Below are positions 1 through 64,000 of a stretch of DNA of 64,000 nucleotides, in pieces. Below the pieces are notes generated by a model that saw only the letters and a list, made by a program, of their open reading frames with translations, was not told the origin of the DNA and did not search any database. The stretch covers positions 58,266,270-58,330,269 of the forward strand of contig CAIIXF020000001.1 of assembly GCA_903813345.2 (NCBI GenBank). The letters run 5' to 3'. Position numbers and translations under genes: made by a program. The stretch's first letter is position 1. The number at the start of each line of letters is the position of its first letter. Source of the stretch: Owenia fusiformis (taxonomy: Eukaryota; Annelida; Polychaeta; Sabellida; Oweniidae).

Positions 1-159
1 TAATCTCCTAGGGGGGTAAAAACGCTAAAATTCAGTGTCGTGACCACCTCGTTGAGCTGTCATCTTTTAATATCTTTATCAGCATGAAAAACTGATCCAG
101 AAAAAATAGGTCTGTTGCTTTTTCTAAAAAATGCCTCATAAACTTTTTCCCTTGAGATA

Positions 160-1163
160 TTCTGAAATTGGAACCTGTCTAGTCAGAATGTTCCTTGTAC
201 ATTTATAAATATAAATATGAAGTATGGAGTTACTAGCATTTGATTGGCTGCTTTTATGGTTACCATAGTAACACAAGTGCATGGACCCCGGGGCAGCTCT
301 GCAATCCGTAAGATCTTTGGAAAATAAAATAACCATAAACACTAGTTTTGAAGTGTACATCTTTTATTTATAATATGACCACAAATATAATGTTTTCAAC
401 TACACATCATTCATTCCTAATATAGCTGTTGCTGGCGTTATATTAGTGTTATATTAAAATTTATTGAATGTTACTCTACATAATCACCACCAAGTTCCAC
501 ACATCTCTGGTGTCTTCTTACCCACTCCAAGAAAACTCTATTGAAACCACCAGAGCTCATTTCTGCAAGGGATGACAGAACAGAGCTCTTAAGTTCCTCG
601 TTTGAAGAGAAAGACTGTCCCGCAAGTTTAGCCTTCAGTGCACCATAAAGATAGAAGTCACTAGGGGCCAAATCAGGCGAATATGGAGCTTGTTCAAGTA
701 GGGGTATTCCTAGTATCTCAATTACTTCCATGGTGTTCCTGGCCTTGTGAACGGGGGCATTGTCCCAGTGCAGTGAAAGGCGCAATCCATGTCCAAGAGA
801 CAGAAAACATATTATGATGTCATAAAGTACTCCAAAGAAGTGTTACCATGGTAACTCCCAATAAACAATAAAACTGTTAAGATTTGAAAAAGTCCCAAGA
901 CATTGCATTTCATTTTTGCCAAAGGTTTTACCTTATAATAACCTGATTTACATAATATTTACCAGGTACATTCTGAACTGCCTCGGGGTCCATGCACTTG
1001 TGTTACTATGGCAACCATAAAATCGGCCAATCAAATGCCAGTCACTCCATACTTCGTATTGATATGTATAAATGTACAAGGAACATTCTGACCAAGTTTC
1101 ATGACATTTGAAGCAAAAATGACAAAATGCCAGGGTCATTGACGTTACTTCTTGGACACCCTG
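160..1163 (-). mobile_element. Broken mariner element with long terminal inverted repeats
   Basis: About 145 bp near 165-310 is repeated in inverted orientation near 970-1110 (shared words include cagaatgttccttgtacat and acacaagtgcatggacccc). The right end reads, on the minus strand, cagggtgtccaagaagt, a mariner-type terminus next to TA. Between the arms the minus strand encodes the C-terminal part of a transposase (separate entry). Only about 180 bp lie between that fragment and the right arm, so the N-terminal half including the first catalytic Asp is missing. The left terminus is not clear; the matching end sequence was not found before position 160. Confidence 0.7.
471..785 (-). pseudogene. 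Mariner transposase, C-terminal fragment
   Basis: About 104 residues on the minus strand resemble the C-terminal half of a mariner-type DDE transposase. The second catalytic Asp lies in WDNAPVHKA and the third in YSPDLAPSDFYLYGAL, with exactly 34 residues between them, the D34D spacing of mariner. The fragment ends with CVELGGDYVE, close to the usual mariner C-terminus. The helix-turn-helix DNA-binding region and first catalytic Asp are absent, so it cannot be active. It is not a host gene; it lies between the inverted arms of the surrounding element. Confidence 0.8.
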
Positions 1164-1670
1164 TAAATGCCACTGTCACTTACCTTCCAGGATTTACTAA
1201 AAGCTCACAGATATAACAGTTACTTTGTTTGGTCAATCACGAGGCATAAGCACACTATCCAAGAGAAATTAAATTAAGTGTCAAAATGAATTATTTCCTC
1301 ATAAGTTCAGGATATTTAATATTTTGATACGAAAAATTACCGAATACATGTGAAACTCGATTCTTGGTTCATTGATTTTATATTCCGTGGGTCTGTGAAA
1401 TATGAATCTTCAATATTTTGGTCCCAATAAAATTAGTGCATCAGCAAAACATTCCTCAGTATTTATTTATTTATGTGTGTTTTGGAATTTTTGGTGAGGT
1501 AATAAGACCAAAACTCGCAATTCAAATTGTGATGTGGAAAAATGGTGGGCATATGATTTCAAATTTTATGATTACGACATGACCAGTTGTTCATGCAGGA
1601 ATATATCTTTCATGGAAGGCCACGATACAGTGGCCTTAGAAGAAGGTAAATCTCTATACCTGATTGAATG

Positions 1671-1839
1671 CCGTATAGTTACTCACGTCGAGAGCTACCA
1701 TGTTAGATTTTGAAAGTATAGCTCTCTATCGCTAGAATCAACAGCTTAAGAGTCACAATTCTTCAGCTGGGAGATCCTCACGATGGAGAGCTATACTTTC
1801 AAAATCTAAGTAGCTCTCGACGGGAGTAACCGTATAGGA
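1671..1839. mobile_element. Small foldback (MITE-like) element
   Basis: Two arms of about 58 bp (near 1671-1730 and 1782-1839) are inverted copies; shared core words are gtcgagagctac and tagattttgaaagtatagct. About 50 bp separate them. No coding capacity. Family unknown. Confidence 0.7.
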
Positions 1840-1841
1840 TT

Positions 1842-4610
1842 TACAGGCGTCCGATTGAATGGCCTCTTGAAAATTCTCTAATTTTTACATGGGGAATCCT
1901 CAAAGGTGGTGAACTGGCTCTTTTAAATATTTCATTTGTAAATATGGTATAAATGGTTTAACGTTGCACAGTTTAATTCAAAAATCACATATAAATGAGT
2001 GGTAAGTGAAAGGTAATAGCAAAGATAACTGAGCGAATATAAATATTACCTTCATGTGGGCGATAATAGAGAGTATCTAAAAACTTTGATAATTTTGTTT
2101 CGTATTATGATTTTGTGTGTATATTTGACGCTACTTCGTGCTTATTAATTGTATAAGTGAGCAAGAAATGTTGCAAGAAAGCATATAAATTTAAGTTTGT
2201 AAGAAGGAGCTAAATGGAGAAACCTTTGGATAAAACACCAAAATAATAGTACGAAACAATTGGTCAGAAAAAATAGCGCCAAGCTTGAAAAACAAAATAT
2301 TTTCAGAAGGTAACATTTTTATTATCTTTCCTTTATAAAAGTACATTATGCAGCAAATAATTCTTTTTTCATAACACAGATCCGGAGCCAGATCCAGCCC
2401 CTATTGGCAGTAGGCTCAAAGGATAAATGGGAAGATAAGACACAAGTCAAAAATGCTACATCAAAAAAATTTACTTCGGTCCAAAGCCTTCTCTATATTC
2501 CGGCTTTGAGGAGGAAGATTGAGCTGCCTTAGTATTATAAATATTGTAAATATGGCATAATAATATGAAATATACCTTTATGTATAGATTTGAAAAACAC
2601 CAGCTCACATCCCCGTCTGAATCTATTGTTATATTTGATTTCTTTAAGCGAGAATAATTTCAAATGTTATTCACGTCCAGAACCGGAAGCCATTTTAGCT
2701 ACAGCGAGAAAATTTCACCATGTGTTGAAACTCCGAAATGAAATTTTGAAATATCTAAATCCAGACAAGCAACGCTTCATCCTAAATATGATTAATATTC
2801 TTAAAAATATTTATAAAATTTATAATGAGTTCTGAATGAGTTCTAGGTGCGTGTAGGTGCGTGTAGCACAGTACATACGAAATCAATGAAGTTTCGTCTA
2901 GCTGTAAGCTAGAGACTCGAGTAAAAAAAAATGACCACCCAAAAATATGACCCTCGTACTGACCTTTATTTTTTCCATCTGTCAGACATTGATTGATCAA
3001 TATTTACCATGTAATCTCTTCTTGAGGTACATGTTTTAGTTTGAATGGTTGCATGATATCAATTATTGACGCTGTAAATCGAATATTTTTCCCGGGACAT
3101 TTTTTCAAATAATTTTTCAGATTGAAGATAATGGAGTGTTTCAGTAATTTCCAGCAATGTCCGATGTTGTTTGTCTCTCAAATTACGTGACATCGCAACA
3201 AACAGCGAATGAAAGTAAAGATCGCCTAACAATCCGTTGGTATTGTTTCTGCAGGATTTTAAAGATATGTCATGGGGTTTCTCGTAATCTTTGATGTGAC
3301 GTCATCCGGAGTTGCGTCATATTCTCAGAAAAGACATTTGACTTCGGGAATAAACATTTGAACAACGGAAATAGCCGAAGCACTCCATTAAATATACGCT
3401 CGCTTATTTTATGCTTTTATCAACAGACGCTTTCTTGAATGTGTGGCTTTAGTGAATGGAGATGAAGCTAACAACAGTACGCATCGTTTGACGTATGACA
3501 TGTGATATTTATTGATAAACTGACTCCAAAATCAAGGAAATATGAATTTTCCGAAGATTTCGTGTCTTGTCCTTGAGTATATTTATTGCTTCCTAGTCAA
3601 CTCGTACCCAAGACAACTCGTACCCAAGTTTATTTTCAGTATTATGGGTGCATATTAGGGAAAAAATTGAGTTTGTAATGCTGCAAATAACGATGTACAC
3701 AGATGAGCCCAGATGATGTGTTGCATGACAAAACGATGGACAAGTGTCGCCCCATGGTCATCTCAGTGAGAATTTTGCATGAGGAAAACAGCGACCATTG
3801 TACATAGTTTTCATAGATGTTACAACCTGGGCACCCCCTCGAAAAAAAACAGCACCTTCAGTATCCTAAAACATCCTGCACTCTGCATATTACTAAATTC
3901 ATTCCCAAAAATGTAGAAATTGGCTGAAAAACTCATGAGTTGACAATTTGTTGTCGGGAGCCATTTTTTGTGCTAATTAGATATGTGAGGATGCGCAGAT
4001 ATAATGTAGAGATGAGGGAGTGGAAGGTATTGTTCATTTTATATCTAATTCAGCTAGTACAATAAAAATAAGAATATTTTTTGCAAACCAATGCGACACA
4101 TAACAGTCGTTTTTCAAAGCGACACTTGAATGGATTACCACTGACTGATCAAGGAGGATTGGATCCCAGGGTTCCAACTTTTAATATTTTAATTCCAATA
4201 TTTTAATCTCCAAGCAATTTGTTCAGTGCTACCCCTAGTTACTGATTCTCTTATCTGAATTTGAAATTCAGCTACAAATCTGTGAATGTTATATTTACAA
4301 AATTCATTACATCTTACTTCTAAAACATGTTCGGGGGTTTCATTAGTAGCAGGCATCAGGCAATTTTTAGCTGTTGTTTTCACAAAATAGTCTGTTGTTT
4401 TTAGGGACTTTTCAAATTTTCCACGTTAAATTTATGAATTCCATTAATTGCCAGTTTTCATTTATTTAGCCTGTTGTGAGAAATTCTAGTGAAACCCCTG
4501 CATGTTAATTATAAGGTTACATTGGTATAACATAAAATCCAAGTTAAAAGATAAATTCTGAGGTTTCCTTAGCCTGATCCCCATCACGGACATATCTTCC
4601 GATCCCCACA
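1842..4610. other. Intergenic stretch without a recognised gene
   Basis: AT-rich sequence between the mariner/MITE cluster and the next foldback element. A short open stretch at 2590-2835 (+) has no recognisable homology and no splice-site support. I see no promoter motif I can defend for the downstream NCAPG2 gene. Confidence 0.4.
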
Positions 4611-4613
4611 TCC

Positions 4614-4917
4614 GGTGATCAAAACAAAATGGATGGAAGGGAGTACTGGAGCAGGCGATTTCTGCAAGATCGATAGATTTATTTTCAAGATAAAGTTTAC
4701 AATTGAATTATTGGTGGCAAAGCGCCTTTTTTATTTCTCATATCTTAGAAGCATATCGCTTCAAAACAAATCCTATAATTTAACATATTTTACCATACCG
4801 TGTGCCTATTCAATTTGCAATTCAATTGTAAACATTCTCTTGAAAAAATAAATCTTCCAGATTTGTTGAATTTGTTGAAATCGCCTACTCCCTCCTCCAT
4901 TTTCTTGTCCGATCACC
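4614..4917. mobile_element. Foldback (MITE-like) element, about 300 bp
   Basis: Starts ggtgatc and ends gatcacc. The inner arms match imperfectly: agcaggcgatttctgcaaga on the left and, reversed, gagtaggcgatttcaacaaa on the right, then agatttattttcaag and tgtttacaattgaatt. The arms are about 100 bp each. No coding capacity; it lies just upstream of the first recognised NCAPG2 coding exon. Confidence 0.65.
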
Positions 4918-5130
4918 AGGCGTGAACCCTATACATTTATAGAACTGTAAAGTATTATTATAGTAATTGATTTAATTGTATGTAATTGTACTTTATATCA
5001 TTAGACAAAACATTGAGATGGAAAGTTATGAATCATTAATTTTGCCCCTTATACAATATGCTGGAGGTATTTATACTGTACCTTATTTTTATCTACATGT
5101 ACTTCGATATTTTGTTTTTTCAGTATCAGG

Positions 5131-8100
5131 ATGACTCCCAAAAGAGATCTTTGTCTAGAGGCATGTGGGAGCAGAAATAGTGATGTATTTTTGGAGTTCA
5201 TACATACCCATATAGTGAGTATTCTAAATATTTTATACTTTATATATCTTATATACAGATATTTTATAGCCTTTTATTTACAATTTTACAAAGTATGAAA
5301 ACTATGCAGTACTAGTTATCCCAAAGAACAAAGTTCAGTGGGGATATAGTGAAGCCCTCTTGTCCGTCCGTTCATCCATCAGTCAGCCTGAATGCTCAGA
5401 AAACAACTCGAATACTAGATGAATACCAGTAAATAGTTTCACTCAGAAATTTTTTTCAAGATGTCCACCAAAAATCTAAGTTTTTCATATCTCACAAAAA
5501 TTAATGAGTATTTCTGTTTCGGGCTGCGTAGGGGATCAGGAAATTAAGAATTTTTGTTTATTTTGAGATCTCTCTGAAATATAGCTTTATTATTATACTT
5601 AAATGAAAAGCAATCTAGAGTAGGTTTCAAATATTATATTGTTTTTCTGATTCAGGCCTCAGAAAGTTCAAAAATTTACTGATTTGTGTCTCAGGAAATT
5701 TAAAATGTGATTTCACCAATGTCTGTGTTAACCATTGATAGAGCATATCGTAAGTATTGTGTGTGACACATACAGATTCATGAATGTTCGTTGTGACTAT
5801 TTCGTGGAGTTGCAGATTTCAAGTTATATATGTGTTAATTAGATTTAGTGGCTTATAACTAATAAATAAGTATTAAATATGAAGTCATATGTGTAGCTTA
5901 ATAGCTATGTGGTAATTGCCTTGCCAAAAGAGGTACATGTATATTTAGGATATTGCAGCAGATTTCAGGTTAAATCAAACATCAATGTTACAATGTCAGT
6001 CTTTTTCTCATTTTACGGGCTAATTATTTCACATTAAAGGCCCACTATACTTAATTTAGAAGAAAAAAGAAAAAAAATTATTATTGAAACATATTACTCA
6101 CACACTCGCTCAAATATGAAACAAAGTTTGATTTGCTTTAATATTGAACAAAGAAAAAATAACTCACATAAAATAAAAAGCATTTGAAGTTCAGAGATCA
6201 TTAGACATGCATGCACATGCTAAACAAAGTGCATGTTTTTAATTACTTTTGATTTAAAAGATGGCGACACATCTATAAAAATGAATGTATCATGTAATAC
6301 AAACAACTTCGCCATCTTTAAATGATATTGATAAAAACTTGATATATAAAGCTTGACGGATCGAAAATATTTTTTGATTATTCATTATTTGGCGAGAAAT
6401 ACCTAGTTGGTATATTCTGTATTTTTACACTCGAAGATAGAGCCAGAAACCCCTCCTTGGAGCCCTGTGTTCTTTTGTGTGCACATGTACACAGACATAC
6501 AGGTACACACCACAGCCTTTTATACGAGTCATTAACCACTCAGTCAAACACCCAGAATTACATAACGCACAAACAAACTTGTCTGAACCGGGAATCGAAC
6601 CATGGGCCAAGCGATATTGGTAACCTTGACTCTGCCACTGAGCCATAGCGGGTGGACTTTTAGAAAAGAAAAATGAATTAATTTATGTTCAAAATTGCTT
6701 TCTGTTTTTAAATGTTGCCCACTGTCTTGTGCTTCAACATTGCATTGTTAAAGTTTTATATTTCCATTTAGAAAAACAGGACAGTTGAGTTTCCAGAAAA
6801 TATTTAACAGACTCTACTCAGGTGACACAGCTGAACAGATCAATTGTGCATGTTATGTGGTCTCTTATCTTGTAAAAACAGAAAAATGGTTGATTATTAA
6901 GAAATGTATTGTTTCTTGCTCAAAGTAGATAAATAAATAACAATTTATAAATCTCCTGTTTATCTTTTGACAATTTGCCTCATATTACAACCAGTGTCAT
7001 TTCATTGGTTTTTGTTACAGTTAAATGTAATGACACAATGTACTGAAATATTACATGCATTGAAAACATTCAAATATAACACATTCTCTTGACATTATCA
7101 CTGGTTGTCTTTTCTGTTGACGAGGTGTTCTATGTCTTGCTTTTCAAACAATATTCCCTAATTCACCTATGTATCATCATATTCTATCTACAGAGCAGCA
7201 AGACTGATGTTGTAGACATTGAGGAGATGGTCGCGACATTAAGTGTTCAACAGTTGAATGACATGTGGCAAGATTTAAAACATTTAACAACCAATCAGCT
7301 GCTAGAATGGGCTGACATTGAACTTGATGAACACATGGTAAGTGATGCTAAACACATTGATTGAATCAATTTTGAGATCCTAAAGCAATTATAAAATAGA
7401 TGTACATTTTGCACATCTACAGTATTCATGTATTTTTTATATTTGGATTGAGTAGGAAAAATCTGCCTACGTTTAAAATCTATGTTGAAATCATATAATT
7501 ATTATCATAGCTTGTTTTTTAAGATCAATACGTATCGTGTAACTGATATGAAAATAAAAAATATTGAGTTTTGAAATATTTCCTGTTTGTGTACTGTAGG
7601 ATCAAGAGAAGAAAGCGGAAGTACTTAATGGTGTTATAACACTAGCCTTGGCTAGTATTAGCCCTGAGGCTCCCAATGTGCCTCAGCCATTCTTTGAGAC
7701 CGTTGCATTATTACATGGTAGGCCTTATTTCTTTCTCTTCAAGCTATATTGTATGTAAAATTGTAACACCATGTGAAATTAACATACACTGTCTAATCCT
7801 GTATTTATGTCACCACCACAAGTGGTGACAAATTGTAATGACTTTTTGTGGATGGTGTTTGGCAGTTGGTTGTCAATGGTTGATTTGTGTTCGGTGGTCA
7901 GTGTCTGCAACAAATGGCAGGTGGTGATATTTTGCATGTTAGTGCCTTGTTTCATTTTCCAAAATTGATTAACATTTCCAATTGGCCGTTGACCAATATG
8001 ATTGCTCTTTGTAATTCTAGGTGTTTTGTTGACCTTACCAAGCCAGTTGGACAATGTGAAGACAGATATAGTTAAGCTGTGTGAAGTATGGTGGCATAGA

Positions 8101-8178
8101 GATCTTGAGGGCAAAGAAGACCTGGCTAATTCTACAATTATGTGCCTGTTGAAACAGAGTTTGCAACACAAGGCTCCT
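5131..8178 (+). CDS. NCAPG2: NCAPG2 coding exons 1-4
   Basis: Exons 5131-5214, 7194-7337, 7600-7717 and 8021-8178. Exon 1 ends before gtgagt; exon 2 follows ctatctacag and ends before gtaagt; exon 3 follows gtactgtag and ends before gtaggc after one base of a Gly codon; exon 4 completes that codon and ends before gtaagt. The encoded residues include VQQLNDMWQDLKHLTTNQLL and LCEVWWHRDLEGKEDL, which align with human NCAPG2 KQKEELWQRLKNLL and LCVTWWEKGLPAKED. All phases fit. Confidence 0.9.
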
Positions 8179-11100
8179 GTAAGTAAACTAAACTGTCATC
8201 TTTTTGGGGGTCTATCGACGTAAGATATAAAAAGTAGTTTTGTAGTTAGTTCAGTCTAACTACAAAAACTATTTTTGTATACGGTATTGTAAAAAATATA
8301 TATAAGGGCCTGTAAGTAGAGGCTATTAGGGGTCCATATGTATAAACTATAAAACTATATGGTTTATTGTACCATGAGATTAATCAATTTTTATCACCTG
8401 TTTGACAAATATGTACGTACTTCCAAAGGACCCAATTGTTACAGAACAAACCAAAGTACACCAGTCATAAAGAAAACAAACGCCAATTATCCAAAACCAT
8501 GATCTTACGTGAAAAGAAACAATGTCTAATACCCCCCCCCCACTTTCTCCACCATTCAAGTACCATAATCACAATTCAAGACCAGAACACCAAAGGAAAT
8601 AATCTTAGCTTAAACAATCTTTATGCAAGGTCACAGATCACTAGATGGACTTACGAGTCAGAGTTTATACACTGAGGTAGTAACAGTGAAAGTTTATTAG
8701 AAATGTGCAATGTGATACCTAAGAAATAAGAGGTTTTATATATTTGTTTACTATGAAGCGTTCATATCTTTAACATCTCTATTGATTTGATCCATTGTAT
8801 ATCTATAAAGTTTATGTTGTTTCGACCTGGTATACATTGGAATCGAAGATAATATGATACTCCTAAGATGACGTTGTAATGTCAGATGTGAAGAACATCA
8901 ATATTTATTGATTCTTTTGACTTCTTGTAAATATAATTGATTGATTTCTTATTGATATTGTCTTAAGTCATTTAATCAACAACATATAGAGGTTCTTGTA
9001 TGAGTACCTTTGCAAGATCGTCCATTCTTGATGAGCTTTGATAATTCTTTATCGAGTCAAAGACGAGATAAAGAAATATTATCAAAGCTCATCAAGAATG
9101 GACAATCTCATATGACTCTCAAAATTATGCCATATTTTCACCTTTTTATGATAAAACTCAGTGAAAATAGCTTCAAATTAATGGAACTTTATCGTTCAAT
9201 TGTTATGACGTCATAACACTCGCTTTGATAATGTTTCTATATCTCGTCTTCGACTCGATAAAGAAAAATTCTCAAAGCTCATCAAGAATGGACGATCTTG
9301 CACAGGTACTCATATAAGAACCTCTATATCTTGCATTGGTGAAAGATGGATGTATTTTTGTTAGTCATATACGAAACTTTAATCAACAAGATAACACTTG
9401 AGTTCATCTGATATTTGATGGCACCATGATAAGATACCAAGAAAGTTATTATCAGTTTTGGATTTATCTTTTTATTTTCTGTTACATTTTACATGCATTA
9501 TTCTTTGGAATAACATGAATCACAGGCTGGTATCGAAAGATAAGTCCGCTGTGACGGAGCATGCTATTTTTCATAAAAACACTAAGAATGCTTCACGATT
9601 TATTTTTTAACTCATGTTTCGTTATATCAAAGATAATTACTTACTCCATGCAATGGATATATCATTTGCGTGTAACCTTCACTTCTGTTTAAAGTCCAAT
9701 AACGCTAGGAGTAAAATCTATTGAAAACGGCGCCAGAGTATCAAACTCTAAAATGTACCATTTCTTTTTTAACTTTTTAATGGCATGATATAGTGACACG
9801 ATAATATTAACATATGTTTTCAGCATAACTCTGAATGTATTAATGAGATATTAATGCATTGGGTCTTTTTAACTTTTTTATAAAAAATAATATTAATATT
9901 TTTTGTCCGCTGTGACGGAGCATTTTCACAGTTCACATTTGCAACTGCTCCGTCACAGCGGACAAAAAAATTAAGCATTATTTTTTATAAAAGAATTAAA
10001 AAGACCAAATACATCAACATCTCATTTATACCTTCATAGTTATGCTGAAACCATGTGTAAATATTATCGTGTCACTATATCGTGCCAATAGAAAGTTAAA
10101 CAAGAAATGGTACATTTTGAAGTATGATACTCCGGCACCATTTTCAATAGCTTTTCTTCCCAGCGTAATTGAACTTCAAACAGAAGTGAAAGTTACCCGC
10201 AAATGATCTATCCATTGCATGGAGTAAGTAATTTTGTATGGTATAACGAAACATATGAGTTAAAAAAGAAATCGTGAAGTATTCTTAGTGTTTTTATGAA
10301 AAATAGCATGCTCCGTCACAGCGGACAAATATTTCGATACCAGCCTGTGTGAATACTATATTACCGTGACAGCTTTTATCAATTTGAACTCAGATTTTGA
10401 AATTCATTTGTAAAAATGACTCTATTTTTTATGTTGATGATTCAAACGATACAACATCATCTTTTTCTTTGTTAAAATAGCACAATGCTTTGATGTAGCC
10501 CCCTCTGATATTCTTGTTAATTAAGCCATACACAATACAATTGATAGCTGAGTTGCAAATACCAAAACGCACTACAAATCTTATGATGTGGAGAGATAGA
10601 GCACCACCATGGTCAGCAATAACTACTATGGCATATGGTGTCCAGAAAATGACAAATAATCCAGAAACAATGACAAAGGCGATAACCTGTCTTATGTTTC
10701 TGTCCGATTTCTTTTTGTCTGCATTTTTGTTGTGGGCTGCTACTGACTTCGCACTCGCTCGGATTTTCAGAAATGTTTTTGCGTAGCATACAAATGTTAC
10801 AGCAATGGGTAGTCCCACTCCTATACTCATAAGAGCTAATGTGTATGATAGGCTATTGGTGTGATCATATGCGCATGAGGCTACCTTTGGAACATAGCTG
10901 ATTCTACCCCATCCAAAGAATGTAGGTAGGACCCAAAGCATACAATATACCCATATGATTCCTATCATCAAACTTATGTTCAGTTTAGTGAAGACACGTT
11001 TCCCTAATGCAGTGTGACATATATGGAGATATCGATTCACAGCTAACAAAGCAAGTGTGTTGATTGAGACGCCACATAGCAAAGTGAGAAACATCCCAAC

Positions 11101-14100
11101 TATATAACACAAAACTGTATTGTCGAAGAAATCATAACCATAGTAAACATTCACCATCAGTATGGGTGTGTTAAATGATGTAATAATTAAGTCACCGATT
11201 GCAACATTTACAATGAACATATTGGCAGTGGTACGCAATGACTTATCGGCAAGAAATGCAGCAAGTATTAGCAAGTTGCCAAATGTTCCTCCAATTGATA
11301 TTGTTCCTAAAACGACTAAGTCCAGCACTTCCATTGCGTCCATCCTTCAATATGTTTATCTCCAAATCATGGACAATTAATTCAGTTTTGTATTTTTTGC
11401 CTAACTTTGAATTTTACCTCAGACCCATTAACATTTTCTTTAATTCATTATAAAGTTCTTGGATTTTGTATTATTTTTTAATTGAGTCCTATTCAAGCTT
11501 TTACTCTTTTCTTTTCCATCTGGCCATACTGTTCCATTGTTGTGAATTTGATAATGCCATTAACATTAAGTAAATGACTCCTTCTGTTTCCCTTTAAGAT
11601 TCATTTCCTTTTCAGTCTGTCCATAATATTACATTTTTGTTGATTCAAACAGTTTTTTGATGCTTTACAAAATCTTTGATTTCTGTACACTGTCAGTATT
11701 GATTTCTTCACTTATGAATTTGACACCCTCTAGTGTTGTGTTAAAATGAGTTTCTGTTTTCATTGCCACACATCCCATTTACTTCAAATGCAAACTTTCG
11801 TAACCAGGATGTTTAAGCTTCTCGAACCAGCATTGATTTTCATTATATCTATTTACTGCTATAACTCTTTCCCAACATGAATATAAAAGGAGAGTGTTGG
11901 CCTGTTGATGGAAAAGTAAGAGTGCTTTTAGGGAAAACTTCAACTGACCTTTACACCAAGACCTATACTTTGAATTTTATCATTGAAATACATTTTTGAT
12001 AAGAATTATCACATTTCAAAATGGGGTTTAAAAATAGTGAACAGAACTGGAGATATTGCCATTTCATTGATGTATATAAATAAGAATAATGGTGCCAAAA
12101 GAAGCCTATTCTCCTGAAAGGTATTACGTTTTACGTAATAAGCCTCCATATGGAGCCTTTCTTGTGAAAGAGTTGAGTGTCCATTCTGCTTATTTCAGAA
12201 TTCACTGCTTAGGATCACTCAACATGAGATTAACACTGTGCAAACTTCTTCTATTCATGATGAATTTATATTGGATATGTATAGATTGGATATTCATGTA
12301 GTTATGATTATTTAGGTATAATTTTACCTCATAGTACAACTTTACCTCATGCGATGCTTAAGTTGCTCTGATTTAGTTCGCTAGAAAATATCGCAACTAG
12401 CAGTGAAGTAATATTATATAATCTGTTTAATGAGGTTTCTTGCGAACATGTTGTCATTTGGTGTGTTTTTTTGTTTTTTTCATTTATTTATTTATTCATA
12501 TATATTTCAACATCAAATGTACAGTAAACGGGTGACACTTCTCGTGTATATTCCCGTGTTTATAATCAAACATAAAATGTACAGATTGGGGATCTGCTTG
12601 TGTTGTGAATGCTACTGTCTGACTAATTATTATGTGTCATATAATGCCCACTATGGTTACTTAAAATTGGTATTATTGATTGATAAAATATTTTTTCAAT
12701 TCTTTTTTCATATTAAAAATACATCCAGATGATGTTATTTCAGTAGGTAAAGAATTCCAAATTGATGGTGCAGTAAAAGATATCAAAGCTTTACCATAAT
12801 TTGTTCGAATTTGGGGTTTGTCATAATTGGATAGTACTGAAAAGGTTTGGGAAAATTTTATGATAATTATGGAGTTTATTAATATATTTGTACATGAAAA
12901 GGCATTTCAACTGCTTATTAATATCAAATATATTCAGTTAGTTTGAGATAGTTATCATGCATTAAAGCTATTAAAGCAGCAACAGGGTCCTGGATAGCCT
13001 AATGATATTATGAATGATGACCCTCATTTGAAAGATTAGGTAAACAGATAAGATCGATAGTTGAGTCAAAAGTCGACCCTCACTGGATAGTTGCATCCTT
13101 GCTGCAAGGGTATTTTACAAGTAGCATAAATGAAGTCCTTTGAAGAAGGATGGGATAGTTGGTGGCTAGTGGACTTCTCAGCAGTGAGCAATAAAATCTA
13201 TTCAAATGCTAATTGAGTAATCATTATTTCAGCTGATGGTACCGTCACTTTGGATATAACGAATGCACACTTAATTGTGGTTAACTTTCTAAAATCCAAG
13301 TCAACCCCTTGTAAAATGGATAAATGCCTCCTGGGAGAGAGGTCAGACCTGGCTGGGTGAGCCTCTTGCTGTTTATACCACATCCACTCATATATGGTAT
13401 ATCACCCATTTCAGAACACACTTTATGAGGTTGTTAAATTTTATTTATTGATCGATATGAACACCAAAGCAGATTTCTCAGTTTTTCAAAGTTACCTATA
13501 TGAAACCTACGGGAAAAAATGCTACTTTATGCTCATTTGTTATTGTAGTTTTTTAGCAATTTCCAAAAAGTGCAGGGTTGTTGTTATGCACGTTAGCAAC
13601 ACGAGAAAGTAAACAGTAAGCGCCATTAGGTGTCCCTTTCCATTGAATATTGATATATTTATCTTAGTTACACCAATAAACATAAGGCAGACTGTAAACA
13701 TAATAATTGATTTAAGTATATTTAGATCACCATTCCAAAGCTCATGCTCCTCAGTCCTCATGCTCTTCTATTTCACTGTTCCATTACTAGTTAGTTTGAC
13801 AGATGTTGGATTTACACTAGCACGCTATAACATCTTAGCTAAAACATTTTACAAATGTAATGTAAATTCAGATTTACTCAAGAGCTCTCAGCTAAGAGTG
13901 CTTAGCTAAAACGTTTTAGGACCCTAGTCATAGCCAAGACGTCTTAGCGTTAAAACGTTTTACAAGTGAGTGTAAATCCATCGGTTTTAGCTAAGCACTC
14001 TTAGCCCGTTTTTTGCGTTGCGCCGAATGAAACATATGAAACTTTCTATTTACATATGTCGCATGGTCCTTTATTTTGTCTTATCCCTTGTTCCCAATAT

Positions 14101-17100
14101 CATCCCAAAATTATTGAGAAGAACTTATTTGTCTGGTGATTTATCATAATCCTAATTTATGCTTAAAATCTTCCTGCTCTCATTCATGCTTTTAACAATG
14201 CTGTCTTTAGGACATATTTTCCTGAAACCGATGCATTCTTTAGTACAAAGTATAGAAGCAGGAAAGGAATAGCTAGAATGTCACTGTAGCAAAAGTCAAG
14301 TTGCAGATTATAATTTGGCACAAAGCTAGAAAATATAGTCAAGAAAAAATGCTTTTGATTTCAAATTTCACTTTAACATGGATTTCCATCAAAATAACAA
14401 AAGCGACGATCTAATTGTATGAATTATGCCTTCATTTGAAAAGTTTTTCCAAACAGAAGGCATTTTTCAAGCCTAGACTATATTGTCTAACTTTGTGCTT
14501 ATAATTATAATCTGCAACTTAACTTATAAGTAGGTTTAAATCAAGAAAACAAAAAATTCATATCTAGGAAGTTCATCCCTGTTGTTACATTGAGTTGACA
14601 ATCCGTCAAAGTAACTAGTTGTGGAACTGTGCATTTATTAGACACACTTTCAAACTTTTTAATCCTTGAGGAATGGCTCTCAATATTATTTGGCTGGTAT
14701 TATCCAATTTGGTGAAAATGTAACTAGAGGCTATTGTTAATCTTCCATTGCTTAGTATGAGGTTATGGAAACATTTTGGAAATATTATAACCAAATTGGT
14801 CCATTCGAGTCAAAAGAAAATCCTAAAAAGAAGTTTGGAGCTAATCCTCTTCGTTTTAAATGATGTAGCTATTAACTCAAGGAGCTGTCTTTGGCTTGAA
14901 ATTTTTCTGAGAGATTATTTTAAATTTGAGTTTGCTCATTCATTCCATTGTATATTGCACAGGTGAACTTTTTTGTGGTGTTGAATAGTTTGTCAGACAT
15001 TCAAGGAGAGGATATGCCGGAAGCTCTTTTTGAAAAACTCCTTATGATCTTAAGTTATTTCAATTTTCTTAAGGGGTGCAATTTTGCCATGTCTCACAAC
15101 AGCCTTGTACTATTGGGTTCAGGTTAGCCAGGTGTTCAGATATACAGGTTCTACTGTACATAGTTATGTCCAGCAAGTGGCACTCTGAATTCCCAAGACA
15201 TTTGCTTAAGACTGACATAATTAATACTGAAGAAGTTGGATCATAATCAGTTGACACTGGCAGCATATTGACTTGAGTGTTAATTGATCACATTCATGTC
15301 TTAATTTAAATTCATATTCTAATTTCATAAAGCTGGGTTTAGTTACTTAATCTGTTTCTGCATTCACCACCTGTAGCCTTTACATATTGCATAAACAGTT
15401 CCCAGTATCCTATCATAAGCTACCAATTTTCATACTTTTCAGTGGACTTGCCATCTCTATTGTATTGATTGGAGAAATTATTTGTTATATACAGGGTGGG
15501 CTAAAGAACATCTATATTTCTTACCTTGCAATAACTTTTTTCATCATGGGTGGATTTTAATAAAAAAAATTCCCAGGGAATACATATTAATTTAGATGCA
15601 AGTAGGTGGTTACCAGTTTCAACACCAGGTAGCTCATTCGGGTCAGAAAGCATGGCTGTTATCGTAGAAAGTTTCCTTTAACTTAAGTAGTCATCAGTTT
15701 TAGTGGTTCAATTTTCATATCACTCTAATGTTTCTAATAGTAATGCAAATTAAAATATGTCAAGTATTAAAAAATATTATCTGTCCAATACAAGAAAAGA
15801 TATTTCAATTCTTGTGATTTTATTGTATTGGGGAATCTCCCTGAACTAGAAAAAATCTTTAGAGGTCACATTTTCCCAAAAAATTCAAATATGACATCAC
15901 TTTGACTGAATCTTGAATATTCACTGACATAAATCAAGATTATTTCTACTCATATCTAGTCAATTATATCTATAGTGGAAATTGAAGGAGTATAGTTAAC
16001 AGTCAATCAGAATATCTGTTAATTTGAATTTCTTATGGTGAATCATATATGTAATTTTAGGGAAAATAATTTTATTATAAACCTCATAAACATTTATGCT
16101 TGCAGCAAAACGATGTCAAGCGTGTGTGGGGAATGCGGGCTGCATTGGGCCAGGTGGATTTCACGAGTACAGCTAGCGAGGATCTGCGAGATCTTCTTAC
16201 TCAATGCATCATCAGCCTCAATTATCTTAAACTCGATGAGGTATAACAAGCTCTATATTTACGATGCCCATTTTCCATATTGTTTACTAGGCTTGCCTGT
16301 ATATATGCAGTTTACGTACAGTATATATACCATAAATTGATTTGGATTTAAGATACAATTTCAGGCATGATTTTGCTTCATGGTACCTATCAATCTTTAG
16401 TGTCAATTAATTTTTTAAGGTACTTATATTTTTCTAAATGAATTTTTTAAAACAAGTTCTTAAATCTTCATTTTTCAGGGCCGTCGGTTTCTTGCATACA
16501 TATTTGGGATGAATCCCAATTTTATTGAAGACTTACACAAAACTATCAAAAACCAACTACCAGGCTGCTCAAGGTAAGCTTAGACATATCATAAGCACAT
16601 TTTTTGTCGCTATTTGGAATCTCTAACAAATTGTCACATGTCTACATGTATTATTTTGGTTGGATATCAATTTAATTAAAAAATCAATATTCAAATAAAT
16701 ATAGGATATAAACATCTTCATATTAGAAATGTAGTAAGTTCAGAATTAGTGAGTCAGTTAAAGTGGAAAGAGGGAGTTTTTTTGTATAACCTGATGATTC
16801 TGATGAAACATGTTTAATGATATATAAAAGATATGTACCAGTACATTAGAATCTGTCTAAAGAGATTAGGGCGGTAACCATCTAAAATCTTCACTTGAAA
16901 GATGTTGGGTGTTACTGTTATAGTGTTTTTACTGTATATAGTTTTTGAATAAATTATACTTAGTAGTATCAACAATTACTGCTACATTGAAAGTCTTAGA
17001 TCCTTATATTGTGGACTTTCTCCTCTGAGGAAAGACCTTGCCAATATTCAGAACATATTTATTTGTGTAAATGGTCTCTCCACCCTTGCAGCTGTCTACT

Positions 17101-20100
17101 AGAGTGGTATGGTGAGGTGTATTTTAGAGCATGGAGGTCGGCTACAGGACCATACCTCGACAAAATTGAGCAGAATTGTATCCAAGACCTCATGTACCAT
17201 GCTATACATCTACCTAGAACCTCAAGCAAAAACCTAGCAGCATCATTGGGGAAGGTGAGATATATATGTAACAACCCCTTTCTATATGCAAAAGTCCTAA
17301 GATTTGAATGGAGCTTTGCCTCAGTATACCTTTGCCTCAAATATAGCCTCAATATGTCATTTCTTGAAGCTCATTATTTGGGAAGGTTATCAAGTCAAAA
17401 AACATTTCTGACAAAACCTTCCTCTTGAATGTATAATCTTGTCATATATATCATGAATAGCTGTGTTTACCTCTGATTGGTGTCTCATAGGTTTGTCTTT
17501 ATGTTTGTCATTCTATTCTATTAGAATGCAATAAAACAAATCCTAAAAATATAAAAGAATGTCAGGGTGTTCATGGTCTGTGGATTTCAACATGATTGGA
17601 GATAAGGGGGTTCAGAAAAGAAAGGAATAATCATTCATTCTTGGCTATTCATCAACTTTCTGAATATCACCATTACACTGTACGCACATGATACTTTCTT
17701 TAAGTCCTCTGTTTTCTTCACATGAAATTACGAGCCATGAAATTCTGTATTTCTCTAAATTATTGTTCACTCGTGTCAAATAATTAGTCCCTCAATCACA
17801 TTAATTTATAACCCAGGTGCTTCACTACATCCATGGCCAGAAGAAACAGAGGGGAGTAGATGAGATGCTATTGAGGCTCTATGACCCAATCATATGGCGA
17901 TCATTGAAGGTAAATATTTTCTCAGTTCTATTGTCATATTTTGTATTAAATCTGGGAATGCAAGACAGAAAGAACTCTAATAATGTATAGGATGTAAAAT
18001 AAACAAATACAGAGAAAATATATGAAAATATGAGAAAAACTTTCTTGTCCTCGTACCTGTGCAATATCATCCATTCTTGACTCGCTTTGATAATGTTTCT
18101 TTATCTCGTCTGCGATTCGATAAAGGAGAATTATCAAAGCTCATCAAGAATGGACGATCTTGTACAGGTATTCATATAAGAACCTCTTATCTTGTATATA
18201 TAAGCTTTATAGCAGTGTTATTAATAACAGACTTGTAAAATTTTATGATTCAGAATAATCACTATCACTATAAATAAATAAATAAACTAAAAACTAAAAC
18301 TAAACTATGTAAAACTATTCAATAATGTGCTCTTTCTCATGCTACACATATTATAATTGTACCTGTATACTATTATAGCAACAAATAGCATAAACTTTAC
18401 CACAGAATCACAGGTTGTATTAAAAATACAAATTTTGTTTAAAAAAGCCATTCATTATCATTTGATAGAATGATTACATGAAATGTTTCCAGGTGGCCAA
18501 CAGTACAATACGTGGTAATGCTGTTTCTCTCTTGATTGATGCTTTCCCGCTACAGAACCCTGACTCAACTGTTGAAGAACTCGACTTCATCATGCAGAAG
18601 CAATTTGACGCTTTAGATGTAAGTCATTTATATCACTTCATTGTAAAACATGTTATTTTTGCCATTAAGATTAATAGCCTGTATTTATAAGTGGTGTTTA
18701 ATCCAAGTTGCTGATTGGTGAAATTTTATAATTTTTACCTAATTCCAATTTTCCTTATGACAAGAAACTTCCTATTCCAAACCTGGCAAAAATTAGGCAA
18801 TGTGCAAATTAAATGATTAGGAAAAATTACCACTTATACAGTATATACTGGATGCCAAAGTGGGTGAATTTTAAATATACAGTAAAACCTATTCTTCTGA
18901 ACACCTCTCTAATTTGAACACCTTTCAATGTGAACATTTTCAGTCCCATTTTTTATGTCACCATTAGTAGTGCTAACATATTATAGTCTTCAACTTTTTG
19001 TGGATGGTGTTCAGTATTTTGTGGTTGTTGTCTGGCATTCGGCCTCTCTAACAAATGTCACATGGTGACATTTTGCATGTTAATATCTTGTTATTAATCT
19101 GCTCAAGACTTCAATGTAAAAAAACTCAAAATGTGACTAAACTTAATGAAAGACCATAAATTCTTCAAATGACACTAATTCGCATTATGCATCACCTTTT
19201 AGATAACAAAAGTTATTCATACATATGATTGGATTTAATTTGCAGACGCTTCTGAAGGACCCATGTCCTAGTGTTCGCGCTACTGTCGTGTACGGTGTAT
19301 GCCATATCTGCAATGTCTACTGGGAGTTGATTCCTACACAGAACATAAAGACCTTCATTGTACAGTTAATTCAGGACCTTGCTTGGGATGTTGGCGCGCA
19401 GGACGTCAGAATTGCTGTATTCAAGGTGTGTACTCGAATATTTGTTTTAGAAATCCTCCAGAGAAGCAGGATGTACAGCTGGAGTGATAACTATCAATCT
19501 GTAGGTGACTTTCCTCCAACATTTTTACATCGTACAACGTGCATGTATATAAAGCAATTAGTTGATTATCAGTTGGGGAAATAGTCCTAATTATCGCACG
19601 ATTGTCCTTAATAGCTAAAATATGCACCCACCTCTTTTAAACTAGTGTTCCTAACACCTGCTCAACACCATTCCATTCCTCCAAATCTTAATGAATTAAC
19701 TTTAATTTATAGAAATTGTTTACTTACTTTCGTATCATACCCTCAAAGTTAGTTAAGTTATCATATTTGAAATTGTCATTAGTTTTCCCAAGTACCCATG
19801 CAATGATAGGACCATATCCCCATTTAACTCACTATTCTGTCTTTAAGAGTCTGATTTTTAGCCATTTAGAAGGCTGGTTTGCCAAGCTCATGTATTTGCA
19901 GCATGCCTTCCTCTTTGTATTACGAAGTCCTGGGCTCAATTTCTGCCTTAGATGAAAATTTTTGCAATACTTAATGAAAAAAACAAAATACAATACAATG
20001 CAATCAGTTCAATACAATACAATGCAATCAGTGCAATACAATACAATGCAATCAGTGCAATACAATGCAATATAGGGTGTCGCACAGCTGTTTAAATTGT

Positions 20101-23100
20101 ACTATTAGAACTGTTCTTCTTTCTATGTGTACAGGGTATCACACTGCTATTGGATAACCACATGAGCCACCCTCTCTTGAAACCTGTTCTCCCAAAGCTA
20201 CAAGATTTCCTCCATGACTCCTCAGAGAAAGTGCGAATTGCTGTCTTAGACATGCTCCTCAAGCTGAAAACACTGCGGACAATAAAGGTATGGACATCAG
20301 AGAAATTAACTAATGATTTGCATATATAACTGAAAGTATTCTAGTTTTCTAGTTGAAAATGGTGCTTGGAGTCTCAAATAAAAGGTAGGGGATACATTTT
20401 AAAGTGTGCGCCTGACCCGGCTACGTATAGCACAGAGTTTATACTGGCGGATTAGACTAATTCATTTTTTATATGTGTGTGAAAGCTTTCTCTTATTTGC
20501 GTTTTTTCGTTTAGTACAGTTTTGTTATAATTGCCGAGGTCATATAACCGGGATGAAACAATGATTATCGTTGACTGCCCACACACAAAACATACGTTGA
20601 GTGAACAGTGTTATTACAAACAACAGGCTTTAGAATACAAAGCCCAGTAGTGTGATAATAAGCTGTACACTACCACTGCTGCATGTACATATTAGTAGGG
20701 CTCCCAGAGAGTGGATAGGGAGGTTGTGTTTGTCACTTTTAAATTTTACATTTCAAAATTGTCATTTTACATGTCATAATTTGTTGGTTTCATTCGTTTA
20801 GCCAATCAAAACATTGTAAAACAATAAATTGTCTGTTATGTACAATCAATTTTGTTCAGTTTTGATTAGTTGTCAGAATAAAGTTACGTTCATCTGAATC
20901 CATGTATCAAAACAAAAATCTTATTTTCACTTCAAAATACTTCAGTGAGATGAATGCTCGGAATTGTCACATGCAATAACTTATTGTCGTATTCGTTATT
21001 TATCTTCTCGATAGTAGCATTTAGTCGCACATTTGATGCCAGGTCACCTTGTCGCGTACCTCTTGGGGAGCCCCACATTTATGTGTGTACTCATGGAAGT
21101 AAATTCCCCGGTGTAGCCGAGAGCCACAAACTTTTCAACAGCTTCGAAATGGCCAATTTCTCTCATATATACTCTAAATATTTTATTATTTAGCACCTAC
21201 AAAGTATTGCTAATAACCATATGTAATTTCAATAAGGAAACTTATCTGGCTACATGTAAATTCAATATCAACACTAGCTGTTCTCTCAACACGCCCTGGC
21301 TTACCTTGTGGTGACAAACCCTGGATTTTCGCTATTTATAGTTTATCAACACCTGGACGCATGCGCATTTTATAGTTTATCGGGCCCTTTAAGAGTTACT
21401 CATTGAGAGTGTTTAATTTCACAATTTTGTTAAAGTCAGCCCTGACAAACGATATCCTTTTATTTCAGTTTTGGCAGGTTGTACCAACAGATCATTTATT
21501 GGCAAGATTAGAGGTGGACAGTGCTCCTGTATGTAGACGGATCGTTCAGTTGACCCTTAATAGTTATATGCCCCTAGATAAACCCTCAGATGTGCAAGTC
21601 ACTCGTACCCTTACCCTGGTGCAGTCCAACCCTGCAGCTGCTAGGTGCTTCTACAAGTATGCCAGTGCCTCAGTGCCAATCAATCAGATATGTAAGGGAA
21701 TTATACCAACTGATCCATATAAATTTATAGACAAGTTGAGATGGTATTTTTTGGTTTTTACATGGTTAATCTTTCTGATCCAGATATCCTTCAAAATATG
21801 TTCATGACATTTTGGGAACAATTGCATAATTGATTTTACATTTTGAGCAAAAAAGTTTTTAAAGTTTATGAATTATTTTATCAACGTTTTTGGCCATGTC
21901 TGTATATTCACAGGAAGGGGATTGAGAGAGTTAAATAAATTTTATCTGTTCTTTGTTGTAGGCAAGTTTATTGTGCTGCTCTATCGTTGTGTAATCCGTT
22001 GTGTCCAGAAGACAGACAATGACACCTTTGATACTGGAGAGGATAAAGAAAATGAGAGTTTTGAGGCTAACTTTGATGGAATGAAAAATTCTGAGGTTGT
22101 GGTTGGACTGCTAGATACAATAGCTGTTTTGTGGAATGGTATTGCGATTGATCTTGATAAGGTAATGCAAATTTAAGGTTTGAAATTTACTTATCTCCAA
22201 ATTGAATGTTTGGCCCCCTCCTGTAAAAAGCTTACTTTTTTAAATTTCTTTCTTTAAAGTAAAAGTCAGTTGAAATCAATAGTCACACTCTCAAATACCA
22301 ATATTCAGATCAAATTACTTCTCCTGTGGATGTCTTAAAAAAGCAGCTTCCCAAATACATTTGCTCTTTTGCCAAAATATTAAAACTATGACAGTAACTA
22401 ATTGAGAACTTGTATTTCAGCCTGTCCACAAGAACATGAAGAAGAAGCTTTGTAACAGACTGAGTGGTGCTATACAAGAGCTCTTTGAGGCAGTGGAGGA
22501 TAGCAAAGCCCTGTCAGCATTACTAGCCATATCTGCTCATTTGCCTGCTAACACTATTGACACTTTAAGGTAAATCTAAGGATCTCTCAAACTGATGGGT
22601 TATTAATAACTGACCTTGAGCTCATTTATTGAGTATGTATTGAATACATGTATGAATTGTTTACTTGCTCAAGATTAAATATTGAAAACTCAAGTAGATC
22701 TCATGAAAATGAAAAAGATGAACTTAGGCAAAATTTATCATTTGGATGTTTTCTTTGAAACACTCTCACGATACACTGTTAGGATCATTTTGGTGATGAT
22801 TATCACAATAACTCTGATACATTTTAATGATTTGATATAACAAGAAATATTGAATATACGATGTTTGGGTATTTCAGTGAGAGTTGCTTAGAGCAGGTCC
22901 GTTGTATTGACAATGGTGATATAGAGAACTATGGGTCTGTGCTGGTTGCACTGTGCTACTGGGACAAGTCACAACAATTGTTCCATGTCTTCAATGGCTG
23001 GATTAGAGCTGGCCTAGAGTTACTGAAAAATATGGGACAACAGAAGGTACGAGAATGTACAGTTTATCTATATACCATATGTTTTCACTTGATCACTTTG

Positions 23101-26100
23101 AATTATGGGGTAGTGGGCATAGATGCGACGAGTCAAATAGCACACATAATTCCATCTCTGTCAAATTCAAAATAGGATCAGATCACCAGAACATGCCATC
23201 GCTTATTTGATTTAGCGCATTTGACAAAGTTCCAACCAATTTCAATAAACCTTCACTTAACATTTTTATTTTTGAAATGTGACTGTATAATAGTTTTAAC
23301 CTGGATTCTTGAGGATGCCAAACATATTTTCATGATGAACACAAATATATGGCATGTAAAAAATGTATGTTAAATATCTAATGCCCCCCCCCCCCTTCCC
23401 CTCCCACTATTTTCACACACTGGATGCAGCCAATCCTAAATTGATGATTTATAACGTTAATAGAGTAAGGGCACACAAGCAGCCAATGTATTGACACAGC
23501 TTGGACTTGGGATTGATTCTCTCTCTTACCTCACCAAACACTCAGTATGCAGACAGTTACTACTGCAGAACAAATCAAAGTTACTGTTGAGCACAAGGGA
23601 ACTGCTGAAACAATCAATGGTGAGTGCATAGATGGATGGATTTCTTTCCTATAATGCTCTTGGTGATGAGAGCTACCAAAAATGGAGCTACCAAAAACAA
23701 GAAATAGATTGATCTTTTATCATTGAGCCAATATTTACGAAGACAAGGCTATCTATTGTAGTTCACTTCTATGAATCAATCCATGTGTCTCAACATTGAA
23801 TTTTATGACTTGGGGAATAATCTTGTGGCATACGGAAATTGTAATGAATTGTCTTACATTAAATATTGAACAATTAATTACTAGATTAGTAATATGAGAG
23901 AACTATAGAGGTACTTTGTGCTTAATCTTGGAATTATTTTTCTGCTTAAATTATAGGTTTGTCTGGAGAAGCGGTTCACCAACGTTCAGTATGGTGAGAT
24001 GGCAGATACACTTCTTGTGAATGCTTTCCAGGCGTATTGTAAAATCTCTGTCATATTACATGACTTGGTGAGTAGTTAGAATTAAGATTTATGTGCTCTC
24101 TATTGTACTGCATAGCAATCATATATTAGATCTCCAATCGTATTGTCTTTATGAGCTGTGCCTTGAAACACCTAAATGGTCACCCAAATGCTTAGATTGG
24201 AGGAAATTCTGATATATCTCTACCCTTTGCATTCGTTTGACTTCACTTCTTAAAAGAGAGCTTCGTCTTCACTCTTTCAAACTAAAATAAACCTGTGAAC
24301 ACACCGCGCCAATCAGTGTTCGTCAGCCAAATTTGACCGACGTTCTATATATGGTCATTCTTTCTGCCGTCATTGTTGAGCCCGGAATCGACCAATGACA
24401 TGCGCATATTTAATTAGAACACATTTGGCATATGTTTCTTCAAGCTCGCTGATTGGTGGAAGAAAGGTCAGCACGTAGGTCAAAAGTGATTTATTACCCA
24501 AACTGTCACTGGTACCCGTCGTGGGGGCGGGGCTACTAAACTGTAATATGGTCTCTACCAGGCAGAGTGTAGTTTAACTAGACTCTGCACGCAGGGTAAT
24601 ATATCTCTAATGCATGTAAATGGTACATTTTGACAAACTGTTACTGTATAGTATACAGATTCAATGATTCATGAATGTAATGTTTGTTTGGATTTGCTAC
24701 TCCGTGGAGTTGCCAATTTTTAGTTCTAACAGTTGACTCCTAGATAGGTCAATAATTCTACACTGTACATGTGACTTAATTATTTCAGGATGATAATGAC
24801 AGGAACATGATTACAATATTTGAGCAAATACTCACATGGATGGATGTAGAGGTGGTAGGATTGGTCAAACCAATGGAGCAAAATGAAGAACAAGAGGAGA
24901 GAAATCCTGAACAAATTGATGACTCTGTAAAGCACATAGCAGGAAAACTTGTTGAGGTAAGATTCGATTTGGCCAATAATATGACCAGAGTGGCTTGTTC
25001 AAACTGGAAATGATTTTGAGATCTCTTGTGAGGATTATTTTTTGTGTAGTTTTTATTGTTTGTTTACAGATTGTGTTAGGCGTCGCATGTGATATGTTGT
25101 TGGTTGGCATATGTGATGATGAATTCTCAAATCAGTTGACAAACTTTGCAATACCTTTGCTTGAAACAGGTAACCATTGTAGATATTACTTTATTGTAGG
25201 CATTGCAGTGTAATCAGTTCATTGTAGGCATTGCTATGATATCAATATATTGTATTCTATTGTATTTTAATTATGTTAACTTTTTATTGTCAGATGACTT
25301 CCTGCCCCATATATGTATGCTGCTGTACCAACTGACAGAATGTACAGTTCTGTTGACAGAGGCTGAAACTGATGAGGGGGTTGGGCTTCACAATGATGTC
25401 ATACCTGACCTTTTCAGTAAGGTCATACAAGCACTCTCCAAGACAGTTCGCAAAAATGCAAATGGAAAATCAAATGTAAGTGACTCTTGTTGAAAACAGT
25501 GTTTTAGAAATATCACCGCAGCATTATATCATATACAGTGAAACTTGTGTACCGAACACCTGGCTTATCTGAACACATTCCATTTTTTCCTTCCATTGAC
25601 TCCCATGTTAAAATACCTTTAAATATAAACACCTTATCCGAACACTTTAAGCAGACCAGTCCTAATGGTGTTTGGATTAGACAGGTTTTACTGTAGCTGT
25701 ATTGTTCACAGGTTGGAATGCAAGTGCCCTGTAATTTAACTGGCTAAGGTGTAGGAATAATAACCTCTTGCACCTAGATAGCATTGTATATATGTGAAGT
25801 CAAAGTCAAATTAACTTTCAAAATAAAGTGATCACTTGTTTTGTTTTGTTTTATCTTAAAGCTTTTACATTAGCTATATTGTGTTTTACAGGTGTTCACA
25901 AGTCTCAGGTCTTCCACATATGGTGCCCTATCATCGTATTATTGTAATAGGGTGAATCCAGAAGATGGGGGTAGAGACATCATGGCTACAGTCATGGCTG
26001 CGACAATTGCGGAGGTCACTTCACAAATAACAAAGGTATTGGATCCTATGTTTGAAAGTTTCTCTTTGTGATTTATGAACTTTAAAAGGGCAACAAAGAC

Positions 26101-29100
26101 GAGATTTTAGATTTTTGAAAGAAATCATTATAGGTTCTCTAAATTGATGTCACTTGTTGAGAAATCTGAAACTGGAATTCCATTAAGTTTGTGGTTTCTT
26201 GTAGAGTAGGATTTGAGCTTCTGGTATCTAGTTATTATGTCACCACCAAAAGTAGTGACATATTGTTATGGTCTCCGTTTTTTGCAATGGTGGTTGGTGT
26301 CCGCTGTCTCTATCAAATTCTTACAACTTCCAATAACTTAACAAATACTGTTTGACTGACTTCAACATCTTTTTTCAAAATCATTTACAAGTTCTCAGAA
26401 GTTCAAATCTCACTTTACATTTGATTTTCAATGACCTTCTCAAGGTCAAAGAGGTTCAAAAAGATCTTTTTTCAACTTGCTTTAAATTGACCATTTTTTT
26501 CAAAATCAGCTACAAGTTCTCTGAAGTTCAAATCTGACTTTAGATTTGAGATTTGACCTTCTCAAGGTCAGAAAAAGATCAAAATGGTCTTTATTCAACT
26601 TTTTAAATGTGATTTTTAGATTTAAAACTTGAGCTTCAATGACCTTCTAAGGTAAAAATGACAAAAAAGGTCTTTTTTCAATTTACCTCAAATTGAAATT
26701 CAAATCTGACCTAGGATTGAACTCATAGTATTGTGAGCAACTAGGTGGTGACATTTTGTCAAGTTAATGCCTTGTTCTAGTCTGTCTAGCCATCTTATAT
26801 TACAGACACTCACCCTGTAAATTGTTAACTTATTGACATAGATATGTTTGTATGATAAATGGCACATATTGTATAGGTTTACCATCATATATTACTCTGT
26901 TGAATGTATGCATAAAACAACAGGTATTGTTGCTTAATGTCATATTGTGCATTATCTCATGTTATATTACTGTCCCATCGAACAAAGTTTGGAGGGATAT
27001 AGGGAACCCCTCTGTCTGTTCGTACGTACGAATGTATGTTTGTTCATCCATACATGTGTCCATTCTGCTGATAACTCAAATACCGTTAGTCCGATTTTGT
27101 TCATATTTTGTACACATATGCTCTATGAGGATAGAAGTTTGCTCTTAAGCTAATTTTCAAAATTACCTCTCGTTTTGAAATGGTGGTCATTTAAAAAAGT
27201 TATATAGGACATTAATCAAGCTAGAAATTTGGATATTTAAGAAACACATATGGCAGCCATCTTGAAAAATGGCAGCCTTTACATGCTATTTTACGAATTT
27301 TGCTGTAACTTTAAAAGTAGTGGATCGATTTCGTTCATGTTTGATATGTGAATACTCATAAGTATGGCACACTGTCTTATAACACTTTGGTTAGTAGGCA
27401 GCCACTTTGAAAAATGGATGCCATTTACACGTACATGTACATGTACAGGGGATTTGCTACGATTTGGCATTGCTATCATCTAGTATTATTATTGGATTTG
27501 ATCGCATCAATATACCCTTATCAGGCTGTATTACTCCAGTACAAAACATGCATACAATATTCGCTAATTATTACTATATTGACTGTATAAAACTATATTA
27601 AATCTCCAATACTATATGTTTTACATATTATTTGATTCAAACAGTCATGCAGCAATTGGTAATGTTTACAGTTACTTTGATAGATTTTATAATAGTGAAT
27701 GTGTCTATTTGCATTCCTAAATTAAATTTCATTAAAATCGATTAAATTCAAGTCTTTCTGTTTTAGAAACAGCGTGTAGGTGCATATGAAAACATACAGT
27801 CTCTTCCCTCTCTGTCTGCCTTTCTAATAGGGATGATCTCACGACGCAAAGAAACAACCAGGTTAGTGGGATGACCCCTGAAATGTCAGGAATCAAATCT
27901 TTAATTCTTGTAGCCAATTGAGATTGTTATCGTTACTCAATGAATTCTATTTACATGTTTGTTTTTTCAGAAAATATATTAATCTAGCGTAGTTATAAAT
28001 CATTCTTTCCAGTCCCTGTTTTTAGGGATTAATTTCAGGGTTTTCTAGATTTCATTAGTTTTTGGACATGTATTGTTGTCGCTTTGAGCTCTTAAGTGTG
28101 ATATTTATCACTGAGTTTAGTTTCATGATTTCTTAATCCCGCATTTTAGAAGATAAAACTTGTACTTTTATTAGTTCACCCTGTAGAGACTAACATATTC
28201 AAAAGACTTCATTGCTAAACAGTGACAGTCGACTAATATGTTGGATTTCATACAACTGCAGCAGGAGTTGCCAATGTGTTAGTGAGCAGTAGTTGATCTG
28301 TTTAGCAATGTTAAGATTAACTTACTTGAAGTGTTTGTTTGTTATGATTTTGGTAGCAGTTATATTTAAAAACATAAGATCATGGTTTCATTGTACAACT
28401 CAGAAGCAGAAAATGACATCCTCTGAAAGAGAACTGTGTCAGTTGACATCACAAAATGATGTCAGGAATCGATCAATAACAAAACATGTGGACATCACGA
28501 AGATCATCATCATGGCCACATATAGGAGCGGATCTACATTCTTGTCTCAACTTTTTGTGCAAAATCCAAATGTGTTCTATGCCTTTGAGCCCCTAGCACT
28601 TATACAAAAATGGAAAAACAGAGATTTGATACAAAAACATGGTCCAACTGTGCTGAGAGAGATGTTAAATTGTGATATAGGGATGCTCTCTTACATGACA
28701 CCAGGTGAGCACAAATGGGTGTTTAGATATGGACATTTCAATTCTACTTTTGAAGATACATACCAAATCTGTAAAAGCAGGAAAATTAAAGTTGTAAAAA
28801 TTATTTCATTGGACAATTTGGAAAATCTTTCATCACACTTTGGAAATGACACGGCAATTTTGCTATTGGTACGTGACCCACGTGGTATATTTAACTCTAG
28901 AATGCATTTATATGACGAGCACCCCAAAAATATTACAGCTATGGAAAATAGGCTAAATAAAATGAGACATACATGTCTTAATTTTGTGACAAATTTGAAA
29001 TTTCTGGAGAAAATGAACAAATTACCCAGACACGAGCAAGCGAGTAGGCCGCTCTTTAAGCAGATCATTTATGAAGAAGTTGCAAATAACCCAATTATAA

Positions 29101-32100
29101 AATCCAAGGCGATTTACCGAGAGTTAAACATAGATTTTGATGAACATATATCTGAGTGGATACATAATTACACCAACTATATTGGGGGTTTGAATGACAA
29201 AGAAATTAGGAACCCAGTATCAACCAAACGTAACTCAAGGATTACCGCAAGAAAATGGCTGCACCAGTTGGAAAAGTCGCAAATATATGACTTACAAAAC
29301 ATTACAGAATGTGCTGAAGTTATAGATATTTTAAAGTATGAACCTGTGTTTTGAAATGTATGATGCACATCATCATGTCTGTATGAAAATCAACCAACTT
29401 CTGTCACACAGTGAATTGTACACTTTATATAATTCCAAGAGTTATAACCCATTTTTTGATCCATGTGGTTATCCTGTAGTCAATGTCAAATATATAAGGT
29501 TAATTTGATTGGTCTTAAAAGTGAAGTTATCTCGTACCTAATTGGTGGAAACATGTGGAAGCCATATTTGAAAGGAGATATAGAATATATTCAATGTATT
29601 ACAAAGAGTATGTTATTCATATTCAACTTATTGCTTGTTTACAATGTAAATAAACGGGCAATATGCAACACAAAACACAATTACCTTTATTATATTGCAA
29701 TGGCGTTAGTAAATAAAATGACAAAATTTGTTTTTGTCTCAAGTGAACCATGTGAACCAAAATAAATAGAGATATAAACTGGAATATGAAACAATGTTGT
29801 ACTAAACCTAAATATTTTCTCTATTAGAAATGCATAAATACTACATTGACAATTTATTTCACTAGATGCAAACCACAAGAAAATCTCCAAAAGCTTCCAA
29901 AAATCCCTGAAATATGGTTTGTTTTCATGAATTATATGCAACCAGACTGTATTTGCTAAAATAAATAACAAAGATTATTTTAATTTTTAATTTATGACCC
30001 CAAAATCTTGGTAAATCTCAGTATCAATTAAAGCACTCTCTGTCTTTCAATTAGTAGAAATGACTTGCCTGCTCATCAAAATATAAGGTGTCATTATGTT
30101 TTCAACACAATGATTCTAGTCTATAAGGGACAGGGAAAGCCTGACATCTTTCAATCGTAAATGCATCAATAACTGAATTCTGTATCAAGGTTTACAGTTC
30201 TGAATTAATGGATAAAAATGGGCATGGTGAAAATCTTGCAAGCTCAGTCTTCATTACACTCCACACGTCCATTGATCTGTAAAAAGGGATTGCTTTCCTC
30301 ACAAAGCTTTTGAACTGAAATGAGGTAGAGCATTCCCTCGACTCATGTTTGCATAGAACACAGTAAAGGTGAAACAATTGCTTGAAATTGCATTTTGGAT
30401 TTCCTGGGTAAATACTATTAGAGCTAGAGGTGAAGTAAGGCCCACCCTTTTAGAGCACCATTTCAAGAATGAGCTAAACTTGGCCTCATTTAACAGATAT
30501 CTAATTTGTAAGAGCCTAATGACACCTTCAGTGTTGGAGAGAAAATTTCTATCAATACCTTAATGAGCTAAAGAAAACAATCCCATTTCCAGCAGGTCTT
30601 TCTATTGTTTAGAATCTGCAAAGAATCTGTCAGAGATTCTCCAGCAATAGAGATGCCCTTTGGACATAATCAAGGCATACACATTTTGAAATTATTTCAG
30701 GGATGACACAAAATTATGGTATGTTCAAAATATAAAGATTGCTCAATGATGACATGAATTCATCATATCTATGGCATTTCCTGTAAAAAATCACACCTTT
30801 CTCTGGTATCACATCTTTCTCTTGCATATGCGTTATGATTGTTCACACTTGACTTGATACAGCATTAATAGATAATTTGAATAAATTTTGAATCCCTTAT
30901 GTTACATGGTTGTTTGAGTAATGCCTTTGTTATATAAACCACCATCGTTTATGTGATCTACGTCATTATATGTTATGTTACATTGTAATTATAGTGTGAA
31001 ATTTCCATAAGGGTTGATTTAATTATATAGAAACTACCTGAAGTATTGTTAGAATATGTATAACATAACAAGCATTATATGAAATCAATTTACTGATGTT
31101 TCCATAATTTCTATTAATTGGAGATATATTATCGCTGTATTGTGTTGATAATTGATTGGTTCAACTGAATTGTTACCGTAGGAGTAGGTCTGCTCCTTTG
31201 GGGGTGGAGGCAAAAATCAATTTCAATTTTGTTTTATATATGGTGCTGATTTATTGTGTCGTCCCAGTGTTAATCAAGGATCATTACTTTGGTGGTTTCA
31301 TTTTGAGGGGAATGGGGGCTATGTCAAAATGAAATAATAATATACATGTATTTTGAAGTGTGGGTATAGATAGAAGCTTGGTGTTTTGACTTGACCCCCA
31401 AACTTTTGTGCAATACTTTACCTTGGTACATTTCATAGGCCAGGAACATCTAGTTCTAGAACATCTAGCAAGTAATTGTCACATTTTTCTTCATTTTTGA
31501 TAAGCTTGATCACATATTTTTTATTGCCAATAACATTTTGACCAACAACATTTTTCAACCATGTTTCAATGATAACAAATGAAAAAGCAGTCTTTTGATA
31601 AAGACAAATTGATAACAATGGTCTCTACTGATGCACGCCTACACCAATTGGAACACATTTTCCATGAATCATTCACAGCATTACGCCCATTTAGATGCAC
31701 AGATTGCAATTAATCTGAACAGAATGTTCATAAATAATTTGATGATGTACTCTTCGGCAAAAAGGTGTCAGACACTTCTCTAGCTAGCTATGACGTCAAA
31801 AAGATATAAAACATATAATGATTCACGGAAATAGTTTGGCCAAGGACAGACAAGGGCATTAAATTGTTACGCAATGTCAATTCTGCCAGTATTTTCGCCA
31901 GTGCTTTACTGTTTGGATTAAGTCAGTATAAGAGAAGATATACAATGTTGTTCAACATTATTAAACCAAGTGTTAAGCTGGATAACCCTAAGGTATATAA
32001 ATCATCGATTCTGATCTTTGCCTATTTTGATGAGGGGATTAATCTTTTTATTATGCTCTATTATGTCACTGAATTTAAGGGGATGTAGAGAATGTCTATG

Positions 32101-35100
32101 CATGGGTGATATATCTCAAATGCTGGTGGTCTGATTCTGCTCATATTTTGAAGGCAAACTGGTTTCCCTTATACACATTTTTATGGATTCGTCTTATACA
32201 AACCTAGGCTTGATTTGTGTGACCATCATAAGGTGGAAGTTTTCACAAATTCCTGGGCCAAGTTGTCCCACGGGATAGTGCTCATTATTGGAGGTGGCCA
32301 TTTTGTTAGACTGCAAATTGTTCCACATTTTGAAAACTTATTTTCCTTGGCCTAACCTAAGAGACTGGGTGTTGATTCTATGATAGCAGGTGATTCACTT
32401 GCATCCTTCAGGGCTAAATGATGTGATACACGAACCTCACAATCACAAATCTATTTTCTGCCGAGGCATCTTGGCTTGAATTTATAACAGCAGGTTAACA
32501 AGTTACAGTTAATACAGTAGACAACAAATAAAGCATTGTGTCACATTGGATTATCACCCAGATCAATGAGGCTTTTGTTCTAATGCTTACACACAGGGGT
32601 TTTATTTTCGAATTGTCATATCTTACGATTTGGTAAGAAGTCATTGATCCACTAAAAGTACATGTTGGATTTGTAGGAATTGTTAGTTCTGAATGTACGA
32701 AGTGACCCCAATGTCCCTGAAATGATGGAGGTGACATATTGTAAAACGTTCCAACGCTGATAGGCTTGGACATTTTATATTCAAATGCTAAGCCTCAGTA
32801 GTGATTTGTAACTGACCATTTTGTCATTTTCATGAACTAATAAGTGAGCTTGGAAAATACATTACAAAACAGGTTCACTTTTTATGTCCCCACCACATAG
32901 TGTGGGGCCATATTGTTGGCCTAGGCGCGTCCGTCTGTCCGTCTGTCTGTCTGTCCGTCTGTCTGTCCGTACGTCCGGCAGTTTTCTCCAAAACCGCTAC
33001 AGATATCACCTTCAAATTTTCAGGGATAACTTATGAGTGCATTCAGATGTGGATGAAAAAAAAATTAACTCTATACCTACTTCCTGTCGGCCATTTTGAA
33101 GTCAAATGCTAAAATCCTTGTCTGCAAACTTTAAGAAAAACGGCTTCACAGGTGCTTTTAAAACTTTAACATCTTGTTCAGCTCACTTCATTCTAGATCT
33201 GATTAGGTTTTGGACCTGTTAGCTCAGTCATGTCAGCCATTTTGAATGTTTTAAGAAAAGTTGGCGCACGATAATACTTTGTATCATATTGAATGGTGTT
33301 TTTCAGTTTTCATACTTTAACTATTTAGTAGCTTTATAAATAATTTCAGGAGTACTTTGTTGTAAAAGCCTATGTTATTGTTAACAGTAGTAATATGTGA
33401 TAAATTTGTAAAAAGTAATCAGCAAAAACTCATAATCGCTTTTTTATTGTCGGCCATTTTGGATTTTTTCCATCCTAAAATCTTGTCTGTAAAGTCTTGT
33501 CTACGCGTTTTCAGGTGAACCGTTTGGTAGATCAATTTCAAATTTTCAGGGATGATTCTTAGTATGAAAATCTAGATCTGATTAGTTTTTGGGCATTCTG
33601 GGTAAATGTCAAGGCAGCCATTTTGGATTTTCCATCCTAGAATCCTGTCTGTAAAATCTTGTCTACGCATTTTCAGGTGAACCGGTTGGTAGATCAATTT
33701 CAAATTTTCAGGGGTGGTTCTTAGTATGAAAATCTAGAACTGACTAAGTTTTTGGGCATTCTGGGTAAATGTCAAGGCAGCCATTTTGGATTTTCCGTCC
33801 TAAAATCTTGTCTGTAAGGTCTTGTCTACGCATTTCCAGGTGAACCGTTTGGTAGATCAATTTGAAATTTTCAGGAATGATTCTCAGTATGAAAATCTAG
33901 ATCTGATTAATTTTTTGGCATTCTGGATAAATGCCAAGGCAGCCATTTTAGATTTTCCGTCTTAAAATCTTGCCAGTAAAGTCTTGTCTGCGCGTTTTTA
34001 AGTGAAGAACCGTTTATTAGATCAATTTCAAATTTTCAGGGATGATTCTTAGTATGAAAATCTAAATCTGATTAGTTGTTGGGCATTCTGGGTAAATGTC
34101 GAGGCAGCCATTTTGGATTTTCTGTCCTAAAATCTTGTCTGTAAAGTCTTGTCTACACATTTCCAGGTGAACTGTTTGGTAGATCAATTTCAAATTTTCA
34201 GGGATGATTCTTAGTATGAAAATCTAGATCTGATTAGTTTTTAGTTTTTGGGCATTCTGGGAAAATGTCAAGGCAGCCATTTTGGATTTTCCGTCTTAAA
34301 ATCTTGCCCGTAAAGTCTTGTCTACGCGTTTTTAGGTGAACCGTTTGGTAGATCAATTTCAAATTTTCAGGGATGATTCTTAGTATGAAAAACTAGATCT
34401 GATTAGTTTTTATGCATTCTGGATGAATGTCGAGGCAGCCATTTTGGATTTTCTGTCTTAAAATCTTGCCCGTAAAGTCTTGTCTACGCGTTTTTAGGTG
34501 AACCGTTTGGTAGATCAATTTCAAATTTTCAGGGATGATTCTTAGTATGAAAATCTAGATCTGATTAGTTTTTGGGCATTCTGGGTAAATGTCAAGGCAG
34601 CCATTTTGGATTTTCTGTCCTAAAATCTTGTTTGTAAAGTCTTGTCTACGCACTTCCAGGTGAACCGTTTGGTAGATCAATTTCAAATTTTCAGGGATGA
34701 TTCTTAGTATGAAAATCTAGAACAGATTAGTTTTTTGGCATTCTGGATAAATGTCAAGGCAGCCATTTTGGATTTTCTGTCCTCAAATCTTGTCTGTAAA
34801 GTCTTTTTTACATGTTTTCTGGTTAACTGTGTACGGATCAATTTCAAATTTTCAGGGGTGGTTCTTAGTATGAAAATCTAGAACTGACTAATTTTTTGGC
34901 ATTCTGGGTAAATTTTAAGGTGGCCATTTTGGATTTTCCGTCCTCAAATTGTGTCGGTAAAGTCTTGTCTACTCATTTTTAGGATAACAATTTGACGGGA
35001 TCACCCATAGGTGGGGACATTTTGTACACATTTGTGTTCTTGTCTCTACTTGCTATTACCATGTAAGACAGGGCACTTTTAAAACTGTTTCATTAATACT

Positions 35101-38100
35101 TATAATTTTCATGCCTTCATTATTTTTAAATGTTTTATGTCTCACTTCTCATCAATCATAAATTATAATATGTGATGCAATTCTCAAGTCAAATACCATT
35201 ATCAAATTTTTACATGTATTTTTCATTATAAAATTTCAAGATGAATTAAACCGCTCTTAGAGTCAACACTAACTGGTACTGTCTATTTACATAAGTTTTG
35301 TTTTTCACATGTATATGTTTTCTATTTCTATGTTGTTTTTGTGTTTAAACTAAGAAACTTATTTTCAGACTGTATGTGAAGGAGTTGGGGGAATGTATAA
35401 AAAGTGGAGCAATCCAGGAAACCAGTGGACAATTAGCATGTACACAGATTTTAGATGTCATAGCTAAAGGTCAGTTTGTGCCATGTCTTTGTCTTTTGTT
35501 ACCTCATGTCACGTTTTATTAAAATATGTCATATCTTGTTACCTTTTGCCATTTTTTGTTACCTCATATCATATTGTGCATGTCATATAGTGTTACTTTA
35601 TGCCATGTCTTGTTACCTCATGTCATATGTCTTGTTACTTTATGTCTTATCATGTTACCATATTCCATATTTTGTTACCTCATGTCATATTTTGTTACTT
35701 AAAGTCATATTAGCGGACTTCAGTCAATCCTGTGTATATTGAAATGCATTTTGCCGAACCAATATTTGGATTTTCTGTTATCTCCCCAGGGCATCTTAGT
35801 TAACATCAGCACTGTATTGGTATACATTCTGCACATCAGTACTGTATTGGTATACATTCTGCACATCAGTACTGTATTGGTATACATTCTGCACATCAGA
35901 ACTTTATTGGTATACATTCTGCACATCAGTACTGTATTGGTATACATTCTGCACATCAGTACTTTATTGGTATACATTCTGCACATCAGTACTGTATTGG
36001 TATACATTCTGCACATCAGCACTGTATTGGTATACATTCTGCACATCAGCACTGTATTGGTATACATTTTGCACATCAGTACTTTATTGGTATACATTCT
36101 GCACATCAGTACTGTATTGGTATACATTCTGCACATCGGTACTGTACATCACTGTTTCTGTCTAGAACATGCACATTCTTGTATATGTAGAATCCTCTCT
36201 GCGAATCTCTTAAATAGGTTGTCCTTTTTATCAAAATGTCTGTGGTTTGGCATTACATACTAACTACTAGTAAGCGTAGGATAATTAGAACATCCTATAA
36301 TGTTTTCAGAATATCATTTTTCTCTACTCTGTGATATTGATAAATGCACTCGTTCGCTTCACTCTCTCGTGCAGATATCAATATCACCTCCTAGATAAAA
36401 ATGATATTCCTCTAGATCATAGGATATCCTATAAATATTCATGAATCAATCAATTTTCATAGTTCATAAATGTTTTAAGTATAATTGAGTTCATGTACAA
36501 GGATACTATTTATTTCAACTTCCAAGAAAGTAGACTATAGTGTATACCATTAATGACTCTTATTCCTTCAAGTATTGTCCTTAAAACTATTTCAAGGTTT
36601 CTTAGTATTCATAATCCTTTCCAATTGCTTTTAGTAGAACTCTAGTAGAAGTTCCTTGTCGAGGCAATAGATATAAAAGAAAATGAAGTGATGATGGGAT
36701 TTATCGGCTTTCTATGTGTCCGATATTCAGTCTTTTACAGCCAATAATCTAATTATTTTTCTGTGTTATATAATGGTCAATGATGTTTTTATTGACTGAA
36801 GGTAATCCTAGAAGAATCTTTATGAGGTCGATCCATTTTCTGAGTCTCCATAGATTATAGGTATCTTTATGTATAAGGAATTTATTTTTCTTCTCCGGGA
36901 GTGTTTCACTCGATTGAACCTTACCATTGAGTGATACTTATCATTCCCTTGAGTGAGCAAATCCCTCAAGTATTTCTCTGAAGTAAACATTTCCTTTTGA
37001 GTATGACTCTGGAGTGAGCCCCTCCCTAGCCTTGCCCAAGTCAGTCTCTTTTACTTATCTTGATTTCTATTATGACATTATTATTATGGTAATAATTCAA
37101 GATCAGATAAGTAAAAAAACGACTTGGGCAAGGCTAGCCCCTCCCTTGAGTAAGTTATTCCCTTAAATGAGCATTTCATTTGAGTGTTTCTCAAAAGTGA
37201 ACTTTTCATTGGAGTATTCCACTTGAGTGAACCTTTCTGTCCAGGAAGATTTTCCGATTAGTGTTTCAATTTAGTGAGCCTTTCACTTGAGTATTTCCCT
37301 TGAATGAGCCCTAGCATGGTGGGAGAATTTTCCTTGTGAGAACCCTACATTTGAGTAAGTCTTTCCCATGTAGTTCTTCACCAGAATTATCATATCTCTT
37401 TGAATATTATTTGTGAGGCATGAATCCTGAGGTAAGAGGGCTGTTGAAAATATTTATGTCTGTTGAGAGGGATCGTTATTGTAAGGGTAGCTTAAGAAAC
37501 TAAATTCCGCACATAATCCAATTCATTTACTGCTAGATGACCCCAACTGCCACACATTTTGGAACCAGTACTTTTAATAACAAGGATGATTCAACATGAG
37601 TCTGTTATCATGCTTCTTTACAACGTTTTGGTTTAATTTTTGTTATATTTAGAAATGAATCGGAACAAAAAACTAGGGGGATTTTGAAAACAGATTTTTG
37701 CCATTTAACCACATATCAAATGTGCTTACACGTAGAGTGAGAAACACATAAGTCTAAGCCTAAGAGATATTGTCGGGGTAGATTTACAAAACACATTAAA
37801 ACCTTTTTGGAACACTTTTTGGACTGTCCAAAAGTGTTCAGTTTGGCAAGTGTTCGCATTTTGAGTTTTTAACATTGAAGTCTATTGCAGATTTTTAAGA
37901 TATTGAACGGAAAATAGTGTCCACATCGAGAGGTGTTCAGATTAGAGAGGCGTTTGAATATACAGGTTTTACTGTATAGTAATCCGCTAAGGAATAAGTT
38001 TAATTGTATTTTCATAGCCAAGAAGAACATTGATGGACTGAAAACCTGTTTCGAAGACCTTCAAGTAGGATTAACTGAGCCTGCGGAAGAAGTAGATGAA

Positions 38101-38964
38101 GGTGATGAAGAAAAACTACTCGAAAAGTAAGATTGTCATTCTTGGTTTTACTTTATTGATTTCTCTTAGCATATTGTATTATAATAACGTGATGTGTAAA
38201 TTCTGTGAATCACTGTCATACATAAATGCTTCTACAGAACGGTCTGTCATCACGTAATATCTGAGGTTGTTGACATATTTGTGTAATGAAGTCCAAAAGT
38301 AAATGTTTATATATGATTTGTATCAGTATTAGGAAACATAAGTAAGTAAAGTAACAAAGTTTCATTGAATACACAGTTTTACAGATTAAAACCTATCAGA
38401 TCCCGGGATCAGATCCACAAGATCCTCTTCAGACTTTAGATCAATACAATAAAACATTAAAGACAAGACAGAATTAGAAGGAAACAAAGAACACAGTCCC
38501 CTGTAATTTGTGATAAATACATAAATGTAATTTGCAAAATGTCAGATTGAACCGCAAAATGACTTCGGCCATCGTGATAACTTAAGATTTGCAGAGTGTG
38601 TAGATAAACATGACATTGGAGGACTACTAGACATGAATGTTAAGCAAGATATGATGTACTGTGTTATTATAACCAGGCGAAAAGATCAAAATCACGGAGG
38701 CTTCTACATCAAAATTCTTGTGTTTACATGCACAACATCACAAATGTAGTTAATGCTTCTTAGAATGCTAATTTTATAGGAAATCCCATAACTGATAACT
38801 CTAAAAACTAACATCAATGTAGCGAACAGTATTTGGAATTTGTAAAAGCAATTCAAAATCCAAAGATGAAGGAGCTCTGTCATATAATTATATTAAATGT
38901 GTTTATTTTCAGTAAAATCAGAGCATCGACCAAGAACATCATAGACGTTGGTTTAGCATATTGA
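5131..38964 (+). CDS. NCAPG2: Condensin-2 complex subunit G2 (whole gene, 25 coding exons)
   Basis: HEAT-repeat subunit of condensin II, the nuclear complex that acts with SMC2/SMC4, NCAPD3 and NCAPH2 in mitotic chromosome compaction. The exons joined at GT-AG sites read through in consistent phase to about 1,135 residues, against about 1,143 in human, so the coding region looks complete. Strong matches to the vertebrate protein include EGRRFLAYIFG, EVYFRAWRSATG, QNCIQDLMYHAIHLPR, RLYDPIIWRSLK, DPCPSVRATVVYGVC and NPAAARCFYKYA. The N-terminal half is best conserved; the C-terminal third is recognised mainly by order and phase. The chosen start is ATG 5131 (MTPKRDLCLEA, compare human MEKRETFVQA). 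A pyrimidine-rich cag ends at 5123, so a non-coding 5' exon may lie further upstream. The stop is TGA 38962-38964. Introns 4 and 22 each hold another gene. Confidence 0.93.
5322..5560 (+). repeat. Dispersed repeat, gaacaaagtt/gggatata family
   Basis: The opening (aaagaacaaagttcagtggggatatagtgaa, in parts) matches copies at about 26976 and 63943, each followed by a gtccgtccg-rich stretch and text on upper and lower cases of nearly the same wording. It is diverged here. No coding capacity. Class not recognised. Confidence 0.5.
6425..6655 (-). mobile_element. tRNA-derived SINE
   Basis: On the minus strand the head has an RNA polymerase III A box (TGGCTCAGTGG, 6645-6635) and B box (GGTTCGATTCC, 6601-6591) spaced as in a tRNA. 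It continues into a non-tRNA body and a tail rich in tgtgtgcac-type repeats. No acceptor stem pairing is evident, which argues for a SINE rather than a functional tRNA gene. It lies in NCAPG2 intron 1. The tail end near 6425 is approximate. Confidence 0.75.
7804..7950 (+). repeat. Dispersed repeat, tgtcaccacca family
   Basis: It begins tatgtcaccaccacaagtgg and ends near gtggtgatattttgcatgtt. The same head and tail occur at 18955-19095, 26238-26775 and, with an expanded interior, 32883-35045. It abuts NCAPG2 exon 4. Non-coding; class not recognised. Confidence 0.55.
8984..9329. mobile_element. Nested foldback element
   Basis: Ends read atatagaggttcttgtatga on the left and the near-perfect inverse on the right. 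The arms continue through caagatcgtccattcttgat and gagctttgataat. The interior holds a second partial inverted copy, so the motif for the arm occurs three times. A shorter relative lies at 18054-18170. An apparent ORF (9010-9216) is simply the arm sequence. Confidence 0.7.
9521..10349. mobile_element. Large hairpin element, two arms of about 400 bp
   Basis: Arms 9521-9922 and 9946-10349 are inverted copies along almost their full length, with only about 23 bp between. Outer ends are cacaggctgg and ccagcctgtg, flanked by the 5-bp direct repeat tgaat (9516-9520 and 10350-10354), a likely target-site duplication. The motif tccgctgtgacggagca occurs four times, near both outer ends and on both sides of the loop. 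No ORF. It lies in NCAPG2 intron 4, 80 bp from the 3' end of the nested GPCR. Confidence 0.85.
10429..11343 (-). CDS. Melatonin-receptor-like class A GPCR, single exon
   Basis: Seven-helix rhodopsin-family receptor, 304 residues, uninterrupted from ATG 11343 to TAA 10431-10429. TM1 has GN (about residue 22), TM2 has NVAIGDL, TM3 ends in NRYLHICH (NRY instead of DRY), TM4 is followed by FFGWG, TM6 has FVIFWTPYA and TM7 has NSAINCIVYGL in place of NPxxY. The NRY..CH, GWG and N-x-x-x-N-x-x-x-YGL combination is typical of melatonin receptors and their invertebrate relatives. Cys residues before TM3 (VLCYIVG) and in the second extracellular loop (VASCAYD) can form the usual disulfide. Likely Gi-coupled plasma membrane receptor; the ligand is inferred, not shown. 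It lies antisense within NCAPG2 intron 4. A second Met at residue 4 is an alternative start. Confidence 0.88.
   Translation of the reverse strand: MDAMEVLDLVVLGTISIGGTFGNLLILAAFLADKSLRTTANMFIVNVAIGDLIITSFNTPILMVNVYYGYDFFDNTVLCYIVGMFLTLLCGVSINTLALLAVNRYLHICHTALGKRVFTKLNISLMIGIIWVYCMLWVLPTFFGWGRISYVPKVASCAYDHTNSLSYTLALMSIGVGLPIAVTFVCYAKTFLKIRASAKSVAAHNKNADKKKSDRNIRQVIAFVIVSGLFVIFWTPYAIVVIADHGGALSLHIIRFVVRFGICNSAINCIVYGLINKNIRGGYIKALCYFNKEKDDVVSFESST
12673..12870 (-). mobile_element. LINE fragment, end of reverse transcriptase ORF
   Basis: The minus strand reads TNYGKALISFTAPSIWNSLP and then TEITSSGCIFNMKKELKKYF before a stop at 12675-12673. This is the pattern at the C-terminus of many CR1/L2/Jockey-like LINE polymerases (W-N-x-L-P followed by FK/K-x-L-K). 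No RT catalytic motif (YxDD) is present nearby, so this is a 5'-truncated copy. The + strand ORF over 12430-12732 is its antisense shadow. Confidence 0.65.
13808..14006. mobile_element. Foldback (MITE-like) element
   Basis: ggatttacac near 13808 pairs with gtgtaaatcc near 13970, and gctaagagtgcttagctaaa near 13892 pairs with its inverse at 13984-14005. The word aaaacgtttta/ttagctaaaac recurs in both orientations. Non-coding. Boundaries approximate. Confidence 0.55.
14298..14520. mobile_element. Foldback (MITE-like) element
   Basis: Arms of about 60 bp: caagttgcagattataattt at the left and the inverse ataattataatctgcaactt at the right, continuing through gcacaaag...tatagtc. Interior about 100 bp. 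Non-coding, in NCAPG2 intron 4. Confidence 0.65.
15594..15958. mobile_element. Non-autonomous element, agatgcgagtag family, copy 1
   Basis: It starts agatgcaagtag and ends with the inverse-like ctactcatatct. The interior matches, in reverse, the element at 46224-46649 along most of its length, for example ttaccagtttc, catcagtttta, aaaatattatctg, ggggaatctcc, tgatgtcatattt and gtagaaataatcttgattta read on the appropriate strand. Non-coding. It lies just upstream of NCAPG2 exon 5. Confidence 0.75.
16106..27861 (+). CDS. NCAPG2: NCAPG2 coding exons 5-22
   Basis: Exons 16106-16240, 16479-16573, 17092-17254, 17817-17909, 18493-18618, 19246-19425, 20135-20287, 21469-21691, 21962-22161, 22421-22569, 22878-23046, 23464-23619, 23957-24067, 24789-24956, 25070-25169, 25294-25475, 25892-26035 and 27767-27861. 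Each is bounded by ag and gt and the phases link. The start of the exon ending at 23619 is ambiguous: acceptors at 23463 and 23469 are both in frame and differ by two codons. Exons 5-12 carry the best conserved part, including the condensin-G2-specific region and HEAT helices such as SEKVRIAVLDMLLKLKTLR. Later exons are less conserved but keep length and order. Confidence 0.88.
18054..18170. mobile_element. Short foldback element related to 8984-9329
   Basis: tacctgtgcaatatcatcca at the left and the inverse of tacctgtacaagatcgtcca at the right, both followed by ttcttga and gctttgata. About 117 bp in all. The right flank (ttcatataagaacctcttat) also matches the larger copy. Confidence 0.65.
18877..19095. 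repeat. Two adjacent dispersed repeat fragments
   Basis: acagtaaaacctattcttct followed by gaacacctctctaatttgaa near 18881 is one end of the Tigger-like element seen complete at 25536-25693. It is followed at 18955 by the tgtcaccatta head and at 19062-19095 by the atggtgacattttgcatgtt tail of the tgtcaccacca repeat. Both are in NCAPG2 intron 9. Confidence 0.5.
19985..20075 (+). repeat. Short tandem repeat (aatacaatgcaatcagtgc)
   Basis: Four degenerate copies of about 27 bp built from aatacaatacaatgcaatca in NCAPG2 intron 10. The rest of this intron shows no gene. Confidence 0.7.
24215..24605. repeat. Possible non-autonomous transposon
   Basis: A relatively GC-rich block in intron 17 of NCAPG2 starts near atatatctctaccctttgca and ends near gcagggtaatatatctct, which form a short imperfect inverted repeat. 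No coding capacity found. Composition differs from the AT-rich flanks. Confidence 0.35.
25536..25693. mobile_element. Tigger/pogo-like MITE
   Basis: Left end cagtgaaacttgtgtaccga then acacc; right end, inverted, cagtaaaacctgtctaatcc then aaacacc. The element is flanked by TA. About 158 bp, no ORF. The cagtaaaacctgtctaatcc terminus resembles Tigger/pogo-type inverted repeats. Relatives lie near 18881 and 37974. Confidence 0.6.
26238..26775 (+). repeat. Dispersed repeat, tgtcaccacca family, longer copy
   Basis: Head tatgtcaccaccaaaagtag at 26238 and tail ggtggtgacattttgtcaag near 26742. The interior repeats an aaaatca-tttacaagttctcaga-gttcaaatct unit about three times. Non-coding; in NCAPG2 intron 21. 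Confidence 0.6.
26974..27480 (+). repeat. Dispersed repeat, gaacaaagtt/ggagggatata family
   Basis: It opens tcccatcgaacaaagtttgg agggatatag, then a gtacgtacg-type stretch and repeated phrases of the kind ggcagccatcttgaaaaatg. Its head is almost identical to the sequence starting at 63941. Class unknown, non-coding. Confidence 0.6.
28308..29354 (+). CDS. Carbohydrate sulfotransferase, Gal/GalNAc/GlcNAc 6-O type
   Basis: Golgi type II membrane enzyme that moves sulfate from PAPS to sugar hydroxyls on glycans. The product is 348 residues in a single exon. Residues about 7-18 (KCLFVMILVAVI) form a signal anchor. The 5'-phosphosulfate loop is ATYRSGSTFLSQLF with EPL following, and the 3'-phosphate loop is VRDPRGIFNSRM, both hallmarks of the CHST1/CHST3/CHST7-like family. 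NIT, NST and similar sequons fit a luminal domain. I start at ATG 28308; the open frame extends further up without another ATG. Stop at 29352-29354. AATAAA occurs at 29649. It lies in NCAPG2 intron 22 on the same strand, so it may be an intronless retrocopy-type or naturally single-exon gene. Exact sugar acceptor is unknown. Confidence 0.88.
   Translation: MLRLTYLKCLFVMILVAVIFKNIRSWFHCTTQKQKMTSSERELCQLTSQNDVRNRSITKHVDITKIIIMATYRSGSTFLSQLFVQNPNVFYAFEPLALIQKWKNRDLIQKHGPTVLREMLNCDIGMLSYMTPGEHKWVFRYGHFNSTFEDTYQICKSRKIKVVKIISLDNLENLSSHFGNDTAILLLVRDPRGIFNSRMHLYDEHPKNITAMENRLNKMRHTCLNFVTNLKFLEKMNKLPRHEQASRPLFKQIIYEEVANNPIIKSKAIYRELNIDFDEHISEWIHNYTNYIGGLNDKEIRNPVSTKRNSRITARKWLHQLEKSQIYDLQNITECAEVIDILKYEPVF
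29770..32880. other. Intronic stretch without recognised genes
   Basis: The part of NCAPG2 intron 22 after the sulfotransferase. Short ORFs only, none with recognisable motifs. No clear repeat structure seen by eye. Confidence 0.4.
32883..35045 (+). repeat. Expanded dispersed repeat with 163-bp tandem array
   Basis: Head tatgtccccaccacatagtg followed by a gtctgtccgtctgtctg run; tail cccataggtggggacatttt. The inside is a tandem array with about 163-bp period: the word gccatttt recurs at 33453, 33617, 33780, 33942, 34107, 34276, 34438, 34600, 34762 and 34923. Two more diverged units are at 33090 and 33236. Each unit also holds gtaaagtcttgtctacgcgt and gatcaatttcaaattttcag. Non-coding; in NCAPG2 intron 22. 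Confidence 0.85.
35369..38964 (+). CDS. NCAPG2: NCAPG2 coding exons 23-25
   Basis: Exons 35369-35469, 38018-38126 and 38913-38964. The first follows cttattttcag and encodes LYVKELGECIKSGA; the second follows ttttcatag and ends in an acidic run EEVDEGDEEKLLE; the last encodes 16 residues ending GLAY and then TGA. Phases fit exon 22 (AG|A) and each other. Similarity to vertebrate NCAPG2 is low here, so this end rests on splice signals, phase and total length. Candidate ATTAAA polyadenylation signals follow at 39012 and 39064. Confidence 0.75.
35476..35715 (+). repeat. Degenerate ttgttacctcatgtcatat repeat
   Basis: About ten imperfect copies of a 20-25 bp unit built on tgttacctcatgtcatat immediately after NCAPG2 exon 23. 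The ORF across it is an artefact. Confidence 0.7.
35806..36146 (+). repeat. 30-bp minisatellite
   Basis: About 11-12 near-perfect copies of a 30-bp unit (core actgtattggtatacattct then gcacatcagt). Since 30 is a multiple of three and the unit has no stop in one frame per strand, long repetitive ORFs appear on both strands. They are not genes. Lies in NCAPG2 intron 23. Confidence 0.95.
36285..36432. mobile_element. Small foldback element
   Basis: aggatatcctataaat at the right is mirrored by the imperfect aacatcctataatg at the left, with inner arms aatatcatttttctcta and agataaaaatgatattcc, then gtgatattgat and atatcaatatcac. About 145 bp. Confidence 0.5.
36890..37390 (+). repeat. Degenerate gagtgagc/cttgagt repeat
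   Basis: Low-complexity imperfect tandem repeat of about 20-bp units such as cccttgagtgagcaaatccc. It is interrupted by the foldback element at 37027-37136. Confidence 0.6.
37027..37136. mobile_element. 110-bp foldback element inside a repeat
   Basis: tagccttgcccaagtc and the exact inverse gacttgggcaaggcta bound it; inner arms ttttacttatcttgat and atcagataagtaaaa. The flanks both contain agcccctccct, a possible target duplication or part of the host repeat. Confidence 0.75.
37794..37974. mobile_element. Tigger/pogo-like MITE, degenerate copy
   Basis: Right end inverted reads cagtaaaacctgtatattca; inner ggtgttcagattagagaggc matches the family at 25536. Left end near acattaaaacctttttggaa. It ends only 43 bp before NCAPG2 exon 24, so it supplies part of the region where the branch point would lie. 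Confidence 0.5.
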
Positions 38965-39403
38965 ATCGCAGTGATAATGAGAGCTAATCTCTAGAACATG
39001 GAGTCTAAACCATTAAAGAACACCTACTTAATGTTAAACGAGAGCGTGAAGACATTTACAGACTATTAAATACAAGAAAAAAAGTCTTAATTATTTTAGT
39101 ATGCTACCATTTAATATACAGCAGGGTTAAAACCTGGAGAAATGCAAAATGTGGTTCTCCTATACCATTTGGTATAATATTAACAATAACAAATGGTTTA
39201 TGTAATCACAAACCTAAAAATGACTGTATATATTTACACTTTATATACAAATTCAAGTAAAATGAACACTGTATAGCGTATACTGTATATATATATAAGC
39301 ACTCCTCGTAGACGGAGCAAAAATATGTATAGGAAGGAACATGAACTGTATTGCATTATAATATCTGACTAGTTGTCCTATACTATTAAACAGTATTGCT
39401 TGA
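38965..39403. other. Convergent 3' region between NCAPG2 and GRIN3
   Basis: 439 bp separate the two stop codons. ATTAAA on the + strand is at 39012 and 39064 and on the minus strand at 39115-39110. If both genes use 3' ends of usual length, their UTRs overlap. Confidence 0.6.
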
Positions 39404-40486
39404 TTAAAGGTAGGAATTTTCCACTGTGTTTAATTGTGAAAGCTTTATCTCAAGTTTGGCTTTGTCTTTAAGAGCTTGTCTTAGTCTTGAGTTCAATTGC
39501 ACCATTGCCTGCTTCCACATGTAAACTATCTCTTCTTTACTGACATTGTCCAGTTTTATACTTTCAATATCTTCTGTATCACTGTCGGACATTCCTGCTT
39601 CTACATTTTTTTGATTACTCGATATACTCTGCCTGAAATTTTGCTTAACTCTGTTATCCTTAAGTGGAAGAGTTTTCATACTCTCCGGGAGAGAGGAAGT
39701 CAAATTACGCCAGTTTCCACCACGGTCTTTTTTTGGAAGAAAATCAGTAGTTCGAGTATTTTTATTCATTGCATTACAAGCAAATATTTCCCCTGTTGGT
39801 GAGAGTATTAACACTCCATTTGGCACTTCTCCATTCGACATTGTCTCCTCCGCTTCTGAAGAGCTCCTGCCCAAGTTGTTGTGCACAGAATCGGGTGGAG
39901 AGCCACTACTTGCAGAGTTTATCTTGCGATACTCGAGTATCTTCGGTGGCTGTGCTACCTCCCTAATTGTCTGCTGTTTCTTTGAGCCTTTTCTTGATTT
40001 TACACTACTGCTTTGTACACTGCTGCGTCGTGATATGATATCACTTCCTGCCGATTCACTATATGCCAAGTTTGCGTGTGTGTTTGGGGAATACGATGTC
40101 TCATTCTCATTAGAGATTATACTTTCCCCATCCTCCGCGATCCACTCCGCCTCCCAGTCTGTTGGCCAATCATCTTCATGACCAAGATCATCCAAGATAT
40201 TATTTATACTTGCTTCAGATTGTTCTCCTCTGAGAGCATTTTCAAAGTAACTATCTATTGCATTAATATTGCTTTCACTGATCGCACTCCCTGCCTCACT
40301 ACCACTGATATTATCCAATGATTTTACACTGAGTTTCTTGAATTGGAACTCTTGTTGTATTTCCTGCATAGTTGGTCTTCGACGTTTCCCCTGGGCTTGC
40401 GTCAGTTCGACGGTTTGTTGCCAACGTAACTGGTCCACAAGGTTGAAGAAGTCATTCTTCCTTTTCACTACCGGGTTCTTATCTTT
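39404..40486 (-). CDS. GRIN3: GRIN3 last exon: long cytoplasmic tail
   Basis: 360 codons from gcaatttcag to TAA 39406-39404. Starts KDKNPVVKRKNDFF, then a basic patch (GKRRRPTMQE), long Ser/Asp/Glu-rich stretches likely to be disordered, a Ser/Lys cluster (RRSSVQSSSVKSRKGSKK) and a predicted coiled coil near the end (QLNSRLRQALKDKAKLEIKL). GluN3A also ends in a short coiled coil. The final residues SYL fit a class I PDZ ligand (S/T-x-hydrophobic); that is inference. The tail is longer than in human GluN3A. Confidence 0.88.
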   Translation of the reverse strand, partial: KDKNPVVKRKNDFFNLVDQLRWQQTVELTQAQGKRRRPTMQEIQQEFQFKKLSVKSLDNISGSEAGSAISESNINAIDSYFENALRGEQSEASINNILDDLGHEDDWPTDWEAEWIAEDGESIISNENETSYSPNTHANLAYSESAGSDIISRRSSVQSSSVKSRKGSKKQQTIREVAQPPKILEYRKINSASSGSPPDSVHNNLGRSSSEAEETMSNGEVPNGVLILSPTGEIFACNAMNKNTRTTDFLPKKDRGGNWRNLTSSLPESMKTLPLKDNRVKQNFRQSISSNQKNVEAGMSDSDTEDIESIKLDNVSKEEIVYMWKQAMVQLNSRLRQALKDKAKLEIKLSQLNTVENSYL

Positions 40487-43400
40487 CTGAAATTGCATTC
40501 ACATTTTTGTTTAATTTTATGTGAGAGAATATATGGAATCTAGAAACAATAATTTCAATATGCCACATAAACTGAATCTAAACCTGCTTTTGTAATGACA
40601 CCATAAAAATTCACAGATTTGTGAAAATCAATTATTGTAAGCATTCTGGTTAGATGGATATATTGCAGTATGTTAAATATATAATCATCTTGTTTTGTAT
40701 AATGCTAAAGAACAAACAAATATATACATACATTAATATCATGTAAAAACAAACTGTTTAGTTGTCTTACTTTTTTAACACTTTTCTGGAAAAGCTGGAT
40801 GAATTGTCGTGACTTGAGTATTTGTCCCATCTCCTTGGCGGAATGGTTTGGAGAAACTAACTTCTCACTGGTGATTATGCGAAATAATCTCTGCAAGTAG
40901 AACATATGTAATGTTAAGGTAGTCAAAGTGTTATAGTACTAAGGAATAGTCAAGGTTAAAGTAGGCACACCTTGAAAATCCAGAAAATATGAATTTGCAT
41001 TTTTGAAAATCCAGAAAAAATTCAAGTACTGGAATCTTATAACCTGATCAAAAGTACCAAATATAAGGTATGGAAATAACAGGAAATTTCATTGAGATAA
41101 CTCTAGGAATCTGACTTTCGGATGTAGATGCGTACAAATAGTGTACTAACATATGCACAGAAGAGAATCAAGTTAATGAGTAAGATTTCTAATGCTGCTT
41201 AACGAATGGGAAATTATTTGTCTCTGTAATTTTTTGTACCAATATAAGCTTATTAAAAGTAAGATCAAAGAAAATTTAATTAAACATTCATGAAATATGT
41301 AGTTGATTGTCACTTTATACAATTTCATATTTTATAGTCAATGAAATTGAAAAGCAATAACTAGATATAGGGGTGTTTTTCTATTTATGTATCATATTGC
41401 TACAAATCGGCATTTGTGCGATGTATAATTTGTTCATCCATATCATACATGTAATATTCTATTGATCCAGAAATTCATGGCTAGAGTAATTCCTGGACAA
41501 AATAATCAATTACAATGCAAACGTCTCCTTTGAGGCCTTCGCTGTTTTTTTCCTATATTTTCTTTATGATTTTTGTAATAAAAATGTCAGAGTGTACATC
41601 ATAAATATGCATTTATTGAGATAGCGCATTAGAATGTCACGGAGGGTCGCTCGTAATGCTGGATTACAAGATAGGAATGTTATGAATTGGCAGTCAAATG
41701 TCATCAATGCTAATACAACTAATTCCCAATGCGAAGGCATTTATTCCATATGAATCTTGAGTGACTTGCTTGCATCATTTTATTATGTCAGATGTAACTT
41801 CATCAGGACATTGGGTGCAAGTGAATGAGTGGGAGCAAGGGAGAGAGTTGGTGCAAGTTAGTGAGCTTGTGCAAGGGAGTCAGTGGGTGCAAGTTAGTGA
41901 GTGCTAAAATATCCATTTTTACAATTAAGATAAAATTGGTCAAATTATGCTTATATTCCATGATTTTCTCATCTTTATGTGAATGTTAATGGATTTTCAG
42001 AAGGGTGCAATCCTCTTTAGAAAAACCTCAGGTTTTAGTGCTGTGGAGACCACTGTAGTACAGTAGTAGTTCACCAGGCCTAAGTTTATGATTAGAGTTT
42101 ACATTGTAATATTGAAAGAATAATGAGTGTGGTTTATTGTACAATTTTCCCAACAAGTTAATAAGCAATGTGCATGCAATGAATTACACTTGTCGTATAA
42201 ATGAAAAATGCAGGTATTCTATTAATAATTTGCTTACTTAGTCATTAGAGAGAAATGAGCAGATAGTTGAAGTTCAAGTTCATTTCCAATTATTGTGGGA
42301 CACTTATTGGCTATGTGTAATTCAGATATTGACTTAGGGATCTATGTCGAGGTTTATTATACCATATTGATTATATAGGTAATTGTCACATCTAATTGTA
42401 TGAGTAGTTTATTCAAGTCAATGTATTGCCATTCACACGTAAAAGACCTATTAGTTTAGTTTGAGTTATTTTCTAATAAAAGACATATTTCTGCCATCTT
42501 GTCGAAAAAGAATTGAATATGCCAGAATCGTGATTTATTTCATACAAATTCGTTATACTCTAAGAGCGAGGAGGAAAATTCTTAATAAATGGAGTATAGT
42601 TGGTTTGGAAGCATTTTCAGTTAGAGGGAAGTCTTGGGTGAAAATTCTACCTAGGTGATAGCTTCACAGAGTGGTACATAATTCTTTTTTCTCAGGGGTT
42701 AGCCCCCACCCCCCAAAAACACCCCACCCCCGATAAATATTTTTTTCATTCTCAATAACTTTAGATATCTTGATGTTTGTAAGTTACATACAAAAACATT
42801 ATATATATGAATCATTTGCAAAATAAATAATGCCAATCACTCCTACAGAATTTGAAAAATAGTACAAAGTATGTACCCCAGGGGGCAAATTCGTGACCCA
42901 TTTTCTTACTATTTAGAGCCTCACTTTTCAACCAGACACTGGAAGACATTGGAAAATTTCATGTGAAGTGCCCAGTAGCAGGACTATAAGTCCTGAAAGG
43001 GTCAAACTAATTGAATCAGTAGGAGCTGAGAAAAAAAAATTGTTGATTTTTTGAAAATTTTGACATTTTTGAGAGGGGTGATTTTGTGCATGACTATAGC
43101 TGATGCCTATGGTTTCCAGATCTATCCCTCTTTGATGATAAATATGGTTTTGAAGTATGGAACTAAGATGTAAAAACTAATTAAAATGGGTTTTAAGGAA
43201 GTTTAGTGTTTTAAACAGGTTCAAAATTCGAAGAATTGTACAATATCAGGTCTGAATTTACGAATTTTAGGTAAGACCTTGGATGAGCCTTAGATTTTTT
43301 ACATCTGTCCCCCTTTGATGATATTTATGGGTTTGTAGTGTGGAACAAAGATGTACAAAATAATTTAGATGGTTTTTAAGAAGATTAAAGGATTAATTTA

Positions 43401-46400
43401 AACAAGTTCAAAATTTGAAGAATTGTATAATATCAGGTCTGAATTTACGAATTTCAGGTAAGACCTTTGGTGAGCCGTATATTTTTCACATCTGTCCCTC
43501 TTTGATGATATGTATGGTTTTGTAGTGTGAAACTAATATGTAAGAAATAACTTAGATGGAGTTGAAGAAGGTTTAAGGATTTTAATGAGTCCAAAATTTG
43601 AAGAATTGTAAAATATCAGGTCTGAATTTACAAATTTATGGTATGACTTTGGATGACCCTTATGTTTTTATATCTGTCCCTCTTTGATGATATTTATGGT
43701 TTTATAGTAACGCACTAAGATGTAAATATAATTTAGATGAATTTTAAAAAGGTTTAACGACTTTTAACAAGTTCAAAATTTGAAAAATTGTATAATATCA
43801 GGTCTGAATTTACGAATTTCAGGTAAGACCTTTGGTGAGCCATATATTGTTTATATCTGTCCCTCTTTGATGATATGTATGGTTTTGTAGTGTGGAACTA
43901 AGATGTAAAAAAAACAATTAAGATGGATTTTAAGATGGTTTAAGGATTTTCACATGTTCAAAATCTTGGCGCATTGTACAATATTAGGTCTGCAATTAAC
44001 ACTAGATTTCAAGTATAACCTTGGTTGACTCTAAACATTTAGAAAAAATTGTTGACATGGGGTCCCTATTCTCATGGTGAAATATATGACTGTCAATCAC
44101 TTGCCATAATGCACATGGATATGTCATTCCTTTTCATGTCTATTTGCTAAAAATCCCCAAAGTGTACACTTTATTTCAGGAAAACTGAAGATTTCTACAA
44201 TAATGTATTATTTTTCCATAAGAATGGTTACCGTTCTTGTTATTTTGAGAGAATTTAAACATTTTTCACCCATTTTTGCTCTTTGAATCCATTATAACTT
44301 CATCAATTTTTAACACATCGTGAATCTTTTTGGAGATATTGTATTAGAGATTGTAAGGAATAGATTGGTACATGAATTGTACATGTTGCTTGTAATTTTG
44401 TCACATCCATAGATCTGATTCTGCCTTTAAACTTTACAAATCATGAATCTTTTTGGAAATATTATATTAGAGATTGTAAGGAATAGATTGGTACATGAAT
44501 TGTACATGTTGCTTGTAATTTTGTCACATCCATAGATCTGATTCTGCCTTTAAACTTTACAAATCATGAATCTTTTTGGAAATATTGTATTAGAGACTGT
44601 AAGGAATAGATTGGTACATGAATTGTACATGTTGCTTGTAATTTTGTCACACCCATAGATCTGATTCTGCCTTTAAACTTAACAAATCATGAATCTTTTT
44701 GGAAATATTGTATTAGAGACTGTAAGGAATAGATTGGTACATGAATTGTACATGTTGCTTGTAATTTTGTCACACCCATAGATCTGATTCTGCCTTTAAA
44801 CTTTACAAATCATGAATCTTTTTGGAAATATTATATTAGAGATTGTAAGGAATAGATTGGTACATGAATTGTACATGTTGCTTGTAATTTTGTCACACCC
44901 ATAGATCTGATTCTGCCTTTAAACTTTACAAATCATGAATCTTTTTGGAAATATTGTATTAGAGACTGTAAGGAATAGATTGGTACATGAATTGTACATG
45001 TTGCTTGTAATTTTGTCACACCCATAGATCTGATTCTGCCTTTAAACTTAACAAATCATGAATCTTTTTGGAAATATTGTATTAGAGATTGTAAGGAATA
45101 GATTGGTACATGAATTGTACATGTTGCTTGTAATTTTGTCACACCAATAGATCTAATTCTGCCTTTAAACTTCCTTAAAACCCATCTAAATGTTTTACAT
45201 CTTAGTTCCATACTACTAAACCATATATATCATCATAGAGAGATACATACCTGAAGTTCGTTAAAGTCAGAAGATATGATATTGTCCAATTTGTCAAGTT
45301 TTGAACAGGTTTTAAAACCTTAAACCTCCTTAAAACCCATCTAAATTATGTTTTACATCTTAGTTTCATACTACAAAACCATATATGTTATCATAGAGAG
45401 ATATATGTAAAAAACGAATAAAAGCCATCCACAGTTATACCTAAAATTAATAAATTCCAGACCTGTTATTGTACAATTCTTCAATTTTTTAACTTGTTTA
45501 AACCTTTAGCTTCTTTAAAACCTTAAATTATGTTTAACATCTTAGTTCAACACTACTAAAGCATATATGTCATCAAAAAGGGATAGATGTAAAGAACACA
45601 AGGCTCGCCTTAATACCTAAAATTCATTAATATCAGCTCTGATATTGTACAATTTGTCAAAATTTAAACTTGTTTAAAACCTTAAACTTCCTTAAAACCC
45701 ATCTTAATTATGTTTTACATATTAGCTCCATACTACAAAACCATATATATCATCATAGAGAGATACATACCTGAAATTCGTTAATGTCAGAAGATATGAT
45801 ATTGTACAATTTTTCAAGTTTTGAACAGGTTTTAAAACCTTAAACCTCCTTAAAACCCATCTTAATTATGTTTTACATATTAGCTCCATACTACAAAACC
45901 ATATATGTTATCATAGAGAGATATATGTAAAAAACAAATAGGGGCCATCCAGAGTTATACCTAAAATTAATAAATTCCAGACCTGTTATTGTACAATTTT
46001 TCTTTTTTTAACTTGTTTAAACCTTAAACTTCTTTCAAACCTGTCTAAACTTTGTTTAACATCTTAGTTCAACACTACAAAAGCATATATGTCATCAAAA
46101 TGGGATAGATGTAAAAAAACATAATACCTAAAATTCATTAATATCAGCTGTGATATTGTACAATTCATCAGAATTTGAACTTATTTAAAGCCCTAAACTT
46201 CTTTAAAACCCATCTTAATATCCCAGATGCGAGTAGAAATAATCTTGATTTACGTCATTAAAAATTCACAATTCAGTCAAACTGATGTCATATTTGGAAT
46301 CTACATGTAAAATTACATCTAGAAATGTGGTTTTAAAAAGTGTTTATCAACTTTGAAAAATTAATTTTCTTTGAAAATGTGACTTCTAGGTCGGGGAGAT

Positions 46401-49400
46401 TCCCCATAGAGCCCATGTTGTAAAACCACAAAAAGTGAAATATATTTTCTTGTGTTGGGCAGATAATATTTTCTTTTACTGGACATATTTGAATTTGCAT
46501 AACTATTAGATACATAAAGGTAATATGAAAAGTGAACCATTAAAACTGATGCATATTCAAGTTTAAGGGAATTTTGCAATACCCTGCCATGTTAATTCCC
46601 CCGAATCAGCCACCTGGTGGCGAAACTGGTAACTGCCTACTCGCATCTGAGTAATTATGATTTACATATTAGCTCCATGCTACTAAACCATATATATCAT
46701 CAAAAAAGGATAGATGTTAAAAATATAAGGGCCAAGCAAGGTTTTACTTTAAATTCATTAATTTCAGATCTGATATTGTACAATATGCTAAGATTTTGAA
46801 CTTGTTTAAAACATTAAGCTTCTTTAAAACCGATTTAAATTATGTTATACATATTTCCACACAGCTAAACCAAATATATCAGGAAAAGGGGATAGGTGTT
46901 AAAATCATATGGGCTAACCAAAGTTATACTTGAAATTCATTCATTGCAGACCTGATATTGCACAATTCTTCAAATTAAAATCCTTAAACCTTCTTAAAAT
47001 GCATCTAAATTATTTTTTACATCTTAGTTCCACACTACAAAACCATACATATCATCAAAGAGGGGCAGGTATAAAAAAAATATAAGGCTCATCCAAGGTC
47101 TTACCTAAAATTTGTAAATTCAGACCTGATATTGTACAATTCTTCAAATTTTGGACTTGTTAGAATCCTTGAACCTTCTTAAAATTCATCTAAACTATAT
47201 TTTACATCTTAGTTCCACACTATAAAACTATAACTGTCATTAAAGAGAGACAGATGTAAAAAAAACAAAAGAGTCATCCAAGGTAATACCTATAATTTGA
47301 AAATTCGGACCTGATATTGTACAATTCTTTAAATTTTTGACTCATTAAAATCCCTAAACACTCTTCAAAACCATCTAAATCATTTTTTACATCTTAGTCC
47401 CACACTACAAAACAATACATATCATCAAAGAGTGACAGATGTAAAAACATAAGAGCCATCCAAGGTCTTACCTGAAATTCGTAAATTCAGACCTGATATT
47501 GTACAATTCTTCAAATTTTGAACTTGTTTAAACCCTTAAACCTTCTTAAAAACCATCTAAATTATTTTGTACATCTTAGTTTCACACTACAAACCCATAA
47601 ATATCATCAAAGGGGGACAGATGTAAAAAATCTAAGGCTCATCCAAGGTCTTACCTAAAATTCGTAAATTCAGACCTGGTATTGTACAATTCTTCGAATT
47701 TTGAACTTGTTTAAAACACTAAACTTTCTTAAAACCCATTTTAATTAGTTTTTACATCTTAGTTCCATACTTCAAAACCATATTTATCATCAAAGAGGGA
47801 TAGATCTGGAAACCATAGGCATCAGCTATAGTCATACACAAAATCACCCCTCTCAAAAATGTCAAATTTTTCAAAAAATCAACAATTTTTTTCTCAGCTC
47901 CTACTGATTCAATTAGTTTGACCCTTTCAGGGCTTATAGTCCTGCTACTGGGCACTTCACATGAAATTTTCCAATGTCTTCCAGTGTCTGGTTGAAAAGT
48001 GAGGCTCTAAATAGTAAGAAAATGGGTCACGAATTTGCCCCCTGGGGTACATACTTTGTACTATTTTTCAAATTCTGTAGGAGTGATTGGCATTATTTAT
48101 TTTGCAAATGATTCATATATATAATGTCTATGTTTGTAACTTACAAACATCAAGATATCTAAAGTTATTGAGAATGAAAAAAATATTTACCGGGGGTGGG
48201 GTGTTTTTGGGGGGTGGGGGCTAACCCCTGAGAAAAAAGAATTATGTACCACTCTGTGAAGCTATCACCTAGGTAGAATTTTCACCCAAGACTTCCCTCT
48301 AACTGAAAATGCTTCCAAACCAACTATACTCCATTTATTAAGAATTTTCCTCCTCGCTCTTAGAGTATTATGAAATTCTGCATATATTTTGTTAAGGATG
48401 TTGATGCTTCATTCCTGTCATCTCTACAAAGCTTTATATGTGATTTGATCCCTTCAAAGCTGACATGACACTATTCCTACAAACCTTATCTGATCCAATA
48501 CCTATAAAGCTTACATTACCCAATACTTACAAACCTTACATGACCCAATGTGTTCATAATAGCTTATATCACCCGAATTCCTACAAAGCTGATGTCATCA
48601 TCCAATCCTACAAAGCTTATGTAACCTGATCCCTTCTAATGTTACATGACCCGATCCCTTCTAAGCTTACATGACCCGATCCCTTCTAAGGTTACATGAT
48701 CAAATCCCTTCTTAGATAACATGACCAAATCCTTACAAATCTTACATGACCCAATCCCTTCTCAGCTTACATGACCCGATCCCTCCTAAGCTTACATGAC
48801 CCGATCCCTTCTAAGCTTACATGACCCGATCCCTTCTAAGGTTACATGACCCGATCCTTTCTAAGCTTACATGATCAAATCCCTTCTTAGCTTACATGAC
48901 CAAATCCCTACAAATCTTACATAACCTGATCCCTTATAAGACTACATGACCTGATCCCTTCTAAGGTTACATGACCCGATCCCTTCTAAGCTTACACGAC
49001 CCGATCCCTTATAAGCTTACATGACCAAATCCCTACAAATCTTACATAACCCGATCCCTTATAAGACTACATGACCCGATCCCTTCTAGGCTTACATGAT
49101 CAAATCCCTTATAAGCTTACATGACCAAATCCCTACAAATCTTACATAACCCGATCCCTTATAAGACTACATGACCCAGTCCCTTCTAGGCTTACATGAC
49201 CAAATTCCTTTTAAGCTTATATGACCAAATCCCTTCTAAGCTTACATTACTAAATCCCTACAAAGCTTACATGACCCGATCCCTTCTCAGCTTACATGAC
49301 CCAATCCCTACAAAGCTTACATGACCCAATCCCTACAAAGCTTACATGACCCAATCCCTACAAAGCTTACATGACCCAATCCCTACAAAGCTTACATGAC

Positions 49401-52400
49401 CCAATCCCTACAAAGCTTACATGACCCAATCCCTACAAAGCTTACATGATCCAATCATTAAAAAACTTATGTAACCTGATTGCTACAAAGGTTACGTGAC
49501 ATGATTCTGATTTTATAAATGAATACTATTGCACTCAAGAGAGGAATTAAAAATAATAGCATGAGCATGTATATAAATCCATTACAATGTTAAACAGGGG
49601 CCAGATCAAGGCATACAGTGCTTGTGAACAATGAACAATAAATTACTAAGAATCAAGCATGTCCAAAATCTAATCTGTTCTTGATTCTCGTACTCTAGTC
49701 ATGATAAAAAGCAAGTTTTTATGGGAAACACACTGAAAATTGAATGAACGACTAGAAGTTGATCCTGAACCTTAGTTTGCTAAGTATCTGAAAAACTGCT
49801 TCTTTGAAACAGTCCCCTTACACCTAATTGATACTTCATGATGAACATCCCTCTAATGCAGCTATTTAAATATTACCTGACTGATAAACATCATGTGAAG
49901 GCTCTTAAAGAAGCTTTTGGAGTTCCTCCTGCGGCACCAGGGGACGAACCACTTGAACAAGGCATATTCCATTGACAACAACATAATAAAGGAGAAGATG
50001 AGAGCACCCAGCAGTACATAGAATAAACCAGCAAAATGTGTTGGTTGTAGACCCTCTTGTTTCGCCCCCTCTCTGGCACATGCTCGTACATTGAAGTAGT
50101 GACGTCTGAGGTCCTCTATGTATCCACTTTCGTGGTAGTCTAATATCTTCTTAGACAACACTTCCTGTGAGCATATAGGTAAATATGCATGTTAGTTAGG
50201 GTGTTAGTACTTTAGGATAGTGTTTTCATTTTCTGAGTAAGTGTAAGATGGGAATAGCTTTGATCCCTTGTAGTGGCTATAATTATGTTATATAGTTTGG
50301 AATACAAGTATCTTATCAAAAAAATGGAAGAATAAAGGTGCATTCAAAATCATTTGATACACTAAGAAGGAAAATAATTTAAATTAAAGTTACAAATGAA
50401 CTAAAAATGTATGTTTGGTTCACTCTTGTTCACTATACTATAAAACATATGTGTTGTATTGTAGGCTCACCTGAATCCATGAGTTTTTCTGTAGGCCTAT
50501 TCCATAGCCATCATCCCCAAAGCCCTGCCCTACCATCTTTAGCTTACAGTCGTTGTCCATAGTGGCCCTGGCATACTCCAAAACAGGAGTATCATCGAGG
50601 TAAGCATCTATCTTACCAGTTCTACAATATGTTATTGAATTAATATACAGTTTAAAATACATGTACATTGTAATATTTCTATACAGAGTGAGGCATAATT
50701 TTACAAAGGTTGCCTTATAAGGGGATCGTTAACAGAATATTTTGTCAAAATATTTTGTTGGTATAAAAATATTTAGTTATTGATGCATTGTGTCAAATAA
50801 CTGGGTACATACAATACAAGCATTTGTCTGTGTTAAGATTTAAGTTTATATAGTGTATAGATTCAAACTAAGCAATATTTAGCATAAAGATATTTTCTCT
50901 TGGAATGTTTTATGAGTTTTATGATAGTTACTTGGAGACCAATTATTTTAATTGTGACCTGCCTTCAAATAAACAACTTCATAAAACTGATATCTTAAAA
51001 TATACCGGATTTCTTATTATATTGATAAATGGTAAAGCTTCAAATTCAATTCATAATGATAAAACAAGATACAGTAGCATTAAATATCGACAGTCAAACC
51101 TATATGTGTGAACATAAAAATCTTAACACTGAATTGCATACTATGATTCTGGATATTCCATTGTATACTGTATACCCAAAATTGTTTATTACAATGTATA
51201 TATTCTAGTTTTTTTAAAAAGAATAGTATGTTTGAATGCTCTTCTTCATATTTTTTTTGCTTATCTATAATACTAGTATGTCAGCTGTTTTCGTTAGTGA
51301 CAGATTTTCCTGATCTGTGTTGAAAGATTATTCAGATTAAGTTTTTTTTATTCAGCTTATGGTTAGTTGCTACCTCTTGGACATAAAACATATATTCAAT
51401 TAAATATTTGGCATCGACTGATTTGATTAAATATATGACATGGACCAATTCAGTAGTTTATTGTTGAATGCTTTCCATGCCTATGGTCAACCTCCAAATG
51501 CAGGACTCCAGGCATCATCTACTCTGTTCCTTCCTTCTTGGAGTGCACTGTCGATGATATCTGGAGCTCTCTGTTTGGAGGATGGCCAAAGGTAGAAATC
51601 AACAAATATTTTCCAATAATATGATCTAATTTCAGGGTTCACAACTAAAGTTGAAAACGTGATTACCCCAATTTAATATATTTCCATCAATACATTGTCC
51701 AATAGGCAACTTGTTTTTTTCATTGGATTTCAACAGCCATCTTGCCAAGTTCATTGCCAGGGGTGAAAGGTGATTGCTGTTAACAGCCAGGCAGCTGTGA
51801 GTTGTTTCGAACCCCGCTAAATCATTTCATCCATCATCTAGTCTTCTTTTTTAATATCATTTTAATTTGAGATATCAAGAGTTACATTAATTCAATACAA
51901 TATTGTTAACCGTGACAGTTAACACACATATGCTGACGTATTTATTGCTACTGGCATATTCAAGCGAGAATTCATAAAAGAATTGATTATTTGAATTTAT
52001 TTCTAGACATAAGTTGACTCAGGCAACATGAACAATTGGATTAAAGGCATGTATTGGAAACACAAAAGTAACAGTTAGATAATTCGACAGCACAATCAAT
52101 TGCAAACTCAATTGGTGTCTCTCCTTAGGAAATATTTCATGAATTGATTTTAGATGAGACTTTTATCAGGATTTGAACAAAAGGTAAAATGTTAAGATAA
52201 GAAAAGAGGTAAATATTAGATTGACATACATACTTGGATTGAGCATTGTTCAAAATGTTGGCTTAAGCAAGGGCAAAATTTTGAATTAAGGAGCAAAACT
52301 TTGTATTAAAATTGACAAAAACTTGGATTAAGTAAGGGGCAAAACTATGAGTTGAGCAAGGGGCAAAATTAGAAATAAACAAGGAGCAAAACTTGATTAA

Positions 52401-55400
52401 GCAAAGGGCAAAACTTGATTGAGCAAAGGACAAAACTTTTGATTAAGCAAGGGGTAAAACTGTGTATTAAACAAGGTGCAAAACCTTTGGATTAAGCAAG
52501 GGGTGAAACTTTGGATTTAAAGCAAGGGACAAAACTTTGGATTCAGCAAGGGACAAAACTTTGGATTCAGCAAGAGGTAAAACTTTGAATTAAGAAATGG
52601 GATAGCTGAATTATGTAAGCAAGGGGCAAAAGTTTGGATTGGGCAAGGGGTAAAACATTGAATTAAGAAATGTAACAAACTGAATTATGTAAGTATGGGG
52701 AAAAACTTTGGATTGACCAAGGACCAAAACTTTGGGTCAAGCAAGGGAGAAAACTATGGATTAAGCTAGGGGCATTACTTTGGATTGAGCATAGAGAAAA
52801 ATTTGATTGAGCGAGGGAACAAGTTTTGATAAAGCAAGAGTCGAAGCTTTTTATCTGTTCAAAGATTGAAGCTCTATATTATTAACAAGGGGCACAAAAT
52901 GTACTCTTACATGTAAGGGGAGATCAATAAGTTCTTCAAATTTGATTAAGTTACATTCTATCTGTTTTTGTACACTGCTTCAGTTTAAGGACTTCTATTA
53001 TTGTGCATTCAGTCCTAAGAGTGCATGCTTTCATACTTTGTGACATTCACAGTGTTTATATTGAAAACACAAGATATGAATTCCGGCAATGCTTCTAGCA
53101 CTATTAATCCATGATTACACCAAAGTTGCACTTTATTGGCGTTTTATTATTCATATATTGACAGAATTGCGCAATGTATTCATTAGTTTAGGGTTAATGT
53201 CTATGCATTGAAGTTTACCAGATGTAATAAATTGGGAAGAGGGTAAAATTGAAATGAAATTGATCACATTTGAGGAGGGGGTCAAATTGAAAAAGAGTTT
53301 TCACATTTGGGAGGGGATAAAATATTGAATGGAATTCATCACATTTGGGGATGGGGTCAATTTGAAATGCAAATTTGAAACAACCTCGAAATAATGAAAT
53401 AATGGCCTGGATCCTAATGATTAGTTTACTTCATTGAAACTAACTGAAAACTCAATAAAGGCGGAAGTTATTGATGCCCAAAATCAGTGTCCTTATTAGT
53501 GTCCCTATATGCACCTTATAATGGCTTAATAATGCACCATGTTTCTGCCATTCGTCTGTTTGTTCATCCATTTATACATCTGTCCTTTTATGTCAGGTGA
53601 TAAATCAAATACTGCCTGATTGACCCAGTTCAAATTTGATAGGCTGATACTGCCTGATAATGAGTTTTCGATATACAATTAGTGACACAAATCCTCTGCC
53701 TATGAAGAATTCCCAAGATGGCTGCTAAATTCAAAATGGCTGACAATTTTCATGGGAGGAAGGAGGAATTTTCAAAATGGCCACTGTTTTAAAGAAGAAA
53801 TATCCAATAATGCAACTAACTACTTGTTATCAGATCTGGTCTAATTATATTTTTGTAACTATCATGGATATAGAACTTCTAATAAAGATAGAATTTCTAA
53901 AATGGTGTTATATGGTGTGTAGATTTTGATTTTGCAAAAAGGAAACAATATTGCATGGTTATTTCTATCGAATAATGTTCTCAATTATGAGTGATTGACA
54001 AAATTTATTTTGTTCATTGGGATTTGTTACTCTAGTGGGTTGCTGTTTTTTCTGTTATGAAGTGTAAAAATTGAAAATTAAAAAATAGAAAAACATTAGG
54101 TATAGGAATGAAAAAATGCATGTGGGGATTTTGAGAAAGCACATAAAGATCAACCAACATTAGAAAAGAAAAGCGAGAATAACATGAACTTGATGAAGGT
54201 CTATGGTAATATTTACAGAAGAGAGTAAACACATACGTTAATTTAGTTATAGAGTGCGAAGGTTCTAAGTCAGGATCAACCCGGATCAGTTTTGCGAACA
54301 TCTCAGGATTCACATGCCTTACAAATTCCTCTACTGCCGAGCCTCGGTATGACAGAATTCTCATTTTATTTTGGAGAAGCTATTGAAATGGAAGATAGCA
54401 AGATGATTGAGTATGAATATAAGACACACTTGAGCCTATCAGGCTCTTCATCAAGGAATAAAGATCTGTACTCTTATTCCACAATGTAGAGCCCATGATA
54501 TAAGATCAAGGTATATGGGTCATGGGTACCTATAGCTATACATTCCTTGCCTCAAACCAAATATTACAAGAGTTGTAGTCTCAACCCCACACTTGTAGAA
54601 CCAAAATCAGAGACTTAACCCTGCATTGTATGAGAATGATGGAATCTAGCCATATTCCACTCTAAGCAAGGCAAGGGATCTATAGGTATAGTATGTGTGT
54701 TGTGATGTGTACATGTTAAGGCAAAGTGCTCAAACAGTGCATACAGTGCTGTCAAATATCCATCCTACAAGAGAAAACCATGCAAGATGCAGTCACAATA
54801 AGCCATCTGTTCTATAAACAGCACAAACATTTAGTTAGGAGAGTTATAGACAAACAATCTTCATACGCAGGCTCATATTTATAAGTCTGACAGGCAAGGA
54901 GTTGGCATTCGGTCATATTGAGGGTTGCTATTAGTCTTTCACCCAATTCGCCATTCCACAGAGTCGTTTGAATTGACATTTCTAAAATTGACAGTTACAG
55001 GAATTGATATATTGATATGCATAAATATTCTATCCCTGATCGGATTACTTTGATATGTTTCGTCATAGCAGAGCCGCAATGTCACAACGATGTGCAGAGA
55101 AGTTGAATGACTTCAGCTTTTGAATTGACCGCATTAGTTAACCCATTAGTGACAGATCATCATTATTCTGCAGAAGTAATGTCAGTACCTCTCATAAAGT
55201 CTTCTTGAGTAGTTTATTGATGGAAGAATAAAAAAAAAGATAAGATGCAAGAAGAAATTATTGTGATTTTTATTATAAAATATTCAAAACAAATCAGGAT
55301 TCTTCACAAAAGTCAATAACCTTCTGGAGCTCATCTCAGATGGTAATTTGTTTAAAATATCTTAAGATGAGCTTTTGTTGTTATAAATATCTCATAAAAA

Positions 55401-58400
55401 CAATGTTGTATCAAAGTACTGAATTTTGTCTCAGATAGTTTGCATTTACATGTATTAAATTGTTTGTGCATCTTAAATTTCTGTTGTGAGCATTGAGATT
55501 CAAACACTGAAAGTAAAACCCCAACATCCCAGCTTTTTCACTACTTTTTCCATGAATATATATTGAAAGTTTTTTTATTTTTAAATTATTAGCACAAGGG
55601 TTGCTAATATTCTGAACAAAACCATGTCAAATTTGTAATGATAAAATCACCTTTATCTATGTGTTATGAAAACGGATCTCAAATCAAGCCTAAATAAATG
55701 TCCTGGCCATATTCATATCACCGACAAGCAATCTTCTATTTCACTTGGGACTTCTGTGATAGGCATTGCTGCATAGCAATACAAAGAGTCTTGTCGGGAT
55801 CGACTTGATTGAACGTTTATTTATCAGACACATAAAAAGACTCTGAGTAATGTCTTAACCGAAGCCCCTAAAGGCAGTTGATTTCCTCAACTTTTCAATA
55901 CTTGGTTACTATCCCAAGGCTTGTTTCTTTAACCATTGTATTTCAAAATTACTGGAATTCTTCCACAATGCTACTTGGCATTCAGTCATGTAATTGGAAT
56001 TTCACCAATTGATTTCTATGATATTTGTACAATGTTCGACTCTTGGACTCTTCATGTCCACATTCAACTTGATTCAAATTAGTTGGAGCTGCATGCGATT
56101 TGGTGAAATTGAAATTATATAAAAATTAATCAAATATATTTTAGGTTAATTTTAACTTTGAAAATATTTATGAATATTTTGAAACTCAGTTCTCTCTATG
56201 TATACTTCTGATTCAATATAACTCTGAGACAATGTGGCGGGTCTGTAGAGGGTATTGATAAATTGTTTATTTGTGATATCACCACAGTTGGTGGATCAAT
56301 GCTATTTAATTAAAATACTTTGTGGAAACAGACCTGTTTGCTAAATGGATACAGAGAAAATGTACAAACAGAAATTGAAATATTGACCAAATTGGCCTTC
56401 TATTTAAATATGGATAATGTTGCCTCTGAGAATTATTGACAATATTTTCATTTTTATTCCCATTAGGGAACCTATTTATTCCATGCATGTTATTAGACTT
56501 ACATGGTTATGCTAGGCTATTATAGATTATTTCATCTAGATTCTGATTGAAAGATATGTTTTCAAATGTTGCCTTTGGTGTTGTACTATTATTAACCCAT
56601 TAATAACATATGGTTGAATGTGGTTTGAAGAGAATTGGTTTCATATTTCAAGAGAATTGGCTTCATATTTCATGTGTCAAAGTAGGATAATAGTTTTTAT
56701 GGTTGATAAATGAACTCAGGTACACTTTCGAAAGTTGCCTAGTCTACTTTGGCAATAGTATACCCTTGCAACAGTTTACTTTGGCAATAGTATACCCTTG
56801 GAATAGTCTTCTTTGACAATAGTCTTCTTTGACAATAGTATACTCTTGCAACAGTCTACTTTGGCAATAGTATACCCTTGGAAAAGTCTTCTTTGACAAT
56901 AGTATACCCTTGAAATAGTCTACTTTGGCAAGTAGACTTGCTAAATAATTTGAATAATGGACTTGAATAATGGATTTTGACTATGCAATTCAATATATGC
57001 AAAGCCATTGGTAAATATATTTCTGATACATATTTTAAATAAAATTGCTTAGTAATATATTTGGAATTAAAACATAAAGCCGAATGGGTATCGAAGTCAT
57101 ACAAAAAGTGCACACGTTAAAGTTTCTGTTCATATCAGATTTCTGAAATACTACTTATTAGATATTGTGTTACCTTGACCAGAATAATTTCAGGCAAAAT
57201 TAACTGTTTATCTGGAATGCCATTCACAGTCTACGCACGCGAGAATGTGTATCCAAAAGATAACGAGAAATATGAAATTACACATAAATTCTGTTTCCAA
57301 TGTGGGTGAGATAACTCCTCTTATTAATCAAATATACACAAGAGAAGTAATGGGTTATGATACACTTGCAAACACATTTTATAGATCTTTAATTAGACGT
57401 ACTATGATGAAGGTGATTATGAAATAACATGTATATTAAAATTACTAAGCTTAATGTCATTATTATTAGAAGCCAACAAGTCTTATATTATCGAAGCCTA
57501 CACGACTTTCACATCTATTGTTACACAATAGCAATTCTCAATAAGGAAGAATGCCAAATTTGCCCATCAATAATGTGTATAGAGATATATCAATAATCTG
57601 TTTGGAGACACATAAAGAATGTGTCTTCAGACACATCAAGAATCGCTTGGGAGACACATAAAGAATGTGTCTGGAGATTATCAAGAATATGTCTTGGCAT
57701 ATTTCGAGAATGATTTGTTTGTAGACACATCAAGAATGTGTTTGGAGACACATCAAGAATATGTTTGGAGACACATCAAGAATGTGTTTAGAGGCACAGC
57801 AAGAATGTTTCTGGAGATAGAGGGAATATCTAGATGAGATCAATCATGAATATCACTCCCTAGGGCAGTGTAAGAACAATGTCAGAACATAACTTCCCAA
57901 CTAACGACCCCAGGGGGACATATAGAAATATGACAAAACACGCAAAAGCCATCATCTCATGGAAAATGCAGAGGTCAATGTGGACATACTTCAGTGCTTG
58001 GACACCCTCCATTGTGCTGGGCTGTTGGTTCTTCACTGTATGCTCATACAGTGGAGGGTTGAGTAACTTGATATAACTCTGTACTGAGCTGCTAGCCAAA
58101 GATCCAACACGATCATCAAATAACTAAATAAAAATAATATGAGAGAGATTAATATCACGAGGGAGTAGTATTCTGCTAAGGTCTCTGGTAATCCATCACT
58201 GGCTTGTTGCAGCGCCTCTTCGTGCAATGCAATATTAATGGCATGATTAATTCTGCTAGATGCTCTGTTATCTGGTTATACATACTGCACCTTGGCATCT
58301 GCTTAGCTCCGCATTGTGCAGCTCTATAGTGTACAATCAATAGGCTGTAAAATGAAGTATTCACATTGAGAAGTCTGTCATTACTGGTTATTATTTATCA

Positions 58401-61400
58401 ACACTTTTCATCTTTCACCTTGCTGTTAAATCTAAATGTTACTTTGATGACAAGTATACAATATTGATCAGGATGGGACGTTATTTATTCTTGAATCCTA
58501 GAAATAAAGCACGTTTTAATGAGACAGTCAGAAGTAGATTGATTTTTTCTTTTTAGCAATTAGTATAAAACAATACACTTCTAATGGTGTTAGCGAGCTT
58601 AAGTAAAGTCAACGTGGAAACTGAATTATATTATATATTCCCATTGAAGCAACGTGGTGGTCTTCGGCTGCTATTCCATGGCTATTACTTATGTAATTAC
58701 CAGAACATATTAAAGTAAAATCAAAAGAATTCTCAATAACGAGTAGCATAAATAATGCAATCATGTCATGAAACCTTGGCATTAACATCATGCTAGCTTT
58801 GAGAGTGTTGTTCTCTTACCTTTGGATCGTGTATACCACTGATCAGAAGAGCCTCGTTCTTTCCAGCAATAAAGGCCGCCAGGTTAGCTGTGTAGCTAGC
58901 GAAGATAAAAATTGATGAAGCAGCCCAAAAATTTTGGAACCATTTACACGGCCAGGATTTAGGACTTTTAGTTTTTACTGTGTGGCCAAAGAGAATTGCA
59001 TAGACCATATTAAGTGCTGATGCCAGCGTGTAGTTTTTGGCGCGTTTTCTGCCCCAAGGGTTAAGTCCAAAAGGACTGTTCCATTCAAACAATGCCATAG
59101 CAATAGCAGTAACAGTAGCAGACACTGCTATACAGATCCACACACTTTCATCAAATGGTTGAGAAAAGGCATTATAATCAACTTCCTTCTTTTTCTCTGC
59201 AGCCAAAATTGAGAAGCCAGAGTGAAAGTATGGTTCAGTGTAGTCAATAACAGCACTTCGGCTGCCTGTTATACTGAAAGCAGCCATAGCCATTTGGGCA
59301 GCTCCACTTTTCAAATCAGCCACTAGTCCATTCCAGGAACCATTTACTATTGCTCCATACATGCCATCCCCTACTATGTATAAATCATAGTCAAACTCCA
59401 AGTCTCTGGAGAGTCGCTCTAGAATATCAATAGATAACCCTTCACAGCATTTAATCTCATAGGGCCTGGATGGGGATATTGTTCCATTTGCATAGTCATC
59501 GAATATAGCATCGAGAGTTGTGACATCACGTGTGCCATTAACATCCAAACAAGGGACGGTTGACACACATGACTTATCCTCCTTATATGGTGTAAAGGCT
59601 CTCACGAATGGCTCAACAATATTAGTCACAACACGATATTTCTTCTTTCCTCGTGATAGAGGACCTGATACTGTATTCCCTGGCCACACTATGGTTGTAA
59701 CATTTACAATGTCATTATGAACTGAGCCTATTTTTCTCCATTTTTGACTACCATAAATGGAGACAAGATTTATGATGCTGAAATTTGCCTGCTCCCTATA
59801 ACCCTGTTCATTGAAGGATAAAGGCCCGCCTTTTCCTTTGTAGTTGATTTGAAGAAGTGAACTGAAACAATGAAAAGGATATCATTAAAAGGATGACTTA
59901 AAGGATAGCCTGAAAAAAGATAATGGAAAGGATAACATGGCAAAACTATGCAATTTCAAAATATAAAATTCTTCAATCCCTCGGAAAATTCACTTTATTA
60001 ATGATTACTAATAAGTGCTTAATAAATGCTAACACAAAGGATAACATTGAAATGCTAACACAAAGGATAACATTAAAATGATAATACAGAGCATAACATC
60101 AAAACAAAACAAAATGAGGCAGAATGGTATATACAGTATAAGAATTGCTATAAAATGAATCGGTATAAGTGCAACTATTTCCAGTAAGTGCAATCAAATT
60201 AACTGCTTATATCATCTAGGAGAAACCACATAACATACCTTCATTAGTAATTGCAATATAGTTATTTTAACACCTTTTAATCGCAGAAAATAGAACCCTG
60301 TTACTTTTAAAAGGGATTTATTCTAACTATGAACGCATATCTTGAATCACCATTAGCTAATAACTCTAGAATGATTTTAATTCATAATGATTTATAACTT
60401 ACACAATCAACAGAATGCGACATAGATATATTCTTGTTTATATTCATTGACGCTTTGACAAAATTGAAAGTGAACTAATTGCCATTTGATATTATATTAT
60501 GTTATGGATAAGCTATGAGTACTGGGTTTTACGAGAAATAATAGCCGAGGGCCTTGTTTGGGTGATCAAGGAATTATATATTAATTGAAACTTAAAGACT
60601 GTCAATGGTTAATGAAGTCATGTGAACCTTTTGATATTTTCTCATGTGAATGAGAGTTGCATTTTGACTCTCTACCATGCAGAGAACCCAAATAATGATG
60701 AAGTTAATGATGATGCTCAAGCTATGATCACATTTTACTTTCTTGATGCTTACAGAAGTCTGAATGTAGTATAGTCTTACTAAGGGCAGGCCAAGAAATT
60801 GAAAATTAGGGTACCCTTTTTAAAGAAACTATGCCCATTTTCCATGTAAAAATGAAATCCAAATGGTCCCTCTTCCCCCAGTGTCGCCCTCATTTCTTAA
60901 CATGAACTAACACAGACAATTCAAATATTTAAACAATGATTATCTTCTTAATGTCAGTTCTATTTTAGTGTTTGTTTCTGTAATGTTTCCTGGAAACTAA
61001 TGATTTTACCATTTATGTCTTTAAGGGTTTGAATTAAACAATTGATGTTATATTTTTGTTATTACTGCATTGTAATTTTTCTGAGTCTATCGCACATGCG
61101 ATATACGCAACTGACATTGTTTTCAGTTGAATCTAATCATTATTAATCTGATTATTTCCTTCCATTGGCTTCCCCTTTAAGAATGTATATCTGATATATT
61201 TCTACAACAAACATTAACTAAATAATTAGAATTGATTACTTTCCTTCCTTAACAGTTACATTTAATCATATTCAGGCAATTGTGCACATTCACTTTCTGA
61301 ACAAATTCACATATTTAAATTGCATAATTGTAATCACAAATAACAAATTCTAAAATTATTTATCAATTATTAGAATGATTCACTTCTAGTTGCTCATGTG

Positions 61401-63865
61401 TTTTTAGTTTCTTTTACAATTACTCTGTCTATCATTGTGGTATAATTGCACTAGCTACAATTACTCTGTCTACCATTGTGTTACAATTGCACTAGCTACA
61501 ATTACTCTGTCTATCAATGTGGTACAATTGCACTAGCTACTATACTCTTTCTATCATTGTGGTACAATTGCACTAGCTACAATTACTCTGTCTATCATTG
61601 TGGTACAATTGCACTAGCTACAATTACTCTGTCTATCAATGTGGTACAATTGCACTAGCTACAATTACTGTCTATTATTGTGGTGCAATTGCACTAGCTA
61701 CAATTACTCTGTCTATCATTGTGGTACAATTGCACTAGCTACAATTACTCTCTCTATCAATGTGGTGCAATTGCACTAGCTACAATACTCTGTGTATCAT
61801 TGTGGTACAATTGCACTAGCTACAATTACTCTATCTATTATTGTGGTACAATTGCACTAGCTAGCTACAATTACTCTGTCTATCAATGTGGTACAGTTGC
61901 ACTAGCTACAATACTCTGTATATCATTGTGGTACAATTGCACTAGCTACAATTACTCTGTCTATTATTGTGGTACAATTGCACTAGCTACAATTACTGTC
62001 TATCATTGTGGTACAATTGCACTTGTACAATTACTCTGTCTATCATTGTGGTACAATTGCACTAGCTACAATTTCTTTTTCTATCATTGTGGTGCAATTG
62101 CACTAGCTACAATTACTCTGTCTATCATTGTGGTACAATTGCACTAGCTACAATTACTCTGTCTATCATTGTGGTGCAATTGCACTAGTTACAATTATTC
62201 TGTCTATCATTGTGGTACAATTGCACTAGTACAATTACTCTATCTATCATTGTGGTGCAATTGCACTAGCTACAATACTCTGACTATCATTGTGGTGCAA
62301 TTGCACTAGTTACAATTACTCTGTCTATCATTGTGGTACAATTGCACTAGTACAATTACTCTGTCTATCATTGTGGTGCAATTGCACTAGCTACAATTAC
62401 TCTGTCTTTCATTGTGGTACAATTGCACTTCGTTATCATTTCTTGACTCACAAATCTGTCTTTATATACAAACAATTCCAATCTGTAATTGTGTAAAAAT
62501 TAATTGAATATTAGAAGGATCATTAACTTACAAAAAGTGGCCTGATGGTTTGTAAATGTCAATTTAAATAAAATAATTGAATTTTATGATGGCGCTTGTG
62601 GTACTTCTTTTATTTGCAACCAAAAATAAGATGCACTTTAGTTTGACATGAAGTTCTTTGATCATTGTGGCCCATAATTCTGTAGAGTTATTTTTCAGAT
62701 TAAGATGCCTTTTAATTCTTATTGATTCAGGAAATATGACATTTTATCAAAATAGCTCAATGTCAACACAACCTTTTATATAAAATTAATCATGGCGTAC
62801 ACTTCACTGATATCAAATATGTCTTCTTGTTTTGATTTATGTTTATTAAATGGCAGCGGAGAATAGAATATTTAAAATGGTGGAAACAATATTTACAATA
62901 GACGTGCCAATAATGTTAGCTTACGATTCTCATTTTATTAGCTGAACAAGGCATTGAGAATGAGATGTCTGATGAAATAGATATTTTTGTGAGACAGAAT
63001 GTGGAGAAGAAATGTGATTATGTTTCAGAGATAAATGAATACAAGTGATGAAAAGAATACTACTTTGTAATAGATTACAAATGTACAGAAATATAAATAC
63101 AAAACATAAAATAGGATAACACAAGACAAAGCGAAATAATACAGGGAATGCTGTGAGCAAAAATTCTCAAAAATTGAGACATTTTAAAAGTACCAATAGC
63201 TCGTTCCTAGCTATCCCTTGTTATACATTTAGTATTAAGATTTACCTGTAGAGTGTGTTTGAAATAGACCTAGCCTTGGGGCCAGGTGTTCTCCAACAAG
63301 ACTGTGTTGCAGAGATATCTTCTATAATATGTGCATAGTTGGGAGTGATGAAAGCAAGCTTGTTACTTGCTAGCAAAAATACATGAAGTAAATCATCAAG
63401 AATATTATTTGTGTTCTTATCAAAAACGATTGCAACAAGCCCAACTGGGTAAGCATGTGGTTTCCATTGATGTATTGCAACATCTGTTGTAACCCATGCA
63501 TTCCCTTCTCCCATTAGGCTATCTGCGCCTCCACCGACAGTGGCTGCTAACTCAAAGATACGTCTAGCTAATTTCTCCGAACAATGGAGTATATGAATCC
63601 GTGCCTCGCTATCATGTAGTATGTTGAGTTTACCAACTATTGAATCATCGTCTTCATTCATATTGATCCTCACATCATTAGCTAATGTCCAACGAGTGTC
63701 CAGCCCCATTGTCTGCTTAATTGAGCGTTCAAAGCCATCCGTTGCATAACTTTCCTCTAGGACGAGGGAAATGGTCATCCAATCACTCTCATTGAGAGTG
63801 GCGAGGACCGCTCTGGCCAGGACTGCTCTGGATGGCTCCAGTTGGAGGTAAAGATGTGCATTGTC
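39404..63865 (-). CDS. GRIN3: NMDA-type ionotropic glutamate receptor, GluN3-like (5' part outside window)
   Basis: Ligand-gated cation channel subunit of the cell membrane; GluN3 subunits bind glycine. Exons in coding order: 63865-63246, 59861-58820, one of 58123-57990 or 54379-54237, 50621-50471, 50164-49877, 40890-40771 and 40486-39404; all phases fit. The sequence shows the end of the amino-terminal domain, S1 with NYKGKGGPLSFN and the binding Arg in SITGSRSAVIDY, M1, the pore loop AILFGHTV, M3 with FASYTANLAAF, SGIHDPK, S2 with DNDCKL and GYGIGL, M4, then a long cytoplasmic tail. SGIHDPK, Gly at the pore-tip position and SQRL after M4 all match GluN3 rather than GluN1 or GluN2. More than 1,100 residues are in the window; the N-terminus continues past 64000. 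Confidence 0.93.
40771..40890 (-). CDS. GRIN3: GRIN3 exon: proximal cytoplasmic tail
   Basis: 120 bp, 40 codons, phase 0 to 0, from ctacttgcag to gtaaga. Starts RLFRIITSEKLVSPNHS and ends FQKSVKK. Basic and amphipathic, directly after M4. Confidence 0.85.
40891..42555. other. GRIN3 intron, left part
   Basis: No gene. A short degenerate gtgcaagttagtgag repeat is at about 41815-41910. Otherwise AT-rich sequence up to the foldback element. Confidence 0.45.
44322..45170 (+). repeat. 123-bp tandem array in the foldback centre
   Basis: Seven near-identical units with starts (gaatctttttgga) at 44322, 44445, 44568, 44691, 44814, 44937 and 45060. Each carries ggtacatgaattgtacatgt and gatctgattctgccttt. 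Near identity suggests recent amplification. Non-coding. Confidence 0.93.
46224..46649. mobile_element. Non-autonomous element, agatgcgagtag family, copy 2 (nested)
   Basis: Starts cagatgcgagtag and ends with the exact inverse ctactcgcatctg. It interrupts one of the 182-bp units of the foldback element: cccatcttaata before and taattatgatttacatatta after correspond to a continuous site in sister units. Reverse-oriented relative of 15594-15958. Confidence 0.8.
48430..49500 (+). repeat. 25-bp minisatellite
   Basis: About 40 copies of a 25-bp unit built on cttacatgacccgatccctt then ctaag, with a variant ending ctacaaag. The copies at 49255-49450 are almost perfect; the left end is degenerate. 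Lies between the foldback element and GRIN3 exon 50164-49877. Confidence 0.93.
49877..50164 (-). CDS. GRIN3: GRIN3 exon: end of S2 and M4
   Basis: 288 bp, 96 codons, phase 0 to 0, from tgctcacag to gtaata. Includes GYIEDLRRHYFNVRACARE, the fourth membrane segment (GLFYVLLGALIFSFIMLLSM) and a basic cytoplasmic turn WCRRRNSK. It ends HMMFISQ, which continues RLFRI in the next exon, comparable with LHTSQRLHRA in GluN3A. Confidence 0.92.
50471..50621 (-). CDS. GRIN3: GRIN3 exon: S2 lobe
   Basis: 151 bp from atattgtag to gtgagc, phase 2 to 0. Encodes TGKIDAYLDDTPVLEYARA, then DNDCKLKMVGQGFGDDGYG IGLQKNSWIQ. The Asp in YLDDTP is at the position of the agonist amino-group contact (Asp732 of GluN1). 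The DNDCKL...VG..F...GYGIGL run is close to human GluN3A. Confidence 0.92.
50622..54236. other. GRIN3 intron with degenerate repeats
   Basis: No exon found. About 52230-52870 holds an imperfect tandem repeat of 25-28 bp built on aagcaaggggcaaaactttg. About 53220-53380 holds three copies of a longer cacatttgggaggggataaa unit. About 53530-53770 resembles the tandem-family dispersed repeats with ccaagatggctgctaaattc. Confidence 0.6.
54237..54379 (-). CDS. GRIN3: GRIN3 alternative S2 exon A
   Basis: 143 bp, phase 0 to phase 2, between atttcaatag and a gtatgtg donor. It encodes LLQNKMRILSYRGSAVEEF then VRHVNPEMFAKLI and ends SITKL plus AC, joining to give TTGKIDAY. It aligns with human GluN3A after HDPK (ESSAEDYVRQSFPEMHEY). 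Relative to exon B it shares the L-x-x-[DN]-[RK] opening, the Ser before Ala/Val and the NP-x-[LM]-[YF] patch; it is three codons longer. Confidence 0.85.
56735..56940 (+). repeat. Degenerate 38-bp tandem repeat
   Basis: About six units of tactttggcaatagtatacc cttgcaacagt with variants, in the GRIN3 intron between the alternative exons. Confidence 0.75.
57595..57825 (+). repeat. Degenerate 24-bp tandem repeat
   Basis: About nine units of ggagacacatcaagaatgtg ttt, ending 165 bp beyond the donor of alternative exon B (minus-strand sense). The ORF over it is repeat-derived. Confidence 0.75.
57990..58123 (-). CDS. GRIN3: GRIN3 alternative S2 exon B
   Basis: 134 bp, phase 0 to phase 2, between ttttatttag and a GTATGT donor. 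It encodes 44 residues and two bases, starting LFDDRVGSLASSSVQSYIK and ending MEGVQALK once joined to exon 50621-50471, which then reads ALKTGKIDAY, the typical NMDA receptor motif (GluN2 has LKTGKLDAF). The Ser of SSSV lines up with the glycine-contacting Ser of GluN1 (QSSVDIY). It is homologous to and interchangeable with the exon at 54379-54237. It was not marked by any ATG and is easily missed. Confidence 0.85.
58820..59861 (-). CDS. GRIN3: GRIN3 exon: S1 lobe, M1, pore loop and M3
   Basis: 347 codons from tttcag to gtaaga. Contains the end of the amino-terminal domain (NYKGKGGPLSFNEQGY), S1 with Cys residues and CCEGLSIDILERL, the agonist Arg in ITGSRSAV, M1 (VWICIAVSATVTAIAMALF), FGLNPWGRKR, the pore loop ALNMVYAILFGHTV and M3 (FIFASYTANLAAFIAG). 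It ends exactly after the Lys of SGIHDPK, phase 0. The pore-tip Gly codon is at 58987-58985, where GluN1/GluN2 have Asn. Confidence 0.92.
61416..62430 (+). repeat. 41-bp minisatellite
   Basis: About 24 copies of a 41-bp unit with words attactctgtctatcattgt and ggtacaattgcactagctac in the GRIN3 intron between 59861 and 63246. The long apparent ORFs here come from the array. Confidence 0.93.
63246..63865 (-). CDS. GRIN3: GRIN3 exon: amino-terminal domain
   Basis: About 206 codons between ctgattccag and gtaaat. Starts in phase 0 (DNAHLYLQLEPSR) and ends with two bases of a Ser codon. It covers part of the bilobed periplasmic-binding-like domain; HILHCSEKLARRIFELA and AWVTTDVAIHQW are typical strands and helices of lobe switching. 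This is the first exon inside the window; upstream exons are beyond 64000. Confidence 0.88.
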
Positions 63866-63940
63866 CTGGAATCAGAAAAGTAATAAGACATGTTATCTTC
63901 ACATGAACAGAGTATTGTTTTGGATCATTTATTTTTAATT

Positions 63941-64000
63941 ATCCCATCGAACAAAGTTCGGAGGGATATAGGGAACGCCTCCGTCCGTCCATACGTACGT
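63941..64000 (+). repeat. Dispersed repeat, gaacaaagtt family, cut by window edge
   Basis: tcccatcgaacaaagttcgg agggatataggg then gtccgtccatacgtacg; nearly identical to the start of the repeat at 26974. It continues past the window. Confidence 0.6.

Follow-up and report, generated by a model that had tools for sequence, protein, structure and literature searches.

The analyzed window, a stretch of 64,000 nucleotides from the annelid Owenia fusiformis, carries on its minus strand a gene that, judged by sequence, is GluN3 (NMDA3), the glycine-type NMDA receptor subunit. All exons and introns described here lie on that strand. The amino-terminal domain is encoded by a constant exon at 63246-63865, with tentative borders read by eye and then scored, and the open reading frame (ORF) at 63242-63871 matches Pfam ANF_receptor at 3e-10. 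Exons were assigned on either side of the interval 63245-59862. A second constant exon (58820-59861, 5' border tentative) encodes S1 and M1-M3, ends in SGIHDPK, matches GluN3A along with Pfam PF10613 (9e-23) and PF00060 (3e-19), and has the donor AAG/GTAAGA. It is followed by intron 1 (58124-58819, 696 nt), alternative exon B (57990-58123, 134 nt), intron 2 (54380-57989, 3610 nt, with tandem arrays inside), alternative exon A (54237-54379, 143 nt), and intron 3 (50622-54236, 3615 nt). The constant S2 exon (50471-50621), placed by joining and by GluN3A alignment, begins TGKIDAYLDD and carries the Asp matching GluN3A Asp845. The constant exon for the end of S2 and M4 (49877-50164), placed by in-frame joining, has the donor CAG/GTAATA and a weak PF00060 match on 49891-50152 (E 0.12, under the Pfam cut-off). 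No tRNA and no Rfam family at gathering score was found in the window.

Assignment to GluN3 relies on the joined B isoform, which matches GluN3A at E 4.1e-87 and the best GluN2, GluN2A, at 3.3e-56 among the best 60 of 389 matches, with GluN1 absent from those 60. Within the same matches, the protein is closer to GluN3 than to GluN1 or GluN2 across S1-M3-S2. The S2 region of the B isoform alone gives 2e-16 for GluN3A versus 6e-11 for the best GluN2, and that of the A isoform gives 5.9e-13 for GluN3A, a score mostly owed to the constant part.

A sequence-only reading of this DNA had described B and A as homologous exons flanked by splice sites, entered in phase 0 past SGIHDPK and left in phase 2 ahead of TGKIDAY, and the coordinates, AG/GT borders, and phases are all borne out. 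The two exons are adjacent and homologous, have equal phases, and share the constant exons on either side. With B alone or A alone joined in, the frame meets no stop across the exons for S2 and M4. Joining B to A brings a stop at the seventh codon, counting the codon that spans the junction, and omitting both brings a stop at the third codon.

The pair is strongly diverged, as had been proposed, and its likeness exceeds chance in the profile ranking and in the scoring of candidates across the interval. Identity amounts to 10 of 42 residues over the segment, and in the core to 6 of 27 amino acids and 33 of 81 nucleotides. The A-B alignment score was equaled by 4 of 5000 shuffles, and the score of exon A against GluN3A by 2 of 5000 shuffled versions of exon A, while against GluN1 exon A gave no signal (2929 of 5000 shuffles as good). 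In the six-sequence alignment, likeness to GluN3A is about equal for the two exons, at 13/44 for A and 14/44 for B. A profile of four PDB receptor segments, neither exon included, placed B first and A second among the 1489 ORFs in the window that are 25 amino acids or longer; the E-value of exon A, 0.084, is not significant alone. Adding B to the profile brought A to 0.0032 (next ORF 0.17), and adding A brought B to 9.5e-07 (next ORF 0.54). Searched alone with E up to 10, exon A retrieved three unrelated PDB entries and no glutamate receptor, exon B retrieved from PDB only GluN3B (0.42) and GluN3A (0.91), and neither matched a Pfam family. The homology of B is clear and that of A is weak but specific; since its signal is weak alone, the case for A leans also on its place, phase, and strand.

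No third copy stands out among the 1489 window ORFs, introns 2 and 3 included, and no further copy stands out among the 42 forward and 36 reverse candidates in the interval. The 42 forward candidates are phase-compatible AG/GT segments in the 8.2 kb interval, and the ten scoring at least 42 against GluN3A are parts of B (eight) or of A (two). When introns were resampled from a first-order Markov model rather than shuffled exactly, none of 100 reached a score of 42 against GluN3A and one of 100 did so against exon B; these resampled introns contain fewer candidates (mean 16.8 versus the real 42) because exons A and B were removed before resampling. Scans with the S1-M3 exon gave 21 pattern matches in genome contigs, a set without animal genomes, and 11 in viral contigs, with none confirmed in either.

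The splice sites, previously called good, divide into fair acceptors and weak donors. Acceptor pyrimidine content is 0.76 for B and 0.71 for A, within the 0.47-0.82 of the four constant acceptors. U1 duplexes, computed unconstrained to the splice register, score -4.3 for the donor of B and -3.8 for that of A, versus -8.1 to -11.1 for the four constant donors placed. Weak donors on both copies suit a regulated choice, and a decaying exon fits them too. Exon B is the likely default, being closer to the upstream exon and having a slightly more pyrimidine-rich acceptor. Exclusion by an intron too short to splice does not apply, intron 2 being 3610 nt long. Nor were long complementary intron stretches, as expected of competing RNA structure, found: the best inter-intron pairings scored 12.5, 13.5, and 14.5 versus maxima of 15, 15, and 17 in 30 resamples each, drawn from the same Markov model, although short conserved pairings are invisible when a single genome is compared. 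No Rbfox-type motif was found, and YCAY words number 9 and 10 per 300 nt around A and 4 and 6 around B, counts that have no control set. The near-equal lengths of introns 2 and 3 had suggested a recent tandem duplication, an idea rejected because the sequence that the two introns have in common does not exceed the control level.

Examination of the agonist-contact residues, using the GluN3A contact list of PMC8007919, locates one contact position within the alternative exons. Both exons had been said to keep the agonist-contacting Ser. Exon B does, but exon A has Ala in the column of GluN3A Ser801 and GluN1 Ser688, a result that all three MAFFT modes applied to one set of six sequences gave, as did ungapped pairwise alignments. 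The counterparts of Tyr605 (lid), Ser633, Arg638, and Asp845 in GluN3A numbering are kept and all lie in constant exons, and in both isoforms Ser631 is replaced by Ala and Met844 by Asp. In exon A, the loop at the Thr825 counterpart aligns differently in the profile and in the six-sequence alignment. The idea that isoform A no longer binds agonist was weighed and set aside, because GluK2 carries Ala in the same column and the GluN1-S688A substitution is mild, shifting the glycine EC50 of human GluN1/GluN2A from 2.96 to 5.02 uM (PMC12199545); with an effect this small, replacing Ser by Ala may be of little consequence on its own.

These observations are probably best explained by an ancient exon duplication that gave rise to mutually exclusive exons swapping a segment of the S2 lobe in which one agonist-contact position falls. 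The earlier interpretation is retained in its core, a mutually exclusive homologous GluN3 pair being what best fits the sequence, and its functional part needs change: the proposed difference in ligand-lobe surfaces is too narrow a description, as the swap alters a direct agonist-contact position. An old duplication of one exon would have produced B and A, now strongly diverged between the same constant exons, and each productive mRNA would take exactly one of them. The swapped part would be 44-47 residues following M3 and the linker, which in the usual nomenclature of the fold would contain the first strand and helices F and G of the S2 (D2) lobe. Exclusivity would be enforced at least by the frame, through a premature stop and then presumed nonsense-mediated decay of transcripts with both exons or neither. 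The gene would thereby yield two GluN3 subunits with a common amino-terminal domain, S1, pore, and remaining S2, and with distinct D2 walls of the agonist site, isoform B presenting the family Ser and isoform A an Ala along with a differently built helix F-G loop. Binding is expected to persist in both, the counterparts of Arg638, Ser633, Tyr605, and Asp845 being constant, and the likely outcome is changed agonist potency, selectivity, or gating. A more tentative proposal, which we would not favor outright, is that the Ser801-type isoform B has a glycine/D-serine-like site, with the Ala801-type isoform A preferring another ligand, differing in potency, or acting as a weakly liganded partner that alters trafficking and desensitization of GluN1/GluN3 receptors.

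The strongest competing explanation, which we consider unlikely, is that exon A is a relic, once used but deprived of its function fairly recently, with B the sole exon in use. Exon A does have the weakest U1 match among the six donors scored, its second half aligns poorly with GluN3A, and it is missing the contact Ser; moreover, 0.1 substitutions per site leaves A intact in 35% of simulations without indels and in 11% with indels at an assumed rate. However, the donor of B is nearly as weak, and exon A is still open over 47 codons and retains its two splice sites and the correct length at near-saturated divergence, which makes long neglect unlikely. A simulated unconstrained copy without indels stays intact in 1.7% of cases at 0.5 substitutions per site and in 0.2% at 1, so with core identity of only 33/81 nucleotides a copy unconstrained since the duplication would rarely remain intact. 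Very unlikely is the use of both exons without a strict either-or, whether through other sites joining parts of both or with A as uncontrolled splicing noise. The earlier claim that the frame excludes both and neither holds at the named sites but not at all others, as GT/AG sites nearby (strength unscored) can be combined in 5720 ways, 169 of which leave double inclusion open, and exon A has another phase-compatible end at 54231; against this, double inclusion is closed with the named sites, and a doubled lobe part would be expected to clash with the known fold. That the likeness of exon A arose by chance, as an open stretch of AT-rich intron resembling a receptor exon, is likewise very unlikely, for although A alone matches no PDB or Pfam receptor, has the profile E-value of 0.084, and is equaled against exon B by that one resampled intron, none of the 100 equals its score against GluN3A, and its second rank among the ORFs coincides with a place in the expected intron and on the expected strand, a suitable length, and the phases needed at both ends. 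Of the sequence-only reading, the exon pair, the frame logic at the named sites, and the homology stand, and the Ser in A and the donor quality do not.

Alternative exons of glutamate receptors are known to tune gating, as in flip/flop. If the mutually exclusive pair is real, a single gene could set its ligand response via splicing, by exchanging a residue that contacts the agonist directly. The natural variants would make the share of this part of the D2 lobe in GluN3 glycine selectivity directly testable, and the pair would give an animal gene one more way of diversifying its receptors.

Among known systems, vertebrate GRIN3A and GRIN3B share the subunit class and the kept counterparts of Tyr605, Ser633, Arg638, and Asp845. 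A human RNA-seq survey saw no relevant alternative splicing of GRIN3A or GRIN3B, with GRIN3B hardly detectable, and the difference of rodent GluN3A-long lies in the C-terminal domain (PMC8257547). No description of an exon pair at this S2 place in GluN3 was found in the open-licence literature searched. The C. elegans COQ-2 exons 6a/6e, which like AMPA flip/flop serve as a precedent, are mutually exclusive and exchange part of an active site, changing substrate choice, and e-type active-site residues are reported in molluscs and annelids too; unlike the GluN3 pair, which is predicted from DNA, COQ-2 is an enzyme rather than a channel and is backed by transcripts and genetics, with two residues critical by genome editing (PMC8659336). 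The AMPA receptor flip/flop exons (GRIA1-4) are homologous and mutually exclusive, belong to the S2 portion of the ligand domain, and are of similar size (115 nt), but they occupy the end of S2, where they touch the dimer interface and the linker between S2 and M4, and only 8-10 of their 38 residues differ (PMC8257547). Exons B and A, in contrast, are not at the end of S2 ahead of M4 but directly after the M3-linker motif SGIHDPK. They include a position that contacts the agonist, and 32 of their 42 aligned residues differ. The kind of arrangement is thus already known from AMPA flip/flop, while this location and subunit did not turn up in the open-licence literature searched.

Part of an NMDA receptor subunit gene lies on the minus strand of the window. 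One exon codes for the amino-terminal domain (ANF_receptor, 3e-10), and S1 and M1-M3 share a large exon (PF10613, 9e-23; PF00060, 3e-19; last base 58820); a constant S2 exon begins at 50621 with TGKIDAY, and an M4 exon lies downstream of it. The predicted receptor is of the GluN3 class, because the joined B isoform, the predicted protein with one of two candidate mutually exclusive exons, has an E-value of 4.1e-87 against GluN3A versus 3.3e-56 against the best GluN2 (best 60 of 389 matches). Bilaterians are reported to carry all NMDA classes, with echinoderm NMDA2 as the exception (PMC6307864), so a GluN3 gene is by itself expected.

A 25-copy tandem array of a 41 bp unit (61415-62429) separates the amino-terminal-domain exon from the S1-M3 exon, and a 40-copy array of a 25 bp unit (48448-49456) lies directly downstream of the M4 exon. 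A foldback-like element (42546-48377) has overlapping inverted arms of ~1.4 kb in all, delineated from 25 of 35 inverted pairs; the outer 492 nt are 98% complementary, the inner parts consist of ~183 bp tandem units, seven tandem copies of a 123 bp unit occupy the centre (44313-45172), and no clear target-site duplication was found for the element. On the plus strand, a gene resembling condensin-II subunit G2 is present in pieces (17000-19584), with PF12422 at 17000-17428 (3e-13), a second PF12422 match at 18469-18690 (1.5e-4, below Pfam's cut-off) and a HEAT repeat at 19207-19584 (3e-5). The same strand holds a single-ORF sulfotransferase of 353 aa (28293-29354; PF13469, 5e-11). The minus strand holds a single-ORF rhodopsin-family GPCR of 305 aa (10429-11346; 7tm_1, 3.5e-41) and a transposase-like fragment (471-842; DDE_3, E 0.0024, below Pfam's cut-off), presumably resembling the mariner type.

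The two candidate exons on the minus strand, B (58123-57990, 134 nt) and A (54379-54237, 143 nt), are placed between SGIHDPK, which ends the large exon at 58820, and TGKIDAY at 50621, with introns 1, 2 and 3 of 696, 3610 and 3615 nt. Each exon is entered in phase 0 and left in phase 2, as the sequence-only reading had stated, and single inclusion of either keeps the frame open across S2 and M4. That reading's claim that including or skipping both breaks the frame was likewise borne out: with both exons a stop falls at codon seven, the codon spanning the B-A junction being included in the count, and with neither it falls at codon three. Frame is the sole exclusion device seen, because no long pairing between introns exceeded control, no Rbfox-type motif lay within 300 nt, and steric exclusion would require a far shorter intron 2. 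It is not absolute, because 169 of 5720 combinations with other nearby GT/AG sites leave double inclusion open; the claim that exactly one exon should be used thus holds by frame at these splice sites but not across alternative ones. Introns 2 and 3 (50622-57989), nearly equal in length, showed no common sequence above resampled controls, and the near-equality is possibly a coincidence.

Exon A by itself gives a weak signal of apparent similarity. Searched alone against PDB, it returned no receptor match at E up to 10, exon B returned GluN3B (0.42) and GluN3A (0.91), and the Pfam search assigned no family to either exon alone. Shuffles reached the exon A score in 2/5000 cases against GluN3A (score 42), 28/5000 against GluN3B (33) and 4/5000 against exon B (42), with no signal against GluN1 (2929/5000 equally good); for exon B the counts were 0/5000 for GluN3A, 0/5000 for GluN3B and 2/5000 for GluN1. 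A profile of only four PDB segments (GluN3A, GluN3B, GluN1, GluN2A), run on the 1489 stop-to-stop ORFs that are 25 aa or longer, ranked the exon B ORF first (4.8e-06) and the exon A ORF second (0.084; third 0.23). Adding exon B to the profile brought exon A to 0.0032 (next ORF 0.17), and adding exon A placed exon B at 9.5e-07 (next ORF 0.54). Among 42 phase-compatible AG/GT stretches of 105-180 nt in the interval between the constant exons, ten scored at least 42 against GluN3A, and all of these were parts of the two exons, eight from B and two from A. Of 100 resampled introns, none attained 42 against GluN3A and one did so against exon B, and 36 reverse-strand candidates had top scores of 22 and 25. 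No third exon copy stood out among the interval candidates or the 1489 window ORFs. The place, strand, both phases and length of exon A add to its similarity evidence.

The description of the splice sites as good proved too strong. The acceptors are ordinary for the gene (pyrimidine fraction 0.76 for B and 0.71 for A; 0.47 to 0.82 in four constant exons), but the donors, GAA/GTATGT for B and AAC/GTATGT for A, are weak, with U1 duplex energies of -4.3 and -3.8 kcal/mol versus -8.1 to -11.1 for four placeable constant donors. Two weak donors are expected of regulated alternatives, but decay would also produce them. The exons are homologous yet strongly diverged, as had been proposed, with core identity of 6/27 residues and 33/81 bases, near saturation. 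Drift was simulated from present exon A, intactness meaning both splice sites and the open frame kept; without indels 35%, 14%, 1.7% and 0.2% stayed intact at 0.1, 0.2, 0.5 and 1 substitutions per site, and with an indel rate of our own assumption 11%, 1.3% and 0.004% at 0.1, 0.2 and 0.5. Neglect of exon A ever since duplication is unlikely, because simulated drift rarely leaves it intact at high divergence; it may, however, have died recently.

In GluN3A, the glycine carboxyl group contacts Arg638, Ser633 and Ser801, and the amino group contacts Ser631, Ser633 and Asp845, with Tyr605 as the lid; GluN1 Ser688 makes contact through its backbone amide and hydroxyl (PMC8007919). In the alignment (GluN3A chain numbering), Tyr605, Ser633, Arg638 and Asp845 have identical counterparts, all in the constant exons common to both isoforms, and both isoforms carry Ala at the Ser631 position and Asp at the Met844 position. 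At the Ser801/Ser688 position, exon B encodes Ser but exon A encodes Ala; 3/3 MAFFT modes, all run on one set of six sequences, agree on this, as does an ungapped pairwise alignment. The agonist-contact Ser, said to be kept in each exon, is therefore retained in B but not in A, which makes the finding more pointed, since exon choice would reach into the pocket itself. In human GluN1/GluN2A, GluN1-S688A takes the glycine EC50 no higher than 5.02 uM, from 2.96 uM, and surface expression in HEK cells is ~76% (PMC12199545). The bulky GluN1-S688Y at the same place makes GluN1/GluN3A desensitise more slowly and leaves fewer GluN3A-containing receptors at the cell surface (PMC7596085). By structure prediction, Ser801 touches glycine hydrophobically, whereas D-serine is hydrogen-bonded to it (PMC11368749). 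GluK2 also has Ala in the Ser801 column, with an adjacent Thr where exon A has Val. Exchanging the exons is expected to alter potency, selectivity or gating rather than simply abolish binding.

Among ionotropic glutamate receptors, AMPA flip/flop is a known case of mutually exclusive exons, whereas no exon pair at the corresponding place in any GluN subunit was found among the titles listed by searches of the openly licensed literature. The flip/flop exons lie at the end of S2 and differ by 8-10 residues, and for them, too, no mechanism other than decay is said to be on record for securing exclusivity; the same survey lists no relevant alternative splicing for human GRIN3A and GRIN3B, GRIN3B being hardly detectable (PMC8257547). 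In COQ-2 of C. elegans, an exon pair swaps active-site residues, and the same residues occur in annelids and molluscs (PMC8659336).
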